A stretch of 64,000 nucleotides of DNA, taken from positions 1 to 64,000 of the forward strand of contig NZ_JAGQCD010000003.1 of NCBI RefSeq assembly GCF_024345975.1, written 5' to 3'. Numbering within the stretch: position 1 is the stretch's first letter; each line of letters begins with the position of its first letter. Of the stretch, positions 1 to 64,000 are shown one piece after another. This DNA comes from Cyanobium sp. Cruz-8D1 (GTDB lineage: Bacteria > Cyanobacteriota > Cyanobacteriia > PCC-6307 > Cyanobiaceae). The notes under the pieces were generated by a model, which was not told the origin of the DNA, did not search any database, and saw only the letters and a program-made list of their open reading frames with translations. Made by a program: the position numbers and the translations under genes.

Positions 1-95
1 TTGCCGGTGATCTGCACCGGCTCGTGGGACTGCCCCACCTCGTCGATCAGGGCGTAGAGCCGCTTGCGGGCTTCTGTGGCGGACACAGTGGTCAT
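1..95 (-). CDS. Phd/YefM-family antitoxin, partial (C-terminus outside window)
   Basis: The ATG at 95 opens a frame that stays open to the window edge, giving about 31 residues. It begins MTTVSATEARKRLYALIDEV and continues into a Q-(I/L)-T-G segment. This is the classic N-terminus of Phd/YefM antitoxins, which bind DNA with this part and neutralise a toxin (RelE/YoeB or Doc type) with the missing C-terminal part. The toxin gene should lie beyond base 1. Two CGTAC half-sites just upstream (111-127) fit autoregulation. The family call is firm on the N-terminal pattern; the partner cannot be seen. Confidence 0.75.
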   Translation of the reverse strand, partial: MTTVSATEARKRLYALIDEVGQSHEPVQITG

Positions 96-110
96 GACAT
101 GGCCTTCACC

Positions 111-127
111 CGTACGTCAAAGCGTAC
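111..127. promoter_or_regulatory. Candidate antitoxin operator (paired CGTAC half-sites)
   Basis: CGTACG at 111-116 is a perfect 6-bp palindrome and a second CGTAC follows at 123-127, 12 bp apart. The pair lies 16-32 bp before the antitoxin ATG and overlaps the stop codon of the helicase gene. Phd/YefM proteins are known to bind paired short TAC-containing palindromes at their own promoters. On the minus strand it also shares the string AGTACGCTT with the LexA-like box near 55.83 kb. Confidence 0.45.
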
Positions 128-1601
128 TGCCAGTTGGCTTGTTGTGCTGCCTTGCGGCCCAGACGTGCCTCGCCCAGCCGGGCTTGTACCCACGTTCCTG
201 CTCGCGCTGCAGCAGCTGCTCGAAGGTGCGGCAGCCGGCTGCTGGGTGCGTGCGCCGGGGCCTCTGCTGCTGGTTGGGTTTGGGCCGGTGGCGGGCGGCA
301 CCCGTGACTTCAACCAGCTCGCCCTCCAGCTGCTGCAGCACGCGCCGCTGCTCATCGCGTTCCTCGGCCAGGAACAGGTGGCCGCAGTCAGGACACACCT
401 GCGCAGCGCTGGGACAGCTGCAGAAGCAGGCCGGGCAGTCCTTGATCGGAATCGAGACGCCCTCCCGCCGGCGGCGGCCGGCCAGGTTCCACTCGCGTTC
501 ATCGGTGGGTAGCCCGTGGCGATGGGCGTTGCCGACGTGATCGAGGATCACCGCTTCCTGCTTCCCAGGTGCGGGACGCAGGGCGCGCCCCACCATCTGC
601 AGGTAGAGCGAGAGGCTCGCGGTGGGGCGCATCAGGATCGCGCCGCCGACTGAGGGGATGTCGGTGCCTTCGGAAATGATCATGCAGCTGCTGAGCACTT
701 CCACCTCGCCGGTGCCGATCCCGGCGATCAGGCGTTTGCGCTCCTCAGCCGGCATGCTGCCGCTCACCGAGGCGGCCCGGATTCCCGCAGTGCGGAAGGC
801 CGCGGCCATCTGCTCGGCGTGCTCGATCGTGCAGCAAAAAACAATGGCCGTGCCGGGGTGAAGCCGGCGGCGATAGTGCGACACCGCATCGCCAATGGCG
901 GCCCGGTCCCCAAAGGCCTGGGCCGCTTGCTCCAAGTCGAACTCGCCCATGCGGCGACGCAGTTTGCTGTTGCGGGCTCCTGGCCAGGAGAAGACCTTGG
1001 GCCGGGCCAGCCACCCCTGCTCCACCAGCCAGGCCGCTGAGGGGCCGAGCACCAGGGCCTCGAAATAGCCGCCTGCTTCCACGCCGAGTCCCTTGCCATC
1101 GAGGCGTTCGGGGGTGGCGGTCTTGCCGATCAGGTGGGCGCCAGGCCAGGCCTCGATGATTCGCCCCCAGACGTTGCCGGCGACCAGGTGGTGGGCCTCG
1201 TCCTGAATGATCAGATCCGGCGGTGGCAGCTGCTCCAGCCGCCGGGCCACGGTCTGCACCGAGCCCACGGCGACCTGCTGGCCCTGCAGCCTGTGGCCAG
1301 GAGCGATCACATCCGGCTCCAGTCCCCACGCCCGCACGGTGCAGGTGAGCTGCTCGATCAGCTCAGCCCGGTGGGCGAGCACCAGCACCCGCCGGCCCTT
1401 GCCGGTCGCGCCCTGAACGATCGCGCCGATGGTCTGGCCCTTGCCCGCACCGGTGGGCATCACGGCACAGACCCGGCGGTGGATTTTGAGGGCGGCGCGG
1501 AGATCGGCCAGCAGCTGCTGCTGGTAGTCGCGCAGGACGATCGGGGCCATGGACATAACGACAGGCTTGGCGCCGAGCAGAGGGGTCTCTGCAATGTTCA
1601 A
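117..1601 (-). CDS. Superfamily 2 DEAD/DEAH-box helicase with C-terminal zinc ribbon
   Basis: A 494-residue ATP-dependent DNA/RNA helicase. Motif I is MPTGAGKG (residues about 48-55), motif II is DEAH (about 134-137), motif III-like is TATPERLDG, and motif VI is QMVGRALRP. A zinc ribbon follows (CPAC and CPDCGH, about residue 390-410). The C-terminus is basic and Q-rich. This is the common phage/plasmid type of stand-alone SF2 helicase used in replication or recombination. It reads away from the replication protein, and the start region lies back to back with the ribbon-helix-helix gene at 1655. A shorter start (MSMAP, about 1553) is possible. The exact substrate cannot be told. Confidence 0.85.
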   Translation of the reverse strand: MNIAETPLLGAKPVVMSMAPIVLRDYQQQLLADLRAALKIHRRVCAVMPTGAGKGQTIGAIVQGATGKGRRVLVLAHRAELIEQLTCTVRAWGLEPDVIAPGHRLQGQQVAVGSVQTVARRLEQLPPPDLIIQDEAHHLVAGNVWGRIIEAWPGAHLIGKTATPERLDGKGLGVEAGGYFEALVLGPSAAWLVEQGWLARPKVFSWPGARNSKLRRRMGEFDLEQAAQAFGDRAAIGDAVSHYRRRLHPGTAIVFCCTIEHAEQMAAAFRTAGIRAASVSGSMPAEERKRLIAGIGTGEVEVLSSCMIISEGTDIPSVGGAILMRPTASLSLYLQMVGRALRPAPGKQEAVILDHVGNAHRHGLPTDEREWNLAGRRRREGVSIPIKDCPACFCSCPSAAQVCPDCGHLFLAEERDEQRRVLQQLEGELVEVTGAARHRPKPNQQQRPRRTHPAAGCRTFEQLLQREQERGYKPGWARHVWAARQHNKPTGSTL

Positions 1602-1654
1602 CTTATCAAGCCTTGCCGGGCAGGCTTAGAGTGTGCTCAGAACTCCAGGTATCT

Positions 1655-1849
1655 ATGGCCTCCTTTGCGCCGCCCCTGAGCGTCTCCATCACTGAGGCGC
1701 AGCTGGCTTGGCTTGACCAGCGCCGTTCCCACGGCACCCTCAGCCGCTCGGCGGTGTTGCGCCAGGTGATCGACGCCGCGATCGCGGCAGAGACGCGCGC
1801 TTCGGCTGTGCCAGGACCTGTGTTGTCGGCAGCTGCTGAGCGTCGTTGA
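1655..1849 (+). CDS. Ribbon-helix-helix (CopG/Arc-like) DNA-binding protein
   Basis: A 64-residue protein, MASFAPPLSVSITEAQLAWL followed by D-Q-R-R and SRSAVLRQVID. An N-terminal beta strand (LSVSIT) followed by two helices, the second with the S-R-S-x-V-L-R pattern, is the standard ribbon-helix-helix fold. These bind operators as dimers and often control plasmid or phage replication genes. It is 15 bp upstream of the replication protein and probably cotranscribed with it, so it may be its copy-number repressor (inference). I chose ATG 1655 over an upstream in-frame ATG at 1613 because homology-like sequence begins here. Confidence 0.7.
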   Translation: MASFAPPLSVSITEAQLAWLDQRRSHGTLSRSAVLRQVIDAAIAAETRASAVPGPVLSAAAERR

Positions 1850-1864
1850 GCTGCAGCCACAACC

Positions 1865-4579
1865 ATGACAACCGACGCACTCACGGCGGCCTCAGGCCGC
1901 TGGCGGGAGATCCTCGAGGCGTTGGCGGGGCTGCGCCCTGAGCAGCTCAGCAATCGCCACCAGCCCTGTCCGGCCTGCGGCGGGCGGGACCGCTTCCGCT
2001 TTGACGACCGGGACGGCAACGGTTCCTGGTTCTGCAACCAGTGCGGCGGCAAGGACCACCTCGGTGGTGGTGGAACCGGGATGGACCTGCTGATGCGGGT
2101 GCGGCGCTGGAGTTTTCGCCAGGCCTGCGAGGAGGTGGAGCGCCACCTGGGCCTGGAGCCAGGTGGGAGCGGGCGGCATCGGCCCCAGCCGGTGAGCACC
2201 GGCAACGGCAACGGCGGCAAGCCCTCTGACGCCACAGGTCTGCCGGGCCACGGCGGCCGGCCCTGGCGCCAACCCGAGCTCCCGCCCCCTGACGCCTCAC
2301 CGCCCGCACTGGATCAAGGCGCCATCGCCCAGTGGTGCTACCGCGATGCAGCGGGGAACCAGCTGTTCTGGATCCAGCGCCTCTGCCTGGGCGGCAAGGG
2401 CCGCAAGGCCTTTCTGCATCGGGTGTGGCTTGATGGCGGCTGGCATCGGCCCAGCCGCCGTGATCCCTTCTCCTGCGAGTGGCCAGCGCCGCGGCCGCTC
2501 TACGGCCTGCCGGGCCTGAGCGAACGGCCCGAGGCTCCGGTACTGGTGGTGGAGGGGGAGGGCACCGCCGATGCGGCCGCACGCCTGTTCCCGCAACACG
2601 CGGTGATCAGCTGGGCCAACGGCTCCAACGCCATCGCCAAGGCCGACTGGCAGCCGTTGGCCGCCCGTTCGGTGACGCTCTGGCCTGATGCCGATACCGC
2701 CGGGGTGGCGGCCATGCAGAGCCTGGCCGCCTTGCTGCACCCACTCGACTGCCAGCTGCAACTGGTGGCCCTGCCGGCGGATCTGCCGCAGGGCTGGGAC
2801 CTGGCCGATGCCGACTGGACGGCCCAGCAGGCCGCAAGGCAGCTGGCGAAAGCAGCCCAGCCATGGACTCCTCCAGTCACCGGCGCTGATGGCGGTGGTG
2901 ATGACGCTCCACCACCGCCACCGCCTCAACCTGCAGCACCCAGGTCGGCAGCGCCCTTTCTCTGCCTGGGTTTTGACGGCGACTCCTACTACTACCAACC
3001 GCACAACACCGGCCAGGTGATGCGCCTCTCGCGCAGCGCCCACACCGCCACCAACCTCGTTGCTCTCGCCGCCCTCAGCTACTGGGAGACGCTCTACCCC
3101 AGCAGGACCGGCATCAACTGGGCTGCTGCCGCCTCGGATCTGTTCGAGCAGCAGGCCAGCATCGGCGTCTACGACCCCGAGCGGGTGCGCGGCCGCGGCG
3201 CCTGGCTGGATGAAGGTCGCGTCATCTTTCACCTCGGCGATCGCCTCAATGTGGACGGCCGGCCCTGCTCCGTTCTGCAGCCGCCAGCGTCCCGCTACTT
3301 CTACGAGCAGGCACGGCACCTCGACGGCCCTGGCGATCTGCCCCTGCCCGATGCCGACGCGATGCAGATCCGCTACATCGCCGAGCGCTTCCGCTGGGAG
3401 ATGCCGGCCTCCGCGCACTTCCTCCTCGGATGGCTGGTGCTGGCCCCCGTCTGCGGCGCCCTGAACTGGCGTCCCCACATCTGGCTCACCGGTGGGGCCG
3501 GCACCGGCAAGACCACCATCCTCAAGTTGTTCCTCCGCCCCCTGCTGGGTGGCGTTGTCCAATCCGCCACGGGCGGCACCACCGAGGCCGGCCTGCGCGG
3601 CACCCTCAAGTCCGACGCCATTCCGGTGGTTTTTGATGAGTTTGAGCAGAACGAGCAGAAGGACAAGCTGATCGTTCAAAACGTCCTGGCCCTGGCCCGC
3701 ATCGCCAGCTCAGAAGGAGGCAAGATCTACAAGGGCACCACCTCCGGCGGCGCGAACAGCTTCGAGATCCGCTCGATGTTCTGCGTCTCCTCCATCAACG
3801 TCTCGCTGATCCAGAAGGCCGACATCGATCGGTTCTGTGTGCTCGGCCTGCGCAAGGACCCGATGGACAAAAGCGAGTGGCTGGACTTCGAGCGCGAGAT
3901 CGCAACAGTTGCCACGATCGACAACGGCAGGGCGCTGATCCATCGCACCCTGCAACATCTGCCCGTCATCATCGAGAACGCCCGCGTCCTGGCCCAGGCC
4001 CTCGGCCGGCGCTTTGGCCAGCGCTTCGGGGACCAGCACGGCACCCTGCTGGCCGGGGCGTGGAGCCTGGAGGCAGCAGGCGGCGGACACCTCAACCTGG
4101 TGATGGCGGATCAGTGGCTGGACCAGATGGACTGGCAGCACCAGCAGCCTGACAACACCGAGGCCGATGAGATCAAGTGCCGCGACACCATCCTCCAGCA
4201 GATCGTGCGGCACGACGTCGGGGCCGAGGCCTCCTTCGGGGAGATGGTTCGCTGCGTCGCGTTGCAGGAGTCGCTGGCCGGCACCCTCTGGGACCGGCTG
4301 GTGCCGGTGCTCGGCCGCTACGGCCTGCGGGTGTTTCGCACTGGCCAGCCCCTGCCGGATGGAGAGCGCACCGAGGGGCATTTCCTGGCAGTCGCCAACG
4401 CCAACGCCCAGCTCGATCACGTGCTGCGCAGCACCCCCTGGAGCGGCGGCGCCCACCGCTCCGCGCTCAGACGGATCGACGGGGCCTATCTCCCCAAGCG
4501 TGTGGTCCACTTCGCAGGGATCGGGACCAAACGCTGCGTCATGGTGCCCATTGATGCCGCTGACCTGGAAAACGTTTGA
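1865..4579 (+). CDS. P4-type replication protein: zinc finger, TOPRIM primase and helicase
   Basis: A 904-residue protein with three recognisable parts. Residues about 1-70 hold a primase zinc finger (CPACGGRDRFRF and WFCNQCGG). Residues about 215-290 are TOPRIM-like (VLVVEGEGTADAA and LWPDADTAG). Residues about 535-720 form an AAA/DUF927-like helicase with Walker A GGAGTGKTT, Walker B VVFDEFEQ and a sensor stretch FCVSSIN. This is the layout of P4 alpha-like proteins, which prime and unwind DNA for self-contained replication of satellites, prophages and plasmids. The repeat-bearing gap just behind it (4642-4840) is the natural candidate origin. The frame looks intact. Confidence 0.85.
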   Translation: MTTDALTAASGRWREILEALAGLRPEQLSNRHQPCPACGGRDRFRFDDRDGNGSWFCNQCGGKDHLGGGGTGMDLLMRVRRWSFRQACEEVERHLGLEPGGSGRHRPQPVSTGNGNGGKPSDATGLPGHGGRPWRQPELPPPDASPPALDQGAIAQWCYRDAAGNQLFWIQRLCLGGKGRKAFLHRVWLDGGWHRPSRRDPFSCEWPAPRPLYGLPGLSERPEAPVLVVEGEGTADAAARLFPQHAVISWANGSNAIAKADWQPLAARSVTLWPDADTAGVAAMQSLAALLHPLDCQLQLVALPADLPQGWDLADADWTAQQAARQLAKAAQPWTPPVTGADGGGDDAPPPPPPQPAAPRSAAPFLCLGFDGDSYYYQPHNTGQVMRLSRSAHTATNLVALAALSYWETLYPSRTGINWAAAASDLFEQQASIGVYDPERVRGRGAWLDEGRVIFHLGDRLNVDGRPCSVLQPPASRYFYEQARHLDGPGDLPLPDADAMQIRYIAERFRWEMPASAHFLLGWLVLAPVCGALNWRPHIWLTGGAGTGKTTILKLFLRPLLGGVVQSATGGTTEAGLRGTLKSDAIPVVFDEFEQNEQKDKLIVQNVLALARIASSEGGKIYKGTTSGGANSFEIRSMFCVSSINVSLIQKADIDRFCVLGLRKDPMDKSEWLDFEREIATVATIDNGRALIHRTLQHLPVIIENARVLAQALGRRFGQRFGDQHGTLLAGAWSLEAAGGGHLNLVMADQWLDQMDWQHQQPDNTEADEIKCRDTILQQIVRHDVGAEASFGEMVRCVALQESLAGTLWDRLVPVLGRYGLRVFRTGQPLPDGERTEGHFLAVANANAQLDHVLRSTPWSGGAHRSALRRIDGAYLPKRVVHFAGIGTKRCVMVPIDAADLENV

Positions 4580-4641
4580 TCCAACAGGCTCCCAACAGCG
4601 ACCGTTGGCCCGAAAACGATTGCGGCACAGGGGATCTGAGG

Positions 4642-4840
4642 GAATCTAACGATCTAACGCTTGTCCTGGCCGATACACCCCCATAGACACATAGCGCGTG
4701 TGCGCACCAGAGAGACCCCCTCACATATCTATCTCTATTGAAATAGATGTTTGATTGTTAGAGGGGTGGTCAGGCCGTAGTGGTGGAAAGCGATTTCGAT
4801 CTAACACTCGACCGTTAGATCCGTGTTGGATCGTTGGATC
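4642..4840. repeat. Iteron-like GATCTAAC repeats; candidate replication origin
   Basis: This AT-richer gap directly follows the replication gene. It carries GAATCTAAC (4642-4650) and GATCTAAC (4651-4658, 4798-4805). The inverse GTTAGATC is at 4814-4821, and GTTGGATC occurs twice head to tail (4825-4832, 4833-4840). An imperfect inverted repeat, ATCTAT...ATAGAT, lies around 4727-4748. P4-like alpha proteins bind short iterons in the origin next to their own gene, so this is a reasonable origin candidate. That role is inferred from position and repeats only. Confidence 0.5.
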
Positions 4841-4863
4841 CCGATCCCGCTTACCCTGCTGAG

Positions 4864-5037
4864 ATGACACATCACGACCTGTCCTTTGACTGCCTGGCCG
4901 TGGGCCAGCAGTTCGCCGTCGACCTGCCGCGTGAGCTGGTGATGCGGTTGGCCAGGGCCTACATCCGAGAGAACCCCGGCACTGGTTATGGCTTCATGCG
5001 AGAAGACGGCCGCACCACCTGCACCCGAGTGGGTTGA
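4864..5037 (+). CDS. Small hypothetical protein
   Basis: A 57-residue protein starting MTHHDLSFDCLAVGQQFAVD. The ATG at 4864 follows the repeat region; an in-frame extension to 4834 would run into the iterons, so I reject it. The rest, RELVMRLARAYIREN and YGFMREDGRTTCTRV, has balanced codon use like its neighbours. It ends 4 bp before the nuclease gene, suggesting one operon. I recognise no family. Confidence 0.55.
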   Translation: MTHHDLSFDCLAVGQQFAVDLPRELVMRLARAYIRENPGTGYGFMREDGRTTCTRVG

Positions 5038-5041
5038 CCGC

Positions 5042-5737
5042 ATGGCCGTTCACCCCGCCATCTCCTGGCTGGAGCCCATCACCGGCCTCTGGCGGGATGA
5101 GGTGGCCCACCGCTACTGGCTGGGGAATCACCTGTTCCCGGTGTCGATCACCGGCGTGCTGGCCCATGGCCTGAGCGAGATCGCCAAGCGCTCGATCGAG
5201 ACCAAGCGGCCGATCTGGGAGCCGCGCGGCGTCACGGTGCACGCGGCTCTGGAGCACTACGCCCAGGCCCGCTTCCTGGTGGGCCGGAGCGCCGCCGATG
5301 CCCTGCTGGATGTGGAGCAGCTGCCGGGTCATCACCAGTACCGCGACTGGATCCTGCCGCTGCTGCAGCTGCCGCTCTGGGATGAAGTTCAGGTGATCGC
5401 CTGCGAACGGCTCACCTGCTGCCTCACCCGCAATGTCGCCGGTGCTTTCGATGGCGCCTACGTCTCACCGGCACTGAGCGAGCGGCGCGGCCGTGAGGTG
5501 CGGGTGCTCTACGACCTCAAGACCCTCTCGGCCCATGGCCGGCCCTATTCCACCGCCGCCCAGCTGGGGGGCTACATGGTGCTGGAGGCGGCCCAGGGGA
5601 ACCACTACGAGCTGGGCCAGACGATCTGGAGCAAGCCCGGAGAAGCATTCACCAGCACCTTCTACAGCCGTGAGCAGTGCCTGGCGGCCTGGGCCGCGGC
5701 CTGGAGCGCTTACTGCCTCGCCCAAAGACCCTTCTGA
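5042..5737 (+). CDS. PD-(D/E)XK nuclease, RecB/Cas4-like
   Basis: A 231-residue protein. Near residues 133-142 it has AFDGAY and at about 156-163 LYDLKTLS, giving the D...(D/E)xK catalytic pair. QLGGYM follows at about 174, matching motif QxxxY of RecB/Cas4-type nucleases. Such single-domain nucleases accompany phage replication and recombination modules and process DNA ends. The ATG 5042 was chosen because it lies just after the previous stop; an upstream in-frame start (4988) would overlap that gene. The following terminase module points to a role in phage DNA metabolism. Confidence 0.7.
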   Translation: MAVHPAISWLEPITGLWRDEVAHRYWLGNHLFPVSITGVLAHGLSEIAKRSIETKRPIWEPRGVTVHAALEHYAQARFLVGRSAADALLDVEQLPGHHQYRDWILPLLQLPLWDEVQVIACERLTCCLTRNVAGAFDGAYVSPALSERRGREVRVLYDLKTLSAHGRPYSTAAQLGGYMVLEAAQGNHYELGQTIWSKPGEAFTSTFYSREQCLAAWAAAWSAYCLAQRPF

Positions 5738-5859
5738 GCACAGGGAGAGACTGGTTAGGAATTAACAGCCCCTGTGATTGCGGCTCTCAGGACAGAGCCC
5801 ATACAGTGAAGTCCTGGCGGGCTCTGGCCTGCTGGCCTCTGAACGCCCTGCTCATAGTG

Positions 5860-6252
5860 ATGTCTGCTGCCCTTGCTGAAGCTGCCTCGGTGCCCTTGGG
5901 CGCAGCTGACGGTGCGACGGATGCGGTGGACGCCATCGATGCGCTGCTTGATGCGATCACGGCCCTCAAGGCACAGCAGAAGCAGCTGGAACAGCAGCTC
6001 GAACCACTGCTGGAGGCCCTCAGCGAGGCGATGGCCGCCGGTCAGCTGGATCCCTCCTTCTCCCACAACGACTGGGCTTTTGCCCACAGCAGTGGGCGGC
6101 TGAGCTACGAGTTCCCGCCGGCGGTGCAGCAGATCGAGCAGCAGCTCAAGGCCGCCAAGGACGTGGCGATCCAGCAGGGGAGTGCGACGGAGAAGCGCGG
6201 CAAGCCCTTCTGGACCATCCGCCCCCCGAAGGCCCAGGACCAACCGTTCTGA
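5860..6252 (+). CDS. Hypothetical phage protein with coiled coil
   Basis: A 130-residue protein beginning MSAALAEAASVPLGAADGAT. Residues about 20-60 form a strong coiled coil (KAQQKQLEQQLEPLLEAL). The C-terminal half has SFSHNDWAFAHSSGRLSYEF and KRGKPFWTIR, which looks like a conserved globular end. ATG 5860 is preferred because upstream in-frame sequence runs through a non-coding stretch. It ends 4 bp before the small terminase and belongs to the packaging operon. Function unknown. Confidence 0.6.
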   Translation: MSAALAEAASVPLGAADGATDAVDAIDALLDAITALKAQQKQLEQQLEPLLEALSEAMAAGQLDPSFSHNDWAFAHSSGRLSYEFPPAVQQIEQQLKAAKDVAIQQGSATEKRGKPFWTIRPPKAQDQPF

Positions 6253-6256
6253 GCTG

Positions 6257-6778
6257 ATGCCGCAGCGTCCCCACGCCCTGCCTCCAGCCGATCCAGTGGA
6301 GGAGCTGCGCGCTGCAGCCAGCGCGGAGGACGACAACGGCCAGCCGCTGTATGAGCCCACCGATCCGGCCCGGCCGATCGGGCATGCCAATCCACCGCGC
6401 CGCCCCAAGGGCGTGGCGGCTCATCGGCCCCCCAGGCCCTCGCGACTTGAGGTGGAACGGCGCATTGCTCAGGCACAGCTCTGGGTGGCTCAACGCCTCC
6501 CTCTGGTGCAGATCATTGAAAATGCTCGTGATAATTGGGGAATCCACAACACCCAGACGGTCAACCGCTACCTGAATCTTGCGCGTGAGCGCATGGTTCA
6601 GGAGCTAATCTCTGACCGCCGCCGGCATCAGGCTGAGCAGATCTTTGCGCTGAACGACTGCGCCCGCCGGGCGATGGATGCGGGCCAGTTCAACGCCGCC
6701 GTCGGCGCCTTCCGGGTGATCGCCGAGATCGGCGGGCTGCTGCGAGCCCCGATCAAGCCCCCCGAGGCGAAGAGCTGA
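6257..6778 (+). CDS. Probable terminase small subunit
   Basis: A 173-residue protein with a proline-rich basic N-terminus (PRRPKGVAAHRPPRPS), a central helix-turn-helix-like stretch (residues about 85-125, with TQTVNRYLNLARERM) and a helical C-terminus. It overlaps the large terminase by one base (TGATG at 6776-6780). Position and a DNA-binding fold are the evidence. Small terminases recognise the packaging site and are too divergent to identify by motif, so this is position-supported inference. Confidence 0.6.
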   Translation: MPQRPHALPPADPVEELRAAASAEDDNGQPLYEPTDPARPIGHANPPRRPKGVAAHRPPRPSRLEVERRIAQAQLWVAQRLPLVQIIENARDNWGIHNTQTVNRYLNLARERMVQELISDRRRHQAEQIFALNDCARRAMDAGQFNAAVGAFRVIAEIGGLLRAPIKPPEAKS

Positions 6779-8478
6779 TGGGCCGCATCGCTTCCACCCT
6801 GCGGCCGACAGCGAGCGTCCCGACTGATGGCGGCCTGCTGCTCGACCCCGCCACTGACCGTTGGGCCGACTGGGGACTGCTGGGCGTTCCCGATCCCGAC
6901 CAGGCGTCAATTACCCGCCAAGGTCTGCTGTTTCGCGACTTCATCCGCTCCGCCTTCCCGAGCTTCCAGTTCCACCGCCTCTCTGAGCTCCTGATCGACT
7001 TGCTGCAGCAGGTGGCCGATGGCCAGCTGACTCGGTTGATCGTCTGCTGTCCGCCGCGCCACGGGAAAAGCCAGCTGGTGTCGCGGCTTTTCCCCGCCTA
7101 CTGGGTGAGCCGGCACCCGGAGCTGTTCTGCGCCATCGCCAGCTACTCCGGTGAGCTGGCCTACGCCCACTCCCGCGAGGCCCGCCACTACTACCGGATC
7201 ACCGGTCACGCCCTCTCCAAGGATTCGGCTGCTGTGGGGAACTGGCTGACTCCCCAGCGCGGTGGCTGCATCGCCGCCGGCGTGAGGGGGCCGTTCACGG
7301 GCAAGGGCTACAACCTCGGGATCATCGATGACCCCTACAAGGGCCCGGAGGACGCCAAGTCGGCGCTGCAGCGCGAGCGCCTGATCGACTGGCTCAAGAG
7401 CGTCTGGTTCACCAGGGCCGAACCGGGCCTCACCGCAGAGGGGTCGTTGCTTCCGGCAGCCCAGGTGGTGGTGCAGACCCGCTGGGACCACCACGACATG
7501 ACCGCGTGGCTGCTGGAGCAGGAGGCCGAGGAGAACCCGGAGCACTGGACGGTGCTGAACCTCCCCGCCATCGCAGAGCCGGAAGCGATTTCGATGCGGA
7601 TTCCGCATACCTGCACCAAGGTCGTCGACTGGCGTCAGCCGGGAGAGCCGCTCTGCCCCGAACGGGTGCCGCTGGCGGTGCTGCAGCGCATCCGCACCCG
7701 CCTGGGCTCCTACTGGTGGAACGCCCTCTATCAGCAGCGGCCCAGCCCGGCCGAGGGTCTGCTGTTCCGCAAGGGCTGGATTCAGCCGCCGCTGCCAACC
7801 GCTCCAGGCCAGCCCTGGAGGTATGCGCCCTTGGTGCTGAGCTGCGACCTGAGCTTTAAGGACGGCAAGGACAACGACGCCTGCGGCTTCGCCTTGCTCG
7901 GTCTGCTGGAGCCGCAGCGCCACCCGGCGGTGGAGGCAAGACGGCAGGGCCTGGCGCTGGCCGCCAATGCCGCCGGAGCTCAAGGGGCTCCCAGGGGTGT
8001 GAATGTCACTCACCTCCTTGCTGGCGGCCCGGACCCATGGGCCGAACTGCAGATCGAGGCGCTCTGGGCCCACTGTCAGCGGCTGGATCTGCCGGGGGTG
8101 ATCAAGTTCCTGCTGGCGTCCTTGGCCTCGCTGGAGCGCCAGGGCCTGCGGCCCAATGCCGTCCTGATCGAAGACGCGGCGAACGGCCCAGCCGTCTGCC
8201 AACTGCTCAGGCGCCAGGTGCCGGGCTTGATCGCCATCCCGCCCAAGGGCAGCAAGGCTTCCCGCGCCCATGCCGTCGCCCCCCTGGTGGAAGCCGGCCA
8301 GGTGCGCTTTGCCCGCAAGGCTGACTCGCTGGTGGAAGAACTGCTGGCCTTCTCGCCCCGTGGCGGAGTCGACGACCAGGTGGATGCTTTTTGCCAGGGG
8401 GTGCTCTGGATCGAGGCGCAGTTCTGGCGTGGCCGGGGCTACGGCAGCTCACCGGTGCCGATGGTGTTCAGCCGCTGA
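6778..8478 (+). CDS. Phage terminase large subunit
   Basis: A 566-residue packaging motor. The ATPase domain has Walker A CCPPRHGKSQ (about residues 90-100), Walker B IIDDPYKGPEDA (about 181-192) and VVVQTRWDHHD, the usual coupling region. The nuclease domain starts near LSCDLSFKDGKDND (about 354) with later acidic residues IEDAANG and GVDDQVDAF. This is the Terminase_6-like family. It pumps DNA into preformed heads and cuts it. The gene is complete and translationally coupled to the small subunit, so packaging seems intact. Confidence 0.9.
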   Translation: MGRIASTLRPTASVPTDGGLLLDPATDRWADWGLLGVPDPDQASITRQGLLFRDFIRSAFPSFQFHRLSELLIDLLQQVADGQLTRLIVCCPPRHGKSQLVSRLFPAYWVSRHPELFCAIASYSGELAYAHSREARHYYRITGHALSKDSAAVGNWLTPQRGGCIAAGVRGPFTGKGYNLGIIDDPYKGPEDAKSALQRERLIDWLKSVWFTRAEPGLTAEGSLLPAAQVVVQTRWDHHDMTAWLLEQEAEENPEHWTVLNLPAIAEPEAISMRIPHTCTKVVDWRQPGEPLCPERVPLAVLQRIRTRLGSYWWNALYQQRPSPAEGLLFRKGWIQPPLPTAPGQPWRYAPLVLSCDLSFKDGKDNDACGFALLGLLEPQRHPAVEARRQGLALAANAAGAQGAPRGVNVTHLLAGGPDPWAELQIEALWAHCQRLDLPGVIKFLLASLASLERQGLRPNAVLIEDAANGPAVCQLLRRQVPGLIAIPPKGSKASRAHAVAPLVEAGQVRFARKADSLVEELLAFSPRGGVDDQVDAFCQGVLWIEAQFWRGRGYGSSPVPMVFSR

Positions 8479-8481
8479 GCG

Positions 8482-9138
8482 ATGACGGTCGCCATCGCTC
8501 GGCCCCTGCGAACTCCCGCCTGCCGCGCTGCGGCAATGGGCCAGCTGGATCTTCCGCTGCGGCCCCCGGTGGTGGCGACGTGCCTGCCTCGGCCCAGCAG
8601 TGCTCAGCGAGTGCGAATCGGTCATCGACCGAGTCCGCGACTTCGGCACCAGGGCGATGCCGTCCAGCTGGTGATCGCCTTCCCGGCCAAGCCGCGGCGG
8701 CATCGACCGGTGAACCCCCATGCCACCGCCAATGCTCTGGCTCTGCAGCACCGAGACATTGCCGCCACCGTGGCGGGCAACATCTCCCGCCGCACCGGCC
8801 ACCCGAAGGAAGATCTGGAGCAGATCGCCATGCTCGGCATCATCCAAGCCGCCCGTCGTTATTCACCGGAGCGGGGATCCTTTCGGCCCTATGCGCGCAC
8901 TTATGCCAACGGGGAGGTGTATCACTACCTCCGGGACAAGGGATTCCTGATCAAGGTGCCGGCCTCTTGGCGGGAGCTGCATGCGCGGGGGCAGAAGTTG
9001 CTCAGGCTGGGGATGGCATCTGCAGAGGCTCCAGAGCGGTTGGGGGTCAGCGCGGAGAGGTGGAGGGAGATTGTGGCGGCATGCAGTCAGCGGGTGGTCG
9101 CGCTTGATGTGGCTGGGGAGGAGAACGAGTCTGCGTGA
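8482..9138 (+). CDS. Sigma-70-like RNA polymerase factor (region 2 type)
   Basis: A 218-residue protein. The first 75 residues are basic and poorly structured. From about 85 it has sigma region 2: NPHATANALALQHRDIAATV, then HPKEDLEQIAMLGIIQAARRY and GSFRPYARTYANGEVYHYLRDK. This part binds core polymerase and the -10 element. A short region-3/4-like tail follows, but no clear region 4. It begins 4 bp after the large terminase stop, so it is expressed with the packaging genes and could switch on late genes (inference). A start inside the basic N-terminus is possible. Confidence 0.75.
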   Translation: MTVAIARPLRTPACRAAAMGQLDLPLRPPVVATCLPRPSSAQRVRIGHRPSPRLRHQGDAVQLVIAFPAKPRRHRPVNPHATANALALQHRDIAATVAGNISRRTGHPKEDLEQIAMLGIIQAARRYSPERGSFRPYARTYANGEVYHYLRDKGFLIKVPASWRELHARGQKLLRLGMASAEAPERLGVSAERWREIVAACSQRVVALDVAGEENESA

Positions 9139-9315
9139 TCTGGCCGCTTTGCGAAGGCGGCATCTGCTCCAAACCAGCTTTGTTTGCTTCAGCGACACTC
9201 GCTGCTAGTTCTTTGGCAAAAACAGCGGATTCAACTTGTCAGATCCAGCAGGAACGCTCCGGTTTAGCGGCGGCGCGCAGCCTTGACCCCTGGAACCGGT
9301 TGCTGGGCTACCTTG
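9139..9315. other. Boundary between packaging operon and AT-rich cassette; no gene seen
   Basis: This 177-bp gap separates the convergent ends of the sigma-like gene and the membrane-protein gene. I see no convincing gene or strong terminator. Base composition falls sharply just right of it, from about 65 % GC to near 42 %, which marks the edge of the inserted cassette. Confidence 0.4.
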
Positions 9316-9918
9316 TCACGCTTGCTGGGATGCAAGATAAGCCGTCGAGCTAGAGCACCAAAATGACACTATTAAGCCGAGAGTAAAAACTAAGATTGAT
9401 AGCGTAATTGCTGTCTTTGCGCCTTTAAGGCAATCAGCATAGAAGTCGGCCCTGCAGCACAAATCTGTAACCACATCACGAAACTCTTTTTGAGCCCTGT
9501 AGTCGAAGGAATTTGGATTAAAGCCAATACCTAAGTCCAGAACTTTGGAAGTTGATATGGATAAAGGCTGCAAAGAGAGAAGAATGCCAAAGATGGTAAT
9601 TGCAAAGGCCGCAAGGAGAACGCCCTTTGGATATTGAGACGAAATGATGCCAGCAAGGCTATAGAAGCCTGCTAAGATGGACTGCAGAGACAACAAGCCG
9701 CTAAGTTTTGATTGAAGCAATGCAATTCGCTGATTAGCTTGATCATGCATGAAAATGGCGACGTCCCAAGAGCTAAATTTATTGGCATAGAGCCTGTCAT
9801 TATCATACCTGCATTTCTTTACCTCTGACATTGTAAGCTTCGGTTCTACCGGAAACATAAAAATAGAGAGAATAATAAAAACCGCAACGTCTGATAATCT
9901 GGTGATAAATTTATTCAT
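9316..9918 (-). CDS. Four-helix membrane protein of the graspetide-like cassette
   Basis: A 200-residue membrane protein. Hydrophobic segments lie at about 10-24, 74-92, 98-118 and 166-187; the loop between the last two carries acidic and basic residues and CC. It follows the ATP-grasp gene with an ATGA overlap, so it is made together with it. The helical hairpin followed by a cytoplasmic stretch and a last helix is reminiscent of SLATT-type pore or effector proteins, but I cannot claim membership. Export, immunity or effector roles are all open. Base composition is AT-rich, unlike the phage genes around it. Confidence 0.65.
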   Translation of the reverse strand: MNKFITRLSDVAVFIILSIFMFPVEPKLTMSEVKKCRYDNDRLYANKFSSWDVAIFMHDQANQRIALLQSKLSGLLSLQSILAGFYSLAGIISSQYPKGVLLAAFAITIFGILLSLQPLSISTSKVLDLGIGFNPNSFDYRAQKEFRDVVTDLCCRADFYADCLKGAKTAITLSILVFTLGLIVSFWCSSSTAYLASQQA

Positions 9919-10808
9919 TGTCCAGATCTCAGATTCTCAAAGAAAAAGTCAGATACTCTATATTTGACAAATTCATCCATCCATACCCACTGTCCATTCG
10001 CATTATTCTCCAGGAAAAACCACGATCCATCTTTGTCCACAACAAAATCTGATGTACAAAACCTTAGCTTAGCCCTTTTCATGAGACTATGATATCCATC
10101 GAGAATACAAGCAGGCGGAACAATAACTTTGTAATCTATGCCTTTCATTTCATCCCTTCTGACGTCTAGTGATCCACCGTATAATCCAATGAATATAGAC
10201 TGACCGTTGAGAAAAACAGTTCTTACATCATAAGACTTATCTATCTTTTTTTGGATTAATGATGGGCATAAGCTGATTAGAGATAGGTCAACATCTGTTC
10301 TCTCCAGCTTGTTTGTGTAAATGTGATATATGCCACCTTTGTGCTTGATGTAGCCACAGTCTATTGGTTTTACGATGCAGTCCCAATCGTGCTCCACGAG
10401 GAAGCTTGTCGCCCTATTGACTTCATTCGTAATAATCCACTCAGGAGTACGGAGGCCACACTCATCTGCTGTCATTAATTGGTGGGCTTTCTTGTCAGCC
10501 AGCCAATTACATGTTGGGAAGTTCATCCACTTTTCGAATGGCACCTGCAACATAAGATTCCAAAGAGCTTCTTCGAGCTCAGCAGACTTAAGCCTCTCGC
10601 CAACCGTGACAGGAGATGCTTTATTTTCAAAAGGTCTTCTATACCAAATTATATCAATATTTGAAAAAATGGGAACAATATCGCTTCCAATCGTGAACAG
10701 ATGCTCGACGTCTGTATTTACTTGCTGGCAAGAAAGCCAGCTAGGCGCTCGCTCGATAATATAGGCAGCAGTAGCATCGGAGGAATTGCTCCAAATAACA
10801 AGGTTCAT
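9915..10808 (-). CDS. ATP-grasp peptide ligase, MvdC/MvdD-like (graspetide synthetase)
   Basis: A 297-residue ATP-grasp protein. Typical marks are IIWYRRPFE (about 54-61), NWLADKKAHQL (101-111), GLRTPEWIITN (118-128), CIVKPID (about 144-150) and the Mg/ATP-binding end FFLENNANGQWVWMDE (about 265-280). The NANGQW(V/L)W signature is characteristic of MvdC/MvdD-like ligases that make side-chain ester or amide rings in graspetides such as microviridins. It overlaps both neighbours by ATGA: the small precursor-like gene before it and the membrane gene after it. The cassette is AT-rich and inserted between terminase and portal, in opposite direction. Confidence 0.85.
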   Translation of the reverse strand: MNLVIWSNSSDATAAYIIERAPSWLSCQQVNTDVEHLFTIGSDIVPIFSNIDIIWYRRPFENKASPVTVGERLKSAELEEALWNLMLQVPFEKWMNFPTCNWLADKKAHQLMTADECGLRTPEWIITNEVNRATSFLVEHDWDCIVKPIDCGYIKHKGGIYHIYTNKLERTDVDLSLISLCPSLIQKKIDKSYDVRTVFLNGQSIFIGLYGGSLDVRRDEMKGIDYKVIVPPACILDGYHSLMKRAKLRFCTSDFVVDKDGSWFFLENNANGQWVWMDEFVKYRVSDFFFENLRSGQ

Positions 10809-11113
10809 GGAAGGCCTAGCTTGACGAGCGACCTATCAGGATGCTCTTTGGCAACTTCTGTTATCGTCTTTGTGGAGCGAGATGGCTTGGTTTTTATGCT
10901 TAAAATATGTGTATCGGGAGATTCGCGATCTTGGCGCGTTTGAGTCTGCGTTTCACTTGAAGACGAACAAGATCTTGGCATTTTCTCTAAATAGCATTCA
11001 AGCAAGCATGTGGGAGCCGGAAGCGCTTCAGGCTTAGTGTTATCCGTGAAACGCTGCCCTGTTAAATTGTTCACGAAACTCTCCAAGAAATAGAGTGATT
11101 TTATTCTGTTCAT
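10805..11113 (-). CDS. Candidate graspetide precursor peptide
   Basis: A 102-residue peptide, start MNRIKSLYFLESFVNNLTGQ. An aromatic leader block (LYFLESFV) recalls the PFFARFL-type helix that ATP-grasp ligases bind in microviridin leaders. The C-terminal third is rich in Thr, Ser, Lys, Asp and Glu (TKPSRSTKTITEVAKEHPDR), the residues joined in graspetide cores. It overlaps the ligase by ATGA. The start is not certain: no good ribosome site is visible and the frame stays open upstream to 11323, but sequence before 11113 looks non-coding. Precursor status rests on position and composition. Confidence 0.6.
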   Translation of the reverse strand: MNRIKSLYFLESFVNNLTGQRFTDNTKPEALPAPTCLLECYLEKMPRSCSSSSETQTQTRQDRESPDTHILSIKTKPSRSTKTITEVAKEHPDRSLVKLGLP

Positions 11114-11167
11114 AGCACACGGCTGCAAAGCATGACAATGCCTCAGGCCAGTCCAGCTACTTCTTCT

Positions 11168-11313
11168 CGGGTTCTCTGAACTACGGAACCCATACTGCCC
11201 TTTCCCGAGAACCATCTCGGGCCTCTCATGAGTGGAATCTGAGATCCCGACACACACATGGGCTTCGCTGTCAACTCTTCCAGATGTAGCCATGGTTCGC
11301 GGGTCCGAGAACC
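11168..11313. repeat. Three CCGAGAACC-type repeats between cassette and portal gene
   Basis: The gap 11114-11392 has no gene. It holds CGGGTTCTC at 11168-11176 (inverse), CCCGAGAACC at 11204-11213 and CCGAGAACC at 11305-11313. They lie between the divergent precursor gene and portal gene, so they could be operators for either side. No promoter consensus is clear. Confidence 0.4.
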
Positions 11314-11392
11314 AGCTGATCACAGAACCACGCAGGACTCGACTGCTCTGTAGAGCCCCGCTGGCAAGAGCAAGCAGTCACGCCCAGCACCT

Positions 11393-12988
11393 GTGCTCTC
11401 AGCCGCCCAGTCGGAAGCTGCTCAAGCCCAAGCCTTCTGGGCCCAGCACACCACCCTGATCGCTCTGCAGCCCTCCCTGCAGATCACCGCCGACTGCTGG
11501 GCCCTGCTTGCTGCCCCTGACGGCACCAGCCGCAAGGAGCACTACCTCCCCAAGGGGGAGCGGGAACCGGATACCGCCTACCGCAAGCGCCTCGATGCAG
11601 CCCGTCCATCAGGCTTCTTCCGCGATGCGTTGCGCACCTACGCCGGTATGCTCAGCCGGGGTAGCTGGATCTGCCTCCCGGCCAGCCTGAGCTCGGTGCT
11701 CACCGACGTGGACGGTCGGGGCACGGACCTGGGTGTCTTCCTCGCTGCTGCCGACCTGCTGGTGCTGCGGGACGGGGCTGCCCTGGTGCTGGTGCTCCCC
11801 CCCGAGCACAGCTGGCCCAGCGAGGGCGACCGGCAGGAGGCCCTGCGCCGTGGGGATCGGCTGTCCCTCCCCCGGCTGCAGTTGGTGCCTCGCTCCAACT
11901 GCCTGAACTGGGAGCTGCCGGTCTCCTACGGGTTGCCGGGACGGATCATCTGGCGTGAGCCTGTGAACCGGCCCATCAGCGCGGAGCCCTCTGGAGCCGA
12001 GGGGGCAGTCACCGAGCAGATCAACGCCCTACTAGGCGATGCCGATGCTCCAGACCGTTGGCACTACCGCAGCCTGCAGCTGCTCACTGCTGGCGACGCT
12101 GTCACCGGGCTGCAGCTGGCCCATCACCCTGTCTGCGCTGACCCCCAGGCCGCCAGCGGCTGGCGCTGCGACGAGCCGGTGGTCACGACCTATGAGGGGA
12201 TCCATAGGCTGCCGGCCTGCTGGTACACCTCCGATGGCTCTGCCTTCGGGGAGGGGGACCTGCCGCACTTGGGCCTGGCGCACCAGTACCTGAACCACTT
12301 CCGCTGCAAGAGCGAGTACGAGGAGCTGCTCTCCCGCACTGCCCTGCCGGTGGGGGTGCGCAAGGGGATGGTGGACGCCATGGGCAACAGCCAGGCCGGC
12401 CCGGTGGTGCTGGGCCCGAACACCTGCATGGATTTGCCCTCGGATGCGTCCTTCGAGTTCGTGGAGATCAGAGCGCGGTCCCTTGCCGAGCACCGGGCCT
12501 GGCTACAGATTCTCGACGACACCATGCGCCGCGATGCCCTGATCCCCTCTCAGAACCGAGGTGCTGCCCGCACCGAGATGGAGATCAGTCTGACGGCCTC
12601 GCAGAGCTACGCGCTGCTGCAGGCGATGGCGATCCAGAAGGCTTCGCTGTTCTCCACGCTCCTCCAGCACTGGTGTGCCCTGACCGGTGAACCCCTCGAT
12701 CCAGGCGCCGGCCTGCAGGTGACGGTGAGCCCCCTCACCCCACCGAACCAGCCCCAGCCCCAGGTGAAGGAGTGGATCGAGCTCTTCGACAAGGGGGTGA
12801 TCAGCCGGGAGGAGCTGCGCCACCAGCTGGCCCTGGCCACGGCCAACGCCATCAGCAGTCCGACGCTGGATGACAGCCCGGCCACCAGGGCGGGGGAGGG
12901 GAGCAACACCCCAGATCCCAGCTTTCCCGTGAGTTCGGCCCCGGTGCCCCTCAGGCAAGAGGAGTCAGCCGCGCCCTCCGCTGCATGA
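11393..12988 (+). CDS. Phage portal protein, DUF4055-like
   Basis: A 531-residue protein with the DUF4055 opening: HTTLIALQPSLQITADCW, then KGEREPDTAYRKRLDAARPS and FFRDALRTYAGMLSR. Its size and place after the terminase fit a portal, the dodecameric ring through which DNA enters the head. The start codon is GTG at 11393; no better ATG lies nearby. The C-terminal 60 residues are low-complexity and end in an ATGA overlap with the next gene. Confidence 0.75.
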   Translation: MLSAAQSEAAQAQAFWAQHTTLIALQPSLQITADCWALLAAPDGTSRKEHYLPKGEREPDTAYRKRLDAARPSGFFRDALRTYAGMLSRGSWICLPASLSSVLTDVDGRGTDLGVFLAAADLLVLRDGAALVLVLPPEHSWPSEGDRQEALRRGDRLSLPRLQLVPRSNCLNWELPVSYGLPGRIIWREPVNRPISAEPSGAEGAVTEQINALLGDADAPDRWHYRSLQLLTAGDAVTGLQLAHHPVCADPQAASGWRCDEPVVTTYEGIHRLPACWYTSDGSAFGEGDLPHLGLAHQYLNHFRCKSEYEELLSRTALPVGVRKGMVDAMGNSQAGPVVLGPNTCMDLPSDASFEFVEIRARSLAEHRAWLQILDDTMRRDALIPSQNRGAARTEMEISLTASQSYALLQAMAIQKASLFSTLLQHWCALTGEPLDPGAGLQVTVSPLTPPNQPQPQVKEWIELFDKGVISREELRHQLALATANAISSPTLDDSPATRAGEGSNTPDPSFPVSSAPVPLRQEESAAPSAA

Positions 12989-13503
12989 GCCAGACCCCGA
13001 CCGACTCGCCCTACCGCTGGCGGGCTGCTGACCTGGAGGGGATTCGTGTCGCCCTCTCGATCCCGGCCCGCCTGCCCGCGATCCGCGCCATCAACGACGC
13101 GATGGCGGATCTCGAGCAGCTCTACCCCGATGCCATCCCCACAGCCCGACGGGAGCTGGATGCCATCGCCGCCATCGACACCGAGCTGGCGGGGCTGGGG
13201 CCAGATCAACTCCAGGCGCCGATCGAGAGCCGCCGCAAGGCCGTCAGCCCAGATGCCCTGCCGGAGGACGGCACCCTGCCGGTCAAGAAGGCGGATGTGA
13301 TCGAGTACGACACCGAGCTGCTGCGGGAGGAGACGATCACCCGCTACGGCGAGGGTCTCTCGATCGAGCAGGCGCTGCGCCGCCAGCGGGGCAGCCATGC
13401 CCAGGCCCTGCTGCTGATGCTCCCCACCCTGGCGAACTGGAGCCGCGATTCGCAGCTGAGCGGCAACGGCGGTGCTTTTACCGCAGCGCTGGAGCGGGGC
13501 TGA
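12985..13503 (+). CDS. Hypothetical head-module protein
   Basis: A 172-residue soluble, acidic protein starting MSQTPTDSPYRWRAADLEGI. It overlaps the portal gene by ATGA and ends 3 bp before the next gene, so it is clearly part of the same operon. The middle is helical (DLEQLYPDAIPTARRELDAI); the C-terminus has ERYGEGLSIEQALRRQRG-like helical sequence. A head-completion or chaperone role would fit the position, but I recognise no family. Confidence 0.6.
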   Translation: MSQTPTDSPYRWRAADLEGIRVALSIPARLPAIRAINDAMADLEQLYPDAIPTARRELDAIAAIDTELAGLGPDQLQAPIESRRKAVSPDALPEDGTLPVKKADVIEYDTELLREETITRYGEGLSIEQALRRQRGSHAQALLLMLPTLANWSRDSQLSGNGGAFTAALERG

Positions 13504-13506
13504 GCC

Positions 13507-14415
13507 ATGACCAGCAGTCCCGCCCATGGGGCGTTGCCTCCGTCGGCGCTGCAGCCCTACGCCAACGCCCGCATCCTGCTGTTCTCCAACGCCATCGCTG
13601 GCGTGCTGGATTCCGAGCGCACCGGCCGCTTCCTGTTCGAGGGGTTTCTCAAGCGCCTGCGGGGGATCTCCAGCAAGGAGAACGCCCCGGGGCTGGACAC
13701 AGGGGACTTCACCTACGAGGGCTACCTCACCCGCGGGGCGGTGCTGCCGCTGACACCGTCCCAACCCTGGGACTGGTTGGCCACGGACATCGCCTGGAGC
13801 ACCAGCGGCATCCGACCGGTGTCTGCCACCACACCGGCGCTGCTCACCCCCTGTTTCGGGGCTGTCTGGTTGGGTCCGCTTGCCGAGCTCACCCCAGCGG
13901 GGGTGCTGCCGTCGCCAAGCCGCGGCCAGTTCGCGGCGTTCTCGGTGACTGAATTCGGTGGCATCTACGGCGCCGGTGGCATCGGCTCCTTGACCCAGCC
14001 GTTGCTGGGCGAACGGATCCAATCGGCGCTCAAGCCCAACCGGGTGGTGGTTGTCAGCACCGGCGACAGCCTCAACGTGCTGGCGGAGCGCCACGGCACC
14101 ACCGTCACCACCCTGCGCGGCCTGAACCCCACCATCACTGCTCGGCCATCGGATCAACTGCCGCTGGGGAGCTGGCTGTTTCTGCCCAAGCGCCGCGCCG
14201 CGACCAACGCCGACACCAGCACCACCAGCCTGCCGGCTGGCTTCTACACGCCCGAAACCCTGGCCACTTACCTGGGGGTGTCGCTCTCCACCATCTACAG
14301 CTGGAACTCCAGCGGCTACGGCCCTCCCTTCGTGAAGCTGGGCAACCTCGTCCGCTACACCTACGAGGACGTGGAGCTCTGGCTGGCCAGGCAACTGGAG
14401 CTCTCGCGGGGCTGA
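13507..14415 (+). CDS. Virion-operon protein with LysM domain and C-terminal helix-turn-helix
   Basis: A 302-residue protein. Residues 1-170 are of unknown type (RILLFSNAIAGVLDSERTGR). Residues about 178-226 form a LysM domain (STGDSLNVLAERHGTTVTTL, then RGLNP and LGSWLFLP). Residues about 250-300 are a MerR/excisionase-type helix-turn-helix (YTPETLATYLGVSLSTIYSW and VKLGNLVRYTYEDVELWL). LysM normally binds peptidoglycan or stabilises phage tail/head parts, whereas this helix-turn-helix binds DNA, so the fusion is odd. It sits between portal and scaffold. A DNA-anchoring or attachment-regulating virion protein is possible. Confidence 0.7.
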   Translation: MTSSPAHGALPPSALQPYANARILLFSNAIAGVLDSERTGRFLFEGFLKRLRGISSKENAPGLDTGDFTYEGYLTRGAVLPLTPSQPWDWLATDIAWSTSGIRPVSATTPALLTPCFGAVWLGPLAELTPAGVLPSPSRGQFAAFSVTEFGGIYGAGGIGSLTQPLLGERIQSALKPNRVVVVSTGDSLNVLAERHGTTVTTLRGLNPTITARPSDQLPLGSWLFLPKRRAATNADTSTTSLPAGFYTPETLATYLGVSLSTIYSWNSSGYGPPFVKLGNLVRYTYEDVELWLARQLELSRG

Positions 14416-14440
14416 CTAACTGCTCAGAAGGAAAGAGGCC

Positions 14441-14611
14441 CTACTTCTTGGCCCCTTCGGTGTTGGTGTCGCTGCTGTTCTGGTGGCCGTTCAGGTGTTT
14501 CTCGCAGGCCATGGCACCGCTGCCTCCCAGCACTGCCGCGGCGAGCAACGCAATCGAGAGCAGGCGCTTCACGGGGGGCAGGCATCTGAGGTTGACCGTA
14601 GGCAGCTCCAC
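14441..14611 (-). CDS. Small secreted protein candidate
   Basis: A short minus-strand frame (56 residues, GTG start at 14611) encodes a clean Sec signal peptide: basic KR, then LLSIALLAAAVLGGSGAMA, followed by CEKHLNGHQNSSDTNTEG. Cleavage could be at AMA|C; a lipoprotein box is imperfect. It lies in the 300-bp gap between two virion genes, in opposite direction. Real or not is uncertain; the signal-peptide shape is the main support. Confidence 0.4.
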   Translation of the reverse strand: MELPTVNLRCLPPVKRLLSIALLAAAVLGGSGAMACEKHLNGHQNSSDTNTEGAKK

Positions 14612-14717
14612 GGCTTCCGCTCTCTCTCCGCTGTCGTCTCCTCACAGATCGATGGCTGGCAATAGCTGGAGAGCACAGCCCGGACGGGGTGCTCCTCCAC
14701 GACAGCCGCGATGGGTC

Positions 14718-15614
14718 ATGGCCACTGCCACTGCTTCTTCCACCTCCAGCACCACCGCCACCAGCGGCCAGGGCGCTGACGACAATTACGCCGCCACGGG
14801 CCAGCCCGGTGAGGCCACGACAGCCGGAGGCCCCTCGGGCGATCCCAACGGCATCGGCGGCCAGGGCGGCACTGCTGCCAGCGGCGGCGACAACTCCGGC
14901 GCTGCTCAAACCGAAGGCGGTGCTCCCCTCACTGACGAAAGCCGCCTCACCGAGCCCCTGCGGGCCGAGCGGCGCAAGAGCAACCAGCTCGAGAAAGAGA
15001 TCCGCACCCTCCGCCAGCAGCTGAACCGCTTCTCAGAGATCAATCCCGAGGAGTACGCCCGCCTGCAGGAAGCCGAACGGCAGAAGCAGATCCTCGAGCA
15101 GCAGATGGAGCTGCGCGAGCGCCAAATGGAGGAGGCCTCCGCCCAGAAGGTGGCCGCTGTCGCCGCTGAGCGCGACGAGGCCAAGCAGCAGATCCTCCAG
15201 CTCCGCAAGGACCGTCTGCTGGAGCGTGCCTTCTCCCAGGCCGAGGGCCGCACCGGCGGCGACACCCGCGGCACATTCTTCGACATCTTCAAGGGGCAGC
15301 TGGGCACCTGCTTCCGTCTCAGCACCGGTGGGGACGGCAAGGACGTGCTCGAACCGCTCGACTCCCAGGGCAAGCCCCTGCTCGGCGATGACGGGCGGCC
15401 GATGACGACCACGGAGTTCCTCGATCAGATGCGCGTGCATCCCGTCTACGGCTTCCTGTTCCAGCAGCGCGGCCCGGCCGGCATGCAGGCCGCTGGAGCA
15501 CTGACGGCATCAGGCATCGGCAGCAACGGCGAGCCGATCAATCCGCAGGCCATGTCGGCATCGGAGCTCTACCGGGCGTCTTTTGCGGTCAGTGGTCGCG
15601 GGGCTCGTCGCTGA
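14718..15614 (+). CDS. Probable scaffold protein
   Basis: A 298-residue protein. The first 75 residues are low-complexity Gly/Thr/Ser/Ala. Residues about 75-160 form a long charged coiled coil (LRAERRKSNQLEKEIRTLRQ and QKQILEQQMELRERQMEEAS). The last 130 residues are globular (FFDIFKGQLGTCFRL). This shape and the place before the capsid gene fit an internal scaffold that guides head assembly. ATG 14718 is chosen since upstream in-frame sequence overlaps the small secreted frame and looks non-coding. Confidence 0.65.
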   Translation: MATATASSTSSTTATSGQGADDNYAATGQPGEATTAGGPSGDPNGIGGQGGTAASGGDNSGAAQTEGGAPLTDESRLTEPLRAERRKSNQLEKEIRTLRQQLNRFSEINPEEYARLQEAERQKQILEQQMELRERQMEEASAQKVAAVAAERDEAKQQILQLRKDRLLERAFSQAEGRTGGDTRGTFFDIFKGQLGTCFRLSTGGDGKDVLEPLDSQGKPLLGDDGRPMTTTEFLDQMRVHPVYGFLFQQRGPAGMQAAGALTASGIGSNGEPINPQAMSASELYRASFAVSGRGARR

Positions 15615-15630
15615 GGCCTCTGCTCACCCA

Positions 15631-16017
15631 ATGGCACGGCGACCCCGCAGCTTCTACGCATCCCTCTCCTTCCGGCCGCCCGAGCCGGTGGCTGCAGCAG
15701 CCCGCCGTGCCCTGGAGCGCCGGGCCCAGCAGCCACCCTCCAACCGGGGCATGACGCCAGTAGGCCTGGCGCGAGCCCGGCAGCTGCTCAACCGCCAGCA
15801 GCTCTCGCCCACCACCATCGATCGCATGGTGAGCTATTTCGCTCGCCACGAGGTCGACAAGCTGGGCTCCAGCTGGGATGCCTACGGCAAGGGCCGCCAG
15901 GCCTGGGATGGCTGGGGCGGTGACCCCGGCCGACGCTGGGCCACGGCTGTCGCCCGGCGGATGGATGCAGCAGAGCAAGCAGCTCAGCGCTCAACCAATC
16001 CACCCCGCCGCCGCTGA
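15631..16017 (+). CDS. Conserved phage head-region protein
   Basis: A 128-residue basic protein. It has GMTPVGLARARQLLNRQQLS, then RMVSYFARHEVDK and WDGWGGDPGRRWA. The HEVDK plus WGGD(A/P)GRRWA pattern is one I associate with many phage head proteins, where it occurs alone or fused to other head domains; its function is not known to me. It follows the scaffold by 16 bp. Confidence 0.65.
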   Translation: MARRPRSFYASLSFRPPEPVAAAARRALERRAQQPPSNRGMTPVGLARARQLLNRQQLSPTTIDRMVSYFARHEVDKLGSSWDAYGKGRQAWDGWGGDPGRRWATAVARRMDAAEQAAQRSTNPPRRR

Positions 16018-16391
16018 CGCGCGGGTCGATCAACCCGGCAACCGCCCGGAGCCTGGAAAACACAACCAGCCAAACGATCAACGGCTCAAAAGGGGAGAAA
16101 CTGACGCGAAAAAAATCGCGAATTCTCCTCATAATTTGCGTTTCAAAATCAGCTCCCTGCAGCTCCCTGTAGATCCCCGCAGATCGCCGTAGAAGAACGC
16201 AAACCTGGGGGTATTCCCCCTGTTTCCGGGAGCGGTGCAGCGTGCCTCGGAAATTTTTCAGGTTCTGGGAAATCCCCTTCTCAGGCCCTGCTGTCCTGAT
16301 CGGCTCCCGCGCCAGCCGCTGATCCTCCTCCACCGGTAGTGGAGACAGGGAGCTCGTGCCACCATTGGTAGTGGCAGCGGACCCTGCGCTG
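16018..16391. other. Non-coding gap with 10-bp tandem repeat and hairpins
   Basis: No gene seen. It holds four 10-bp units at 16151-16190 (AGCTCCCTGC, AGCTCCCTGT, AGATCCCCGC, AGATCGCCGT). There is a GCGA-A7-TCGC hairpin near 16109-16123 and GGGGG-TATT-CCCCC at about 16207-16220. The last may end transcription of the head genes; no T-run follows, so this is weak. Confidence 0.4.
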
Positions 16392-16685
16392 ATGACGGCC
16401 ACCACCTTCAACGTCCAGAACCTGCGGGGCCAGTCCCTGCTGTTTCGCTGTCTGGAGACGGGCTTCGTGACCACGGCACCAGCCCTCACCCGCTATCAGC
16501 AGGGCCGGGGCATCGACCCCAGCCGCCGCGAGTTGGTGGGTGAGCGACCCGAGCAGTGGTGCAGAAGTCGGCCGGTGACGATCTGCGAGCACTGCGGTGC
16601 GGCGATCAAGGGCAACCAGTGGACCGTCCGCCAACACCAGCAGAGCCAGCGCTGTAGAAGGTCGAGGACGCCGCTGCCGGTCTGA
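16392..16685 (+). CDS. Small protein with C-terminal C2H2-like zinc finger
   Basis: A 97-residue protein starting MTATTFNVQNLRGQSLLFRC. Near the C-terminus it has CEHCGAAIKGNQWTVRQHQQ then SQRC, a Cx2C...Hx4-5C zinc-finger pattern. The segment RYQQGRGIDPSRRELVGERP is basic. Its stop overlaps the start of the next gene by one base. A nucleic-acid-binding role is likely but unproven. Confidence 0.6.
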   Translation: MTATTFNVQNLRGQSLLFRCLETGFVTTAPALTRYQQGRGIDPSRRELVGERPEQWCRSRPVTICEHCGAAIKGNQWTVRQHQQSQRCRRSRTPLPV

Positions 16686-16861
16686 TGGACCATCCGTTCT
16701 GGCTCCTGGTGCCCTGGCTGGTCTTCTCCATCGGCATGGGGCTCAAGACCTGGAAGGTGACTCGGCTGATCAACCATCAGCTGCGCAGGAGTGCCTGGGG
16801 GGTGGAACCGTTCCGAGCTGGGCTGGAGCGAAACTGGCAGCGGAATCAGTCGCTGAGCTGA
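16685..16861 (+). CDS. Small single-helix membrane protein
   Basis: A 58-residue protein with one N-terminal membrane helix (HPFWLLVPWLVFSIGMGLK), then a basic, aromatic tail (WKVTRLINHQLRRSAWGVEP). The ATG at 16685 overlaps the previous stop (TGATG), so the two genes are coupled. A holin-like or spanin-like role is conceivable from the topology only. Confidence 0.55.
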   Translation: MDHPFWLLVPWLVFSIGMGLKTWKVTRLINHQLRRSAWGVEPFRAGLERNWQRNQSLS

Positions 16862-16872
16862 GTCAGCCGAAA

Positions 16873-16901
16873 GCCCCGGGGGCCCGCAGGCCCGCCGGGG
16901 C
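16873..16901. terminator. GC-rich hairpin between convergent genes
   Basis: GCCCCGG (16873-16879) and CCGGGGC (16895-16901) form a strong stem. It lies 12 bp after one stop codon and 23 bp before the stop of the facing gene, so it can serve both directions. No U-tract is seen. Confidence 0.5.
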
Positions 16902-16923
16902 AGGGGCCGCAGCCCCTGGCGGC

Positions 16924-17136
16924 TCACAGCACCGCCACGGTGCCCAGCCGCTTGGCCTGGAGCTTGCGGGCCAGCTGATGGGCCAGCTGCGCCGGAATGA
17001 AGCGGGGCTTTTTGACCGGCAGCCCGCGGCGGCCATAGAAGACCGTGAGGCGCTCAGCATCGGGCGCCTTGATCCCGCCGGGATAGACGAACACCGCAAG
17101 CTGGCGGATCTCGCAGCGGGGGAAAGAGGAGGCCAT
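16924..17136 (-). CDS. Small hypothetical protein with CAAGG leader
   Basis: A 70-residue basic protein starting MASSFPRCEIRQLAVFVYPG. The core IKAPDAERLTVFYGRRGLPV and FIPAQLAHQLARKLQAKRLG looks folded and conserved. An in-frame TTG at 17190 would lengthen it, but ATG 17136 puts the inverted repeat at 17184-17228 about 50 bp upstream, as in four other small minus-strand genes. It stands alone, opposite to the structural genes. Function unknown. Confidence 0.55.
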   Translation of the reverse strand: MASSFPRCEIRQLAVFVYPGGIKAPDAERLTVFYGRRGLPVKKPRFIPAQLAHQLARKLQAKRLGTVAVL

Positions 17137-17183
17137 CACGAAGGAGGCGAGGGACACCCGCGTCAGGCCCCGGCTGTAGCGAC

Positions 17184-17228
17184 CTGGCAAGGACGCCTCG
17201 CAGAGGCGCCTGGCCCGATCCTTGCCAG
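17184..17228 (-). promoter_or_regulatory. CAAGG-type inverted-repeat leader A
   Basis: CTGGCAAGGA (17184-17193) pairs with TCCTTGCCAG (17219-17228), a perfect 10-bp inverted repeat. CAAGG begins 52 bp before the ATG at 17136. It shares both arms plus GGCC-GATCCTTG-like inner sequence with leader B near 35.06 kb. Confidence 0.55.
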
Positions 17229-17398
17229 GGCGAGACGGCTGGGGCAGCGGTGCCCCCTTTCTCCCCCTCGCCGACCGTGAGGCCTCCGGCCCCCGCGCGT
17301 GCTGAACCCCTTCATCAAAGGGCTGCCTGCTCTGGCGGTTCTTCCCCCCCGCAGCTCACACAGCAGCCTGGAAGAGTTTAATGTTTGGCAGCATGCTA

Positions 17399-17404
17399 TA
17401 TAAT
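17399..17404 (+). promoter_or_regulatory. -10 promoter element (TATAAT)
   Basis: A perfect TATAAT in an AT-rich patch. No strong -35 is seen (TTTAAT at 17377 is the best, spacing 16). It overlaps an in-frame TTG at 17404, which therefore should not be the start of the following gene. Confidence 0.5.
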
Positions 17405-17424
17405 TGAACTGGAAGCTATTTATT

Positions 17425-18009
17425 GTGATCCATAAAATTTGTCGCTACGGAATCATTCTGCTGTCATTCGTTGGGGCATCTTCGCGCGCCAGCGAGTGGT
17501 GCCACGATGTAACAGAGGGAATCCCAAGGACCATCACTGGGGCTGTCCGCCTACATGTCTCAAGCCAATATGCTTTTGGATATGATGATATAAAGCGCGT
17601 CGTCGATGCTGGCGGAGGAATTGACTGCAGGCATACCAGGCCAGCGGCGAGAACTGAGCTGCTGGCCTGCTCTAACGGTCTTCGAGCCGTAGGAACGACC
17701 AAGGACCGACTATGTACCACTCAAGAGAAGTACGGAAGCGATTCAAGCAACCGTGCAATCTGCGCGCTGACCGGCGGCACGATTCCTGAGACAGACTGGA
17801 AGATAACGGATAAGATCGGCCAAGCCTTCAATGACTATGACGAGGACTGGGAGTCTCATTCCCCTGTTCGAGGATGCGTTCTCTCCTCTTCAGGGAAATA
17901 CGAGCGTCGTGGATACAAAGCACTCGGTCTAACTGCAGGAGATTACAAGCTCTACTTCGTCAGGGAAGAGCTGGATGTCTACGATCCGAAGCGTCAGCCT
18001 TCTTTTTAG
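17425..18009 (+). CDS. Secreted protein of unknown function
   Basis: A 194-residue exported protein. The start is GTG 17425, with GGAAG 9 bp before it, downstream of the TATAAT at 17399. A signal peptide (CRYGIILLSFVGASSRAS) is followed by a cysteine-containing mature part: EWCHDVTEGIPRTITGAVRL, DCRHTRPAARTELLACSNGL. Cysteines come in several pairs, suggesting disulfides. GC content is lower than in neighbours, so it is likely an added gene expressed from its own promoter in the lysogen. No family recognised. Confidence 0.6.
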   Translation: MIHKICRYGIILLSFVGASSRASEWCHDVTEGIPRTITGAVRLHVSSQYAFGYDDIKRVVDAGGGIDCRHTRPAARTELLACSNGLRAVGTTKDRLCTTQEKYGSDSSNRAICALTGGTIPETDWKITDKIGQAFNDYDEDWESHSPVRGCVLSSSGKYERRGYKALGLTAGDYKLYFVREELDVYDPKRQPSF

Positions 18010-18050
18010 GTGAGCCCCCTCCTGCAGGAGGCCCGCCTGGCTGCCTGGCT

Positions 18051-18236
18051 TCAGAAGGGCAGCAGTGCCTCCAGCTCTGGATCGACCGGCATGGCTGGCG
18101 CGGCTGCTTGCTGCTCGCACAGCACCTGGGCTGCCAGCTCAGCCAGCCGTGGCCAGCGCCCGCTGCAGAACGCCAGATCCTCCAGCACCTGCCAGGAGAA
18201 CTGCTGCAGCTGAGCTTTGCGGGACAGAGGGGCCAT
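18051..18236 (-). CDS. Small hypothetical protein with CAAGG leader
   Basis: A 61-residue helical protein: MAPLSRKAQLQQFSWQVLED, then LAFCSGRWPRLAELAAQVLC and a short acidic end. It lies alone against the structural genes. An inverted repeat TCAAGGG...CCCTTGA begins about 44 bp upstream. Function unknown. Confidence 0.5.
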   Translation of the reverse strand: MAPLSRKAQLQQFSWQVLEDLAFCSGRWPRLAELAAQVLCEQQAAAPAMPVDPELEALLPF

Positions 18237-18278
18237 GGGAGGGCTCCGCGTAGGACCCCTCAGCCGGCGGGGGGCGGG

Positions 18279-18354
18279 TCAAGGGCCCGTCCACAACTGA
18301 GATGCGGAGCGCAGCGCAGCCAACGTCCCAGCGGCGGGCTCGTATCACCCTTGA
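18279..18354 (-). promoter_or_regulatory. CAAGG-type inverted-repeat leader D
   Basis: TCAAGGG (18279-18285) and CCCTTGA (18348-18354) are perfect inverted arms with a long spacer. CAAGG begins 44 bp before the ATG at 18236. The remaining gap to the capsid gene at 18491 shows no gene. Confidence 0.45.
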
Positions 18355-18490
18355 GGCGCCCCCCGACCATGAGGAGGGCCGGAGCGGAGTCCCAACAGCG
18401 ACCTTTCAGCCACATCACCGCTGCGCTGCTTCTGCCCATGGCAATAGGCAGTGACGTGATCTGGGGCCGGGCCCCGGGAGTGCAGCACCG

Positions 18491-19408
18491 ATGGGCCTCA
18501 CCCTGATCGAGGCAGCCAAGTACGAGACCCGCCTGGAGCACCTGGCGGTGATCAAGACCTTCGCTGAGGGCGAACTGCTCAGCTGGCTGCCGTTCATGAA
18601 CATCGCCGGCGGCGGCCTCTTTTATTCCGTTGAGAAGGAGCTCCCCTCGGTGGGCTTCCGGGCGGTGAACGAGGGCTACAAGCAGAGCTACGGCGTCGTC
18701 GACCCCCAGTCAGAAGCCGTGCACCTGTTTGGAGGCGACGTGGATGTGGACCGCTCGATCGTTGATCTGCAGGGCCCCGAGGCCCGGGCGGCGCAGACCG
18801 AGATGAAGGTTCGCTCGATGCGGCTGACGCTGGAGGCGGCGCTGATCAACGGTGATGCCACCGCCAGCCAGGGCCGGGGCTTTGACGGCCTGGCCAAACG
18901 CCTCGCCCCGGGCAGCGAAATGGCGCTGAACAACGGCGGCGGGGCGCTGGATTTCGACAAGCTCGATGAGCTGATCGACTCGGTCAATTCCTACGGCGGC
19001 CGGAAGTATCTGGTGATGAGCAAGGCGATGCGCCGCCAGCTCAATGCCCTCGCCCGCCAGACCGTGGGCCAGGGCGTCTACAACGTGAGCACCAACAATC
19101 TGGGCGTGATGGTGCATCACTACCAGGAGTGCCAGATCCTCACAGTTGATCGCGACGCCCAGGGCCTGGAGGTGCTGGGTTACGGCGAGGCAGGGGGCAC
19201 CAGCTCGATCTACTGCTGCACCTTCGGGGATCAGGCAGTGACCGGTCTGCAGGGCCCCTTCCAGGGCCGCTACGGCATCTCGGTGCGGGATCTGGGCGAG
19301 GTGCCTGATGCCCCGGTGTTCCGCACCCGGATCGATTGGTACGTGGGCTTTGGCGTCATGCACCCCCGCGCTGCTGGCCGGCTGCACTCCATTGCCCCGA
19401 TCTCTTGA
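18491..19408 (+). CDS. Major capsid protein (HK97-like fold)
   Basis: A 305-residue protein: MGLTLIEAAKYETRLEHLAV, a long E-loop-like part (PFMNIAGGGLFYSVEKELPS and VGFRAVNEGYKQSYG), then ALINGDATASQGRGFDGLAK and the late P-domain sequence TFGDQAVTGLQGPFQGRYGI. The N-terminal helix, E-loop region and closing VDWYVGF-like strand (IDWYVGFGVMHPRAAGRLHS) are typical of bacteriophage coat proteins of this size. It comes after scaffold. No separate head protease is visible. Confidence 0.8.
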   Translation: MGLTLIEAAKYETRLEHLAVIKTFAEGELLSWLPFMNIAGGGLFYSVEKELPSVGFRAVNEGYKQSYGVVDPQSEAVHLFGGDVDVDRSIVDLQGPEARAAQTEMKVRSMRLTLEAALINGDATASQGRGFDGLAKRLAPGSEMALNNGGGALDFDKLDELIDSVNSYGGRKYLVMSKAMRRQLNALARQTVGQGVYNVSTNNLGVMVHHYQECQILTVDRDAQGLEVLGYGEAGGTSSIYCCTFGDQAVTGLQGPFQGRYGISVRDLGEVPDAPVFRTRIDWYVGFGVMHPRAAGRLHSIAPIS

Positions 19409-19430
19409 GGGGCCAGGGGCCCCTTCTCAA
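19409..19430 (+). terminator. Hairpin after the capsid gene
   Basis: GGGGCC-AG-GGGCCCC directly after the capsid stop folds as a short GC stem, followed by TTCTC. It may attenuate transcription so that capsid mRNA is made in excess. Confidence 0.35.
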
Positions 19431-19506
19431 TGGGGCTGGGGCTGCGCTTTGCGGTACTGCTCTCGGCCCAACAACCACTGCTTCTTTTCGTCTTTGAGAC
19501 CGACCG

Positions 19507-19944
19507 ATGACTCGCCTGAAAGCCAACGCCCTGCTGGATGCCGCCACGGTGCTGGTGGGCTGGACCAACCGCTCCGCCACCCGCGACACCGAGAAGGTGT
19601 TCACCAGCGGTGAGGTGGTGAAGCTCAACACCAAGCTCGACGCCGCTGCCCGCTTCTCCCTGCTGGTCTCCCATCCGGGCCACAGCGATGCGGTGACCGT
19701 GGTGCTGCACCTGGCGCCTGAACTCCGCGACGGAACCATGGGCACCTTCGTCCCCGTCGCCACCGTCGCCGTCCCGGCGGAAGGCGGTCGGGTCGAGGCC
19801 TACATCTCCGGCCACGACATCCTGCTGGACACCGCCGATGTGGATAACGCTGACCTGCCGGCGCTCTGCTTTGCCAAGGCCGTCGTCACCCCTTCGACCC
19901 CGGAGGGGATGGTCGTCGGCCTGACTGCCACCCTGCCGGCCTGA
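19507..19944 (+). CDS. Hypothetical virion protein
   Basis: A 145-residue beta-rich protein: MTRLKANALLDAATVLVGWT, VKLNTKLDAAARFSLLVSHP, EGGRVEAYISGHDILLDTAD. It sits immediately after the capsid gene, where head decoration proteins are usually found. That role is inferred from position; no motif proves it. Confidence 0.55.
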   Translation: MTRLKANALLDAATVLVGWTNRSATRDTEKVFTSGEVVKLNTKLDAAARFSLLVSHPGHSDAVTVVLHLAPELRDGTMGTFVPVATVAVPAEGGRVEAYISGHDILLDTADVDNADLPALCFAKAVVTPSTPEGMVVGLTATLPA

Positions 19945-19946
19945 AC

Positions 19947-20471
19947 ATGAACCACTCCCCCATGGCCGGGCTCGCTGCCCAGGGGCCCCTTCCGGCCGGG
20001 ATGCTGCGCATCCGCCTGGGCAGTCAGGAGCGCTACGTCTGGCCGGTGCATCTGCCCGGCTGGCTGGGGCTCGGCTGGCGTGTTGCTGGGGCCGAGGCAT
20101 CAGCTGGAGCCCCATCAGCTGGGGTCGCCGCTGCAGATCCGCCGGCTCCCATCGCCGCAGATGTATGCCAGCTGCTTGAGCCGAACGATGCAAAACCTGC
20201 ATCACCCCGCGGCCGGCGCGGCAGGCGCCGCAAGGAAGAGCCCGAGCAACTCGCGGCACCTGCTGACACCGGTGCCGGCACCGTCAACGACAGCAGCGAC
20301 AGCGATGCCAGCGGCAATGAGCTCAGCAAACAGGAGCAGGACGCTGAACCCCCTGCTGCTGGCGGCGCAGAGCCGGATCCAGATCCCGACTCTGCTGCTG
20401 ATCCATCGCCTGATGCAGAGCTGGCTCTCACCGCCCTGCCGGATGACCTCTTCGACGACCCGCTGATCTGA
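19947..20471 (+). CDS. Low-complexity acidic virion-operon protein
   Basis: A 174-residue protein with a short folded start (MLRIRLGSQERYVWPVHLPG), a basic stretch (RGRRGRRRKEEPEQ), then a long Asp/Ala/Pro/Ser-rich tail ending LPDDLFDDPLI. It begins 3 bp after the previous stop. The charged disordered tail resembles linker or connector proteins. Function unknown. Confidence 0.5.
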   Translation: MNHSPMAGLAAQGPLPAGMLRIRLGSQERYVWPVHLPGWLGLGWRVAGAEASAGAPSAGVAAADPPAPIAADVCQLLEPNDAKPASPRGRRGRRRKEEPEQLAAPADTGAGTVNDSSDSDASGNELSKQEQDAEPPAAGGAEPDPDPDSAADPSPDAELALTALPDDLFDDPLI

Positions 20472-20484
20472 TCCCCTGCTGGCC

Positions 20485-21261
20485 ATGCCCTACCCCCTGC
20501 CCCAGCAACCCAGCACCGTGGGCGGCCAACGGGTACGGCTGCTTCCACCGATCGGCTGCCCAGGGGTAGAGCAGTGGGTGCTGCCGATGGAGTTCAGTCG
20601 CTGGGCCGAGCTGGGCTACCGCAAGGGACCCATCCCGGCCGATGACCTCGAACTGTTCTGGCTGCCGGCCGACAGCCGCTGGAATGAACCGGTCGGCTCA
20701 GCTGCGATCGAGCTGCTGATCAACCCGCGGCAGACCATCCCCTCACCGATCTCGGTGACCTGGGGCGACGGCAGCAGCAACGTGGTGCCCTGCCCCGCGG
20801 TCTCCAGGCAGGCCCCGCGGCTGCGGCACGTCTACGCCCAGCGGGCCGATGTAACCGTGCAGGTGCAGCTGGGGATGCTGATCGCCACGCTGCGAGTGGC
20901 CCTGGTGGGTTGTCCGGTGCCGCCCCAGCAGCTGCTGAACAACCGCGATGGTGGCGGCGGCACCGGTGGTGTGATCCAGCCGCTGATCCCCAGCGGCGGC
21001 ATCACCGGCGAGCCCTACGACGGCCGCCATACCGTGGTCTGGCGCCTGCGGCTCCATCCCAATGGCGGCCTGGGCTTCATGCCGGACCCGAGCAGTGGTG
21101 AGCCGGCCCTCGCTGTGGTGCAGGAATCAGGTGTCGGCAGCCGCGCCACCCGCTGGTACTCCGGCGATGGGCCGCCGCCATCCACCCTGCAGCCCCCGCC
21201 AGCGGTGGGGGACTTCTATCTGGACCGCCTCAGCGGGCAGGTCTACGAACTCTCTGCCTGA
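20485..21261 (+). CDS. Hypothetical virion protein with PKD-like segment
   Basis: A 258-residue beta-rich protein. ISVTWGDGSSNVVPCPAVSR followed by LRHVYAQ resembles the W-G-D-G...H-x-Y core of PKD/Ig-like domains. The end, GDFYLDRLSGQVYEL, resembles the [15 protein letters not shown] motif of the collagen-like fibre at 22679, so both may share a small fibre-linking domain. Probably a surface or fibre-associated protein. Confidence 0.55.
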   Translation: MPYPLPQQPSTVGGQRVRLLPPIGCPGVEQWVLPMEFSRWAELGYRKGPIPADDLELFWLPADSRWNEPVGSAAIELLINPRQTIPSPISVTWGDGSSNVVPCPAVSRQAPRLRHVYAQRADVTVQVQLGMLIATLRVALVGCPVPPQQLLNNRDGGGGTGGVIQPLIPSGGITGEPYDGRHTVVWRLRLHPNGGLGFMPDPSSGEPALAVVQESGVGSRATRWYSGDGPPPSTLQPPPAVGDFYLDRLSGQVYELSA

Positions 21262-21268
21262 TCTCCCT

Positions 21269-21967
21269 GTGCCTGAGCTCAACAAGGGGCTGGCCGAGCG
21301 GGTGGAGGTGTTCACCCGTGCCACCAGCGATGCCCTGCAGAAAGCCGTCGGCGAGGTTCTTGATGCCCGCAACCCCTGGCAGCTGCTCTACCGGCTCTCG
21401 CGCATCGTGCTGCTGGGGCTGGTGCTCTACACCGCCTGGCTGCTGATCACCCTTCAACCGGACCTGGCCAAGCGGATGAGCACCACCACCGCCGCCACCC
21501 TGCAGGAACAGGTGAGCGCGCATCAGGGGCAGGTGCAAACCCTCCTGCGCAGCTCGATCGAGAGCAGCGGCGATGGTCTCCACACCCTGGCTCTGCTGCA
21601 GTGGGAGGGCGGCGGCAGCGTCACCGTGCTGGCGGTCGATGGGCGCCACGGCCAGCTGGCTCTGACGCCGGGACAACAACCGCTGCTGGGTGTGGAGATG
21701 GCCGAGGCCCTGGGCCATGTGGCGTTGGGCCTCTGTGCCACTGAGGGGCCCGCGGCCCTGCCGATGGCGGTGCGTTCGCCGGCAGGCAGCAACGGCGTGA
21801 TCCTGGTCTGTCCTGTGGGTTGCAGCAGTGCAGGGCGCAGCCAGGGACTGCTGCTGGCGCTCTACGACCAAGAACGACCAGAGTCCTCTGGTGGCCTGCA
21901 CGAGCGGCAGCAGAAGCAGTTGCAGCTGATTTCCCAGCGACTCGGCCAGCTCCTGGCGCAGCGCTGA
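21269..21967 (+). CDS. Single-pass membrane protein in virion operon
   Basis: A 232-residue protein (GTG start at 21269, 7 bp after the previous stop). Residues about 30-50 are amphipathic, and a membrane helix lies at about 41-59 (IVLLGLVLYTAWLLITL). The rest is a soluble domain rich in beta sequence (GGGSVTVLAVDGRHGQLALT), ending in a helical tail (RQQKQLQLISQRLGQLLAQR). Membrane injection, lysis or an unrelated host-interaction role are all possible. Confidence 0.5.
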   Translation: MPELNKGLAERVEVFTRATSDALQKAVGEVLDARNPWQLLYRLSRIVLLGLVLYTAWLLITLQPDLAKRMSTTTAATLQEQVSAHQGQVQTLLRSSIESSGDGLHTLALLQWEGGGSVTVLAVDGRHGQLALTPGQQPLLGVEMAEALGHVALGLCATEGPAALPMAVRSPAGSNGVILVCPVGCSSAGRSQGLLLALYDQERPESSGGLHERQQKQLQLISQRLGQLLAQR

Positions 21968-21970
21968 GCG

Positions 21971-22012
21971 CAACTCCAAATTTGGCGTCGATTAGGAGTT
22001 GGTTTGGAGTTG
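21971..22012. repeat. Perfect 10-bp inverted repeat CAACTCCAAA / TTTGGAGTTG
   Basis: Arms at 21971-21980 and 22003-22012 with a 22-bp spacer that contains a third partial copy (AGGAGTTGG). It starts 4 bp after a stop codon. It could be a terminator stem or an operator for the fibre genes. Confidence 0.4.
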
Positions 22013-22058
22013 TGCATCCCGCGCTGGCAAGAGCCAGTGATGCCGCCACCTGCACTCG

Positions 22059-22445
22059 ATGCCCCTCTCCTGGCGTCAGCTCGCCTCGCTACTCGGACCC
22101 GCTGGACCGATGCCGCCCCAGCTGGCCTTGCTGGCGAGCCCCCAGGCCAATGACCGGCGCATCCTGCTGCGGGCACCCCAGGTCCTGACCATCAGCCGCG
22201 TCGATGCCGTGCTCAGCGGCGGCACCAGCCCCAGTGTCTCCTTCTCACTGCGCCATGGCGCCGATGTTTCCGCCACAGGCACAGCTGCCACGACGGATCC
22301 GATCACCGTCACCAGCACCACGACCGGCAGTGCGAGCACGAGTTTTCAGGTCCCAGAAATCCCCGCAGGTCACTGGCTGTGGCTGCAGATCACTACTGCC
22401 TCTGGCTCACCGGCGGTACTGACGGTTTCGATCGCGATGCAGTAA
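22059..22445 (+). CDS. Hypothetical surface protein
   Basis: A 128-residue beta-rich protein: MPLSWRQLASLLGPAGPMPP, then ILLRAPQVLTISRVDAVLSG and a Thr/Ser-rich sheet (ATTDPITVTSTTTGSASTSF) ending LTVSIAMQ. The composition resembles carbohydrate-binding or fibre-capping beta sandwiches. It comes before the collagen-like fibre gene. Confidence 0.5.
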   Translation: MPLSWRQLASLLGPAGPMPPQLALLASPQANDRRILLRAPQVLTISRVDAVLSGGTSPSVSFSLRHGADVSATGTAATTDPITVTSTTTGSASTSFQVPEIPAGHWLWLQITTASGSPAVLTVSIAMQ

Positions 22446-22657
22446 GGACTCCTGCCTTCCGGAAGGGAAGACAGGAGGCTGGGCCGGGCTGGGAAAGCTG
22501 GGGCGCGGAACTGCACGCGCCCGGCGTCGCCGGTCTTGTTCAGCAGGTGGCCGGGGTGGCGCTGCCTGCCTCGGCAACACTCCACCTCTATCCAGACCCC
22601 GCAGGCCCCGACCGTCCCCCGATGGGGACAATCCCGCTCCATGGCAATAGCCGATGA
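22379..22657 (+). CDS. Possible small protein before the fibre gene (uncertain)
   Basis: A frame running through 22446-22657 encodes WESWGAELHAPGVAGLVQQV then AGVALPASATLHLYPDPAGP, which looks protein-like with GC-rich third positions. The only clear start is a GTG at 22379 inside the preceding gene, and it would run through the hairpin. A competing frame is equally GC-rich. I list it because otherwise the gap of 233 bp is empty. Confidence 0.25.
   Translation: MAADHYCLWLTGGTDGFDRDAVRTPAFRKGRQEAGPGWESWGAELHAPGVAGLVQQVAGVALPASATLHLYPDPAGPDRPPMGTIPLHGNSR
22448..22476. terminator. Strong hairpin after the 22059 gene
   Basis: CTCCTGCCTTCC and GGAAGGGAAGACAGGAG form a long, nearly perfect stem 3 bp after the stop codon. 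No T-run follows, so it could be an attenuator rather than a full terminator. Confidence 0.35.
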
Positions 22658-22678
22658 CGCAACACCCGTCTGGCTGCC

Positions 22679-23923
22679 ATGGGGTCCTGGAATTCCACCG
22701 GTTCAATCCGCGGTCCTGAGGGACCCGCCGGCCCGCAGGGCTCTCCCGGCGTTCAGGGCAACCAGGGGCCTGCTGGTCCCCAGGGGGCCCAAGGGCCTGC
22801 TGGCTTGCAGGGTCCAGAAGGTCCCGCTGGCCCTTCTGGCCCGGCTGGTCCGACCGGATCGCAGGGCATCCAGGGCCCAGCCGGGATCGGCATCAACTTC
22901 AAGGGCTCGGTGGCGGCACTCGCCAACCTGCCCGCCAATGCCGCCCAGGGCGATGCCTACCTGGTGCAGGCCGATGACTCACTGCGGGTGTGGGACAGCG
23001 GCACCAGCAGCTGGGTGAATGGCGGCTCCATCCAGGGGCCCCAGGGACCAGCCGGTGTGGCGGGCCCCGCAGGTGCCGCTGGTCCCCAAGGCCCGGCCGG
23101 CCCTCAAGGTCCGCAAGGCATCCAGGGACCTGCCGGTATCGATGGCCTGATCGGCCCCCGCGGCACGGGCTGGTTCACCGGTAGCGGTGCTCCACCGCTG
23201 AACATCCCTGGTGCGGTGGATGGCGACCTCTACCTCGACCTGCTCACCGGCACCGTCTACCAGCTCGGCCCGATTCGCGTGGCCGATCTGCCCGCCATCG
23301 GCAGCTCCTTCCAGGGCGGCTACTACGCCGGTCTGATCAGCCACACCGCCAATGGGGTGGCCACCCATGCGTTGATCATTTCGCCCAAGGCTTCTGGCTC
23401 GCTGCTGAACGTGGCCTGGAAGACGGCGAACACCTCCACCACGGGCACCACAAGCGTGTTCGACGGCTGGGCGAACAGCGAGGCGATGAACAACGCCAGC
23501 CATCCGGCGGCGCAGTTCTGCCGCTCGCTCTCGATCGGCGGCTACGACGACTGGTATCTGCCGGCCACCCAGGAGTGGGATGTGCTGTATCGGTCCTTCA
23601 AGCCGGAGGCGACGGCCAACGGCACCTATTCGGGGGCGGGCTATGGCGCCAACCCCTATGCGGTGCCGGCGGGCGGCAACTACACCGACAGCAACCCGGC
23701 CCTCACCTCGGTGCTCGCCTTCCGCGCTGGTGGGGCGGAGACGCTCAAGCACTTCGACGAGGCCTACGGCGACGATCCCTTCCTGCACTGGACCTCCACC
23801 CAGGTCGCCAGCGGCACCGCCTACCAGCGGATGACCTACATGGGCGATCAGTTCGCCGAGAGCAAGACGATCGCCTCCGCCACCCAGGTGCGCGCCATCC
23901 GCCGCATCCAGGTGCTGCCTTGA
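22679..23923 (+). CDS. Collagen-like fibre protein with Lcl/DUF1566-like C-terminus
   Basis: A 414-residue fibre. Two collagen-type Gly-X-Y runs lie at about 11-66 ([20 protein letters not shown]...) and about 113-158. Between them is a short domain with [20 protein letters not shown], and after them [16 protein letters not shown]. The C-terminal 200 residues match Lcl/DUF1566-type domains ([45 protein letters not shown]), known from bacterial collagen-like adhesins and phage fibres. It should be a trimeric receptor-binding fibre. The Gly-X-Y repeats are prone to slippage between strains. Confidence 0.8.
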
Positions 23924-23962
23924 TGCTTCGTCCGACCGTCTGTTGCTGAGGGTGATGGGCTG

Positions 23963-24382
23963 ATGGCCAGCTGGCTGCCGCGCACCCAGATCCCTGGCCA
24001 GCGGCTGAGCGTGAGCGCCACCACCACGCCCCTGCTCCCCGGGGCCAGCGCCCTACTCGACCTGCCCGGTCTGGGGCGGCTCGGCCATTTCCTGGCTGTC
24101 AGCACCGATGCGCCGGGCTGGGTGAGCTTCTACAGCTCGCTGGCGGCGCGGGAATCCGATGGCAGTCGTCCGATCACCCAGGACCCGGCCCCGGGCAGCG
24201 GGGTGCTGCTCGATCTAGCCACCACCACCGCCTCCCTCACGGTCACCGCCCCGCCAGGCGGCACCTACTTCTCCACCGATACCGCGGCGGCCATGCCGCT
24301 GCTGCGGGCATTGGTGCGCAACACCGGCACCAGCCAGGCCGCCATCGCCGTGACCGTGACCGCCGTCGTGCTGGCGCCTTGA
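23963..24382 (+). CDS. Hypothetical fibre-region protein
   Basis: A 139-residue beta-rich protein: MASWLPRTQIPGQRLSVSAT, GHFLAVSTDAPGWVSFYSSL, VTVTAVVLAP. Composition and place between fibre genes suggest a surface protein or fibre chaperone. No motif is recognised. Confidence 0.5.
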   Translation: MASWLPRTQIPGQRLSVSATTTPLLPGASALLDLPGLGRLGHFLAVSTDAPGWVSFYSSLAARESDGSRPITQDPAPGSGVLLDLATTTASLTVTAPPGGTYFSTDTAAAMPLLRALVRNTGTSQAAIAVTVTAVVLAP

Positions 24383-24397
24383 GATGAGGCCCACCCG

Positions 24398-25300
24398 ATG
24401 AGCAGCCGCACCCTGATCGACATCAGCCGCCTCGGCACCGACACCTCCTGGCCCTCGGTGGCGGTGGAGGTGAACGGCTATCTGCAGAACTGGATCGCCG
24501 CGGCCAACGCCCAGGTGAGCCAGCACCAGCTGCGCATCGCCACCGCACCCAACCCCGAGGCCACTGCCACGGACCCCTGCGGCTGGCGCATCGAGGCGAC
24601 CCTCGCCCAACTCACCCCTGGCGGGGAGCCGGCGGTGCTGTTGCTGGAGGTGTTCCTCACCGGCACCACCCTGCAGATCAAGCCGGGCATCGGCAACACC
24701 GAGCCCTACGTGGGGGCCGACACCGAACAGGGCTGGGTGTACCCCGCCGGCGATGTCGGCTACAGCAATGGCACCTGGAGCACCACGCCGCTGCCGTTCA
24801 ACGCGCAGGTGGGCTGGTCGCTGGCGCCAGGAGCTGAATACTTCGTGTTCGCCTACAGCCAGCACCGCTTCACGAACAGGCAGGCGGTGCCGCTGCTGAT
24901 CGCTCGCGACCAGGTGTCCGGCCACTGGATCCTGGCGGGCACGCCTCCCACCAGCACCAGCGATGCTCTGCGTGCGGTGAGCTGGAACGCCCGCTCCGGC
25001 CAACCCTCGGGCTCGCGCGGCCTGCTGCGCGAGAGCTTCTCGGCACCGGTGATGATCCGCCGGCCGGGCGAGCTGGTGATCGCCACCACCGATTGGAGCT
25101 ACTACGAGAGCGCCAACGAACCGGCCCAGTTCTGGGAGCCACTGCTGTTGCCGCCCGACTTCGCGGCCCTCAACGTGAGCAGCGCGGCGATGAGCTACTA
25201 CAAGTCGCCCGATGGCAACGAGTGGCTGGCGATCGGCGGCCACGGCCTACTGCTGCGCACCAAGGACGCGTCTGCTCCCCAGGGAGGCGCAGGGCCATGA
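24398..25300 (+). CDS. Hypothetical virion surface protein
   Basis: A 300-residue protein: MSSRTLIDISRLGTDTSWPS, FVFAYSQHRFTNRQAVPLLI, MSYYKSPDGNEWLAIGGHGL. Aromatic and Ser/Thr-rich beta sequence suggests an adsorption apparatus component. It ends in an ATGA overlap with the next gene. Confidence 0.5.
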   Translation: MSSRTLIDISRLGTDTSWPSVAVEVNGYLQNWIAAANAQVSQHQLRIATAPNPEATATDPCGWRIEATLAQLTPGGEPAVLLLEVFLTGTTLQIKPGIGNTEPYVGADTEQGWVYPAGDVGYSNGTWSTTPLPFNAQVGWSLAPGAEYFVFAYSQHRFTNRQAVPLLIARDQVSGHWILAGTPPTSTSDALRAVSWNARSGQPSGSRGLLRESFSAPVMIRRPGELVIATTDWSYYESANEPAQFWEPLLLPPDFAALNVSSAAMSYYKSPDGNEWLAIGGHGLLLRTKDASAPQGGAGP

Positions 25301-26529
25301 CCTACCAGGTGTTCTGCCAGAGCTTTGCCCCCGGCAGCTGGAAGTGGACCAGCAAGGATCCCGCTGGGATCGGCATGCAGCTCGATGCCGCCTTCCGCGC
25401 CTTTGCCGCTGTGGTGAACGCCCTGCCCGGCAACGCCACCACACCGCTGAGTGTGGTGCGCTCCCATGCCGATGCGACCGCCAACCGCTGGGGTTACACC
25501 TGGCAGCTGGGCCACCCCGTTGAACCTGCGCATCTCTGGTTTCTGACTGAAAGCACTACCGCCCAGGGGGAGACCCAATCCAGCAGCAGTGCGGTCTTTG
25601 GGAACGCGCTGGCGAGCACCTTCACCAACAACACCAGCAACGGCGGTTACGGCTCCTACAGCAGCTCCACCGGCAACAGCACCGCGCTGGCCTACGTCGA
25701 CAGCACCCTCACCGGGGCCACGTCGATCGGCGCGATCCTGCTGATCGCCCAGGACACCACTCCTGGTAAGGAGTTCTTCTGCTGGGCCCTCAAGACCCAT
25801 GGCGGCAACGATGACCTGCACCGCGACAGCTGCCATGCCCTCTACAAGAGCCCGGGCACCACGGGCTGGAACTCGATTGCGATCTTCCCCCGCACCAGCA
25901 AGCAGTTCTACGGGCAGGTGGTGCTGCACGGCTATTCGGGCAACCGCTTTGGCGGTCTCCCCTCGGCCATCGGCTCCAGCATCACCGCCAACGGCCACCA
26001 GCTGCGCAGCGGCATCGCCCTGGGCCACTACGACTTCGTGCTCCAGGCCCAGGGGCTGTTTGATTCGCCGCCGCCGCTGATCCAGCTGCCGGCGCCGCTG
26101 TTCATCGGCTCCACAACCATCCGCGGCGCCAGCACCCATTTCGGCAAGGTGACCCGTCCCGATGGGGTGATGCTGCAACTGGGGCAGCGCTCCAGCGAGC
26201 GGGATGTGTGGCTGTGGGTGCCAGCAGGCACCAGCCACAACCAGCCCAGCCCCTGGAGCTCACCGCTGACCCTCAGCCACTGGCGGGAATGCAACGAGCT
26301 GCACTTCATCACTGGTTTGCCACCTGAGGGGCTGCAACTGATCACCAGCACGGCGGACTTCATCCGCCACTTCCCGCCCATGAGTGCGGTGGGCGCCCGC
26401 CAGCACCCGCAGCAGGGACCGCTGCTCTCCGGCTCCGCTGGTGGGGGAGGAGGAACCGGTGGTGGAGGGGAGTCAGGAGGCGGACCGACGCGACCTACAA
26501 CAGGCCTGCTCTGGCCGCGGGGGATCTGA
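25297..26529 (+). CDS. Hypothetical virion surface protein with glycine-rich tail
   Basis: A 410-residue protein. The start ATG 25297 overlaps the previous stop. The body is beta-rich (MTYQVFCQSFAPGSWKWTSK, FCWALKTHGGNDDLHRDSCH, RDVWLWVPAGTSHNQPSPWS). The last 50 residues are a Gly/Ser linker (GSAGGGGGTGGGGESGGG), often seen before an exposed tip. Last of the series of adsorption-type genes; no tail tape measure is found before or after it. Confidence 0.55.
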   Translation: MTYQVFCQSFAPGSWKWTSKDPAGIGMQLDAAFRAFAAVVNALPGNATTPLSVVRSHADATANRWGYTWQLGHPVEPAHLWFLTESTTAQGETQSSSSAVFGNALASTFTNNTSNGGYGSYSSSTGNSTALAYVDSTLTGATSIGAILLIAQDTTPGKEFFCWALKTHGGNDDLHRDSCHALYKSPGTTGWNSIAIFPRTSKQFYGQVVLHGYSGNRFGGLPSAIGSSITANGHQLRSGIALGHYDFVLQAQGLFDSPPPLIQLPAPLFIGSTTIRGASTHFGKVTRPDGVMLQLGQRSSERDVWLWVPAGTSHNQPSPWSSPLTLSHWRECNELHFITGLPPEGLQLITSTADFIRHFPPMSAVGARQHPQQGPLLSGSAGGGGGTGGGGESGGGPTRPTTGLLWPRGI

Positions 26530-26657
26530 TCCGCGGAATCAAAGAGCACCTCAGGCTCTCCCCGCTGAATGCAACGGATCGCGCCCAGCGTGCCGCGCTG
26601 AACCTGATGAACTTCGCTACCTGCGCGATGGTGACCAGATCCCCCGAGCGCTGAGAG
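26530..26657 (+). other. Possible short coding remnant or gene without clear start
   Basis: A frame here reads LIRGIKEHLRLSPLNATDRA then QRAALNLMNFATCAMVTRSP and a stop at 26654. It looks like real protein, but I find no ATG or GTG start before it; it may be a truncated gene or one using a rare start. Confidence 0.3.
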
Positions 26658-26885
26658 ATGAGCTGGTCGGATCTGGAGCGGTTGGTGGTTGATGCAGAAG
26701 CCAGTGCCCAACTCCAGGGCGTCCTGCGCCGTTGCAGCAGCCGCACCAACCTGCTGCAGACGGCACGGCGGTTGGGGTATCGGGTGACCCACAACGATCT
26801 GCGCCATGCCTGGTTGCAGCACCTCCAGGCCGCCGAGGCCCAGGAGCCCAGCGCGCTCAAGCCCGCCACGGGCGCGCGGCGCTGA
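26658..26885 (+). CDS. Nif11-like small protein
   Basis: A 75-residue protein: MSWSDLERLVVDAEASAQLQ, then GVLRRCSSRTNLLQTARRLG and YRVTHNDLRHAW. This matches the Nif11 pattern: an L-x2-F/L helix, ...LQ..L...., a-x-x-x-G-Y/F and a D-L end. Nif11 domains occur as leader peptides of cyanobacterial ribosomal peptides and as small stand-alone proteins. The tail (QEPSALKPATGARR) lacks a double-Gly cleavage site, so a classic precursor is doubtful. Confidence 0.55.
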   Translation: MSWSDLERLVVDAEASAQLQGVLRRCSSRTNLLQTARRLGYRVTHNDLRHAWLQHLQAAEAQEPSALKPATGARR

Positions 26886-26898
26886 GAGCCGGCTGGCT

Positions 26899-27084
26899 CT
26901 ACACGCTCCAGCGCAGCGGCTCCTCCCAGCCGGCCTCTGGGCAGATCAGATCCCAGCAGCAGCCGATCGGCTGCGGAACCGGCAGGGAGAAGAGCACCAG
27001 CTGCCGGGCGACCTGCACTGGGTGACGGCGCTGTGGCTTGCGCTGGCGGGAACGGCAGGTAGTGGTGGTGGTGGTGGCTTCCAT
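26899..27084 (-). CDS. Small hypothetical protein with CAAGG leader
   Basis: A 61-residue protein: MEATTTTTTCRSRQRKPQRR, then HPVQVARQLVLFSLPVPQPI and GCCWDLICPEAGWEEPLRW. It converges with the Nif11-like gene. An inverted repeat GTCAAGGCC...GGCCTTGAC lies 50 bp before its ATG, as in other small minus-strand genes of the island, and this supports it being real. Confidence 0.45.
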   Translation of the reverse strand: MEATTTTTTCRSRQRKPQRRHPVQVARQLVLFSLPVPQPIGCCWDLICPEAGWEEPLRWSV

Positions 27085-27131
27085 GGCGAACGGGAGAAGA
27101 AACGCCCCCCTCCACGCCCCTGAGCCCCGGG

Positions 27132-27169
27132 GTCAAGGCCACCGCTCAGGTGCTCGCCTTGGCCTTGAC
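27132..27169 (-). promoter_or_regulatory. CAAGG-type inverted-repeat leader E
   Basis: GTCAAGGCC (27132-27140) and GGCCTTGAC (27161-27169) are perfect 9-bp arms. CAAGG starts 50 bp before ATG 27084. The rest of the gap 27085-27411 shows no convincing gene. Confidence 0.5.
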
Positions 27170-27411
27170 GCTGGGGCGCTGCCAGCCCACCGCAACTGGT
27201 GGCTGCTGGCCGCGGGGCGGACCATCGGGGAGGTGCTCTCCTGCGCCGTGGACCACCGCCAACCCCGCACTGCCCTACCGCTGCGCTCCGCCACCGCCGG
27301 CATGAGCAACCCGCCCTGGACCTCGCCTCCGGACTTGGCCCAGCCCACTGGCGGAGAGGCACATCAGGGGAGTGAAATGCCGGGATCAGGGCTCCCGGCG
27401 GGCCCTGGCCC

Positions 27412-27735
27412 TCAGGCCATCTGCAGCCTGAGCTCAGCCAGCGCCTCACGATCAGCCTCCAGCTGGCAGCGCTGCAGCAGCTCCTGCTGGGCCAGCAGCC
27501 GCTCATCCAGCTCATCCACCCGTGCCAGACACTGCTGGATCGCCGGAAGCACCTCCTCCTCCAGCAGGGTGATCTCCTCTTCTCCATAGGGCTGCTCGAT
27601 CCAGGTGCGGCGCAGCGGCAGCCCCCGCCGGCGCACCAGGATCTCCTCCACTGAGCGCAGCGTGGACTCGAGCAGCAGAAACGGATCCTCTTCTGGGCGG
27701 CAGAACGGCGAGGAAGCGGCGGACAGCATGGCCAT
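27412..27735 (-). CDS. Hypothetical coiled-coil protein
   Basis: A 107-residue acidic helical protein: MAMLSAASSPFCRPEEDPFL, LRSVEEILVRRRGLPLRRTW, EEEVLPAIQQCLARVDELDE. The second half is a coiled coil (LLAQQELLQRCQLEADREAL). No family recognised. It lies downstream of the HD hydrolase gene on the same strand, 118 bp away. Confidence 0.55.
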   Translation of the reverse strand: MAMLSAASSPFCRPEEDPFLLLESTLRSVEEILVRRRGLPLRRTWIEQPYGEEEITLLEEEVLPAIQQCLARVDELDERLLAQQELLQRCQLEADREALAELRLQMA

Positions 27736-27853
27736 GGACTCGGCGCCGAGAGCGGCGCAGCGACGGGACCGATCCCAGCGGAGGCCCGACGCCAGGAGGG
27801 CCTCAAACTGGAGAGGCCCGGAGCAAGCTCCACTCAGCGATCCAGCAGGGAGC

Positions 27854-28552
27854 TCATGCGACAGCTCCGGCTTCGCTGGGGTCAGCCGCCTGACGCCGCT
27901 CGGCGTAGCCCGCAGCCCAAACCGCTGGGGCGATGCCTTCTGGCACGCAGGCGCGGTAGGTCTCGCTGGCCAGGATCTCCTGCACGGACTCGCCCAGCAG
28001 CTCCACTGAGCGGCTGCCCGTCAGCCGATGGGAGAAGGTCTGCTGCAGCCGCAGCAGGTACCAGGCCGAGCCCTCCAGACCAGCGTTGAACTTGGTCCAC
28101 ATCCCCGCGTCCCTGCGGGCATCGAGCACCATATCGCGGGCGTTGTGAGCCTTGTCGGCGGCGCTCACCAGTAGCGACTCGGGTGAGGCGCTCTGCAGGT
28201 GCTCGATGTAGCGGGTCTTGCGCAGCAGCCAAGGCTCTTTCTCCCCTCCCGCTTCCACCGCACCGGTGGTGTCGGTGCAATCGCGGACGATCTGGGCCAC
28301 CCGCAAACCAAAGCGGGCGGCGATCTGGCTATCACTCACGCCGGCATCCTCGATGGCGTCGTGGAGCAGGCCCGCGATGGCCTGGTCCTCATCGCCACCG
28401 TCTTCCCAGACCAGGGAGCTCACGCCGATCAGGTGAGAGATGTAGGGCACAGGTTTCCCCTTGCGATGCTGGCGGCGATGCAGCTCACCAGCCCATCCCA
28501 GGGCATCGATGTAGCGCTGGCTGTGGGCCTGCTGCGCTTGGTTCTCAGTCAT
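27854..28552 (-). CDS. HD-domain hydrolase, SpoT/MESH1-like
   Basis: A 232-residue protein. It has the RelA/SpoT-type HD_4 layout: H in AGELHRRQHRKGKPVPYISH, then GLLHDAIEDAG (HD motif, about residues 63-73), RFGLRVAQIVRDCTD, and a later ADKAHNARDM (D-K-x-x-N). Such domains hydrolyse (p)ppGpp or related nucleotides. There is no synthetase domain, so it is a small alarmone hydrolase type. On a prophage it might blunt the host stringent response or an alarmone-based defence (inference). Confidence 0.75.
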   Translation of the reverse strand: MTENQAQQAHSQRYIDALGWAGELHRRQHRKGKPVPYISHLIGVSSLVWEDGGDEDQAIAGLLHDAIEDAGVSDSQIAARFGLRVAQIVRDCTDTTGAVEAGGEKEPWLLRKTRYIEHLQSASPESLLVSAADKAHNARDMVLDARRDAGMWTKFNAGLEGSAWYLLRLQQTFSHRLTGSRSVELLGESVQEILASETYRACVPEGIAPAVWAAGYAERRQAADPSEAGAVA

Positions 28553-28592
28553 GGCTCTCCTGTGGTGTGGTGTCTCTCATCAAGCGGGTAGT

Positions 28593-28931
28593 TCACAGCT
28601 GGGATTGGGCCTGCTGCCGCTGCCGGTGCTCCTGCAGCAGGCGCTCCCACTCCTCTGGTGGCAGCGGCTCCTCAATCGGTCCATCGTCAAAAGCAGCCGC
28701 ATCGAAATACTGGCGGGCACGCTGCTCCGGGATCTGATCCCACCAATCACCACCCATCAACCGCGCAAAGAGATCCGGGAACGGCTCCCAGGCACCGCGG
28801 ATGCCACTCCAGAGGGCCTCACTGCCTGGCTCGCCGCTACGTCGAGCCAGCAGCACCGGCAGACCGTGGTTGCCGTCGAGGTCATCCTGCCAGGGATCCT
28901 CCTTGGCGTAATAGACGAAGGAATTGGTCAT
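28593..28931 (-). CDS. Hypothetical acidic protein
   Basis: A 112-residue protein starting MTNSFVYYAKEDPWQDDLDG, rich in Trp, Asp, Glu and Pro (PPEEWERLLQEHRQRQQAQ). It lies upstream of the HD gene on the same strand, 41 bp apart. ATG 28931 is preferred to a weaker upstream in-frame start. Function unknown. Confidence 0.5.
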   Translation of the reverse strand: MTNSFVYYAKEDPWQDDLDGNHGLPVLLARRSGEPGSEALWSGIRGAWEPFPDLFARLMGGDWWDQIPEQRARQYFDAAAFDDGPIEEPLPPEEWERLLQEHRQRQQAQSQL

Positions 28932-29358
28932 CAGGGCCTCCGGGATGGGGAACACCTCCCCCGGCGAGCGCCTGGAGGTTCATTGTCTCCCGGCTGCTGC
29001 AGCCCTGGAGATGACAGAGGCCCAGCGGCGGCAGAGACCACTGGGCGGCGAAAACGCCTGGCTTTCGCCATAAGCTGGCCCTAATACAGCCCTGCGTTGC
29101 AGGCATCTCCGCCAACTGGTTGGCGCAAGAGGTCTCAAACCTCAGAGATTCTGCGAAGAGATCACAAGCGCACCCGTTAGGGCCGCGCCCCTCAGCTGCA
29201 GTGGGCCGCTGCCGCCCGGGGCCATGGGCCGAGAAGGGAATCACCAAGGGACGATCGGCCTGGGCACAGAGGGGAAGGCCAAAGCGGCTTGTGGGGCAGG
29301 CCACAAAGAGAACGCCCCCATGGCAAAACATCGCCGGAGCCTCGGGCGGCCTGACTCG
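28932..29358. other. Gap without a recognisable gene
   Basis: About 430 bp with no convincing frame on either strand; only GC-rich short palindromes (e.g. GCCCGGGGC near 29214) are seen. Confidence 0.35.
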
Positions 29359-29838
29359 TTATCTGACCGCAGGGAAATCAGACTCCTTCCACTTGAAGTC
29401 CTTTGCCTCGCGTCTGACCTTGCCGAGTGGCAAACCGGTTGCAGCCTGTATCTCAGTTTCAAAGAAGCGGCTGGCGTCCCCGTTGTCGAATGCGAATGCG
29501 AGCTCAGCGACCTCTCCTTCCGGTGTGTAATAAGCAATCGAAAACGTCGACTTAAAGGAGCGCAGCCCGAAGGCGAGCAACCCTGGTGCCCCAAAGAGAA
29601 GGGTGGCACCTGCACCTAGTACGGCATTGGATTGGCTACCTGGCCCTCCCTTTGCCCAGCTGGTGACAGCATCAACGGGCACGGTCTTGCCATCAACGAT
29701 CAAGCGATCACCAAGGATCTTGACCACGCAGTCGCGTTTGCTGGAGCAACGAGCTTCATAGGAGCCCGCCTGGACCGCCAAGGGGATGAAAAGCAACTGG
29801 GTCGCCAGTAGGACGGGAAGAGTGCGGCGAAAGCTCAT
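29359..29838 (-). CDS. Secreted protein of unknown function
   Basis: A 159-residue protein with a signal peptide (RRTLPVLLATQLLFIPLAVQA), a mature start GSYEARCSSKRDCVVKILGD, a glycine/hydrophobic hairpin (AVLGAGATLLFGAPGLLAFG) and a charged C-terminus. It lies 9 bp downstream of another exported protein, so both form an operon. Function unknown. Confidence 0.55.
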   Translation of the reverse strand: MSFRRTLPVLLATQLLFIPLAVQAGSYEARCSSKRDCVVKILGDRLIVDGKTVPVDAVTSWAKGGPGSQSNAVLGAGATLLFGAPGLLAFGLRSFKSTFSIAYYTPEGEVAELAFAFDNGDASRFFETEIQAATGLPLGKVRREAKDFKWKESDFPAVR

Positions 29839-29847
29839 TGGCGTTTC

Positions 29848-30396
29848 TCAGTTCATGGACCGAACGTCGGTGGGCTTGGCCTTGGGATCGATGGCTGTCT
29901 TCCCGACCTGCACGCCGCCGTTCTCTTCCCACTTGAATTCAAAGAAGTAATCAAAGATCGACTCTCCCTCTGGCAGCTTGACAACATTGCCGTTACCAAT
30001 CACGCAGCTGGCAGGGTCATCCCAGCCGGACTGGGTTTGCTTGCATGCTCGAGCCGCAATGACGCTGTGATCCCACCACTTGGAGTAGCCAGTCCAGCCA
30101 TTCACAATCAAGGTGCTCTGCTTGATGATCACACTGCGGCCATCCACCACATCAAAGATGGCCCAGCTGTTGGGCGCGCCTGAAACCCAGGCATTACCGC
30201 CTGAAAGCTTCACCTTGTAGACCACGATCTTGCCCTTGAGATCGGCGGAGTAGCCAACGCCCTCCAGATCCACATTGGCTGGATTGCCTCTGGGAGCCGC
30301 AAGCTCTTCTCGAGGAGCACCGATCGCCGCACCCGCCGATGCGATCAGAGCAAGGGCAACGAGAACTATGCGGTTTCTGCATAAATTAACCATCAT
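29848..30396 (-). CDS. Secreted protein, first gene of an exported pair
   Basis: A 182-residue protein starting MMVNLCRNRIVLVALALIAS, with a clear signal peptide cleaved near IGA|APREE. The mature part is beta-rich with two cysteines in SVIAARACKQTQSGWDDPAS then CVIGNGN. ATG 30396 is favoured because upstream sequence lacks a signal-peptide start. It reads with the next gene as an operon. Confidence 0.55.
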   Translation of the reverse strand: MMVNLCRNRIVLVALALIASAGAAIGAPREELAAPRGNPANVDLEGVGYSADLKGKIVVYKVKLSGGNAWVSGAPNSWAIFDVVDGRSVIIKQSTLIVNGWTGYSKWWDHSVIAARACKQTQSGWDDPASCVIGNGNVVKLPEGESIFDYFFEFKWEENGGVQVGKTAIDPKAKPTDVRSMN

Positions 30397-30505
30397 TCTT
30401 CCGCTGCGACTGCTATCGAATCTATGCGAACAGCCCCATGGCGAGACCTGAATTGAGTTGCGCGGCCCGTTGGGGCAGGCTGACTGCAAGCAAGGTGCGG
30501 ACGCG

Positions 30506-31564
30506 ATGGTGGAAGCCGAGCAGCTGAAGGCTGTGCTGGAGGCGATGGCCTCGGGACCCGTTGCCGATGCCCGCCGCGAGGCCGAACGGCAGCTGGAGAG
30601 CTGGATTCAGGAGCTGCTGGATGCGAAGGTGCGCCATTCGCTGACGGCGACCAGCGGGCTGGATGAGCTGACGGCTACCGCGCTGACCAACGCCAAGGGG
30701 CTGTCGGCTGCTGGAGCGGTGGTTCTGGATCGCTTCCGCTACCGGCTGGCCCATGTGGCGATGCGCAACCAGCAATGGCAGCAGGCGTTAAGGCTGCTGG
30801 ATGTGGTGCTGCAGGGCAGCGGTGAGCTGACCCGGGCCCGGCTCTACCGCACGGTCTGCAGGCTGAGGGGAGAGGGCCGCATCGACGATGAGGCCCTGCG
30901 GGAGCTGGTGCAGCGCTACCGGCAGGACGGCATGGAGCGGCCAGGTGCACCATCGCTGGATGTGCTGGTGCAGGAGCCCACCACATGCCTGCTGGAGCTG
31001 CTGCTGCTCTGCCAAGGCAGCGAGCCTCAGCTGCTGGATCAGCTCTATGAAGACCAGGGCCGGCACCGCACCACTGGCCTGAAGCTGTTCATCCAGCCCC
31101 AGGGCGAGCGCTGCAAAACCGTGGTGTTGAGCGAATGGCTGGCCCAGGCCCACCTGGACGAACTGGCCCAGGAGGGCTGGCTGGTGGTGGACAGCACGGT
31201 GGAGAGCATCGGCGAGCAGGGCCGGGGCAGCGAACTGTTCTGTTCCAACTTCCCCGTGGCTGTGCTCATGGGCTTGGCGCAGGTGCTGGCTGATGCCGCG
31301 ACAGTGCCTCTCGGAGGCAACAGGGGGCTTTCTTCTGCGGCAGTCCAGGATCGATTTCTGACGCGCGACGATGGTCATCTGGTCAAGCCCGACAAAGAGC
31401 CCCGCTGGGAGTACGTGACCAGTGGGGTGCTCAAAGAGCATCCCGACAGGAAGGTGATTTGCCGTGAGCGGGCATGGAACACCTGGCGGCTGGAGCCTCC
31501 CTATGTGGTGGTGCTGAGGGATTCGGCAACTGCGGTGCGCCAGGCAACCGGCAGATCCCAGTGA
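30506..31564 (+). CDS. Hypothetical helical protein
   Basis: A 352-residue protein. The first 170 residues are TPR-like helices (MVEAEQLKAVLEAMASGPVA, MRNQQWQQALRLLDVVLQGS). The second half has TGLKLFIQPQGERCKTVVLS and LVVDSTVESIGEQGRGSELF, which could be a Rossmann-like sensor. It is the only plus-strand gene here, and its 3' end overlaps the tandem cyclotransferase gene by 64 bp head-on. No family recognised. Confidence 0.55.
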   Translation: MVEAEQLKAVLEAMASGPVADARREAERQLESWIQELLDAKVRHSLTATSGLDELTATALTNAKGLSAAGAVVLDRFRYRLAHVAMRNQQWQQALRLLDVVLQGSGELTRARLYRTVCRLRGEGRIDDEALRELVQRYRQDGMERPGAPSLDVLVQEPTTCLLELLLLCQGSEPQLLDQLYEDQGRHRTTGLKLFIQPQGERCKTVVLSEWLAQAHLDELAQEGWLVVDSTVESIGEQGRGSELFCSNFPVAVLMGLAQVLADAATVPLGGNRGLSSAAVQDRFLTRDDGHLVKPDKEPRWEYVTSGVLKEHPDRKVICRERAWNTWRLEPPYVVVLRDSATAVRQATGRSQ

Positions 31565-32343
31565 TCAATGCCGCAAAGGATGTGGCGCTTGTAGGACGCT
31601 TCTGCCCGTAGGCCTGAACGGCGCCTGTGATCACAGGGCACGTAGGCCAACGCCTCAAACATGGCGCCGCAGTGGCTGCGAACCATCACCCGCTCCTGGC
31701 GGTAGTGCCCGTAGTCGACCCCCTCCGCCTCATCCAGCTCGGCCAGGTCGGCAGCTGAGTGGTGTGTGACCACCCCCCAGGTGACGGCGCCGCTGCAGGG
31801 CTGGATTCCGGCATAGCCGTTGGTGGACTTGCCCCAGGCCTGCTTGTCGATCGCCCAGCTCCAGCCATCCAGCTGCACCACCATTCCCTCGCCGTCCCAG
31901 TCTCGGCAGCGCTCCTGCAGGCGTTTGGGGTTGAGGTTGGAGCCGTAGTGCAGCACCGGGGTGGTGTCCCAATCCCCATTGGGGATCACGGGATAAGGAG
32001 CCACCTGCTCGCTGGTGCCGTGATACACCCAGGCGGTGCTGCCATCGCTGAGCTGCAGCTCACTGCGGTCGTAGAAGCCGGGATAGCCCTCCAGCTGGTC
32101 GAGGCGGCGCAGGCCCGCATCGCTGACGCGGAAGAGCTCGCCATGGATCACGGCATCACTGCCGCCGGTGAGCAGGGTCATCGGGTAGGGGCCCCGGTCG
32201 TGAAGCTGGGCGCCGATCACACGCCGCCGGCCCAGGTAGGTGCTGCCGCTCAGGCAGCTGTGGTTGACCTGGCCGCGCTTGAGCGTGCCATACACAAAGA
32301 CGCTGTGACTGTTGCGGGAGGTGGGTTGCATTGACGTGGGCAT
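31501..32343 (-). CDS. Tandem gamma-glutamylcyclotransferase-like protein
   Basis: A 280-residue fusion of two GGCT/AIG2-like domains. The first has VFVYGTLKRGQVNHSCL and the catalytic-type glutamate in QLEGYPGFYDR. The second begins HYGSNLNPKRLQERCRDWD and has LAELDEAEGVDYGHY. Both show the YG(S/T)L glycine loop and an E-G-Y/E-G-V motif of the family. Such enzymes release 5-oxoproline from gamma-glutamyl amines or peptides; the second matches the type acting on protein or glutathione tails. Two active domains in one chain is unusual. The substrate is unknown. Confidence 0.75.
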   Translation of the reverse strand: MPTSMQPTSRNSHSVFVYGTLKRGQVNHSCLSGSTYLGRRRVIGAQLHDRGPYPMTLLTGGSDAVIHGELFRVSDAGLRRLDQLEGYPGFYDRSELQLSDGSTAWVYHGTSEQVAPYPVIPNGDWDTTPVLHYGSNLNPKRLQERCRDWDGEGMVVQLDGWSWAIDKQAWGKSTNGYAGIQPCSGAVTWGVVTHHSAADLAELDEAEGVDYGHYRQERVMVRSHCGAMFEALAYVPCDHRRRSGLRAEASYKRHILCGIDHWDLPVAWRTAVAESLSTTT

Positions 32344-32402
32344 GGCTGTGGGTGGAGAGGGGGATTGACCGCAGGAACGGATGGTGAATGCTGTGCTGTT
32401 GC

Positions 32403-32669
32403 TCAGCTGTTGAGCAGCCGCTGCAGCTGGCGTTCGACGCGGCGACGGCGCCTCTGGTCATCGAGCTCGGGTTCCATGGCGTGGATGCGGCTGGCGATGC
32501 GCTCCAGCAACTCGGCACGGACGGAATTGGGGAGGCCTTCTGCAGCCAGCTCTTCGCTGACCGCGCGAACCGCGCCAGTGATCTCCGGGTGAAGGGGGCG
32601 ATAGGGCTGGAAGCTGCTGCCGCGCAGGCGGCAGGCCTCAAGGAAGAAACCGGTTTCGTAGGGGCCCAT
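32403..32669 (-). CDS. Small helical protein
   Basis: An 88-residue protein: MGPYETGFFLEACRLRGSSF, then HPEITGAVRAVSEELAAEGL and a basic coiled tail (DDQRRRRRVERQLQRLLNS). It lies between the C39-like peptidase and the cyclotransferase, same strand. Function unknown. Confidence 0.5.
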   Translation of the reverse strand: MGPYETGFFLEACRLRGSSFQPYRPLHPEITGAVRAVSEELAAEGLPNSVRAELLERIASRIHAMEPELDDQRRRRRVERQLQRLLNS

Positions 32670-32764
32670 GGCTCTGTGGTGTGGGACCCATGCAGTGAAA
32701 AGTCTCTGTTGTTGCTGAGGTGTTGATTGCGGCTGCGTCCACAGAAGAAGCGCTCTTCTGGGCC

Positions 32765-33568
32765 TCAGCGGAAGCTGTCCACCACCACCGCCCAGCCCCT
32801 GCCGGGTGCATAGCGGTAGGCACCGCCGCCGATGGGGTCCACCATCCAGCGCTTGCCGAAATTGAGACGCGAGAAGCGCAATCCCATGCCATTAGCATTG
32901 AGGGTGGCGCCACTGATCAGGTCGGGCTCCCCCCAGGGGTCGTTCACCACCACATGGGTGGGGGTGTGGCCGTAGATGATCAGCCAATGGCCTGAGCCGG
33001 TGGGCCGCTCGACCGGGCCCCGATGGATGTAGCCGCAGGGGACGGGGATACCGCGGTTGATCAGCCGCTCGATCAGCTGGAAGTCAGCGCTCTGTTCCAG
33101 CCGGGCGGTGACGCCGAAATAGGCGAGGGCGCGCAGCTGGGCGCTGGCGTCTGTGGTGTCGCCAAAACGCTGCACCACCGCCAGGTACTGGTCGTCGCCA
33201 TTGGCGCCTTTGAGCGTGCCGGGCTTGATGGCCTCCAGGAGCATCGCGCAACTGGAGGAGAAGCAGGTGCGGTCCCGCTGAGAGAGCTGGGCGGAATCGC
33301 GCTGACTGAACCGGGGCACACCCACCAGCGGGTTGGGGTGGCGCAGAACGGCAGTAGCCGGCAGCCGTGCTGGCGCCTTGGTCTCCACTGCGGCCTTCCA
33401 TAGGTCCCGCAGCTCACTGCCCTCAGCCAGCGCCTGGGGCTCGTGCAGCACCAACAGGTCCAGCACCGCCTGCAGCCAGGCGCGGTGATGGCTCTTGGCC
33501 GGGTCGTAGTGGCTGACGTAGTTGCTGGTGGGGACTGCAGGCTTCCCCTGCTTGGTGGTTTTGCTCAT
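32765..33568 (-). CDS. C39-like cysteine peptidase
   Basis: A 267-residue protein (start MSKTTKQGKP at 33568, overlapping the upstream stop as ATGA). The catalytic triad pattern is visible: C in DRTCFSSSCAMLLEAIKP, H in GSGHWLIIYGH and N/D in VVNDPWGEPD. This fits Peptidase_C39-like folds used in bacteriocin processing or as phage cell-wall hydrolases. No signal peptide. Being coupled to two membrane proteins, it could be part of a lysis or peptide-processing unit. Confidence 0.7.
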   Translation of the reverse strand: MSKTTKQGKPAVPTSNYVSHYDPAKSHHRAWLQAVLDLLVLHEPQALAEGSELRDLWKAAVETKAPARLPATAVLRHPNPLVGVPRFSQRDSAQLSQRDRTCFSSSCAMLLEAIKPGTLKGANGDDQYLAVVQRFGDTTDASAQLRALAYFGVTARLEQSADFQLIERLINRGIPVPCGYIHRGPVERPTGSGHWLIIYGHTPTHVVVNDPWGEPDLISGATLNANGMGLRFSRLNFGKRWMVDPIGGGAYRYAPGRGWAVVVDSFR

Positions 33569-33936
33569 GGCTGCCACCGCTCCAGATCGTCCGGCGACGC
33601 CCCGTCCAACCAGGTCGCGAAGGCCTCATCCCCCATCTGCCCCAGGGCGTGATCCGCTGCAGCCCGTGGGTCGAAGAGCTCAAACAGCGGCCCCAGGTCG
33701 TCTGTGGCCCAGCTCTCACCGGTGCGGGCCTCCAGCTTCTGGCGCACCACCCGCTCGAGCTCGGCGCCGGAGCAGCGCTGCAGCAGCCCCGGCAGCAGCG
33801 GATCGAGCTGGCGAAACAGCACCGGCGCGACGCTCAGGATGCGGCGCTGCACAAACCGCCGGGCCAGTGGTTTCACTACGGCCTCCAGCACCCCAAGGCC
33901 CAGGAAGGCGATGGCCAGATCAACCAGCCAGCGCAT
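33565..33936 (-). CDS. Small membrane-anchored protein
   Basis: A 123-residue protein starting MRWLVDLAIAFLGLGVLEAV, a single N-terminal helix, then a basic and an acidic soluble part (LFRQLDPLLPGLLQRCSGAE, ATWLDGASPDDLERWQP). It overlaps genes on both sides (17 bp and ATGA). ATG 33951 is an alternative start. Confidence 0.55.
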   Translation of the reverse strand: MRWLVDLAIAFLGLGVLEAVVKPLARRFVQRRILSVAPVLFRQLDPLLPGLLQRCSGAELERVVRQKLEARTGESWATDDLGPLFELFDPRAAADHALGQMGDEAFATWLDGASPDDLERWQP

Positions 33937-34309
33937 CGTCCCCGTCCTCATCGTTGGCGCCACTGCGGAACTGCCCAAGCCGGTTCCTGGGCGGCAGGTG
34001 CCGCACCACGGCAGACGGGATGCCGCCATCGGGGCCGCCGCCACCCGGGCCAGGGCCCTGCCCCACAGGGCCTTGGCCCCCTGGGCCCCTGGCCCCGGTG
34101 CGGCCGGAGTCCATGAAGTAGGTGGCGGCCGACTGCCCTGCCAGAGCAATCGCCGGGAGGGCCAACGCCCAACGGCTCTCGCAGAGGGCGATGTCCTTGG
34201 CGCGGACCTCGCAGACCCCCACAAAGGCCATGAGCGAGAGGATCTCAGCGCCCACCAGGGCCAGGATTGGAGCGGTGTTACTGCTCAGTTGCGGTGGTGC
34301 CATCGGCAT
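33920..34309 (-). CDS. Membrane protein with glycine/proline-rich tail
   Basis: A 129-residue protein starting MPMAPPQLSSNTAPILALVG, with two hydrophobic segments (about 12-32 and 44-62), then a collagen-like Gly-Pro run (TGARGPGGQGPVGQGPGPGG) and an acidic end. Holin-like topology, but the Gly-Pro tail is not typical. Part of the peptidase-membrane-protein group transcribed from the sigma-factor side. Confidence 0.5.
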   Translation of the reverse strand: MPMAPPQLSSNTAPILALVGAEILSLMAFVGVCEVRAKDIALCESRWALALPAIALAGQSAATYFMDSGRTGARGPGGQGPVGQGPGPGGGGPDGGIPSAVVRHLPPRNRLGQFRSGANDEDGDDALAG

Positions 34310-34391
34310 CAGTGGGGCCGCCGCAGGCAGATCGGCCAGCCCTCCATGGGCTTTTGCCAGGCCGGCCCACAGCCCAGCTGCAGGGAGGGCC

Positions 34392-35015
34392 TCAGCCCCC
34401 ACCTGCAAGCTGCTGGCGCAGGGCAGCGATGGCCTTCTTCTGGGCCCGCTGCACCGACATGGCGCTGATCTGGAGCCGCTCGGCTGCAGCGCGGAGCGAC
34501 AGGCCCTCCAGGAGCGTGAGCCTCAGGGCCGTGGCCTGGGCGGCGGGCAGCTGATCCACCAACTGCTCCAGCGCCAGCTGCTGCTCGGCCTCGCTGGAGG
34601 CCAGCTCGGGCTCAGGAGAGGCCAGCTGATCGAGCAGGCACGGCTCGCCATCAGCGCTGGCATCGAGGCTGAAGTGCCCCAGCGGGCACTGGCCCTGCTC
34701 ATGCAGGCGATGGGGAATGCGGACCAGCCGCACCCGATCGCGCAGGTGATGCTGCAGAGCGCCTGAGATGCAGCGGCGCAGATAGGGAGCCGGCGGCTCG
34801 CCCGCTCTGCAGCGGGAGGCGGAGCGAACCAGGGCCTCACGGGCCACCTGGATCAGATCCTCCCGCTCCACCAGCGGGAACAGACGCCGGGCGGTGGCTG
34901 AGGCGATGGCATCAGCCAGGGGCAGGTGCTCCAGCACCAGGAGATCACGGGCCTTGAGGGCAGAACGACTAAGGGCCTGCGGCTGCTGGCAGGAAGGGGA
35001 GGCGAGGGGAGCCAT
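34392..35015 (-). CDS. Sigma-70-family RNA polymerase sigma factor
   Basis: A 207-residue protein starting MAPLASPSCQQPQALSRSAL. Region 2 is seen in DAIASATARRLFPLVEREDL then IQVAREALVRSASR and APYLRRCISGALQHHLRDRV. Region 4 with its helix-turn-helix is TALRLTLLEGLSLRAAAERL then QISAMSVQRAQKKAIAALRQ. It is a compact group-3/ECF-sized factor and could direct transcription of island genes. ATG 35015 is supported by the inverted-repeat leader B 52 bp upstream. Confidence 0.8.
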   Translation of the reverse strand: MAPLASPSCQQPQALSRSALKARDLLVLEHLPLADAIASATARRLFPLVEREDLIQVAREALVRSASRCRAGEPPAPYLRRCISGALQHHLRDRVRLVRIPHRLHEQGQCPLGHFSLDASADGEPCLLDQLASPEPELASSEAEQQLALEQLVDQLPAAQATALRLTLLEGLSLRAAAERLQISAMSVQRAQKKAIAALRQQLAGGG

Positions 35016-35063
35016 CTGGGAGACGGCGGAGAACCCCACCCCCACCGGCCGGCCGCAGCGCCG

Positions 35064-35113
35064 GGGCAAGGACGCCCGACGCAGGAGAGCGCACGGCCTG
35101 ATCCTTGACGCGG
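35064..35113 (-). promoter_or_regulatory. CAAGG-type inverted-repeat leader B
   Basis: GGCAAGGACGCC (35065-35076) faces GATCCTTG (35100-35107). CAAGG starts 52 bp before the sigma-factor ATG. Arms and inner GGCC(T)GATCCTTG agree with leader A at 17184. Confidence 0.5.
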
Positions 35114-35267
35114 CGTGAGGACTGGCCGAGTGATGCGGTGGGTGTGTGCCGGCCCTGTGGGGCCTACTCCTCCCCCGCTGCCGGAGCCGGCATACGACCG
35201 CTCTGAACTGGGGCATCGCTGCGGCAACGGCAGCCAAGCCCATGGCTTGCGCCACAACTGGGCCCTG

Positions 35268-35459
35268 TCAAGCGATCACGGGGATGAACGGGTCGACCTC
35301 CAGCTCCTCGATCAGAGCGAGGACCGCACCCAGCAGAGGCTCCAGCTCAGCGATTACTGCCCCCTGCTCTGGAGTGCCTGGCTGGGTCATCTGACCCAGG
35401 GCATTGAGAACGGCGAGCTGAAAGAGCAGCTCAACCACGCGGTAGTGGCGCTTATCCAT
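35268..35459 (-). CDS. Small hypothetical protein
   Basis: A 63-residue acidic helical protein starting MDKRHYRVVELLFQLAVLNA and continuing LGQMTQPGTPEQGAVIAELE. ATG 35459 is favoured over an upstream in-frame start at 35492. Function unknown. Confidence 0.5.
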   Translation of the reverse strand: MDKRHYRVVELLFQLAVLNALGQMTQPGTPEQGAVIAELEPLLGAVLALIEELEVDPFIPVIA

Positions 35460-35554
35460 GGAGGCTCGGGATCTGTTGCAAAGCATTCCCACCCCCGGAC
35501 AGCCTGGTTTCTGCAGCCGACCTGGCGGATCATGTGACCAGAAGCTGATGGCTG

Positions 35555-36076
35555 ATGGGCGAGGCGGTACGAGACTGGCTACGGCTGCCGGTTGTCACCG
35601 CCGGCTCCGAATACCTGGTGATGGGGCACCTGATGCGGCGCAACATCCTCACCTACAAGGCCCCACCGGGGAATGAAGGGTATGACTTGATCTGCCTTCA
35701 TCCAGATCCACGTCACCAGCCAGGACCAACAGAGAAAGCGCAGATTCGCGTGCAGGTGAAAAGTCGCTACGCGACCGACTGCGACCGAGGGTTTCCTGTC
35801 AAAGAGAAAAGCCTGAATGCCTTCGATTACTTGATCGTCGCCTTCTTAAACATCGGAAGCTTCTACGGCAAGAACGACGGCAGCACTGGCGCTGAACAGC
35901 CAGAGTTCTACACCCTATCCCAGCAGTTCATCAGGGAGCATCACGATGCAAGCTCGACCTGGGAAAAGGTCAAGCTCAAACGCCTTCAAGAAGAGATTGA
36001 GCCGTTCAAGAATGAGAGGGGCTTTGAGCTGATCGCAATCGACCTTGGCATTCCTCTGCCAAGGAAGAATCGCTGA
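35555..36076 (+). CDS. Probable PD-(D/E)XK endonuclease next to BREX
   Basis: A 173-residue protein. [20 protein letters not shown] then [12 protein letters not shown] and [14 protein letters not shown] form the E-(x)n-D-(x)n-(E/Q)xK pattern of restriction-type nucleases (E near 20, D near 43, QVK near 67). This resembles the DUF4365-like nuclease group. It is 20 bp upstream of the HNH gene in the same direction, so the pair is a small restriction-like module beside the BREX operon. Function inferred. Confidence 0.6.
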
Positions 36077-36096
36077 TCTTGCTCGGGGAGACAGCT

Positions 36097-36753
36097 ATGA
36101 AGTTCAGGCTCATCCAATCGAACAATCGAGGACTTGTTACCCGAGCGGGAGATCGGACCTACGCTCGCAGCGGCCCAGCAAAGGGGGAGGAAGACTGGAA
36201 GCTGCCAACTCTGTTCATCTGGTCGAACAAGCCCACGCGTCTCGTGGCTCGCTGCTGGACCCGCTGGACAGGAGAGAAGCTCGAACGTGACTTCATCTAT
36301 GAGGTGACGCGCTTTCGAGACGTCATTGATCTTCAAGGTGACACCCGCTTTCACCAGTGGTGCTCTCAGCAGCTGCGGCTGCAAATGTGGGAGATGACAG
36401 AGCCAGTTGTGGATGTGAGCCAGCACTGCTGCCCTGAGCCCGAGGCCGTTCATGAGCCTAACCGCTTGAAGACGGCGCAATATCTCGAGCGAAGAAAAAC
36501 ACGGCTGAGAGCCCAGACACCTTTGCTGACAGAGGAAGAAAAAGAAATTATTTCAGATCTCTATCAACTCAGGGACTCGCTCAATCAGGCCGCAGGCCAT
36601 ATCGCCTATCACGTTGACCACATCAAGCCGCTGGCGCTCGGAGGGCAGCATCACCCAAGCAACTTGAGAGTGACAACCTCTCGCGAAAACATGACCAAAG
36701 GAGCGAAAGACTATGAGTTGCCGCCTCCTGGGCAGCCTGTGATCGCTGGCTAG
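36097..36753 (+). CDS. HNH endonuclease next to BREX
   Basis: A 218-residue protein starting MKFRLIQSNNRGLVTRAGDR. The C-terminal HNH motif is YHVDHIKPLALGGQHHPSNL then RVTTSRENMTKG: His-Val-Asp-His, N in SNL, and a final N/K. The first 120 residues are a separate, perhaps DNA- or modification-recognising, domain. The gene faces brxA and overlaps its end by four bases. It may be a BREX accessory or independent restriction gene. Confidence 0.7.
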   Translation: MKFRLIQSNNRGLVTRAGDRTYARSGPAKGEEDWKLPTLFIWSNKPTRLVARCWTRWTGEKLERDFIYEVTRFRDVIDLQGDTRFHQWCSQQLRLQMWEMTEPVVDVSQHCCPEPEAVHEPNRLKTAQYLERRKTRLRAQTPLLTEEEKEIISDLYQLRDSLNQAAGHIAYHVDHIKPLALGGQHHPSNLRVTTSRENMTKGAKDYELPPPGQPVIAG

Positions 36754-37496
36754 CTGGCTTGTGGCGACCTGAGTTCAACCATATCGCCATCGATCCCCTG
36801 ACGATGCACATCGAAGACGGACTCTTCTCTGAGGTCTGCCATGGTTAGCGAGTGAGTAAATGGGAATAGGGCCGGATGATCCAGAAGCTGGTTGGCGGGC
36901 AGGGAGTGGTGCTCATTGTCGAGCAGGAGCGCCTCGCACACCAGCAGCGCAATCTCTCTGGAGACGGACAGAGTCTTTGGGGCTCGTCCATAAACGCCTT
37001 TTGTCTCGGTGTCCGCAAGGGCTCCCCAGTCGACAAGCGAACGGATGATCCGCTGTGTGGACTTCACCAGCACTGGACGCTCGGACCATTGCGCCACCAT
37101 CCGGTTGGTGAGCTGGGCGAGGGAGAAGGTGTCCTGGAGCGTGAGCAGCCGCCCTGCCGTTCCGGCGACATCGGAGAAGATGGGATAGCAGGCGATCGCC
37201 ATGGCCCAATGCAGGGCGAGATGATCACGCGCTTTTGACGCCTGAAAGGCGGCTACTGCGCGGGTCTTCAGGGGTTCAACAGCAGGAGGGACCTTGGCCC
37301 AGATCCTGGTGAGGACCGTCATGGTCTTGCCACGATCGCTGTTGAACTTGTCCCCGCTCACCTTCCCTTCGAGGTAGTCCCACATTCCGGCCCTGACCTC
37401 TTCCAGCGAGTCGCCGGCCGCCACTCGGCTGGCCGTGGCCTCCAGCCAGTCGAGCGCCAGCCGCCGATCAAAGCCAATGGTTTTGCGCCTCGTCAT
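36750..37496 (-). CDS. brxA: BREX protein BrxA
   Basis: A 248-residue protein: RLALDWLEATASRVAAGDSL, LTRIWAKVPPAVEPLKTRAV, LHWAMAIACYPIFSDVAGTA, VKSTQRIIRSLVDWGALADT. The pattern of a short helical DNA-binding protein with the I-W-x-x-V-P and A-x-x-x-Y-P/F-F segments fits BrxA (DUF1819-like), required for BREX defence in several types. It is the last gene of the operon and overlaps pglZ by ATGA. The family call leans on context. Confidence 0.7.
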   Translation of the reverse strand: MTRRKTIGFDRRLALDWLEATASRVAAGDSLEEVRAGMWDYLEGKVSGDKFNSDRGKTMTVLTRIWAKVPPAVEPLKTRAVAAFQASKARDHLALHWAMAIACYPIFSDVAGTAGRLLTLQDTFSLAQLTNRMVAQWSERPVLVKSTQRIIRSLVDWGALADTETKGVYGRAPKTLSVSREIALLVCEALLLDNEHHSLPANQLLDHPALFPFTHSLTMADLREESVFDVHRQGIDGDMVELRSPQAS

Positions 37497-39523
37497 GCGG
37501 GCTCCTGGATGCGCACGAAGGGAACCAGAACCTCTTCCAGTGCGATGCCTCCATGGCCGAGGGTTTCCTTGCCCTGGGCGAGAAAGGCATCGACCCCGCG
37601 GGGCAGCAACACGGAATAGTCAGCTGGCAGTCCGGGACCAGGCCACAGGAGAGCGCTGGGGAGAGCCTGCTGCACCTGCGCCCGCAGCACCTCGTCGCGG
37701 AACACCCAGGCCCGCTCCCCTTTCTCTTCGGGGACGGTGCCCACGTTGGGACGACCGATCCCCTTGGCAGCAACGTTGCCGTGATCTGCGGTGACGTACA
37801 CGGTGAAGCCCTGCTCCAGCAGTGCATCGATCAAGGCGCGGAAGGCACCCTGTTGGCTCCACTGCCGCACCTGGGCATGCAACCCACCCAGACCGGTGAC
37901 AACGCCGTGGAGCATTTCATCGACCTTGCCGACAACGATGCCCAGCGCCCGGCAGCTTGAGCGAGATGCGGCTGCCTTGACCTTTTCCAGCAGCTCGCTG
38001 TCCGGCTCCTGTGACCCTTGCCTGACGTAGGCCACAGCGGGACCCTGCAGACCCTGCTCTGCCCAGAAGCGCTCCCAGTGCTTGGGCTCCTTGTCGGTCG
38101 TGCCAATGCTCTGCGGGAAGTACATCGGCGGCTCCGCCGCGAAGATCGTCTGCCGGGAGACGGAGGTGATCGTGGGCACCCAGGCCCAGCAGACGCTCTC
38201 CTTGAGATCGAGCCCACCCAGGGAGTCCCGCAGCAGCAGCCACTGGTCAAGAGCGAGACCATCGACAACCACCAGGGCGAGTCGCTTGGTGTCACCATCC
38301 CGCTGGTGGCCCAGGAAGTGCGCGACCTTGTCGAGGGTGACGGGACGGGGGATAGGCGGCAGCGACGACAACGCGCTGTAGCGCTGGAGCATCCAGTCCC
38401 CGAAGCGCTCCTCCAGGGCCAGCTGCAGACGAGCGAGCTGGGAGCTGGTCTGCGGGCTCAGGGAGCCACTGAGCTCCGTTTGCAGCACCTGGGCTTCTGC
38501 CCAGCGAAGGGCGAACAGCTCCCAGTCTTCGTGGGTTGCAGTAGCGCCTGGAAGTGCCTCCTCCAACAGCGGCAGAAGACGCTGCAGCCGGAGAGCTGCG
38601 TTCTCCTCCTGTTTGCCCACCACACCGAGGCGCATCCAGCCCGTGGGCACCGCGTCGGCAGCAATCGCTGTGGTGGGCTCCAGCAGGCCCTCGGCAAAGA
38701 GGTTGTCGATGAAGACCCGGATGTCGTCGTGGTCAAAGGGCAGCAGCTCGGGCCCGGGGAGCTGCGGAGCCGGCAGCTCACGCCCAGGGACAACCGGATA
38801 CCCCTTGGACTGGAGAAAGAGGGGCCAGCGCTCCTGCAGGAAGGAGAAGAAGGCAGCCCGGTTGGGCAGCAGGCGCTCCAGGGGCCACTCCCGCCATTGC
38901 TTTTGGAGGCAGAGCTGCTCCAGCAGGCGCTGATCGAGCAGCGGCGGCAGTTGTTGCTGGCGGAGATGGCGCCGGAGCAGAACACGGAGCAGGTCAGCCG
39001 GCTGCTGGATCTGGCCAGGCACCACTCCAAAGAGTTCGTTGAGGAGGAAGTCCTTGGTGGCATTCGCCCCCAGCTGACCGGGGTTCGCCCGCTGCAGGGC
39101 CACACTCAGCGCATCGAACTGGCTGGGCTCAAGCTCAGAGAGAACGTTGGGGTCGAGACTGGGAAACAGGCTCGGCAGGCTGAAGCTGAACTCGCGCTGG
39201 GTGGCTCGGGCCTCTGAGAGCAGGTCGTAGGGGAGAACGGTGCGGGTCGAGGCCTCGCCGCCGTTCACGACAACGACATGGAGCGACTCTCCTGCCTCCC
39301 AGCGCGGCCGGCAGCGATGCTCAAACAGGTAGCGAAAGGCGACGGGGTCGTCGTAGGCCAGCAGCTCATAACCCCGCTCGGCCAGGAGCGAGCGGAGGAC
39401 AGGTTCGGCGAACAGCTGGTCGGGATCGTTGACCACGGTGAGCCGACTGGCGGTGGCGCTCTCGCTGGTGAAGCACTCCAGTAGCGGCTGGCGCCAACTC
39501 GCCGCAGGGTCCGGGTTTGCCAT
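37493..39523 (-). CDS. pglZ: BREX protein PglZ (alkaline-phosphatase fold)
   Basis: A 676-residue protein with the PglZ domain: metal-binding VVVDGLALDQW (about residues 417-428) and TADHGNVAAKGIG (about 580-592). The N-terminal 380 residues are helical. PglZ proteins are part of the BREX core and are thought to act as metal-dependent phosphodiesterases or assembly factors. It overlaps brxA (ATGA) and brxHII (one base), so the three genes are coupled. No frameshift is seen. Confidence 0.85.
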   Translation of the reverse strand: MANPDPAASWRQPLLECFTSESATASRLTVVNDPDQLFAEPVLRSLLAERGYELLAYDDPVAFRYLFEHRCRPRWEAGESLHVVVVNGGEASTRTVLPYDLLSEARATQREFSFSLPSLFPSLDPNVLSELEPSQFDALSVALQRANPGQLGANATKDFLLNELFGVVPGQIQQPADLLRVLLRRHLRQQQLPPLLDQRLLEQLCLQKQWREWPLERLLPNRAAFFSFLQERWPLFLQSKGYPVVPGRELPAPQLPGPELLPFDHDDIRVFIDNLFAEGLLEPTTAIAADAVPTGWMRLGVVGKQEENAALRLQRLLPLLEEALPGATATHEDWELFALRWAEAQVLQTELSGSLSPQTSSQLARLQLALEERFGDWMLQRYSALSSLPPIPRPVTLDKVAHFLGHQRDGDTKRLALVVVDGLALDQWLLLRDSLGGLDLKESVCWAWVPTITSVSRQTIFAAEPPMYFPQSIGTTDKEPKHWERFWAEQGLQGPAVAYVRQGSQEPDSELLEKVKAAASRSSCRALGIVVGKVDEMLHGVVTGLGGLHAQVRQWSQQGAFRALIDALLEQGFTVYVTADHGNVAAKGIGRPNVGTVPEEKGERAWVFRDEVLRAQVQQALPSALLWPGPGLPADYSVLLPRGVDAFLAQGKETLGHGGIALEEVLVPFVRIQEPA

Positions 39524-42348
39524 CAGGCTGAAGCGGGTGCCAGGGACACCAGCTGCAGCAGCGTGAGCGAGGGCAGGGTTTCCTGGCGCCGCTGGAACTC
39601 CTGCCGCCCCTGCTGCTCCTCCTGCTGCAGCTGGGCGCGGCGGAAGTCGCGAACCTGGGGCAGTCCCAGCTGCTCGATCGCGCGCTGCCGGGCCGAGAAG
39701 GCCAGCTCCTGCTTGCGGCGCTCGCGCTCCAGCTTCTGCTGGTGTTTGGCCTGGAGCTCATCGAAGAGCGGCCTGCCCTGCTGCTGGGCCTGCTGGTGAC
39801 TGCGGTCGTAGGCCTGAGCTGCCTCTGCAGGCGAGAGCTGAGCCTCTGCCAGGAGCTGCAGCCCACCTTCGAGGCTGATCAGCCGCTCCCAGATCAGGCG
39901 GGCCGTGGGCTCCAGCAGCTTGCCCTCGCTGGAGAGGAAGAGCGGCAGCATGCGTTGGCTGCGGCCCTCGCTGGTTTGCACAGCGACCCGCCAGAGCGAC
40001 CAGATCCCCGACACCTTGCCGGCGAGTTCGGGAAGGTGCAACACCGGCACGGTCATGCCCGGGGCCCTGGGGGGCAAGGCTGCCGTGAGGGCGCGCAGCC
40101 TCGGCTCCTCGAGGCTGAGGTGGACCAGACCTGCCTCTTTGGCGCTCTGCCGGCTGAAGGTGGCCCTGAGGTCGCGGTGGCCATCGGGCCAGTGCAGATC
40201 CAGGCCACCAGCAGGGTTGGGCCGCACCTGCCCACCGGCCTCGGCCTGGGTCTGTAGCCAGGAGAGGGTCATGCGCTCGGTCCAGAAGGGCATCAGATGG
40301 CCGGCCACGCGCTGGGCGGCCTGGGGATCGAGCTCCTCGGAGCTGGAGAGCAGGGAGGCCCCCTCATGGGCAGACAGGGCCCGGGCGCGGATCGCCTCGG
40401 CGAGCGCCGCTGCCCGCGCTTCCGCCTCTTCTGGCGTCAGAACGGCGTTGACATAGAGCTGCTGGAAGTCGAGACCGTTTTCTTCCGAATCGAGCACATC
40501 GGAGAGCTTGTCGACGCCGAACTCCTGCAGGATCCGCTCCAGCTTTTCCTCCAGCACCTCACGCACCCGCAGCTCGACGGTGTCTTCCAGAGCAAAGTTG
40601 AGAGCCCGCACGATGTGTGTCTGGCCGATGCGATCCACCCGACCGATGCGCTGCTCCAGCTTCATCGGATTCCAGGGCAGGTCGTAGTTGATGATCACGT
40701 GGCAGAACTGCAGGTTCAGACCTTCGCCGCCGGCGTCGGTGGAGATCAGGATCTGGGCCTCGTTGGCGAAGGCCCGCTGGGCGCTCTTGCGCTCCTCCAG
40801 GTTCATGGAGCCGTTGAGCACCACGACCGGATAACCACGCTGCTCCAACACCTCCGCCAGCATCTGCTGGGTGGGCACGAACTCGGTGAACAGCAGCACC
40901 TTGAGGGCTGGGTCGTTCTCGTCTCGCTGCAGCTGCTGAATCGTGTCGAGCAGAGCCTGGGCTTTGACGTCGAGACCCCGGGCCTCACAGCGGCGGGCGG
41001 CGGAGAGCAGTAGCTCCACCTCGGCCCGTTCGTTCTTGAGCTCCTTGAGGCGGCTGTTCAGCAGCGTTTCGAGTTGCTCCTGCCCCTCCAGCTCAGCCCA
41101 GTCCTCGCCCACGTCTTCCCCAAACAGCGTGAGCTGGCCGGTGGGCAGCTCCAGCACCTGCAGGCGCCGCTCCAGGGCGGTGCGTATGGCAGCGGTACTG
41201 GAGGTGACCAGCCGCTGCATCAGGATCATCAGGAAGCCAACGGCGGGCTGCTTGTCACGCAGGGCTTGGTTGTAGCCCTCGCGCACGTACTCGGTGACGG
41301 CGTCGTAGAGGACCCGCTGCTCCAGCCGGGCGCTGTCCCAGGCGACGGAGACGATCTGGGTGTGACGCGGCTGAAACAGGGGCTCTCCCTTGTCGTTGAT
41401 GGCCCGGCGCTTTTCGGTGCGGATCACGTAAGGGGCGACGTTCTCCCGGGTGACCGAGCTGTCGTCGGGGAGGGCATCGGGATCGAGGAAGCCGAGCAGA
41501 CGGCGGAAGGCATCGGTCTTCCCTTGATGCGGGGTGGCGGAGAGGAGCAGCAGGTAGGGAGAGGCCTGGGCGAGCCCTTCACCGAGTCGGAAGCGGGCCA
41601 CAGTTTCTGTGGAGCCGCCGAGGCGATGGGCCTCGTCGATCACCACCAGATCCCAGCCGGCGTTGATCAGGTCGTCGAAACGCTCGCGGTTGTAGCGGGC
41701 CACCTGCTCCGCACTCCAGCCGCGGCGAGAGTCCATCGGCTTGACCGAATCAAGGGTGCAGACCACCTGGTTGTGCTGCTTCCAGAGGTTTTCTTCGGGG
41801 CCGACACCGAGCAGCTGGCGCCAAGCGCCGAAGTTGCCGGGCTGGACGAGGTGAAAGGTTTCATTGAAGTGGGTGTCGAGCTCGCTGACCCACTGGCTGA
41901 CCAGACCGGCAGGAGCCACCACGAGAAACCGCTTGGCCAGGCCGCGGACCTTGAGCTCACGAATGATCAGGCCCGCCTCAATCGTTTTGCCCAGGCCAAC
42001 CTCATCGGCGAGGAGATAGCGGACCCGATCTCCTGCCATGGCGCGCTGGAGCGCCTGGAGCTGGTGCGGTAGGGGGATGACGGAACCCTCCAGTGGTGCG
42101 ACCAGGGCGTCGTGCTCAAAGGCATCGAGGATGCGAGCCGCAGCGGCCACAAAGCTGAGCTGCTCGAGGCTGGTGGGGCTGGCCTGCTCCAGGGTCTGCA
42201 GCCGCGCAACAGGGAGACGGACCACAGCGTCTCGGCGGGACAGCCAGATCTGGGCTGTGGGGATGCCCCAGAGGTCTTCCACGGCGATCACCCGGCAGGG
42301 CTCGCCGTGATCCAGCGAGTGACACCAGTCGCCGGCCGCGAAGCTCAT
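39523..42348 (-). CDS. brxHII: BREX helicase BrxHII (Snf2/HepA-like)
   Basis: A 941-residue helicase. DEVGLGKTIEAGLI (motif I, about residue 112), VIDEAHRLGG (motif II, about 236), SATPHQGKTDAF (motif III), and the C-terminal motor with GEGLNLQFCHVIINYDLPWN and RIGRVDRIGQTH (about 560-570). A long helical C-terminal part follows. This Snf2-type translocase defines type 3 and type 5 BREX. It overlaps pglX by ATGA. Confidence 0.85.
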   Translation of the reverse strand: MSFAAGDWCHSLDHGEPCRVIAVEDLWGIPTAQIWLSRRDAVVRLPVARLQTLEQASPTSLEQLSFVAAAARILDAFEHDALVAPLEGSVIPLPHQLQALQRAMAGDRVRYLLADEVGLGKTIEAGLIIRELKVRGLAKRFLVVAPAGLVSQWVSELDTHFNETFHLVQPGNFGAWRQLLGVGPEENLWKQHNQVVCTLDSVKPMDSRRGWSAEQVARYNRERFDDLINAGWDLVVIDEAHRLGGSTETVARFRLGEGLAQASPYLLLLSATPHQGKTDAFRRLLGFLDPDALPDDSSVTRENVAPYVIRTEKRRAINDKGEPLFQPRHTQIVSVAWDSARLEQRVLYDAVTEYVREGYNQALRDKQPAVGFLMILMQRLVTSSTAAIRTALERRLQVLELPTGQLTLFGEDVGEDWAELEGQEQLETLLNSRLKELKNERAEVELLLSAARRCEARGLDVKAQALLDTIQQLQRDENDPALKVLLFTEFVPTQQMLAEVLEQRGYPVVVLNGSMNLEERKSAQRAFANEAQILISTDAGGEGLNLQFCHVIINYDLPWNPMKLEQRIGRVDRIGQTHIVRALNFALEDTVELRVREVLEEKLERILQEFGVDKLSDVLDSEENGLDFQQLYVNAVLTPEEAEARAAALAEAIRARALSAHEGASLLSSSEELDPQAAQRVAGHLMPFWTERMTLSWLQTQAEAGGQVRPNPAGGLDLHWPDGHRDLRATFSRQSAKEAGLVHLSLEEPRLRALTAALPPRAPGMTVPVLHLPELAGKVSGIWSLWRVAVQTSEGRSQRMLPLFLSSEGKLLEPTARLIWERLISLEGGLQLLAEAQLSPAEAAQAYDRSHQQAQQQGRPLFDELQAKHQQKLERERRKQELAFSARQRAIEQLGLPQVRDFRRAQLQQEEQQGRQEFQRRQETLPSLTLLQLVSLAPASA

Positions 42349-45152
42349 GCGTCGTCGCCCAACCGGGTCTGGGCGTTGTCGATGTACATGAGGAGCTTCT
42401 CGTCCTCCTGCAGCACCGCCTCTGGGAGCTTGGCCGCCACCTTGACGATGGTGGCGTAATCCCGCTCCTGCCAGCAGGCCTTGAAGCCGGCCCGCACGGC
42501 TTCCGTGCGGAACTGCTTGATGCGGCGCTGACTGCTCTCTTTGATTTCTTCGAACTCCTTGAGCAGGGCGCGTTCGCGGATCTGATCGAGATCGGCCTGC
42601 TTGTTGGGATCTGGAACGTACCAGCGGTCTCGGGCCTTCTCGATGAGTCTGGAATCTTCTTTGTCGAGATTCCGGTGATCTTTGAAGTTGGTGGAGAGAT
42701 AGCTGTGGATCTGGCTCGGCACTGGGCCGCGTCCGTCGTAATGCAGAAAGTTCTGCTCAAGGATCACCTTGAGCTCTACGGTCTGCTCGTGCTTGGCCCA
42801 GGCCTGAAGCTCGCGCATGAATTGCGGTTGCAGATCCTGGAAGCTCTGCGGCTTGTCCTGCAGCTGCTGCCGGATCCACTGAATCGCACTGTGCTCATCG
42901 TTGACAAAGAAGCTGAGCTGGCGCAGCTGTGTAGCGGTGGTGCGTTTGCGGTCGTATTCCGTGACCTGATCTGGCAGGAAGTACATGCCATCTCTTTCAG
43001 GGAAGCGTTGCTGAAGACCCTGCAGAAACTCCGGACCAGAAAGAGGCACGCTGATGCCGTGCTGGACATGGAAGGCGATCATGCGATCCAGCAACATTTG
43101 AGGCGTTCGCTCAACCACAAGTTCGACTTCATTGGAACGACCAACGAACACTGGAACGTTATGAAGATGCTCGCGTACGAAGGCCCAAGCCCCATCAGCA
43201 GATGATTGTCCGATCTCGAAGCGTTGCCGCAGAGCTTCAGTAGGCTTGTAGGCGGATATCACCAGATCCTGCTTCACTGCAGAGCTTGTGACCTGCCGAT
43301 AGGATCCTTGTTGCTTGTCAAGCGTCCGCACGTCGGCAACTACAAACCCTGCTGCACCCATTGCCTCCTGAATGGCTCGCCAAATCCCGTTACTCGAGTT
43401 ACTAAAAACAACTGTCATCCAGCGACCTGGCTTCAGGACCCTGCCGTACTCCTCAAAGCAGCGACGCATAAGCGCTTGATAATCCGGCACTTTCTTTTGC
43501 TTGGCTTGGTCAACAATTGCTTCGCTGCCAGCAAAGGTAGTCACTCCATGCCAGGATTCAACAAGAAAGTTGAGATCCGCGTAGTATATATTTTCCCCGA
43601 ACGGTGGATCCGTAAAGATATAGTCTACTGAATTATTCTTGATGCCGATTGCGGCACAGGTTCCCGTTTGAACCATGGCTGCCCCTGAAGCAACTGGAGT
43701 CGGGGCAAAGCATTTAACAATTCGATCAACCTTGGTATTTCGCTTATGCTCATCAGCAAGTATGTACCATGGGCTTAATTCGGCGGTCTGCGACGCGACA
43801 TAATACACCCCGGTGAGACTTTGCCCAACCTGTGAATATCCTGTAGGCCTGTATCGGTTTAGCACCGACATCGACCATATCGCCTGTTCGGCAAACCACA
43901 GAAGCGCCCTGCGAGTACCTAGGTCCCTGACCTCATTCGCCTTTCTCCAAACCGCAGCCAAAGAATGAATGGCACGAGGGAGAAATAGGTGATGAGTTCT
44001 GGTAAACCCCTTCGGCTGCAATCGCGAACCGTGATACATCTCCCCAATTGGGAAAGGCAGGCTAGCAACATCAGGTGGATATGCTAGGGCATCAATTCTC
44101 GCGAGAATACCAAGATCGGCCTCGGTTACTGGCCTCTCACAAGTTCTCGCGCCAATATTATAGTTTATAAATACAGGCTTGAGGGCGATCCTCTTCCAAG
44201 TCTCTTTTGTGACGGGATCAACGCGAGTCTCGAAAGTTCGCTCGAGCTTGTCCTTGTTAAGATGAGAGCTGCAATGCGGACAAGGAAAGGAGTCCCGCGT
44301 CTTTTTGGTAGCCAGGTCGAGAGCTTCTTCGATAAAGTTTACCTCTCCAGCGCACTCAGGACATGTAAAGACCTCGCTCCACACCGTGAAGTTAATCCTT
44401 CCCTTGGCATTGCTTTCCGAGTGAGGCACGTCATACATCCAGCCAAGATCAGAATCAACCTCATCCAGAATCCGTTGAGCTTCTCTCTCAAAAGCTGCCG
44501 GATCAAAGGGAAGATTGTACCCGGCCGAGATGAAAGATGCTGCCGGTCCAAGGTCATTTAGGACTACTCGTCGTACGCCCCATTCGGGCGGTTCATGGCC
44601 TTCCACTTGCCAAAGCGCCTCAAGTTCCTGGCGGTACGCCAGGGGGGCAGTCCCACACCACTGAGCCGCAAGACCTGTCATCCCTGATCCACAAAAACCA
44701 TCCAGGACGATGTCCCCAGGCTTGGTGTAGTGCAAGATCGAGGGGACGATCGCTAAGTGGGGAACCTTGGTGTGATAACCGTGTGCCTTGTAGAGCTGAT
44801 TAGTTTTCCCGACACTCACATCAACGGCGAATGGCTCCCGCTCATAGACCTCATCCGGGTCATATGGCTTGCCATTGCAGCGGACAAAGTCTTCCAGGAA
44901 GGGATTTGGGCAGGCGGTGTAATACGGCGGATCCGACATCCGCAGGATTGCTTCATCGCTGCCTTGAGGGAAGCCCGGTGTTTTACGAAACTCCGGGTCC
45001 TGCAGCTTGTCCTTCAGAAGCGCCAGGAAGTGTTCCCGCCGCGCCTGATCGTTCTCGAAGGTGAGGCCGAGGCATTCCACCGGACCGCTTTGCCCTCTCT
45101 CTTGCTGAAGCTCCAGGGTGCCTTGCTGTTCCTGTTCTGTGGTGCTTGGCAT
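42345..45152 (-). CDS. pglX: BREX DNA methyltransferase PglXI (adenine-type)
   Basis: A 935-residue methyltransferase. Motif IV-like SDPPYYTACPNPF is at about 73-85, motif I DGFCGSGMTG at about 151-160, zinc-type cysteines CPEC and CPHC near 270-300, and a second TDPPFGENIYYADLN near 515-530. This double-DPPY, zinc-containing layout is the DUF1156-type PglXI of type 3 BREX, which marks host DNA. The middle of the gene (about 43,200-44,900) is visibly AT-richer than both ends, a sign of recombination in the central part. Confidence 0.85.
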   Translation of the reverse strand: MPSTTEQEQQGTLELQQERGQSGPVECLGLTFENDQARREHFLALLKDKLQDPEFRKTPGFPQGSDEAILRMSDPPYYTACPNPFLEDFVRCNGKPYDPDEVYEREPFAVDVSVGKTNQLYKAHGYHTKVPHLAIVPSILHYTKPGDIVLDGFCGSGMTGLAAQWCGTAPLAYRQELEALWQVEGHEPPEWGVRRVVLNDLGPAASFISAGYNLPFDPAAFEREAQRILDEVDSDLGWMYDVPHSESNAKGRINFTVWSEVFTCPECAGEVNFIEEALDLATKKTRDSFPCPHCSSHLNKDKLERTFETRVDPVTKETWKRIALKPVFINYNIGARTCERPVTEADLGILARIDALAYPPDVASLPFPIGEMYHGSRLQPKGFTRTHHLFLPRAIHSLAAVWRKANEVRDLGTRRALLWFAEQAIWSMSVLNRYRPTGYSQVGQSLTGVYYVASQTAELSPWYILADEHKRNTKVDRIVKCFAPTPVASGAAMVQTGTCAAIGIKNNSVDYIFTDPPFGENIYYADLNFLVESWHGVTTFAGSEAIVDQAKQKKVPDYQALMRRCFEEYGRVLKPGRWMTVVFSNSSNGIWRAIQEAMGAAGFVVADVRTLDKQQGSYRQVTSSAVKQDLVISAYKPTEALRQRFEIGQSSADGAWAFVREHLHNVPVFVGRSNEVELVVERTPQMLLDRMIAFHVQHGISVPLSGPEFLQGLQQRFPERDGMYFLPDQVTEYDRKRTTATQLRQLSFFVNDEHSAIQWIRQQLQDKPQSFQDLQPQFMRELQAWAKHEQTVELKVILEQNFLHYDGRGPVPSQIHSYLSTNFKDHRNLDKEDSRLIEKARDRWYVPDPNKQADLDQIRERALLKEFEEIKESSQRRIKQFRTEAVRAGFKACWQERDYATIVKVAAKLPEAVLQEDEKLLMYIDNAQTRLGDDA

Positions 45153-45387
45153 GGCTGCAGTGTTGAAAGCGGTGGGTTGTCGGCTTGGCTGGATGACCAG
45201 AGGCGTGTGTTCAGACGTGGCCTTGAGCTGGTGAAGTGCCTCGTCGCAGGTGGCTCATTGGCGCTGCTCCACTTGCTCGGTGACATGCGCGGTCACATGG
45301 CCGGTGACTTGCTCGGTCACTCAGGCTGAGGGCCCAGCCTGCTTTGCAGCTGCCCTGGCTGATATGTGTAGTCGGTACTGGCATCAC
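45153..45387. other. Gap inside BREX operon with 12-bp CGGTNAC repeats
   Basis: This is the only sizeable gap inside the operon. At about 45,269-45,320 four 12-bp units alternate CGGTGAC and CGGTCAC. On the minus strand they can be read as a 21-codon frame (GTG at 45320 to a stop at 45255) giving VTEQVTGHVTAHVTEQVEQR plus one residue. It could be a regulatory repeat or a mini-peptide. Confidence 0.4.
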
Positions 45388-48300
45388 CTACTCCAGAACC
45401 AGACGGACCTTGGCCTTGTCCTTGCCCTTGGTGCGCTCGTTCAGGTAGTCGGCAAAACGGTCCTTCAGCTCGTCGAGGGTGCAGGGCAGCCCGCCCGAGG
45501 TCAGAGCCGAGCGCAGTTGGTCCTCTGTGAGCACCACCTTCTCCAGGCCCTGGAGCACCTCCTGAAGGGCCTTCAGTAGGGCCGGTTCAATCGGCTCCGG
45601 TAGTTCGCGGCTCGCGATAAGTTGCTTCAACGCTGCCTTACCGCTGCTGTCGGTGACGAGCTGCACGTTGTCGCTCACCGTTGGGTCTTCCAGGTTGCTG
45701 AGCAGCCGCTGGCACCAGTCGGCCCCCAGGCTGTCGAGCCGTTCATCCAGTGAGCTGATGAGCTGCGTTGGCTTGGTGGTCGCCGCCGCGGGCTCTTCCG
45801 CTGGGCGGAACTGGCAGTGTGGGCAGACGGGGCTTTGCTCCAGATCGGGACGTCCCAGGCTGAAGCAGGTCTTGAGACCGAACAACCTGTTCTGGAAGTC
45901 CTGCAGCTGTTGGGCGGGCATCATCTCGACCTTGGCCAGCTGCTGCAGCTGCTTCAGGCGCGGGTCCTGGGTGAGCCGCACCTTGCGCTGATCATCGGCT
46001 TGGTTCAGGCGAGCCTTGGCGTGACGGTCGAGGTAGTTGTCCTGATAGGTGGCTTTCAGCTGGGCCAGGCTCTGGCCGAGCTGGCGTTGGAAGTTGGCAT
46101 CGGCGCGGTGCTTGGGGCTGGTGATCTTGGCCAGAAACTCACGTTTCTGGACGGCAACACCCTGAACCCAGGCGTCATCAGAAGGGAGCACCGCCTCAGC
46201 CGTGCCCAGGTAAGCAGTCAGCGGGCCCACATGCTGCACAAGGCTGAGCAGCTCACCGACCTCGCGGACCAAGGCCAACGGCTGCTTCTGGCCGGTGATG
46301 ACCTCAGCGGTATGCGGGAAGTTCTTCAGCTTGCCGGCGGAGTTGAAGGGCTGCAGTGACTCGAGAAACTTCTGGAGGTTCTGCAGCGCCGCCAGCCACT
46401 CGCCCTGTTCCTGTTCGGAGAGCAGGGGCCTCCCCCAAAGGGCGAGATCGGCCAGTTGCCCTTGAGCAGTGACGACCTTTTCCACCAAGGAGGCCACCGT
46501 GCTCTGCAGCTGGGCAACCGCCTCGTCCCGCTTCGCTGCGTTGGCGATCAGGCCGGGCGGCAGGTTGATCAGCTCGAACAGCTCCTTGAGCGGCCCCAGG
46601 GGCAGATCCCGGGGGCGCTCCACATGCTTGAACTGCAGCAGATCTTTGACGCTGGTCTTGCCAAACAGGTCGATCTCACTGGCATCGATCTTCTTGCCGG
46701 TGATGCTCAGGACCAGGTCACCGCTGTGCACCAGGGCGGCGAGTACCACGACCAGGAACTCCGGCTCCAGCCGGAACCGCGTCCAGTACTCAATTCCCGC
46801 CTCCTCCCCGACCAGCTCTGAACGGTTCAGAACTTGGCCTTCACCTTTGTCGGTGAGCTGTTTCAGCGCCTGCTTGGCGTAGCGCGAATCCCTGGGGCGG
46901 AGCTGGTCACCATCCAGCAGCTCCAAGGCATCGAGCACCGAGGCCCCGAGCTTGCCCTTCACACTGCCCGCGATCCAGCGCAAAGCGTCCTGGGCCGCTT
47001 GCTCCCGGTTGTCGCGGGTGATCGTGGTGGTGAACACCGGGTAATCCGGGCACTGGTTCTCGAAGCAGGCAGAGAGACAGGAGGCAGCGGCTGCATCCAC
47101 CGCATCCTTCACGCCGCCTCGATCGCCTGAGCGGGCCAGACCGCCCTTGAGGCGTTCCCCCAGCAGCTGCGCAGTGCCCTGGTGGGTGACCTCACAGCAG
47201 CTGGACAGGTTCTGCTGCAACCACTGCGTGAGGGAACGCAGCTGCTGCATCGCCTTGTCCTCGTAGATTTTCTTGTTGCTGCCCGAGGCGGTGAGCGCCA
47301 TCTCGCGCGCCCCGGCGTAGAGCTTCACCGCGGAATGGAAGCTGGCGTCATCGCCAGGCTTCAGCCGGAAGAACACTTCATCGGCCTTCCGCTCGTCCTT
47401 GAAGTACGGCGGCTCGTAGGGCTGCAGGAAGTAGAGATAGAAATCCCGGGGCGGCTGAGCAGTGGAGCGCTCATTCGGCGCCCCAAAGAACAAGTAGCCG
47501 CTGCGGCCGGCGCGGTGCTCCCGCCACTCCAGTTCGTGCTCCCAGATGCGATAGCCGCTGACATAAGCCGGCGCGTCCGGTTCTTCGAGAATCACTCGGC
47601 GCAGGGCATCAAAGTAGTATTCATCGAGCTTGCTGTCATCAAGGGTTTCGGCTCTCTTGTCAATCAGCGAGTCGAAGTCGATGTCTTTCTTGAGATCAAG
47701 ATAGTATTGACCATTCTCTGGATTAAACGACAGGAATTGGCCGCTGACCGTTTTCAGGATCTCGCGCAGAACGGTTTCAACGGTTGACTTGAGGAAGTCT
47801 GCGTCCTGTTCCGGAAGTGGAAGCAGCAGGCAGAGATCATCGCGGAGCTCTTCTGCCGTAGCACCCATCGGTGTGAAGATGTCACCGGTTGTCAGCCGAT
47901 GAACGGAGAGGGCATGAATGATCCTCAGGGCAGCTGGCCTGTACTGCGGCCTTGTGAAGGCCTGCTGAATGCGTGCCTCCAGCACGTCACTTTTATCGAT
48001 GACGTCGCGGATGTCCGGGACTGAGCGGAAGGAGGGGTTGTCCTTCAGCGTCTGCCAGTAGGAATCGTAGGCGATCAACCCTGGATCATCACCAGGTACC
48101 TCCTCATCCAAAAGAGAGCGGATGGCCGCACTGAGGGTTTTGAGGACTTCCCGCTTTTCGGCCGCGTAGACCCGCTCAAAGGTGTCGAGATAAGCGGGAT
48201 GAACCGGGTAGAGGCGGACGAATTCCTCCAGCCGCTCATTCATCGTGGCGTACAGCTGGGTAAAGCCCTGCAAGTGCTCACGCACCAAGGCCTGCTGTTT

Positions 48301-49089
48301 GCTGTCCTTCTTCAGTATGCGCTGTGCCACGACGTAGGCCACGTCTTCACGAGCGATGCGCATCTGCTCAAAGCGATCCTTGACGCGCCGCAAGCTGTCG
48401 GCAGCAAACTGGAAGTGGGGATTGTCGAACAGGCTTTCCTGGACCCCGCCGATGAAGCGGAAGCGTGAACCCTTGCAGAACTCCCCGATGGCACGCAGGA
48501 AGTTGAGGTTCCGCATCAGCTCTTGCTCTCGGTTCGAGCGCAGGTAGTCGAGCAGCTCGTCGAGAACAAACAACAGGCCCTTGTCAGGGAAGACCTTGGT
48601 GAACTCCGCCATCATCGCGGCGAAGACCTCCTTGTGGTTTTTGACCTGATCCTCGGGTGGGATCTCGAAATGGACCCCGCGTTCCGCCAATGCTTCCTGA
48701 AGGCTCTCCAGAACAAATTGTCGGAGCGACATTGAGGAGTTGATCTCGGCGCGGATGACGACAAACTGTCCCGCAATCTTCTCCGCCGCCTTGGCGACAG
48801 CAGGGTTTGTCAGCTTCTCTGCCAGTTCAGCCTTCTCGGCTACCGCGGAGATCACCGCTAACTGGTGCGACTTACCTGTTCCGTAGTTGCCGACAACCAG
48901 GAGACCTTTGTTATCCGCAGGCTCCTGGAACTGAAGCTGCTGGAAGATCACACTCTCCAGCTGCTCACCCATGCGATCAGAGATCACAAAGGTCTGCACC
49001 AGCCTGAGCGCTTGGTCATTGCGTTCAGCTTCGTTGAGCTGAACAACCGTTTCGATCGGATCAAACTGAATCAGGTCGGAATATTTCAT
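45388..49089 (-). CDS. brxC: BREX ATPase BrxC (DUF6079/PglY-like)
   Basis: A 1,233-residue AAA+ ATPase. The start MKYSDLIQFDPIETVVQLNE is 5 bp after the brxF stop (an upstream in-frame GTG at 49119 would overlap brxF). Walker A is VGNYGTGKSHQL (about 66-77), Walker B LLFVLDELLDYL, followed by sensor-like RFRFIGGVQESLFD. The later half is helical with a CPHC-type zinc pair near the end (VCPHCQFRPAEEPAA). BrxC is the large core ATPase of BREX. Intact. Confidence 0.9.
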   Translation of the reverse strand: MKYSDLIQFDPIETVVQLNEAERNDQALRLVQTFVISDRMGEQLESVIFQQLQFQEPADNKGLLVVGNYGTGKSHQLAVISAVAEKAELAEKLTNPAVAKAAEKIAGQFVVIRAEINSSMSLRQFVLESLQEALAERGVHFEIPPEDQVKNHKEVFAAMMAEFTKVFPDKGLLFVLDELLDYLRSNREQELMRNLNFLRAIGEFCKGSRFRFIGGVQESLFDNPHFQFAADSLRRVKDRFEQMRIAREDVAYVVAQRILKKDSKQQALVREHLQGFTQLYATMNERLEEFVRLYPVHPAYLDTFERVYAAEKREVLKTLSAAIRSLLDEEVPGDDPGLIAYDSYWQTLKDNPSFRSVPDIRDVIDKSDVLEARIQQAFTRPQYRPAALRIIHALSVHRLTTGDIFTPMGATAEELRDDLCLLLPLPEQDADFLKSTVETVLREILKTVSGQFLSFNPENGQYYLDLKKDIDFDSLIDKRAETLDDSKLDEYYFDALRRVILEEPDAPAYVSGYRIWEHELEWREHRAGRSGYLFFGAPNERSTAQPPRDFYLYFLQPYEPPYFKDERKADEVFFRLKPGDDASFHSAVKLYAGAREMALTASGSNKKIYEDKAMQQLRSLTQWLQQNLSSCCEVTHQGTAQLLGERLKGGLARSGDRGGVKDAVDAAAASCLSACFENQCPDYPVFTTTITRDNREQAAQDALRWIAGSVKGKLGASVLDALELLDGDQLRPRDSRYAKQALKQLTDKGEGQVLNRSELVGEEAGIEYWTRFRLEPEFLVVVLAALVHSGDLVLSITGKKIDASEIDLFGKTSVKDLLQFKHVERPRDLPLGPLKELFELINLPPGLIANAAKRDEAVAQLQSTVASLVEKVVTAQGQLADLALWGRPLLSEQEQGEWLAALQNLQKFLESLQPFNSAGKLKNFPHTAEVITGQKQPLALVREVGELLSLVQHVGPLTAYLGTAEAVLPSDDAWVQGVAVQKREFLAKITSPKHRADANFQRQLGQSLAQLKATYQDNYLDRHAKARLNQADDQRKVRLTQDPRLKQLQQLAKVEMMPAQQLQDFQNRLFGLKTCFSLGRPDLEQSPVCPHCQFRPAEEPAAATTKPTQLISSLDERLDSLGADWCQRLLSNLEDPTVSDNVQLVTDSSGKAALKQLIASRELPEPIEPALLKALQEVLQGLEKVVLTEDQLRSALTSGGLPCTLDELKDRFADYLNERTKGKDKAKVRLVLE

Positions 49090-49093
49090 GTCT

Positions 49094-49582
49094 TCATGCT
49101 CCTGCGAGGCAGTGACCATTGGCGGTCACGATCTGAACATCCTTGACATCGAGGCGTCGATACTCTGGGTGGTCAGGCGAGCCGTAGATGAGTTTCCCAG
49201 CGACGACCTCCCCTTGCCAGGCTGCGATGACGGTGTGATTCCTAGATGCTCGTTGGAGCGCCAGCATCGGCTCTTGCTGCAGGGCAGGGTGAAAGAGCAG
49301 GCCAATATTGTCCAGCATGGTTACCGTTTGATTGCCCTGCTCTTCGATTAAGTCCCTGACAATGTCTGCTGTGCGCAGTCGTCTTTGTTTGCTTGTGAGA
49401 TCCAGCAGGCGCTCGGAAAGAACTTTGTTGAGGTTCAGCAGGCTCCAACCCCTGGCTACTTGGAGCTCGTTGAAAGCGATGGTTTTTCCACTCCCTGGGG
49501 GACCGGCTACCACGACCAAGCGGTAGAAGCTCTTTGCTGCCAGCTCAGCCTGCTCAGCGATGGCACGGGCCAGGTCTCTCAT
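49094..49582 (-). CDS. brxF: BREX small ATPase BrxF
   Basis: A 162-residue P-loop protein: VVVAGPPGSGKTIAFNEL (about residues 24-41), later TVTMLDNIGLLFHPAL (Walker B-like) and ASRNHTVIAAWQGEVVAG (sensor). BrxF marks type 3 BREX and is the first gene of the operon. The start ATG 49582 has an AT-poor upstream region; the promoter should lie in 49583-49708 but no clear -10/-35 pair is seen. Confidence 0.8.
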   Translation of the reverse strand: MRDLARAIAEQAELAAKSFYRLVVVAGPPGSGKTIAFNELQVARGWSLLNLNKVLSERLLDLTSKQRRLRTADIVRDLIEEQGNQTVTMLDNIGLLFHPALQQEPMLALQRASRNHTVIAAWQGEVVAGKLIYGSPDHPEYRRLDVKDVQIVTANGHCLAGA

Positions 49583-49708
49583 GGGCAGGGTGGTACAGCC
49601 GATCTAGCTGGGGCTCGGGATGAGCGGCTCTTGGTGTAGGCCGCAGCACCCAGTCTGCCGCCAGGGCAGCGCAGGCGCAGCCAGGCTTCTCAAGGGTCTG
49701 CCTGCCAA

Positions 49709-49743
49709 GGCCAAAACTATGCAGCCTGTGCATTGTTTTGGCC
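49709..49743 (-). terminator. Long nested hairpin between TPR gene and BREX operon
   Basis: GGCCAAAAC...GTTTTGGCC (9 bp) encloses ATGCA-GCCTG-TGCAT, giving a nearly uninterrupted 15-bp stem. It begins exactly at the stop codon of the TPR gene read on the minus strand. It likely ends that transcript and so separates it from brxF; an operator role for BREX is an alternative. Confidence 0.6.
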
Positions 49744-50840
49744 TACGAGCTCTGCAACCGCACCGCCTCCTCGTACTCCGCCCCGATCCCCAGCCCTGAG
49801 TCCTCATCGGGCATCAGCCGCTTCATCCCCACGTGGATCAGACAGGCCAGGGCCAGATCGCTCCAGCTGCCGGGGAGGGTCTTGAGGCTGCGGGAGGTGC
49901 CGGGTTCGTTGATCTGCAGACCCCCCTGGCCCACGGCCCCGACCTCGCTGAGCACCGCCAGGAAGCGCTGCTGATCCATCCCCTCAAACAGCCGCAGGGC
50001 CTGGAGGCAGTAGCTCACGGCGTCCTGCCGCAGCCCATCGGGCTGGTCAGCCCGCAGGTCGCGTCTGGCGATGCTGCTGCGCAGGTCCTTGGCTTTGTTG
50101 GCCAGCTCGCCATAGGGCTGGGCCTCGATCACCCGCAGCAGCAACCGATCGGCCTCGTCGCGGTGCTCGTCTGGATCCAGCTCCAGCAAGGCCTGGGCCA
50201 GGTTGAAGGTGGCGATCAGATCGTCCGGTGCCGCCTTCAGTGCCTGGCGGAAGCGCTCCACCGCTGCCGCATAGGCCCCGGCGATCACTAGCAGGCTGCC
50301 GAGGCTGCGGAGGGCAAAGCTGTTGCCTGGCTCCACCTCGATCGCTGCCTCCAGGGCCTGGCGGGCTTCTGCCTTGTCACCCAGCCGCATGGCGGCCAGT
50401 GCCAGGGCCACCTGGGCATTGGCCTGGGCGTGGGCATCGGGGGCATTGGCGACCACCGCCCGGCGCAGCAGCAGACGGGCCTCCTCCAGCCGGCCTTCTT
50501 CGCTGGCGAGGACGCCCAGGTTGTAAAGGGCCTCCGGGTGTTCGGGCTGCAGCTGGAGCAGGGTTTCCAGCAGCGGCCGGGCCTCATCGAACCGGCGCTG
50601 CTGCAGGAGCGGGCCGATGGTGGCCATCGCCGGTGCTTCAGGCGCTGCCGGCTCCCAGGCCACCTCGATGCGGCCGGCGGCGAACACCACCGACAGCTGA
50701 CCGCCCATCGACGCATACGACTTCTTGAAGTAGTCGGTCACCGCCCGGTGGAAGGCCTCGCTGCCAGGCGTGCGGCTGCCCTCGGGCAGCAGGGAGGCAT
50801 CAAAGCTGGCCTCTTCGATCGAGAACGCCGTGCCTTCCAT
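49743..50840 (-). CDS. Tetratricopeptide-repeat protein
   Basis: A 365-residue protein. After a 90-residue N-terminal part (FHRAVTDYFKKSYASMGGQL) there are several TPR units: LLQQRRFDEARPLLETLLQL, EALYNLGVLASEEGRLEEAR, ALRSLGSLLVIAGAYAAAVE, LIATFNLAQALLELDPDEH. The C-terminus is not TPR (SWSDLALACLIHVGMKRLMP). ATG 50840 overlaps the preceding stop. TPRs mediate protein assembly. The partner gene at 50840-51604 is the obvious candidate. Confidence 0.75.
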   Translation of the reverse strand: MEGTAFSIEEASFDASLLPEGSRTPGSEAFHRAVTDYFKKSYASMGGQLSVVFAAGRIEVAWEPAAPEAPAMATIGPLLQQRRFDEARPLLETLLQLQPEHPEALYNLGVLASEEGRLEEARLLLRRAVVANAPDAHAQANAQVALALAAMRLGDKAEARQALEAAIEVEPGNSFALRSLGSLLVIAGAYAAAVERFRQALKAAPDDLIATFNLAQALLELDPDEHRDEADRLLLRVIEAQPYGELANKAKDLRSSIARRDLRADQPDGLRQDAVSYCLQALRLFEGMDQQRFLAVLSEVGAVGQGGLQINEPGTSRSLKTLPGSWSDLALACLIHVGMKRLMPDEDSGLGIGAEYEEAVRLQSS

Positions 50841-51604
50841 CAGGGCGTCTTCCAGACGTACCAACGCGAGAGGCCCAGCTTCTCGGCCCAGCCATCAACG
50901 ATCTCCCGGTCCGGATCGGCAGTGGTGGGCTCGGCGCGGGTGATGGCGATCAGCTCCTTGGCCAGGGCCTCAAACCCTGCTGCCTGGTACGGGATCGCCA
51001 GGGGAGGGATACCCACCAGCTCGGCGGCCTGGAAGGCATAGGCGGCGTTCATCGCCCGGCTGGCCTTCACCACATCGGCGGGGCTCATTTTGTCGACCTC
51101 GGCATTGAGGCAGGGCACATTGCCCTGCACCTGGCTCTGCAGCACCGCCGCCTGCAGGCCCCGCAGTTCCGGCACCTGCTCGAACAGCCAGCGATCAGCC
51201 CACAACCCTGGGCCCATCGAGCGCAGTTGCACCATCAGCCCGTCGTAGAAGCGCAGCCCTGCCTGCCGGGCCTGGGCCAGGCCAAGGCGGCCCTTGAACA
51301 GCTTCTCCACCTGCGCGACCACCTTCTCCCTGGCCTCGCGCTTCTCGGTGAGGTTCACCCGCTGCTCGGGGGGCACCTGCACGATCCGCAGCAGCAGGGC
51401 GGCCTCAAAGGCCACGTGGTAGCTGCTTGCCTCGTCGGCATCGCGATAGGCGATCACGTGCGCCTGGTGCTCTGGCGTCGCCGGCCGCAGGGTGGCCAGG
51501 GTGCTGAGGTCGCTCTGCTGGGCCACTGCCACCGGCAGTCCGCTGGTCTCCTCCACCTGCTTGAGCAGACGGTTCACAGCCGGCAGGAGCGCATGGGCTG
51601 GCAT
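50840..51604 (-). CDS. Hypothetical partner of the TPR protein
   Basis: A 254-residue protein: MPAHALLPAVNRLLKQVEET, HVIAYRDADEASSYHVAFEA, SMGPGLWADRWLFEQVPELR. A segment ASSYHVAFEAALLLRIVQVP suggests a helical enzyme-like core, but no active-site motif is clear. It is translationally coupled to the TPR gene (1-base overlap), so they likely form a complex. Unknown family. Confidence 0.6.
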   Translation of the reverse strand: MPAHALLPAVNRLLKQVEETSGLPVAVAQQSDLSTLATLRPATPEHQAHVIAYRDADEASSYHVAFEAALLLRIVQVPPEQRVNLTEKREAREKVVAQVEKLFKGRLGLAQARQAGLRFYDGLMVQLRSMGPGLWADRWLFEQVPELRGLQAAVLQSQVQGNVPCLNAEVDKMSPADVVKASRAMNAAYAFQAAELVGIPPLAIPYQAAGFEALAKELIAITRAEPTTADPDREIVDGWAEKLGLSRWYVWKTP

Positions 51605-51670
51605 CGCCGGGCCGAGGGGAGAGCAGGGCCCCCACGGTATCGGCGCCAGCGGGGCAGGGCCCCAGACCCC

Positions 51671-52081
51671 TCAGCCGAAACCCTTGGCTGGCCCTCGGGA
51701 GCCCGGCGGCAGCAGTGGGATCTCGATCACCGCGCCTTGCTCCACTGGATAGCCCTCCATCGCCAGGTGGATGTCGCTGCAGACCAGGGTGAGTGGCGGC
51801 TCCAGCTCCAGGGCCTCCATGAACACCAGCACCACGTCCTGCCCGGCCCCAGCGGCATCGGGGTGGCGCTTGACGTCCTGCTGGAACCGCAGGGACGTGT
51901 ACTTCTTGAGGTCGGGCCGGGCCGAGAGCACGTTGGTGCGCAGGAAGCGGGCGTTCCCGTACTCGGTCTGGTTGACGAACGTGTCGTAGGGCTCGTCGCC
52001 ATCGGGCCCGGGCAGGTCGTCCTGGGTGGTGATCCGGATGTCCTTCACGGCAGGGCTGGGTGTGAGCAGTGCACCCAGCAT
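51671..52081 (-). CDS. Hypothetical protein
   Basis: A 136-residue protein: MLGALLTPSPAVKDIRITTQ, YDTFVNQTEYGNARFLRTNV, DVVLVFMEALELEPPLTLVC. Beta-rich. It is the first gene of the minus-strand group 51671-49743 and diverges from the plus-strand genes at 52124. Function unknown. Confidence 0.5.
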   Translation of the reverse strand: MLGALLTPSPAVKDIRITTQDDLPGPDGDEPYDTFVNQTEYGNARFLRTNVLSARPDLKKYTSLRFQQDVKRHPDAAGAGQDVVLVFMEALELEPPLTLVCSDIHLAMEGYPVEQGAVIEIPLLPPGSRGPAKGFG

Positions 52082-52123
52082 CCGTGATCCGGTCAGGATG
52101 GGTCACGCCCTCCAGCGAGCACC

Positions 52124-52381
52124 GTGAGCGCACCCCTGCAGATCGGCGACACCGTTCGTTTCACCCGGGCCTTCCTGCAGTCGATGGCCATGGTGAGCGG
52201 CCCTGAGGCCCCCACCAGCAGCGGACCATTCGCGCGGGGCACGGTGAGCGCCATTGGGCCGATCACCCCCAGCAGCCCGGTGGTGGTGGCAACGGTGAGC
52301 TGGGCCGATGGTGTTACCACCCAGGTGAACCTGACCAACCTCGAGATCCAGCCGGGCAACCCGCCGCTCACGCCTCGATGA
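52124..52381 (+). CDS. Small beta-barrel-like hypothetical protein
   Basis: An 85-residue protein (GTG start 52124): MSAPLQIGDTVRFTRAFLQS then RGTVSAIGPITPSSPVVVAT, VSWADGVTTQVNLTNLEIQP. The G-D-x-V-R-F...G-x-V...V-x-W pattern is typical of a KOW/Tudor/SH3-like barrel. It overlaps the next gene by four bases, so both are coupled. Confidence 0.55.
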   Translation: MSAPLQIGDTVRFTRAFLQSMAMVSGPEAPTSSGPFARGTVSAIGPITPSSPVVVATVSWADGVTTQVNLTNLEIQPGNPPLTPR

Positions 52382-53355
52382 GCCGGCTGACGCCTGAATC
52401 GATCCGGGCCAGTCAGGCGGAGCTGCCCCCGATTGGCACGGTGATCACGGAACTGCGCCGCCAGGATCCGTACATCCAGCAGGAGCAGCATCGCTACCGC
52501 TCGCCGCGGGGCTTTCAGCACTGGGCCAATCACCTGGCCTACGCCACCCTGATCGAGGCCGGCGCCGAGGTGATGAACGAGCTGGCCGATCCAATCGGCT
52601 TCTGGGCCGCCACCACCTGCCGCTGGGCGCGGATCGTCGAAGCTCCGCCTCGCTTCCTGGCACCGGAGCTGGCGGAGGCCTTCCGCCGCACACCCTCGCC
52701 CCGCCTGGATGACGAGCTGCCGCTGGTGCTGCCCTGCTTCCGGCTGATGCTTCCCGATGGCGCCCTGTTCACAGAAGACGGGGTGCCGATCCCGGTGGTG
52801 ATCGTGGCCGATCTGCGGGCGATGGCCGACTGGTTGCCGGCCGAGGCCCAGCGGATCAGCGGCATCAGTTGCGTCGGCCTGGCCCTCGATGGCGCCAGCT
52901 ACCTCACCCGCCATTCCTTCCAGCAGATCGGTGAACGACAGCCCACCGTGGAGGACCTGAGCCATCCGGCCTGGCAGTGGGATGAGCAGGCGGTGCAGAG
53001 CACCAACCAGCGGATGGAGGGCCTGGCGATCAACGCCTTGCTGGTGCAGCTCTACCAGCCGGAACTGCTGACCACCGGCCCGGCGGCCAAGGTACCCAGT
53101 GGCAAGGGCTTCTCGGCTGGCAGCGCGGACAACACCGGCACCGTGACGCCCCAGGGGCCGGTGTGGATCGGCAAGGACTTCCGGCTCGATCGCACCCCCA
53201 GGGCCCCATCAGAAGGGTCCGCGGCTGGCACCAGCAGCGGCGTCTCGCGTCGGCCCCACTGGCGCCGCGGCCACTGGCACACCGTGCTGCATGGCGAGAA
53301 GCGTCAGAGCCGGCGGATGCAGTGGTTCCAGCCGGTGTACGTGGGGCTGAGCTGA
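52378..53355 (+). CDS. AcrVA2-like protein (candidate anti-CRISPR)
   Basis: A 325-residue protein. Its C-terminus, RRPHWRRGHWHTVLHGEKRQ followed by SRRMQWFQPVYVG, closely follows the RPH-x-RRGHWH...RVRWQPAVFV end of AcrVA2 of Moraxella bovoculi (322 residues), as I recall that sequence. The N-terminal two thirds have LPLVLPCFRLMLPDGALFTE, like the AcrVA2 family. AcrVA2 lowers Cas12a production. Homologues are widespread on plasmids and phages, and not all are proven inhibitors. No Cas12a is in the window, so function is inferred. Confidence 0.6.
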   Translation: MSRLTPESIRASQAELPPIGTVITELRRQDPYIQQEQHRYRSPRGFQHWANHLAYATLIEAGAEVMNELADPIGFWAATTCRWARIVEAPPRFLAPELAEAFRRTPSPRLDDELPLVLPCFRLMLPDGALFTEDGVPIPVVIVADLRAMADWLPAEAQRISGISCVGLALDGASYLTRHSFQQIGERQPTVEDLSHPAWQWDEQAVQSTNQRMEGLAINALLVQLYQPELLTTGPAAKVPSGKGFSAGSADNTGTVTPQGPVWIGKDFRLDRTPRAPSEGSAAGTSSGVSRRPHWRRGHWHTVLHGEKRQSRRMQWFQPVYVGLS

Positions 53356-53387
53356 GCTTCAGAGAGTGGCAGGCGTCTGAGACGGGA

Positions 53388-54398
53388 TCACTGCCCCAAC
53401 AGGGCCATCTGCTCTGGGGGTCTCTTGAGGATCTCGATCGATTCCACCGCCACAAGCCTGGGCTGCTCATCGGCCGCGGCCTCGTAGCTACCACTGACCC
53501 GGACAGTGCAGTCCAGGATCTCGCGCGCCTGCCCTTTGTGCCGTTCGTCGTAGATGCAGCGGATGCCGCGCTGATACCGGGCTCCTCGGATCTCAAAGCG
53601 CAGGGCATCCAGGTCGATCTCCCGCACCACCCCCTCGAAGGCATCAGTCCCCCGGAAGCGCTGCCCTGATGCCTGATCCAAGGATCGCTGCAGGATCTTG
53701 CCGCTCTCTCGGGTGAGTGCCGCGGGCGCCACCTGGCTTTCCCCAGGACAACTGAGGAACAGCTCGGTGATGGCCTTGCTCCTGGGAGTGGGCGCAAGCT
53801 TCTGGGCCGCCACCATGACGGTGTCGCGAACTGCTGGGTCTGGAAACAGGGAATAGACATCCTCACTGACGGCTTCATCTTTGATGAGCCTGGGAATCAG
53901 GGGGAGGCTGCACACCGCTTCGCGCACGGCTTTATAGAGGCCATCGGTCACTCCCTCAAGCACCAGTTGTCCCTGGGCGCCGACATCATCTGGCCTCGGG
54001 ACCCGCATTCCCACGACCAGGCTTCCATAGGCCAGTCCTGAGAGATACGGATCCAGATCTGCCGGCCAGCGAACGCGCTTCTCTTCGCTGAGACCTGCGA
54101 TCGATTTGGCGATCTTCTGAATCTGGGTGCGCAGCTTTGAGAAGGCACCGGTGACAAGGGAGATGGGCGGCTCGTGGGTCATCACACCTGGCCCAGTGAA
54201 TCGAGCGACCAGATCGGCCTGATCAGCCAGTGATGCGTAGGGGAATTCGTCGCGATAGAGCCTGGCGAGCAGCTCGAAATACGGTGTGCTGACCATCTCA
54301 GGGTCTTTGCCCAGCTGCACGGCCAGTTCTCGCGCTGCCAGGAGCTCTCGGTGGATGATGCGGGCTTTGCCCTCGACGATGCCGATCCAGCTGCTCAT
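53388..54398 (-). CDS. Hypothetical partner of DUF6932-like gene
   Basis: A 336-residue helical protein: MSSWIGIVEGKARIIHRELL, YFELLARLYRDEFPYASLAD, TGAFSKLRTQIQKIAKSIAG. The C-terminal 90 residues look like a beta domain (VREIDLDALRFEIRGARYQR). It overlaps the upstream DUF6932-like gene by ATGA, so both are made together. No catalytic motif recognised. A toxin, effector or sensor role in a two-gene unit is speculative. Confidence 0.6.
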   Translation of the reverse strand: MSSWIGIVEGKARIIHRELLAARELAVQLGKDPEMVSTPYFELLARLYRDEFPYASLADQADLVARFTGPGVMTHEPPISLVTGAFSKLRTQIQKIAKSIAGLSEEKRVRWPADLDPYLSGLAYGSLVVGMRVPRPDDVGAQGQLVLEGVTDGLYKAVREAVCSLPLIPRLIKDEAVSEDVYSLFPDPAVRDTVMVAAQKLAPTPRSKAITELFLSCPGESQVAPAALTRESGKILQRSLDQASGQRFRGTDAFEGVVREIDLDALRFEIRGARYQRGIRCIYDERHKGQAREILDCTVRVSGSYEAAADEQPRLVAVESIEILKRPPEQMALLGQ

Positions 54399-54853
54399 GA
54401 CATCAACCTCAGCAGCCCTTTCTTGACGAGCTGGCAATCAAGTTCCTTTTCAAGCGCCTTTTTGGGATCCCAGGAGCGGAAATAGCTGACAAAGTCCTGG
54501 CCAAGCCTCTCCAGACTGGGTCGCATGTCAATGTTGTAGGTGCCAAAGAGCTCGGCGTTGCGCACGTACAGCATTTGCCCCTCCCATTGCTGCTCACTTG
54601 GCAGGCCCTGCAGCTCAATCACGAGGTTGATATTTGCTGGGTGCTCTTCTGAGGTGACATAGCTGCCATCGAGCACAAGTGGCGGAATCGTTGTGAAGCG
54701 ATCCAGGAGCTCATCTCTGATGAACGCCTGCAGCGAATCAGTCAGCCTGCGGCGTTGCTCATTCCATGCCAGTGCTGCCTCCACTTCTGACATCGTGCAT
54801 CCGTAAACTCCGTCAGGTAGCAATCCATACCGATTGAACCCAGGGATTGGCAT
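54395..54853 (-). CDS. DUF6932-like protein with altered nucleotidyltransferase motif
   Basis: A 152-residue protein starting MPIPGFNRYGLLPDGVYGCT, the typical DUF6932 opening. Next come EQRRRLTDSLQAFIRDELLD and VLDGSYVTSEEHPANINLVI. In this family the last motif normally reads DGS(F/Y)VT...D-(I/F)-D, like a nucleotidyltransferase GS...DxD. Here both aspartates are asparagines, so the protein may lack that activity or act as a binding partner. Coupled to the downstream gene. Confidence 0.65.
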   Translation of the reverse strand: MPIPGFNRYGLLPDGVYGCTMSEVEAALAWNEQRRRLTDSLQAFIRDELLDRFTTIPPLVLDGSYVTSEEHPANINLVIELQGLPSEQQWEGQMLYVRNAELFGTYNIDMRPSLERLGQDFVSYFRSWDPKKALEKELDCQLVKKGLLRLMS

Positions 54854-55065
54854 GCTCACCAACCTCCGGTTCCCCGTGCGCGCCCCCCTCTGATGCCCCA
54901 GGTGCTGGTGGGGCCATCGTTGCCACGATGGGAGGCGGCGGTGTAGTTGAGCATCAGCTGGAAGGTGCCTCCGGTTTATACCCAGCCCGGTCGCCAGGCG
55001 GAACCCTGCGACTGGAATCCGGTAAATCCCGGCCGGCAGTGCCAGCCGGGAGAGGCGATGGCGCC

Positions 55066-55278
55066 TCAGAGCACGTGCACCCTGGCCTGGGGCCCAAGCA
55101 CCCGCTGCTGATTGGAGGCCAGGATCAGGGCCTCGGCCCTGGGCACGTAGTGCGGCTGGGCGCTGATGTGGCCCTCGCGATCGAGGAACAGCACCCGCAG
55201 CAGCTGGCCGGCGGCATCGAGCAAGTGCACCGAGATGATGCGGATCGGGCAGGCGCGGACCAGGGGAGTGGCGGCCAT
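55066..55278 (-). CDS. Small hypothetical protein with CAAGG leader
   Basis: A 70-residue protein starting MAATPLVRACPIRIISVHLL, then DAAGQLLRVLFLDREGHISA and QPHYVPRAEALILASNQQRV. Looks folded and conserved. An inverted repeat CCGCGCAAGGG...CCCTTGCGCGG begins about 50 bp upstream. The gap 54854-55065 before the next gene holds only a doubtful 32-codon frame (54856-54954). Confidence 0.5.
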   Translation of the reverse strand: MAATPLVRACPIRIISVHLLDAAGQLLRVLFLDREGHISAQPHYVPRAEALILASNQQRVLGPQARVHVL

Positions 55279-55327
55279 GGCTGGGCTGGCGAACGACACC
55301 GCCGTTGAGCCCCGGCGCCGCCAGCGC

Positions 55328-55381
55328 CGCGCAAGGGTCGCGCAGCGCAGCGGAGCGACTCGCGTCAGCCCTTGCGCGGTG
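55328..55381 (-). promoter_or_regulatory. CAAGG-type inverted-repeat leader C
   Basis: CCGCGCAAGGG (55327-55337) pairs with CCCTTGCGCGG (about 55370-55380), 11 bp each. CAAGG starts 54 bp before ATG 55278. The loop is rich in GCGCAGCG repeats. Confidence 0.5.
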
Positions 55382-55528
55382 CGCAAGCCGGGGCAGGCCG
55401 GGTGGCGTGATCGCCAGCCCCATGGCCAGCCCCCCATGACCGCCCCCTGCCTGACGCACCTCCTCTGGTGGATCGATGCAGTTCAGCCGGCCCAGCCGAG
55501 TTGCAGCGTGCTCGTCGTCCATGGCAGA

Positions 55529-55813
55529 TCAAGCCACGTCTGGTGCCCTGCTCGCCTGGCGGGCCATGTCGTCGGTCCAGCCCTGGCAGCGGCTGGTGAG
55601 GTGCTCGCCGTGGGCGATCAGGCCCTGGTGTAGCTGGCAGGTGAGCAGGGGGATGCAGTTGACACCAGCTTGGTGCTGAAACCAGTGGCAGGTCATGCAG
55701 ACCTTGCGGCTCCTGGCCTGCACCAGAACCTCCTGGTCCAGGAAGGGCCACTCTTCGGCTGGCAGATCGATTCGATCGACAGGCCCTACTGAGCGGGGAC
55801 GATGAAGCGCCAT
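55529..55813 (-). CDS. Small cysteine/histidine-rich protein under a LexA-like box
   Basis: A 94-residue protein starting MALHRPRSVGPVDRIDLPAE. It holds KVCMTCHWFQHQAGVNCIPL then LTCQLHQGLIAHGEHLTSRC and QGWTDD, a Cx2C...C...Cx2H...H...C set suited to bind a metal. ATG 55813 has GGAG 7 bp upstream. A LexA-like box lies 16-29 bp before it, so it may be an SOS-controlled switch gene. I have a sense that similar proteins occur in cyanobacteria, but no function is known to me. Confidence 0.55.
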   Translation of the reverse strand: MALHRPRSVGPVDRIDLPAEEWPFLDQEVLVQARSRKVCMTCHWFQHQAGVNCIPLLTCQLHQGLIAHGEHLTSRCQGWTDDMARQASRAPDVA

Positions 55814-55828
55814 CAGCGACTCCACGGA

Positions 55829-55842
55829 AGTACAAGCGTACT
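55829..55842 (-). promoter_or_regulatory. LexA-like SOS box
   Basis: AGTAC-AAGC-GTACT on the plus strand (AGTACGCTTGTACT on the minus) is a perfect 5-bp inverted repeat with 4-bp spacer. It differs at one position from the published cyanobacterial LexA consensus AGTACWNWTGTACT. Confidence 0.55.
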
Positions 55843-56424
55843 AGCAAGGAGCGCCGCTGGAATGGGCTCGCGCTTGCTCGGCATGGCCTGGGCGCGGCGC
55901 AAAGCGATACGGGGAACCAGTTTTTCGACTGGCACAAGCCTTTATTGAGAACGAATGAGAACCGTTGCGGCGCAGGGGCTCTCAATTTCGGGTCTGGCGG
56001 CAGGTTATGGCGGTTCTCGGGATGCCCTATCGCGACAACTCTCGGAGCCAACCCTCCAAGTGGGGCGATTCTACGGCTGACCACCAAATGTGGCAAGTCG
56101 TAAAGCCGCTTGACGCTACCGGTGGTGTCCGCCCCCAAAACCCGGTGTTAGACCTTGAAGTCCGCGGGGCCGGCCTTTCGGAACGAGAAAGGCCGGGGGG
56201 AGTTCGAGCCCTCTGCTTCTACCCATGCGGTCCCTTGTTCATGACTTTGCAGTCAGCCCATGGCCAGTGATTCCGGGCCTTCCACGCCGCCCGACCAGTC
56301 CACTTCCTTCCGCCCCTCGCTCTGCCAGAAGCGATCGAGTGAAACCGCCGTGCACCGAACCACACCCTCAAGGGTGCGGCTGTGGTGCAGCACCAGCCCC
56401 CTCGCTTGAAGAGGAGTCCAAGCG
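55843..56424. other. Non-coding gap with tRNA-like hairpin
   Basis: No convincing gene in about 580 bp. A 10-bp perfect stem CCGGCCTTTC / GAAAGGCCGG (56170-56179, 56187-56196) is followed by GGGGGGAGTTCGAGCC and ends in ...CTTCTACCCA near 56225. A GTTCGA box and CCA end recall the 3' half of a tRNA, but no full cloverleaf can be folded. A short ACCCTCAAGGGT hairpin lies at 56364-56375. Confidence 0.35.
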
Positions 56425-56736
56425 ATGGCGATGCAACCAACCCGAGCTTTTCTCCACGAGGTGGTGACCAGCGCGACCAGTTCCGACGGGACGTTCTACG
56501 TCGTGGGCTACGTCTTTGATGCGGATCACGACAGGCACCTGGTCTTTGCGACCAGCGCCAACTTTGAGGATCCCAGGCTTCTGCCATTGATGAAGGGCCA
56601 GGAGATCAGCCTCACTTCTGGGAGCCCATGTCTGGAGGTGCTGCCGCTGAGTCAGCAGAGTGAGGAAGTCCGGTATCAAGTGGCTGAACAGCTCTCCGAG
56701 CTCTCGCTCGAGCCCCAGACCTGTGCAGCTGGCTGA
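56425..56736 (+). CDS. Hypothetical protein
   Basis: A 103-residue protein: MAMQPTRAFLHEVVTSATSS, FYVVGYVFDADHDRHLVFAT, LPLMKGQEISLTSGSPCLEV. Mixed alpha/beta. It converges with the Rad52-like gene. Function unknown. Confidence 0.5.
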   Translation: MAMQPTRAFLHEVVTSATSSDGTFYVVGYVFDADHDRHLVFATSANFEDPRLLPLMKGQEISLTSGSPCLEVLPLSQQSEEVRYQVAEQLSELSLEPQTCAAG

Positions 56737-56798
56737 CCCTGGGATAGTCGGGCGATCCGATGGGGCCCCAGGCCGGTGGAGCCCCCAACTGCCGATGA

Positions 56799-57767
56799 CT
56801 ACTGCTGGACGAGAAACGCCTCAATCCAGTCGTGGTGGCACTTCTGGTTGATCCGATCGGCGATCGTCACCGCCTCTTCGGGCACTTGGAACCGCTTGCG
56901 GAAGGCCCGGGTGAGGCTTTCCAGCTGGGGCCGGGGGAGAGCCCGCAGGGTGCTGTGGAGGTGCTGGATCGTCTCGGCATCGAGGGCCACCTGGCCGGGG
57001 TCGGCCGGGGCTGATGGCGGTTGCGTCGGGGCCGGGGATGCTGCGACGGAAGAGGGATTCCCCGCCGCCGGCCGACTCAGAGGAGATCGCTGCCCGCCTG
57101 GCCGCTGGGCTCCATCACCCTGGCCCGCTGCGCTGCTGATCTGCCGCTGCGATTTGTCATAGAGGGCAAGGCCAAACGGGTTCCCGAAAGTCATCAATGC
57201 CCGCTTCATGGCATCGGTCTCGGCTTCCTTGAGGGCGGATTCATGGGCCTGGCCCAGGTCCACGTCGATGCCGTGGCCGGCGCCGCTGCCCTCGCGAACC
57301 AGGGGTGTCAGGCCACCGGCGGTGACGGTGACGCGCACACGAGCGGTGTAGGTGACGCCCCAGCCAGGCTTCTGGTCCCGGCCAATGGATCGCTCGGCCT
57401 GGGCCACGCAGCGGACGGCGATGGTCTGACGCTGCCAGCCGTCGAAACCAAAGATGCGGTTCGCTTCCGCGATCACCTGCCAACCCTCGAGATAGCTCAC
57501 GCGGCTGCGGCCCTGCTCCCGCTGGCGGACGTTGGCCCGATCCAGGGGGGCGGAAAGAGCGGCGAGCTGCTCGGGGGAGAAGCCGGAAGGCGGAGCCTGG
57601 GGGGCCTCGGGTGCCGAGGCTGGTGCTTGCTCTGGTGCTGCAGCGTTCCCAGTGCGATCAGCGGAGCGGATCAGCTCCAGGGCCGATGGCGGCCTCTGGC
57701 TGGGTCGAGCAGCAGCGGGCCGGCTGGTGGTGCTGGCCCCGTTGGCGGAAGGAGCGGCGACGGTCAT
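56799..57767 (-). CDS. Rad52-like single-strand annealing recombinase
   Basis: A 322-residue protein. Residues about 62-200 match the Rad52/22 domain: GFSPEQLAALSAPLDRANVR, SYLEGWQVIAEANRIFGFDG, RVRVTVTAGGLTPLVREGSG, ESALKEAETDAMKRALMTFG. Such phage annealases pair complementary single strands and support replication and recombination. The N-terminus and the linker after 215 are disordered; the last 60 residues are helical. It is downstream of the Gp157-like gene. Confidence 0.85.
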   Translation of the reverse strand: MTVAAPSANGASTTSRPAAARPSQRPPSALELIRSADRTGNAAAPEQAPASAPEAPQAPPSGFSPEQLAALSAPLDRANVRQREQGRSRVSYLEGWQVIAEANRIFGFDGWQRQTIAVRCVAQAERSIGRDQKPGWGVTYTARVRVTVTAGGLTPLVREGSGAGHGIDVDLGQAHESALKEAETDAMKRALMTFGNPFGLALYDKSQRQISSAAGQGDGAQRPGGQRSPLSRPAAGNPSSVAASPAPTQPPSAPADPGQVALDAETIQHLHSTLRALPRPQLESLTRAFRKRFQVPEEAVTIADRINQKCHHDWIEAFLVQQ

Positions 57768-57852
57768 GGCGATGGAAGCAATGGTGTGAGGGGGAAGGAG
57801 AAGGAGCCCCGGCTGCCTGGCCGGGACCCATATGCGGGGGGCCTATGGCCCC

Positions 57853-58473
57853 TCAGCAGATGCGCCAGGAGCGGCGGGAGAGGAGCTGGGCGCCGGTGAT
57901 CTGGCGGCCGGCCTTGAGGGCGTCCTTGATGGCGGCTTTGTCCGGCTTGCTGGTGGTGGTGACAGTGAGCCACTCGGAATCGAGGGCCTGCTCGTCGTCG
58001 ATCACGACGGCAGCGGACTTGCGGCTGCTGATCTCGTGATTGGGGAAGGAGAAGCGGGTTGAGCTGGGCTGCAGCTGGGTGAGGACGAACACCAGCGACT
58101 CCTCGAGCGCATCGGCCCGCGAGGCATCGGAGCGGGCCAGATCGGTGAGGCGCTTGGCCTGCTGCTGGCGGTAGGCGGCCTGGCCGCGCAGATGCTCGAT
58201 CACCCAGCAGGTGGCATCGGCTTTGGCGGCGAGGGCCTGCTTGTTGCCCTCCTCGGCGAGCAGGGCAGCCTCCAGTTCGGCGAGGGCTGAGGCGCGTTGA
58301 TCAGGGTCATCAGTTTCCAGCTGCTCAGCCAGCTGGCCGATGGCGGTGGTGAGCTCCTGGGCCTCGATCCCCAGCTGCCAGAGCGAGCCTGATCGCTGCA
58401 GGGAGCAGGAAGGCCCGGCGGCCTGCGGGAGAGCCGGGGTGAGAGGAGCGATGGGGGCGGTGAGAACGGCCAT
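57853..58473 (-). CDS. Siphovirus Gp157-like protein
   Basis: A 206-residue protein. The core, LEAALLAEEGNKQALAAKAD, ATCWVIEHLRGQAAYRQQQA, KRLTDLARSDASRADALEES, then STRFSFPNHEISSRKSAAVV, follows the Gp157 pattern of a helical coil and a C-terminal beta part that ends KDALKAGRQITGAQLLSRRS. Gp157 proteins are found next to phage recombinases and have been linked to phage resistance in Streptococcus. It is in line with the Rad52-like gene. Confidence 0.7.
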   Translation of the reverse strand: MAVLTAPIAPLTPALPQAAGPSCSLQRSGSLWQLGIEAQELTTAIGQLAEQLETDDPDQRASALAELEAALLAEEGNKQALAAKADATCWVIEHLRGQAAYRQQQAKRLTDLARSDASRADALEESLVFVLTQLQPSSTRFSFPNHEISSRKSAAVVIDDEQALDSEWLTVTTTSKPDKAAIKDALKAGRQITGAQLLSRRSWRIC

Positions 58474-58524
58474 GGGGTGGTGAATGCGGATGAGGGACGA
58501 GAAGAACGAGGCGGCGACCGCCGC

Positions 58525-59046
58525 TCAGGCGGCGAGGGGCTCCGGCGAGAAGGGCGGCGGCACTTCCATCACCACCACCGGCACCGGCGAACGGGAGGAG
58601 CAGCGACGGGCCTGCTGCACCAGAGAGGCCGTGCCTGCCCCACCGGGGAAGGCGATCACCAGCACCGAAGCGCTGAATGCCGGGGAGGTGTGGGCCTGGG
58701 CCTCGACCAGGGCCTGCTCCAGCAGAAGGCGATTGCGGATTGGCCCGGCAGCGCGGCCATGACGGCGCCAATCAGCGGCGAGGGCCTGGACCCGCCAGCC
58801 GAGCTGCTGGGCGGCACGGCCGATGGCACGATCCGCACCACGGGCACCGCCATGCAGCAACAGATGGACAGGCCGGCCGCCAGAGCGCTGGAGGAGAGCA
58901 GAGGCGATGCGCTCCTGGGGCCAGACGAGATCACGGCCACCAGCGGCAACGATGACGACCGAGCGATGGGCCAACGCCGGCGGCGGCAGGAGGCCAAGGG
59001 AAGGCAATGCAGCGGCCTGGGCCACTGCAGCAGAGAACAAGCTCAT
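58525..59046 (-). CDS. YpsA/SLOG-like nucleotide-binding protein (DUF2493-like)
   Basis: A 173-residue Rossmann-type protein: VVIVAAGGRDLVWPQERIAS, VHLLLHGGARGADRAIGRAA (the G-G-A-x-G-A-D signature), ADWRRHGRAAGPIRNRLLLE (D-W...G...R-N) and LVIAFPGGAGTASLVQQARR. It matches the phage YspA/DUF2493 branch of the SLOG superfamily, which binds nucleotides such as NAD or ADP-ribose derivatives. First gene of the recombination group on this strand. Confidence 0.75.
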   Translation of the reverse strand: MSLFSAAVAQAAALPSLGLLPPPALAHRSVVIVAAGGRDLVWPQERIASALLQRSGGRPVHLLLHGGARGADRAIGRAAQQLGWRVQALAADWRRHGRAAGPIRNRLLLEQALVEAQAHTSPAFSASVLVIAFPGGAGTASLVQQARRCSSRSPVPVVVMEVPPPFSPEPLAA

Positions 59047-59482
59047 GGGCTACAGAGCAAACGAACGGGGCAAGTTGTCCGAGGATTTCGTTGCCGCAGG
59101 CGATGGGCTCGTGGCCTTTGGCGCAGCTCTTATTCTACCAGTACAAACGCACTAAGCAGCAGGCAGAGCGCTTGTGGGGCAATGGATCTGCGCAAAGCAA
59201 CGCCATGCGCTGATGGATCGGAAATCTGATAAGCAGACCCGTCAGATTCAGCCCTGAATGCGCGGCCGGCCGCGCAGCCGCGCGAGGCAACCTGCGGCTT
59301 CACCCCAGCCCCATCGAGGCGGGCAAGTGCCCGGCCACCGCAGCCGCGGGAGGACAGACCTGCCCGCCACCCCCACACCGGCCCCGGAGCGGAGGGCGGC
59401 GGCGGCTGGCCGATGCACGCCACGGCGCAGCCGTGGCACGCTGAAGGACGGCCGTCGCCGACTGGAGTCCTGCGGCGGTTGC
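59047..59482. other. Gap with palindromes and weak LexA-like site
   Basis: No convincing gene. AGTACAAACGCACT (59140-59153) resembles the LexA-like box at 55829 with one more mismatch. AATCTGA/TCAGATT (59223-59229, 59242-59248) is an inverted repeat and GCGCGGCCGGCCGCGC (59260-59275) is a 16-bp perfect palindrome. These may control the group starting at 59046. Confidence 0.4.
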
Positions 59483-59869
59483 TCAGCCCCAGGGAACGTC
59501 CAGGAACTCCACCAGCAGCACGCCCCGGTGGGTGCCGTGAATCCTGACCAGGCCCGCTTTGGCGGCCTGCTCCATCCCGGCCTGTTCCTTGCGCACCTGC
59601 TCGGCGCTGGCCAGCACCCGCACCCAGCCGCCGGTCATGAAGTCCTCGCCGCCCGTCTCAAAGGCCTGGAGTCGTCGGTGGTGGTTGCTGTTGCGCTCGT
59701 AGTACAAGCCCCCGCCGGTGGGGTCGGTCCCCTCTGCCCAGACCTGATCAACCATGAGCTTTCCGATCGCCAGCGGATCCTGGGCTGCGGCATCGATCGC
59801 GTCGCCGTCGAGCACCAACGGGTTGCCTGGGTCGTCGCGGTTGTCAGAAACGATGAGCCGTGTGGCCAC
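59483..59869 (-). CDS. Hypothetical protein at the island edge
   Basis: A 128-residue protein starting MATRLIVSDNRDDPGNPLVL, with IGKLMVDQVWAEGTDPTGGG and GLVRIHGTHRGVLLVEFLDV. Looks folded (alpha/beta). It is the last clear gene before the tRNA, where excisionase or integrase genes are often found; it resembles neither. Function unknown. Confidence 0.5.
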   Translation of the reverse strand: MATRLIVSDNRDDPGNPLVLDGDAIDAAAQDPLAIGKLMVDQVWAEGTDPTGGGLYYERNSNHHRRLQAFETGGEDFMTGGWVRVLASAEQVRKEQAGMEQAAKAGLVRIHGTHRGVLLVEFLDVPWG

Positions 59870-60002
59870 GAACTTTCAGATGTTGAAGCCTCACTCTCAA
59901 TCCACTTTTTCATCAGGGCAAAACTGCACCCCCCCCTGCTGGGCCAATGAAGAGGGCTGGAGCCTCGTGCACAGATCAGGGGTGGAGCTGACGGGTTGGC
60001 GT

Positions 60003-60151
60003 GCAAGAGATTGCAAGAGATCGACCAGGACTGCTGGGGATCCAACCCAGGGTCCGCTGCGCAGGCGGGCGCTCGACCGCTGCGCAAGAGGGACTCACGC
60101 CGGCACGAGATGCCAGGCCTGGAGCGCCTTTCTCTTGCACTTTCTCTTGCA
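60003..60151. repeat. GCAAGAGA direct and inverted repeats beside the tRNA (candidate att arm sites)
   Basis: GCAAGAGA occurs at 60003-60010 and 60013-60020, a variant GCAAGAGG at 60084-60091, and the inverse TCTCTTGC at 60131-60138 and 60143-60150. This array lies within 200 bp of the tRNA 3' end. Tyrosine-recombinase elements have such arm-type sites next to attachment sites. No integrase is seen in the island part of the window. Confidence 0.5.
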
Positions 60152-60156
60152 GCCAA

Positions 60157-60190
60157 GAAAAAAGGGTTCCCGGCATCGCCGAGAACCCTT
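60157..60190 (-). terminator. Intrinsic terminator after tRNA-Pro
   Basis: AAGGGTTC (60162-60169) and GAACCCTT (60183-60190) form a stem; read on the minus strand it is followed by a run of six or seven T. It lies 12 bp after the tRNA 3' end. Confidence 0.8.
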
Positions 60191-60201
60191 GCTGTGACTA
60201 G

Positions 60202-60275
60202 TCGGGGCGACAGGATTCGAACCTGCGACCTAGTGCTCCCAAAGCACCCGCGCTACCAAGCTGCGCCACGCCCCG
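60202..60275 (-). tRNA. tRNA-Pro (anticodon TGG)
   Basis: A full cloverleaf on the minus strand: acceptor CGGGGCG / CGCCCCG (7 bp), D-arm with GCGCAGCTTGGTAGCGC, anticodon loop TTTGGGA giving anticodon TGG, and T-arm with GGTTCGAATCC. The discriminator base is A and CCA is not encoded. It reads proline codons. The phage island lies on its 3' side, the usual insertion side. Confidence 0.95.
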
Positions 60276-60735
60276 GTAGACAAATCCTAATTCACCGACC
60301 AGCAACCCGGCTGGTGGCCAAAATTGAGGCCAGGCCTGATGTCTGGTCTCCGGCCTCAAATTGCTGTGAGGCTGCGCGAACGTTCCTGATCGGTCGGAAC
60401 CTAGTCATTTGGGGCGCGGTTAGTTCGCATCCTGTGCCCTCTATCACACATGGCGAAGCCTGGGAGCTGGGCCTGAGGTTGACGGATCGAACCACGACCG
60501 GCCTCTGGCTGGGCCGTGGTCATTGCTGGTGCGCAGGTCTCGCCGGCCATTCGACTGGGGGACGCCAGCAGGTGGCCTCGATCACGACCTGGGTCGGCTA
60601 TATTTTGGCCTTAATCCTTGTAGGGCACGGTCGAAGCAGGGCTGCGGCTGCTGGCCGAGCCGGCTGGGCCATCAGCCCGATCGAGGTTCCGCCCCTGGGC
60701 AGCGGGCCTGGAGCAGCCGCTGCGATCGGCACCGA

Positions 60736-60940
60736 CCTCTAGCGCCTGCAGGGCTGGGTGGAACTGCGCAAGTGCCTGGCGGAATGAGCAGAGCGCGCAG
60801 TGTTGTACCCGTTCCGCCATAGCAACAGCCTGGATGCCACCAGCTGGGGGTGAAGAACGCCGCAAGTGTGGCGCTGAGCATGGGGCACTCCTTGGAGGTG
60901 CACCTGCGCAACTGCTGCCGCTTCACCTGTGAACAGGGCC
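60736..60940 (+). pseudogene. Remnant of tyrosine recombinase (integrase)
   Basis: One frame reads LQGWVELRKCLAE, a stop, then VLYPFRHSNSLDATSWG and another stop. After a one-base shift comes VKNAASVALSMGHSLEVHLR. The F-R-H-S-x-S box and the S-M-G-H-S-x-x-V-H box match the C-terminal catalytic part (RHxxx and GHS) of phage-type tyrosine recombinases, but stop codons and a frameshift kill it and the tyrosine is lost. It marks an older or excised integration event at this tRNA. Confidence 0.6.
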
Positions 60941-61109
60941 CTCATTGGGCTGTCAACGACAACAACGGAATGTTGCGATGGCTGCAGACGCTGGTCAGGC
61001 CGCCTCACGGCTCAGGGAACTTACCCCAGGGCTGATTCAAAGTGTGTCACAAGCGCGCTGGCCTGAGCTGCCAGCGTTGGGTTCGCTGAGCGGGCTTGCT
61101 CCTTCTCTG

Positions 61110-61250
61110 TGCGCGAAACCGGCTCTGCTGCAACCGATCTCGATCTGATCAGCTTCCTCAAGGCGATCCCCGACGTGCGGATGCGGCGTGGGATTCGTAT
61201 CCCCGCCTGGTATCTGTTGCTCATCTTCCCATCACTCACCTGACGGCTCG
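61110..61250 (+). pseudogene. Fragment of transposase N-terminus (ISAs1-like)
   Basis: The frame encodes LDLISFLKAIPDVRMRRGIR then IPAWYLLLIFPSLT and a stop. This resembles the start of ISAs1-type transposases (I-P-D-x-R...R-G...Y-P-L-W). Too short to be active. Confidence 0.4.
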
Positions 61251-61440
61251 AGGCCGCCTTTTCCCCATCGCTCACTACCGCAGCTCTTAACCACAGCAGC
61301 ATGGGGTGGTTTGGAGCCTGCCCCTGCAGGCCGGCTCCGGGAGGCCACACTCCCATCCTCGATGTAGTTGCGTCAGTGCTCATAAAGAACATTTGACTCG
61401 TGGCACAAGTAGGCGAAGCCTTCTCGAAGAGGAGGAGTAG

Positions 61441-61572
61441 GCGTTCGGCGGACTGCGCCAGTTCAAACTGCGCGGCACCGAGAACGTCAGTGCTGTATTC
61501 GGCCTGCATGTGATCGCCTACAACCTGATCCGCCTGGGCAACTTGCTCAGGCCCACCATGGCGGCGGCATGA
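61441..61572 (+). pseudogene. Fragment of transposase C-terminus
   Basis: The frame encodes FGGLRQFKLRGTENVSAVFG then LHVIAYNLIRLGNLLRP and a stop, like the last 40 residues of many DDE transposases (F-G-x-R-x-F-x-x-R-G...V...L-H-x-x-A-x-N-L). No intact upstream part remains. Confidence 0.5.
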
Positions 61573-61785
61573 ACCACAAGATGCCCAAAGCGTGCGCAAA
61601 CGGCAGCAGCCGGGCTGCCAAAACAGTCAAAAGGGGGCGAAATCGGGCTGTCTGAGCGCTTGAACTGGACCCATCTGACCATATCACTGAGAAATCAGCT
61701 CGGAGATGGGAAAACACGACTGCTTAGACGGTTTTTCCGCAAACTCTTAGACAAGAATGAAAGACAGTGCCTACAAAGCCTTAAG

Positions 61786-63013
61786 GAACCTCTGATCAAG
61801 ACGGCTTAGCTCTTAGAATCTAGTCTCATTCTCCTCAATGAGACGACAATGAGCAGATTTTGCCCGGTTTTCGCTCACAGCAGTCCCTGCAGCGACGTTC
61901 GGGCAATTTCTACCATGCGTTTTGCTTGATGTCTGGATGATTATCGATCTTTTGACACACTAAGCCCTTGTATCACGCTGGATCAGGTAGTCGTTCCCGT
62001 ACCATCCAGAGATTGGCCAGGGCAAAGAGCAACTTCAGCTTGAGATCGTTCTTGCGGATACCTCGGTAGAAGACCTTCCGGAATCCGAACTGACATTTGA
62101 TGATCCGAAAGGGATGCTCCACTTTGGCGCGGAAGTGGGCTTTCGCCGTCTCAATCAGATCCAGAAGCCTGCCCTCTGGTGTCTCTGGAAGCACTCTGCG
62201 TTGGCCGGGCTTCATGGCAATCCTGAGCTCTGCTTGGCAGTCTTGGAACTCGTTTCGTTTCTCGATGCCGATGTGGCCAGCATCGCCGTAGATGAGGCTC
62301 TCATCCCCATGGAGCCGCTCAGCTGCTGTATTCAGCTCATGCACGTTAGCCGCGGTGCTCACCACGGAGTGGACCAAGCCAGATGCGGCATCAACGCCGA
62401 TGTGGCAACGCATCCCAAAAAACCACTGCTTGCCCTTGGCGACCGAATGCATTTCAGGATCCCTCTCCTTGCGCTTGTTCTTGGTGGAACTGGGGGCATT
62501 GATGATCGTGGCATCAAGGATCGTGCCTTCCCGCAGCATTACTCCCCTGTCGCTCAGCATCTGGTTCACACCCTCAAGGATCTGCTCCGCGATCCGGTGC
62601 TCTTCCAGCAGATGGCGGAAGTTGAGGATCGTGGTCTCATCAGGGATCCGGCCATCCATCGTTTCGATTCCGGCGAAGCGGCGGAAGCAGGGCGTATCGA
62701 TCAGCATCTCCTCCATCAGGGGGTCTGAAAGCGTGAACCATTGCTGTAGCAGGTGGATCCGCAGCATCACCTCCAAAGGAATCGACGGGCGACCTCCCTT
62801 GCTGGACGGCTTGTGATACACGGGCTTGATCAAGGCCAGAAACGCTTCCCAAGGAACCGTGATCTCCATCTCATCCAAGAAGCGCTGGCGACGCGTTCGC
62901 TTTTTGGCGTAGATCTGCTCGTAGTCCGAAAAGCCCAGCTGGAGGGGGTCGGCCATCCGTTCCAGTCTCAGTCTTGGATCTGGATTGATTTTAGCGGGTT
63001 TTTCAGGGGTTCC
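61786..63013 (-). mobile_element. IS5-family insertion sequence
   Basis: About 1,228 bp. The ends match as inverted repeats: GGAACCTCTGA at 61786-61796 and TCAGGGGTTCC at 63003-63013 (one mismatch). TTAA flanks both sides (61782-61785 and 63014-63017), a likely 4-bp target duplication. It holds one intact transposase gene, so the element looks recent and possibly active. It sits between chromosomal folB and the decayed integrase/transposase zone. Confidence 0.8.
61973..62956 (-). CDS. IS5-family transposase
   Basis: A 327-residue DDE transposase. N-terminal DUF772-like part: KPSSKGGRPSIPLEVMLRIH then LLQQWFTLSDPLMEEMLIDT. Catalytic residues: D in REGTILDATIINAPSSTKNK, D in DESLIYGDAGHIGIEKRNEF, and E in HFRAKVEHPFRIIKCQFGF (the usual Y/H-x2-R/K-x3-EHPFR end). 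Full length and in frame. Confidence 0.9.
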   Translation of the reverse strand: MADPLQLGFSDYEQIYAKKRTRRQRFLDEMEITVPWEAFLALIKPVYHKPSSKGGRPSIPLEVMLRIHLLQQWFTLSDPLMEEMLIDTPCFRRFAGIETMDGRIPDETTILNFRHLLEEHRIAEQILEGVNQMLSDRGVMLREGTILDATIINAPSSTKNKRKERDPEMHSVAKGKQWFFGMRCHIGVDAASGLVHSVVSTAANVHELNTAAERLHGDESLIYGDAGHIGIEKRNEFQDCQAELRIAMKPGQRRVLPETPEGRLLDLIETAKAHFRAKVEHPFRIIKCQFGFRKVFYRGIRKNDLKLKLLFALANLWMVRERLPDPA

Positions 63014-63017
63014 TTAA

Positions 63018-63174
63018 CAAGGCGTAACGGCATGGTCCGACCGGCAAGAGCTCTGTCGTGGGACAACCCGGCGCTGATGACCCTTTCCGTGGCGGCGGAT
63101 GCCATGCCGGGAGCCTCTCCACTGCGTCCTCGGGCCATCGCCGGAAGAGCCCCGGCTCCCAGAACCAGCTCCCG
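63018..63174. other. Gap between IS and folB; no gene seen
   Basis: Short region after the folB stop. I see no convincing frame and no obvious terminator apart from short GC palindromes such as GGAGCC...GGCTCC. Confidence 0.3.
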
Positions 63175-63543
63175 TTACGGGCTACCCCAGCGCCGCCGCC
63201 GGCTCACGGCCACGCTGCCGTCGAAGCCGGGAACCGGCACCTGGCACTTGCTGAGTTCCAGCGCCAGGGGGATCGGCCCGTAGCAGGCTTCCAGGGCATC
63301 GAGGATGCGCTCGCTGTAGTGCTCCAGGGTGAGGCAGCGGAGGGTGCGGGCCTGCTGCTGCAGCGCCGCGATGCCGCGGCCGTAGTCGAAGCCTTGGCTG
63401 AGGTCGTCGCTGCGAGCCACCGCACCCAGATCCGCCCCCAGGGAGAAGGCCAGCTCGAACCACTGGCCGTGCAGCCGTTCCTGCTCGTACACGCCCACGT
63501 GGGCCCAGAGGCGCAGGCCGCGCACATGGATCGCCTCGTTCAC
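63175..63543 (-). CDS. folB: Dihydroneopterin aldolase
   Basis: A 122-residue enzyme of folate synthesis that splits 7,8-dihydroneopterin into 6-hydroxymethyl-dihydropterin and glycolaldehyde. Family marks: [20 protein letters not shown] at the N-terminus, [29 protein letters not shown] and the pterin-binding strand [12 protein letters not shown]. Octameric in cytoplasm. It overlaps proA by ATGA and is cotranscribed with it. Ordinary chromosomal gene. Confidence 0.9.
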
Positions 63544-64000
63544 AGGGGCAGGGGGCGATGGCTGAACTTCCGCCGGCCTTCGGCGTAGTCAGCGGCGATG
63601 TGGCCCTCGCCGCGCAGGCGGTAGCGGTAGGTGACCAGCCCCTCGAGCCCCACCGGCCCCCGAGGCGGCAGGGTCTGGGTGCTGATGCCCACCTCGGCGC
63701 CGAAGCCGTAGCGGTTGCCGTCGGCGAAGCGAGTGGAGCAGTTGAGGAACACCCCGGCGCTGTCCACGGCCCGCAGGAAACGGTCGGCGGCGGCTGGATC
63801 GGCGGTGGCGATCGCGTCGGTGTGGCGGGAGCCGTGGCGGCGCACGTGCTCCAGGGCCGCTTCGAGATCCTCCACCACCTTGACGTTGAGGATCAGATCC
63901 GAATACTCCGTGTCCCAGGCGCCCGGCCCGGCCGCCTGCTCCACCCCCAGGGCGCAGGCGGCGGCATCGCCCCGCAGCTGCACCGCCGCCGCCGCGAAGG
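63540..64000 (-). CDS. proA: Glutamate-5-semialdehyde dehydrogenase, C-terminal part
   Basis: About 153 C-terminal residues; the start lies beyond base 64000. [92 protein letters not shown] are typical of ProA, which reduces gamma-glutamyl phosphate to the semialdehyde for proline synthesis. The catalytic cysteine lies upstream, outside the window. Confidence 0.95.

What the first reader, a model, noticed from the sequence alone, without database searches (positions are those of the whole stretch)
36750..49582. Complete type 3 BREX operon on a phage-derived island
Gene order brxF-brxC-pglXI-brxHII-pglZ-brxA on one strand, mostly with 1-5 bp spacing or overlap and no broken frame, is the published type 3 BREX order. 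Finding it within an island with terminase, portal and capsid genes suggests prophage-carried anti-phage defence in a picocyanobacterium.
Basis: partly seen in the sequence, partly recalled or inferred. Interest (0 to 1): 0.75.

Follow-up and report, generated by a model that had tools for sequence, protein, structure and literature searches.

The report
Prophage cargo slot carrying BREX defence
A complete type 3 BREX anti-phage system sits inside an att-bounded, ~67-kb prophage of a picocyanobacterium, in a slot where sister prophages carry other large methylation-based defence systems, so these temperate phages appear to carry interchangeable immune systems between hosts.

Summary
The operon is real and exactly where stated: six intact genes, brxF-brxC-pglXI-brxHII-pglZ-brxA, passing BREX-3-specific curated models (PglZ 646 bits vs cut-off 250; BrxF 145 vs 50). 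DISARM is excluded. It is not just near phage genes. Identical 44-bp copies of the 3' end of tRNA-Pro bound a ~67.5-kb element (right copy 60202-60245; left copy on an IMG/VR contig identical to window 1-36753). That element runs integrase - primase - terminase - portal - capsid - tail - BREX - Rad52. Synechococcus HJ21-Hayes has BREX-3 in the same place inside a 60.7-kb prophage bounded by 47-bp repeats at tRNA-Gly; Vulcanococcus limneticus LL shows the same arrangement in fragments. New here: BREX occupies a cargo slot (about 35155-49649). In collinear sister prophages this slot holds type III RM, HMA-like or (another prophage of this genome) MADS-like systems. A conserved TPR/254-aa module flanks it and elsewhere adjoins BREX-6 and type I RM genes. 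PglXI is hypervariable between catalytic motifs I and IV, a likely specificity swap. Defence activity, methylation and inducibility are untested. BREX-3 itself is known; I found no earlier description of such a prophage slot for large modification-dependent systems, which were reported absent from P2/P4 prophage hotspots.

The parts
49094..49582 (-). brxF, BREX-3 P-loop protein (162 aa)
   Evidence: PADLOC BrxF 2.5e-39; NCBIfam NF033453 145 bits > 50; Walker A GPPGSGKT
45388..49119 (-). brxC/pglY ATPase (1243 aa)
   Evidence: PADLOC 1742 bits; Pfam DUF6079 full length; Walker A GNYGTGKS; 96% to HJ21-Hayes
42345..45152 (-). pglXI adenine methyltransferase (935 aa); residues ~151-550 hypervariable between strains, inferred target-recognition region
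   Evidence: PADLOC 1295 bits; FCGSG153 and DPPF515; windowed identity
39523..42348 (-). brxHII SNF2-type helicase (941 aa)
   Evidence: PADLOC 1321 bits vs DrmD 298; NCBIfam DrmD below cut-off
37493..39523 (-). pglZ, BREX-3 phosphatase (676 aa)
   Evidence: NCBIfam NF033449 646 bits > 250; PADLOC 717 bits
36750..37496 (-). brxA (248 aa)
   Evidence: PADLOC 9.3e-60
35156..49648 (.). variable cargo slot: collinearity with sister prophages stops at ~35155 and resumes at ~49649-49712
   Evidence: blastn against G005 and G047:C41; other cargo in the slot
36079..36753 (+). endonuclease VII / HNH-like gene, convergent with brxA (4-bp overlap)
   Evidence: phrog_1035 6e-11; homologues in other prophages of the genus
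35555..36076 (+). 173-aa gene of unknown function, shared with HJ21-Hayes
   Evidence: no family hit; within the 86.6% collinear block
34392..35045 (-). 217-aa conserved backbone gene marking the left edge of the slot
   Evidence: 75-90% identical in G000:C21, G012, G000:C48
49743..50864 (-). TPR protein (373 aa), right edge of the slot, upstream of brxF on the same strand
   Evidence: Pfam TPR; close homologues beside other defence cargo
50840..51604 (-). 254-aa module gene of unknown function, 88-97% identical in sister loci
   Evidence: alignment A3; no Pfam or credible PDB match
52378..53355 (+). 325-aa module gene; C-terminus resembles AcrVA2 (weak lead only)
   Evidence: PDB 7ci1 E=0.015, residues 286-322 vs 279-316; phrog_6160 7e-6; AlphaFold model useless, pLDDT 28
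117..1601 (-). prophage helicase (ResIII/Helicase_C)
   Evidence: Pfam
1865..4579 (+). prophage primase-like protein (904 aa)
   Evidence: Pfam Zn_Ribbon_Prim
6778..8478 (+). terminase large subunit
   Evidence: phrog_38 1.6e-76; 1511 phage records match
11393..12988 (+). portal protein
   Evidence: phrog_145 3.5e-32
14448..15614 (+). head scaffolding protein
   Evidence: phrog_206 5e-15
18491..19408 (+). major head protein
   Evidence: phrog_212 4.8e-67
22679..23923 (+). collagen-like tail fibre
   Evidence: phrog_819 7e-39
56799..57767 (-). Rad52/22-family recombinase near the right end
   Evidence: Pfam PF04098 1.6e-41
57853..58473 (-). Gp157-like phage protein
   Evidence: Pfam PF05565 1.6e-23
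60202..60245 (-). attR: 3' 44 nt of tRNA-Pro(TGG) (gene 60201-60275); identical copy 7,276 bp left of window position 1 on IMGVR_UViG_3300028044_001505, beside an integrase

Best explanation
The block is a complete, intact type 3 BREX operon carried as exchangeable cargo inside an integrated temperate phage. Shown: the operon; the element's two attachment repeats and integrase; the same position in two further strains; and other defence systems in the same slot of sister prophages. Inferred: in the lysogen, BrxC, BrxF, PglXI, BrxHII, PglZ and BrxA methylate an asymmetric adenine motif on chromosome and prophage and block incoming phages that lack the mark. When the prophage is induced its own DNA is already marked, so its virions can enter other cells with the same BREX allele while competitors are excluded. 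Homologous recombination between the near-identical flanks of the slot (the 34392-35045 gene on one side, the TPR/254-aa/325-aa module on the other) lets related phages swap whole defence cassettes. Variation in the middle of PglXI changes the recognised motif.
For: BREX-3 identity. att repeats: own 44 bp at tRNA-Pro; HJ21-Hayes 47 bp at tRNA-Gly enclosing BREX in 60,714 bp; sisters with other cargo bounded by 70 bp (G047:C41, 62,384 bp), 44 bp (G002, 57,757 bp) and 45 bp (G005, 66,701 bp). Integrase: phrog_1 1.2e-23 for the G047 copy; homologues in HJ21, G005, G002 and left of the window. Collinearity with cargo replaced: G005 and G047 align to own up to 35155 and from 49649/49712. Cargo in the slot: SNF2-PLD + DUF4391 + DPPY/FAGSG methylase + Res III in G005; Mod III + Res III + DrmD-like in G047; HMA-like in G002 and G012; mad6+mad2 (MADS-like) in G000:C21. 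Cassette transfer: own and HJ21 share 35573-53357 at 86.6%, but the phage structural genes on the left mostly at 65-76% where alignable. PglXI residues 151-550 drop to 36-88% identity among three cyanobacterial alleles against 72-100% outside; BrxC 88-100%. Self-marking logic: lambda induced from BREX+ lysogens is methylated and overcomes BREX (PMC6326788).
Against: No activity, methylation, expression or induction data. The own left att copy lies on an IMG/VR contig, identical over 36,753 bp but not proven to be the same strain, because contig C32 starts at window position 1. No tape-measure-length ORF was seen between 11 and 36 kb, so virion type and completeness are unknown. The sister loci were picked by hits to TerL, BrxC, the endonuclease or the TPR gene, not by a systematic census. 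The cargo calls rest on PADLOC/Pfam models of the large genes only.
Confidence: 0.85

Rival explanations
1. BREX is a host defence island that merely abuts a prophage. The phage genome ends at the endonuclease stop (36753) and the BREX block is chromosomal, as the IMG/VR provirus record implies by ending exactly there.
For: IMGVR_UViG_3300028044_001505 begins exactly at window base 36753.
Against: In HJ21-Hayes one contig carries integrase, phage genes, BREX and Rad52/Gp157 between two identical 47-bp tRNA-Gly repeats. Phage-family genes resume right of BREX here up to attR at 60202. Sister prophages G005 and G047 have the same right arm inside their att repeats. The trimming fits gene-content boundary calling.
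Confidence: 0.06
2. The prophage is a dead or domesticated remnant kept for its defence cargo, no longer able to excise and form particles.
For: About ten TerL loci in one genome suggest many remnants; no tape-measure-length ORF seen; att fragments of tRNA-Pro are scattered through the genus.
Against: Integrase, both att repeats, TerL, portal, scaffold, head and tail-fibre frames are open; near-relatives with 89-95% identical TerL occur on several IMG/VR contigs.
Confidence: 0.3
3. The operon is DISARM or another SNF2-helicase system.
For: BrxHII also matches DrmD models (298 bits PADLOC, 334 bits NCBIfam).
Against: Below the DrmD cut-off of 610 bits; BrxH model 1321 bits; the other five genes match BREX models.
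Confidence: 0.01

Closest known systems
Type 3 BREX (Goldfarb et al. 2015; order as quoted in PMC10799925)
   Same: All six genes in the published order, BREX-3-specific PglZ and BrxF models passed
   Different: Sits inside an att-bounded temperate phage; a 235-bp gap before pglXI; pglXI centre differs strongly between alleles
P2/P4 prophage and satellite defence hotspots (Rousset et al. 2022, PMC9122126)
   Same: A fixed slot in related prophages holding different anti-phage systems
   Different: Those hold short systems and were stated to lack BREX and type I RM; here the slot holds roughly 8-17-kb multi-gene, methyltransferase-bearing systems in 58-67-kb prophages
Type 3 BREX on a non-phage mobile island in Candidatus Manganitrophus (Prophage Tracer, PMC8682789)
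   Same: Type 3 BREX on a mobile element with mapped ends
   Different: That island has conjugation genes and no phage genes
Synechococcus phages S-CRES1-3 and S-CBS2
   Same: Nearest phage records by TerL (36-41% identity)
   Different: No phage record encodes a relative of this BrxC or PglZ

Membership tests
Type 3 BREX | brxF, brxC, pglXI, brxHII, pglZ, brxA present in that order | tested here: met
   order per PMC10799925
Type 3 BREX | PglZ and BrxF of the BREX-3 subtype | tested here: met
   NF033449 646>250 bits, NF033453 145>50 bits
Type 3 BREX | PglX with SAM-binding and catalytic motifs | tested here: met
   FCGSG153, DPPF515; methyltransferase-like fold matches, weak (E about 1e-3)
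Type 3 BREX | Methylation of an asymmetric motif and exclusion of unmarked phage | not testable with these tools
   needs methylome and plating assays
DISARM | DrmD above cut-off, with DrmA/DrmB/DrmC partners | tested here: not met
   DrmD 334 < 610 bits; partners match BREX models
Temperate prophage | Integrase and direct attachment repeats at a tRNA gene enclosing the element | tested here: met
   44-bp at tRNA-Pro with integrase on the overlapping IMG/VR contig; 47-bp at tRNA-Gly in HJ21-Hayes
Temperate prophage | Packaging and head genes | tested here: met
   TerL, portal, scaffold, major head protein
Temperate prophage | Complete tail and lysis genes | tested here: inconclusive
   Tail fibre found; no tape measure or lysis gene recognised
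Temperate prophage | Excision and particle production | not testable with these tools
   no reads or induction data
Prophage defence hotspot | Different defence systems at one conserved position of related prophages | tested here: met
   G005, G047, G002, G000:C21, G012, HJ21-Hayes

The most novel reading that the evidence does not exclude
A family of picocyanobacterial temperate phages carries a dedicated exchange slot, with a conserved leader module (136-aa/254-aa/TPR genes, usually on the same strand as and upstream of the cargo), that is restricted to large defence systems with their own DNA methyltransferase (BREX-3, BREX-6, types I and III RM, HMA-like, MADS-like), because only these let the phage mark its own packaged genome. 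The module drives or tunes whichever system is plugged in, and one cell stacks several such prophages.
Probability: 0.35. Interest if true: 0.78.

Novelty: new variant of a known kind. Interest (0 to 1): 0.6.

Why it matters
It gives a direct case for large innate immune systems moving between cyanobacteria inside phages, and a natural comparison set of collinear prophages that differ mainly in their immune cassette. It also warns that provirus callers can cut such cargo off as host DNA: the IMG/VR record for this prophage stops at the brxA boundary. Self-marking by a phage-borne methyltransferase system becomes testable as a form of competition between temperate phages.

Tried and rejected
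DISARM (scores below cut-off). Host-island reading (contradicted by att repeats in HJ21-Hayes). A viral-contig scan with BrxC alone found nothing; with a 12-sequence alignment it found seven contigs with BrxC relatives (29-52% identity), most of them with BREX near a contig end, so I could not tell prophage cargo from trimming and did not count them. AlphaFold of the 325-aa module gene failed (pLDDT 28), so the AcrVA2 resemblance stays a lead. Foldseek of the PglXI model gave only weak generic methyltransferase-fold matches. Relatives of the TPR gene outside the genus are ordinary TPR repeats and were ignored.
Full report
Observation. The six genes are intact and on one strand at the stated coordinates. 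PADLOC assigns each to BREX, and the two NCBIfam BREX-3 models that matched (PglZ and BrxF) are passed well above their cut-offs. The order brxF-brxC-pglXI-brxHII-pglZ-brxA is the canonical type 3 order as quoted in PMC10799925. The helicase also resembles DrmD of DISARM, but below that model's cut-off. Junctions are 4-, 1- and 4-bp overlaps, a 235-bp gap before pglXI, and a 26-bp overlap of brxF and brxC. Catalytic motifs are kept.

The element. The window is the first 64 kb of a 211-kb contig of a 3.97-Mb genome. Left of BREX lie helicase, primase-like protein, TerL, portal, scaffold, major head protein and tail fibre. Right of it lie the TPR module, Rad52 and Gp157 genes, then tRNA-Pro at 60201-60275. 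The contig starts inside the element. An IMG/VR contig (IMGVR_UViG_3300028044_001505) is identical to window 1-36753 and runs 13,084 bp further left. It carries an integrase and, beside it, an exact copy of the 3' 44 nt of tRNA-Pro (window 60202-60245) at 7,276 bp left of position 1. The element is therefore about 67.5 kb and BREX is inside it. Further left on that contig is another Rad52/Gp157 arm, 88.7% identical at its end to the own one, so a second element seems to be integrated in tandem.

Independent confirmation. Synechococcus sp. HJ21-Hayes carries the same operon (BrxC 96%) in the same position. There, integrase, phage genes, BREX and Rad52/Gp157 lie on one contig between identical 47-bp repeats at tRNA-Gly(CCC), spanning 60,714 bp. 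In Vulcanococcus limneticus LL, brxF and the start of brxC lie directly before the same Rad52/Gp157 right arm, with most of the TPR module deleted.

The slot. Collinear sister prophages share the backbone but not the cargo. G005 (IMGVR_UViG_3300031787_000096) and G047:C41 align with the window up to 35155 and again from 49649 or 49712. In between, G005 has an SNF2-PLD protein, DUF4391, a methylase with DPPY and FAGSG motifs, and Res III; G047 has type III methylase, Res III and a DrmD-like helicase. G002 and G012 have HMA-like genes. A second prophage of the same genome, G000:C21, has a MADS-like set (mad6 421 bits, mad2 296 bits) in the same place. G005, G047 and G002 are bounded by 45-, 70- and 44-bp repeats at tRNA-Arg, tRNA-Gly and tRNA-Pro. 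The TPR module also adjoins a BREX-6 PglZ and BrxHI (G018:C36) and type I RM genes (G042:C17, G047:C65), where phage context was only partly seen or not seen.

How cassettes move. Own and HJ21 share 35573-53357 at 86.6% identity in one block, while the structural genes to the left align only in pieces, mostly at 65-76%. The module proteins are 88-98% identical between loci with unrelated cargo. Homologous recombination through these flanks is the simplest explanation; it is an inference.

PglXI. Among the three cyanobacterial alleles identity falls to 36-66% over much of residues 151-550, between motif I (153) and motif IV (515), against 72-100% outside; BrxC stays at 88-100%. Across 31 homologues the lowest windows are 301-400 and 451-500. 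GC of the middle of the gene is 0.48-0.54, against about 0.57-0.63 at its ends. I read it as the target-recognition region, exchanged between lineages. An AlphaFold model is good overall (pLDDT 82) but gave only weak matches to methyltransferase folds.

Mechanism and its status. Shown: gene content, positions, repeats, cargo replacement. From the literature: lambda induced from a BREX+ lysogen carries the methyl mark and overcomes BREX (PMC6326788). Inferred: the same self-marking here, exclusion of competitors, and specificity change through PglXI. Not shown: expression, methylation, defence, excision.

Comparison. P2/P4 hotspots hold short systems and were said to lack BREX and type I RM, with capsid size given as the reason (PMC9122126). 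None of 50,697 phage records encodes a detectable relative of this BrxC or PglZ. The literature library is open-licence only, so earlier reports elsewhere cannot be excluded.

Noticed in passing
G000:C27, C78, C60 (loci L238, L239, L240): Three TerL paralogues of the same genome carry inserts of about 350 aa with intein ends (C...LAGLIDSDG...THN/S) exactly between GK and S of the Walker A motif.
   Followed up: partly
whole genome G000: About ten TerL loci of this family in one 3.97-Mb genome: unusual polylysogeny or many remnants.
   Followed up: partly
window 60201-60275 and relatives: Extra 41-46-nt copies of the tRNA-Pro 3' end occur in many genomes of the genus, several per genome in some: an integration hotspot with possible tandem arrays.
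   Followed up: partly
window 52378-53355: The 325-aa module gene ends in an RRPHxRRGHWH...RxxW motif like the C-terminus of the anti-CRISPR AcrVA2; only a lead.
   Followed up: partly
L192:4547-5482: ArdC-like anti-restriction protein (ArdcN + metallopeptidase) near a UvrD/Gabija-like helicase in another prophage of the same genome.
   Followed up: no
window 61238-61354 and 61973-62956: Group II intron D1-D4 core and an IS transposase just right of attR.
   Followed up: no
L187:428-2692 (right of attR in G047:C41): TOTE-type archaeo-eukaryotic primase plus helicase protein next to the prophage.
   Followed up: no
window 55061-55436: A ~370-bp sequence that recurs near the slot in several prophages and occurs twice in G000:C48; possibly a small gene, role unknown.
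   Followed up: no

Follow-up and report, generated by a model that had tools for sequence, protein, structure and literature searches.

Probable cyanosiphovirus-like prophage at the tRNA-Pro(TGG) gene of a Cyanobium genome, with short repeat pairs that differ among elements sharing one attachment core

Lambda/L5-type integration and serial tRNA islands are already known. For L5/Boilgate-like mycobacteriophages the published account describes a tyrosine integrase, a 30–45 bp core from the 3′ half of a tRNA, a tRNA rebuilt at one junction (PMC10865867), and putative arm-type pairs on both sides of the core (PMC10865867), all of which recur at the locus reported here. One published arm-binding domain, which reads arm sites, is described as three strands plus a helix (PMC8138268). 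Lysogeny has been called rare in unicellular cyanobacteria, in a source that lists two freshwater Synechococcus strains with prophages (PMC6157547), and isolates of marine Synechococcus and Prochlorococcus have been said to lack intact prophages (PMC8776855). We analyzed a stretch of 64,000 nucleotides (the window; contig C32:1-64000) of a Cyanobium genome of 3.97 Mb in 108 contigs. We consider it likely (probability roughly 0.8) that positions 1-60201 are the major part of a ~68-kb cyanosiphovirus-like prophage that integrated in the lambda/L5 manner at tRNA-Pro(TGG), with the short repeats at its right end as arm sites.

Phage genes span positions 117 to 33568, followed by a defence cassette and an end module:

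117-1556, minus strand: helicase
1865-4579, plus strand: primase
6778-8478, plus strand: terminase
11393-12988, plus strand: portal
14718-15614, plus strand: scaffold
18491-19408, plus strand: head protein
22910-23923, plus strand: tail-fibre-like gene
32765-33568, minus strand: endolysin
36750-49119, minus strand: BREX cassette inside the prophage (BrxA, PglZ, BrxHI, PglX, BrxC; PADLOC profiles)
56799-57767, minus strand: Rad52-like single-strand annealing protein, end module
57853-58473, minus strand: Siphovirus Gp157-like protein, end module
58525-59046, minus strand: YAcAr (SLOG-related) protein, end module
59483-59869, minus strand: 128-aa end-module protein with no assigned function

Matches to the portal in the phage collection were limited to the cyanosiphoviruses PSS2, S-CBS2, and S-CRES1-3 (8 records, 29%–33%). 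The terminase and the head protein also had cyanosiphoviruses as their best matches, with many phages of other hosts matching too. No tape-measure gene was recognized among the scanned proteins, and the tail genes were mostly without a PHROGs match. The BREX cassette, in which the PglX open frame (42345-45152) encodes 935 aa, is a case of an anti-phage defence system carried by a phage. The G+C content drops to 0.448 at ~9001-11000, in the terminase–portal interval, versus ~0.65–0.70 around it, and this stretch is possibly a late insert in the prophage. The Rad52-like/Gp157-like/YAcAr module is found in the window and at five further places on contigs C31, C38, and C62 (six in the genome), and the only second copy of the 128-aa protein is on C62, which adds an integrase, an antirepressor, and an antitoxin-like gene (the latter below the curated cut-off). 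C62 also carries (L012; 886-1965 and 3078-6977) a D1-like gene by sequence, which we take to belong to photosystem II, near an end module that has an integrase piece; a related start of such a gene is seen at the right end of C31.

The right end of the element and its proposed left counterpart comprise the following features:

60002-60021, plus strand: far arm-type pair (putative), TGCAAGAGAT twice with period 10, inverted relative to the near pair
60084-60091, plus strand: GCAAGAGG, a lone imperfect repeat copy
60128-60151, minus strand: near arm-type pair (putative), CTTTCTCTTGCA twice as read on the plus strand, period 12
60162-60190, minus strand: hairpin and T run, putative element-supplied terminator of tRNA-Pro
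60201-60275, minus strand: whole tRNA-Pro(TGG) gene, proposed attR of the prophage
60202-60245, minus strand: attachment core, 44 bp of the tRNA 3′ half
60680-60912, plus strand: dead C-terminal fragment of a tyrosine integrase belonging to the same family
63175-63543, minus strand: folB, right host flank
C62:7177-7220: proposed attL of the window element, a 44-bp perfect core copy followed by an intact lambda-like integrase

Both repeat pairs sit in the interval that separates the 3′ end of tRNA-Pro from the last island gene (59483-59869). The initial annotation had counted five attachment-like repeats there, three direct and two inverted. Two direct copies of GCAAGAGA (60003-60010 and 60013-60020) and two inverted ones (60131-60138 and 60143-60150) are exact, but the supposed third direct copy, GCAAGAGG, is a 7/8 match. 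The window holds five exact copies in total, a number that chance alone could give (3.1 expected; 23 of 100 shuffles had at least five), but four of the five cluster at 60003-60150. The repeats are real, but they are most likely arm-type integrase sites rather than cores. We ruled out duplicated attachment cores because the core is the 3′ half of the tRNA and the words differ among elements that have this same core. A decayed second tRNA at ~60024-60095, guessed by eye, had no Rfam listing at E up to 10.

The initial annotation had suggested looking for a duplicated tRNA-Pro 3′ end left of base 1. We found three extra perfect copies of this 3′ half, 44–50 bp long (C31:21902-21951, C38:7500-7544, and C62:7177-7220), each beside an intact integrase gene (22140-23315, 6114-7313, and 7404-8681, respectively). 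Contig C32 begins at base 1 of the window, so its own sequence does not extend further left; the ends of C31, C38, C62, and the C32 start showed no overlaps, and C62 and C32 are unjoined in the assembly. In two relatives, C62:7174-13959 and then the start of C32 are collinear: the C62 part stops at 7651 in G027, where C32:1-6341 starts at 8145, and at 7308 in G002, where C32:1-1200 starts at 8628; beyond that stretch G002 differs. This synteny places the C62 copy left of base 1 as anticipated, across an unsequenced gap. The most likely course of the element is from C62:7177 across a gap of ~0.5–1.3 kb and through the window to tRNA-Pro, giving by collinearity with G027 and G002 a length of ~68 kb; window positions 1-60201 would then most likely be the larger part of this prophage, with its left end on C62. 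The arm word on C62 matches that of the window at 18 of 20 letters (23 other left ends, 11–14), and the integrase-side words of C31 and C38 do not fit that of the window (13 of 20 letters each).

We used a 111-bp query covering the tRNA region to look at the same site in relatives. All 60 relatives matched, 36 of them of the same genus, with matches listed down to E ~2.6e-10; a search of 201 family genomes gave a match in 170. After core matches shorter than 39 letters or below 90% identity were dropped from the genus set, the fetched stretches of the own genome and the genus contained 67 copies: 23 full, 42 of the 3′ half, and two of the 5′ half. Copies of the 3′ half were present in at least 23 of 37 genomes (own plus 36 of the genus), a lower bound because some of the listed copies were not fetched. 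A recombinase ORF was found on the expected side of 33 of the 42 3′-half copies; the nine copies without one include broken genes and contig ends. To the right of a full or 5′-half tRNA, folB lay within 5 kb in eight of 20 genomes; of the other 12, some stop at contig breaks, but G004 is an example that lacks folB there.

One relative, G018, looks like an empty site. It has no 3′-half copy among the matches listed and keeps a P450-like gene, tRNA-Pro, and folB together, the first ending 2.2 kb left of the tRNA and folB beginning 1.4 kb right of it. The tandem pair is absent from G018, which has a single GTCCAACC word within a hairpin; by eye, the hairpin at the terminator position in G018 differs from that of the window. 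In G006 and G008 the P450-like gene (91%–95% identical) is found outside the outermost core, separated from the full tRNA by 117 kb and 9.4 kb, respectively, and in G023 it is likewise beyond the element. The comparison with an island-free relative that the initial annotation had suggested thus shows left-hand neighbors that differ between relatives (G018 vs. G006 and G008), rather than the same genes everywhere with no duplicate. Together with the 3′-half copies, this bears out the earlier view of the tRNA as a repeated integration site, and the copies and the synteny of relatives support its placement of the right boundary of the island at tRNA-Pro. In the window's genome the P450-like gene starts 357 bases from the first base of contig C67, as expected if a stack of elements lies between C67 and C32, a plausible arrangement.

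Several relatives have less regular arrangements. In G020, two tRNA-Pro halves lie in opposite orientation (C1:900416-934455; L061–L062), with type-A arm pairs (see below) and end-module genes on their facing sides; this may be either an inverted segment or two half elements. Copies of the 5′ half instead of the 3′ half were seen in G023 (C1:134407-177762; L066–L068) and G014 (C27:31255-31296; L092). In G023 the integrase end carries the whole tRNA, and the 5′ half adjoins folB, so in this element type the tRNA is rebuilt from the other side. In Prochlorococcus G254 (C2:1-46000; L265–L267), a full tRNA at 854 is followed by tRNA-Pro halves at 2156, 16361, 23286, and 30114 and more diverged halves to ~45.9 kb, a long stack of small elements.

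On the folB side, the stretch 60680-60912 had been read as a decayed tyrosine recombinase, and rightly so: it is 57%–84% identical, in two frames, to integrases and integrase pieces of its own genome, has in-frame stops and one frame change, and lacks the Tyr from its expected place. Its best matches are the integrase pieces adjoining Rad52 genes on C31 and C62, and it may be what is left of an older element that lay on the folB side. We rejected a relic of a G023-like insertion, as no tRNA 5′ half was found beyond the remnant (best, 18 of 32 letters). When the tRNA–folB stretch was compared with the right flanks of full or 5′-half sites in relatives, no blastn match started before folB. This interval, 2.9 kb in the window (a transposase and its surroundings) versus 30–76 bp in G012 and G026, holds a group II intron fragment at 61238-61354 (Rfam group-II-D1D4-2, 114.8 bits) and a transposase gene (DDE_Tnp_1, DUF772) at 61973-62956.

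Around the tRNA-Pro copies of both Cyanobium-group and Prochlorococcus genomes, tandem pairs of 9- to 12-bp words with a period of 11–12 bp recur at near-fixed positions. On the left of the core most lie at about −45 to −85, and on the right at about +90 to +135. In the own genome and its relatives, a perfect 9-bp tandem with a period of 11–12 bp was found in 41 of 62 left flanks versus one of 257 controls, and to the right of 23 of 41 3′-half copies versus three of 199 controls; control windows were 0.6–1.8 kb away, and the test windows were set after the first sites had been viewed. A looser pair scan was positive at 51 of 63 sites versus 765 of 3000 random windows, and 22 of 63 flanks had no tandem on either side or only ones that could be due to chance. 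A far inverted pair did not hold up as a general feature: an automatic test, which misses the window itself because of word register, found it in nine of 39 left flanks (0.8 expected), mostly of type A. All nine type-A left ends have a pair resembling the far pair of the window.

We grouped the arm words into types: A, TCTCTTGCA (the window); B, ATCTCTCCC; C, TTGCCCACA; D, TTTGCTCAC; E, TTTGGGCAC; F, TTTGTGCTCA; G, GTCCAACC; and others. In an integrase tree of 34 sequences and one piece, types A to F each form one side of a well-supported branch (with two members each for C, E, and F), and the 13 labels need 12 changes, the minimum possible, versus 24.7 in shuffles. The right pair adjoins the integrase gene, so this match of word and clade could be plain co-inheritance. 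Comparing the left and right ends of each element is a stronger test. We defined whole elements as neighboring cores in the same orientation on the same contig (n = 23), dropping core matches below 85% identity, full-length matches below 90% (paralogous tRNAs), and core pairs less than 600 bp apart. An element's own ends agreed at 15.9 of 20 letters versus 12.9 of 20 for crossed ends, with none of 20,000 permutations reaching the observed sum, and 13 of the 23 elements agreed at 15 letters or more. These 23 are not independent, since three agreeing elements (in G254, G257, and G258) share TATACCAC. The ten without agreement comprise five in G254 and one each in G257, G004, G020, G023, and G024. 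The G020 case, beside the inverted core, is a real mismatch with clear but different words at its two ends; in G023, CAGCTCTCA pairs are present at both ends with spacings of 10 and 11 bp, and the ungapped test missed their agreement because the spacing differs.

At cellular junctions with one word per side, the same word never occurred twice (zero of 24; 2.8 expected, 827 of 20,000 shuffles as low). In a few of the 24 (e.g., G028) only one copy supports a word, and the count leaves out G023 and junctions where either side has more than one word or none. This is a modest sign that two elements of the same code may not stay side by side. We offer only tentatively the broader idea of an address code, in which arm words and the arm-binding domain would co-diversify, each integrase would excise only its own element, and same-code neighbors would not occur.

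We then considered the integrases themselves, in an alignment of 42 sequences (three of 45, with stops, were dropped) whose first row is 99% identical to the C62 enzyme. R264, K284, Y358, R361, and H385 are invariant, and Y394 is present in at least 90%; by the lambda family we presume these to be the catalytic residues, with Tyr replacing the first His. The predicted model (mean pLDDT of 84.5; pTM of 0.48, a weak domain arrangement) shows a helix (residues 10–31), three strands, and a helix (together residues 10–88), then core-binding and catalytic parts, which in the model matches the layout of an N-terminal arm-binding domain. The best match among solved structures is full-length lambda integrase (E 3e-5; TM 0.33, for a flexible protein). 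A PF00589 search of the own genome missed these integrases. Between types A, B, and D, residues 33–92 are 40%–46% identical versus 69%–72% for the catalytic part, and within these types identity is 85%–92%. N-terminal parts often evolve faster, so the divergence of the arm domain is suggestive only.

An unlikely reading of the pairs is that they are sites for an excisionase or for a regulator of the integrase gene, sites that would likewise be found at each end and vary from element to element; the right-hand pair, between the core and the start of the integrase, is in a possible place for an operator. This reading sits poorly with arm words that track the integrase clade and with the modeled arm-binding layout of the N-terminal domain, and pairs at such places in L5-like phages are called putative arm-type integrase sites in the source describing them (PMC10865867).

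Viral contigs pointed the same way as the arm-site reading. We checked the sequence before the integrase at 16 of 33 related loci in viral contigs; it was too short at three, had no tRNA-Pro core at five, and had one at eight. In three of these eight (L291, L292, and L310) identical words flank the core, as would be predicted for attP, and these three are candidate attP sites of free phages, attP-like in sequence; L292 and L310 have one word in common, and in L310 the core and arms are directly readable, with more ORFs on both sides. The other five (L280, L281, L282, L289, and L293) have differing words across the core, as in stacked integrated elements.

In the wider family (139 loci found, 80 named loci kept), a tRNA-Pro core lay 123–328 bp before the match in 41 of 78 loci with enough upstream sequence, 33 of them with a tandem pair, and was absent upstream in 37. 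A tRNA was present in 21 of 25 scanned loci (23 of the 25 without a tRNA-Pro core), a short distance ahead of the integrase on the plus strand: Arg(TCT) in 10, Gly(TCC) in five, Gly(CCC) in four, and Val(TAC) in two. Such non-Pro loci (L170, L172, L178, L195, L200, and others) have tandem words of their own, e.g., TTCTCACAT. The integrases at Arg, Gly, and Val tRNAs suggest that the family has switched its target tRNA. Prochlorococcus members (30% identity) use the tRNA-Pro site, with the word TATACCAC.

Duplicated cores, an empty-looking site, core-adjacent integrases, matching end pairs, and attP-like contigs are all seen in these sequences, and from them we infer binding of the repeats by the integrase, an exact exchange point, control of direction, and surviving excision. 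The C62:7404-8681 integrase would recombine phage attP with tRNA-Pro. Given that the 3′ halves begin at tRNA position 27–35 (query 52–60) and one 5′-half copy ends at query 68, the exchange is bracketed near the anticodon loop; the phage would bring a new 3′ half, so that the tRNA at 60201-60275 stays whole (attR), and the displaced 3′ half would remain at the opposite end (attL, C62:7177-7220). The N-terminal arm-binding domain would bind the GCAAGAGA pairs at 60128-60151 and 60002-60021 and the pair between core and integrase on C62, and the bound pairs would tell the integrase the ends of its own element and the direction of action. The restored tRNA could be hit again, yielding stacks with one core and different arm words.

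That such stacks arose mainly by homologous recombination between end modules or tRNA copies, not by serial site-specific integration, we regard as improbable. The YAcAr–Gp157–Rad52 module, present six times in the genome with the window included, and the inverted core of G020, where the same arm word flanks one segment, fit that origin, but elements free of the module (e.g., G252, G253, and Prochlorococcus) have the same att layout, and the junctions are cut exactly at the core. There is very little room for chance or unrelated short repeats beside a tRNA that merely borders a variable region: GCAAGAGA is short and no more frequent in the window than by chance, but the flank controls, the end agreement, and the attP-like viral contigs stand against it.

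If lambda/L5-type integration is correct, a prophage with its main head genes and matching attachment ends is present in a Cyanobium-group genome, and the tRNA-Pro attachment site is a hotspot common to Cyanobium through Prochlorococcus. One shared core with diversified arm words is the less expected part, intact prophages being called rare in this group. The arm pairs provide a simple sequence rule for true element ends, fragmented assemblies included, and the integrases would form a natural set with one core and many arm specificities. The portions of the literature searched did not mention arm words for picocyanobacterial elements; a report of them may exist.

Among known systems, PSS2, S-CBS2, and S-CRES1-3 share portal, terminase, and head protein matches with the window element and differ in the integrase: at E 1e-5, that of C62 matched nothing in the phage collection. 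Picocyanobacterial integrases at tRNA-Phe and tRNA-Cys are described as divergent tyrosine integrases beside specific tRNAs, in groups that follow the tRNA (PMC10187409); they use other tRNAs, and we liken them by that description (PMC10187409). Prochlorococcus tycheposons are likewise described as tyrosine recombinase elements with a tRNA border (PMC10872708, PMC10187409), and Prochlorococcus tRNA-Pro halves carry relatives of the C62 integrase, whereas the window element bears head, packaging, and lysis genes, as a prophage would. Phage lambda provides the best full-length structural match and an N-terminal arm-binding layout as described for it (PMC8138268), but identity is 14%–16% and the core of the window element is a tRNA half. 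The L5/Boilgate-like phages, which share the tRNA-half core and the paired arm sites, infect unrelated hosts, and their published description discusses one phage per attB (PMC10865867), in contrast to the stacks found here.
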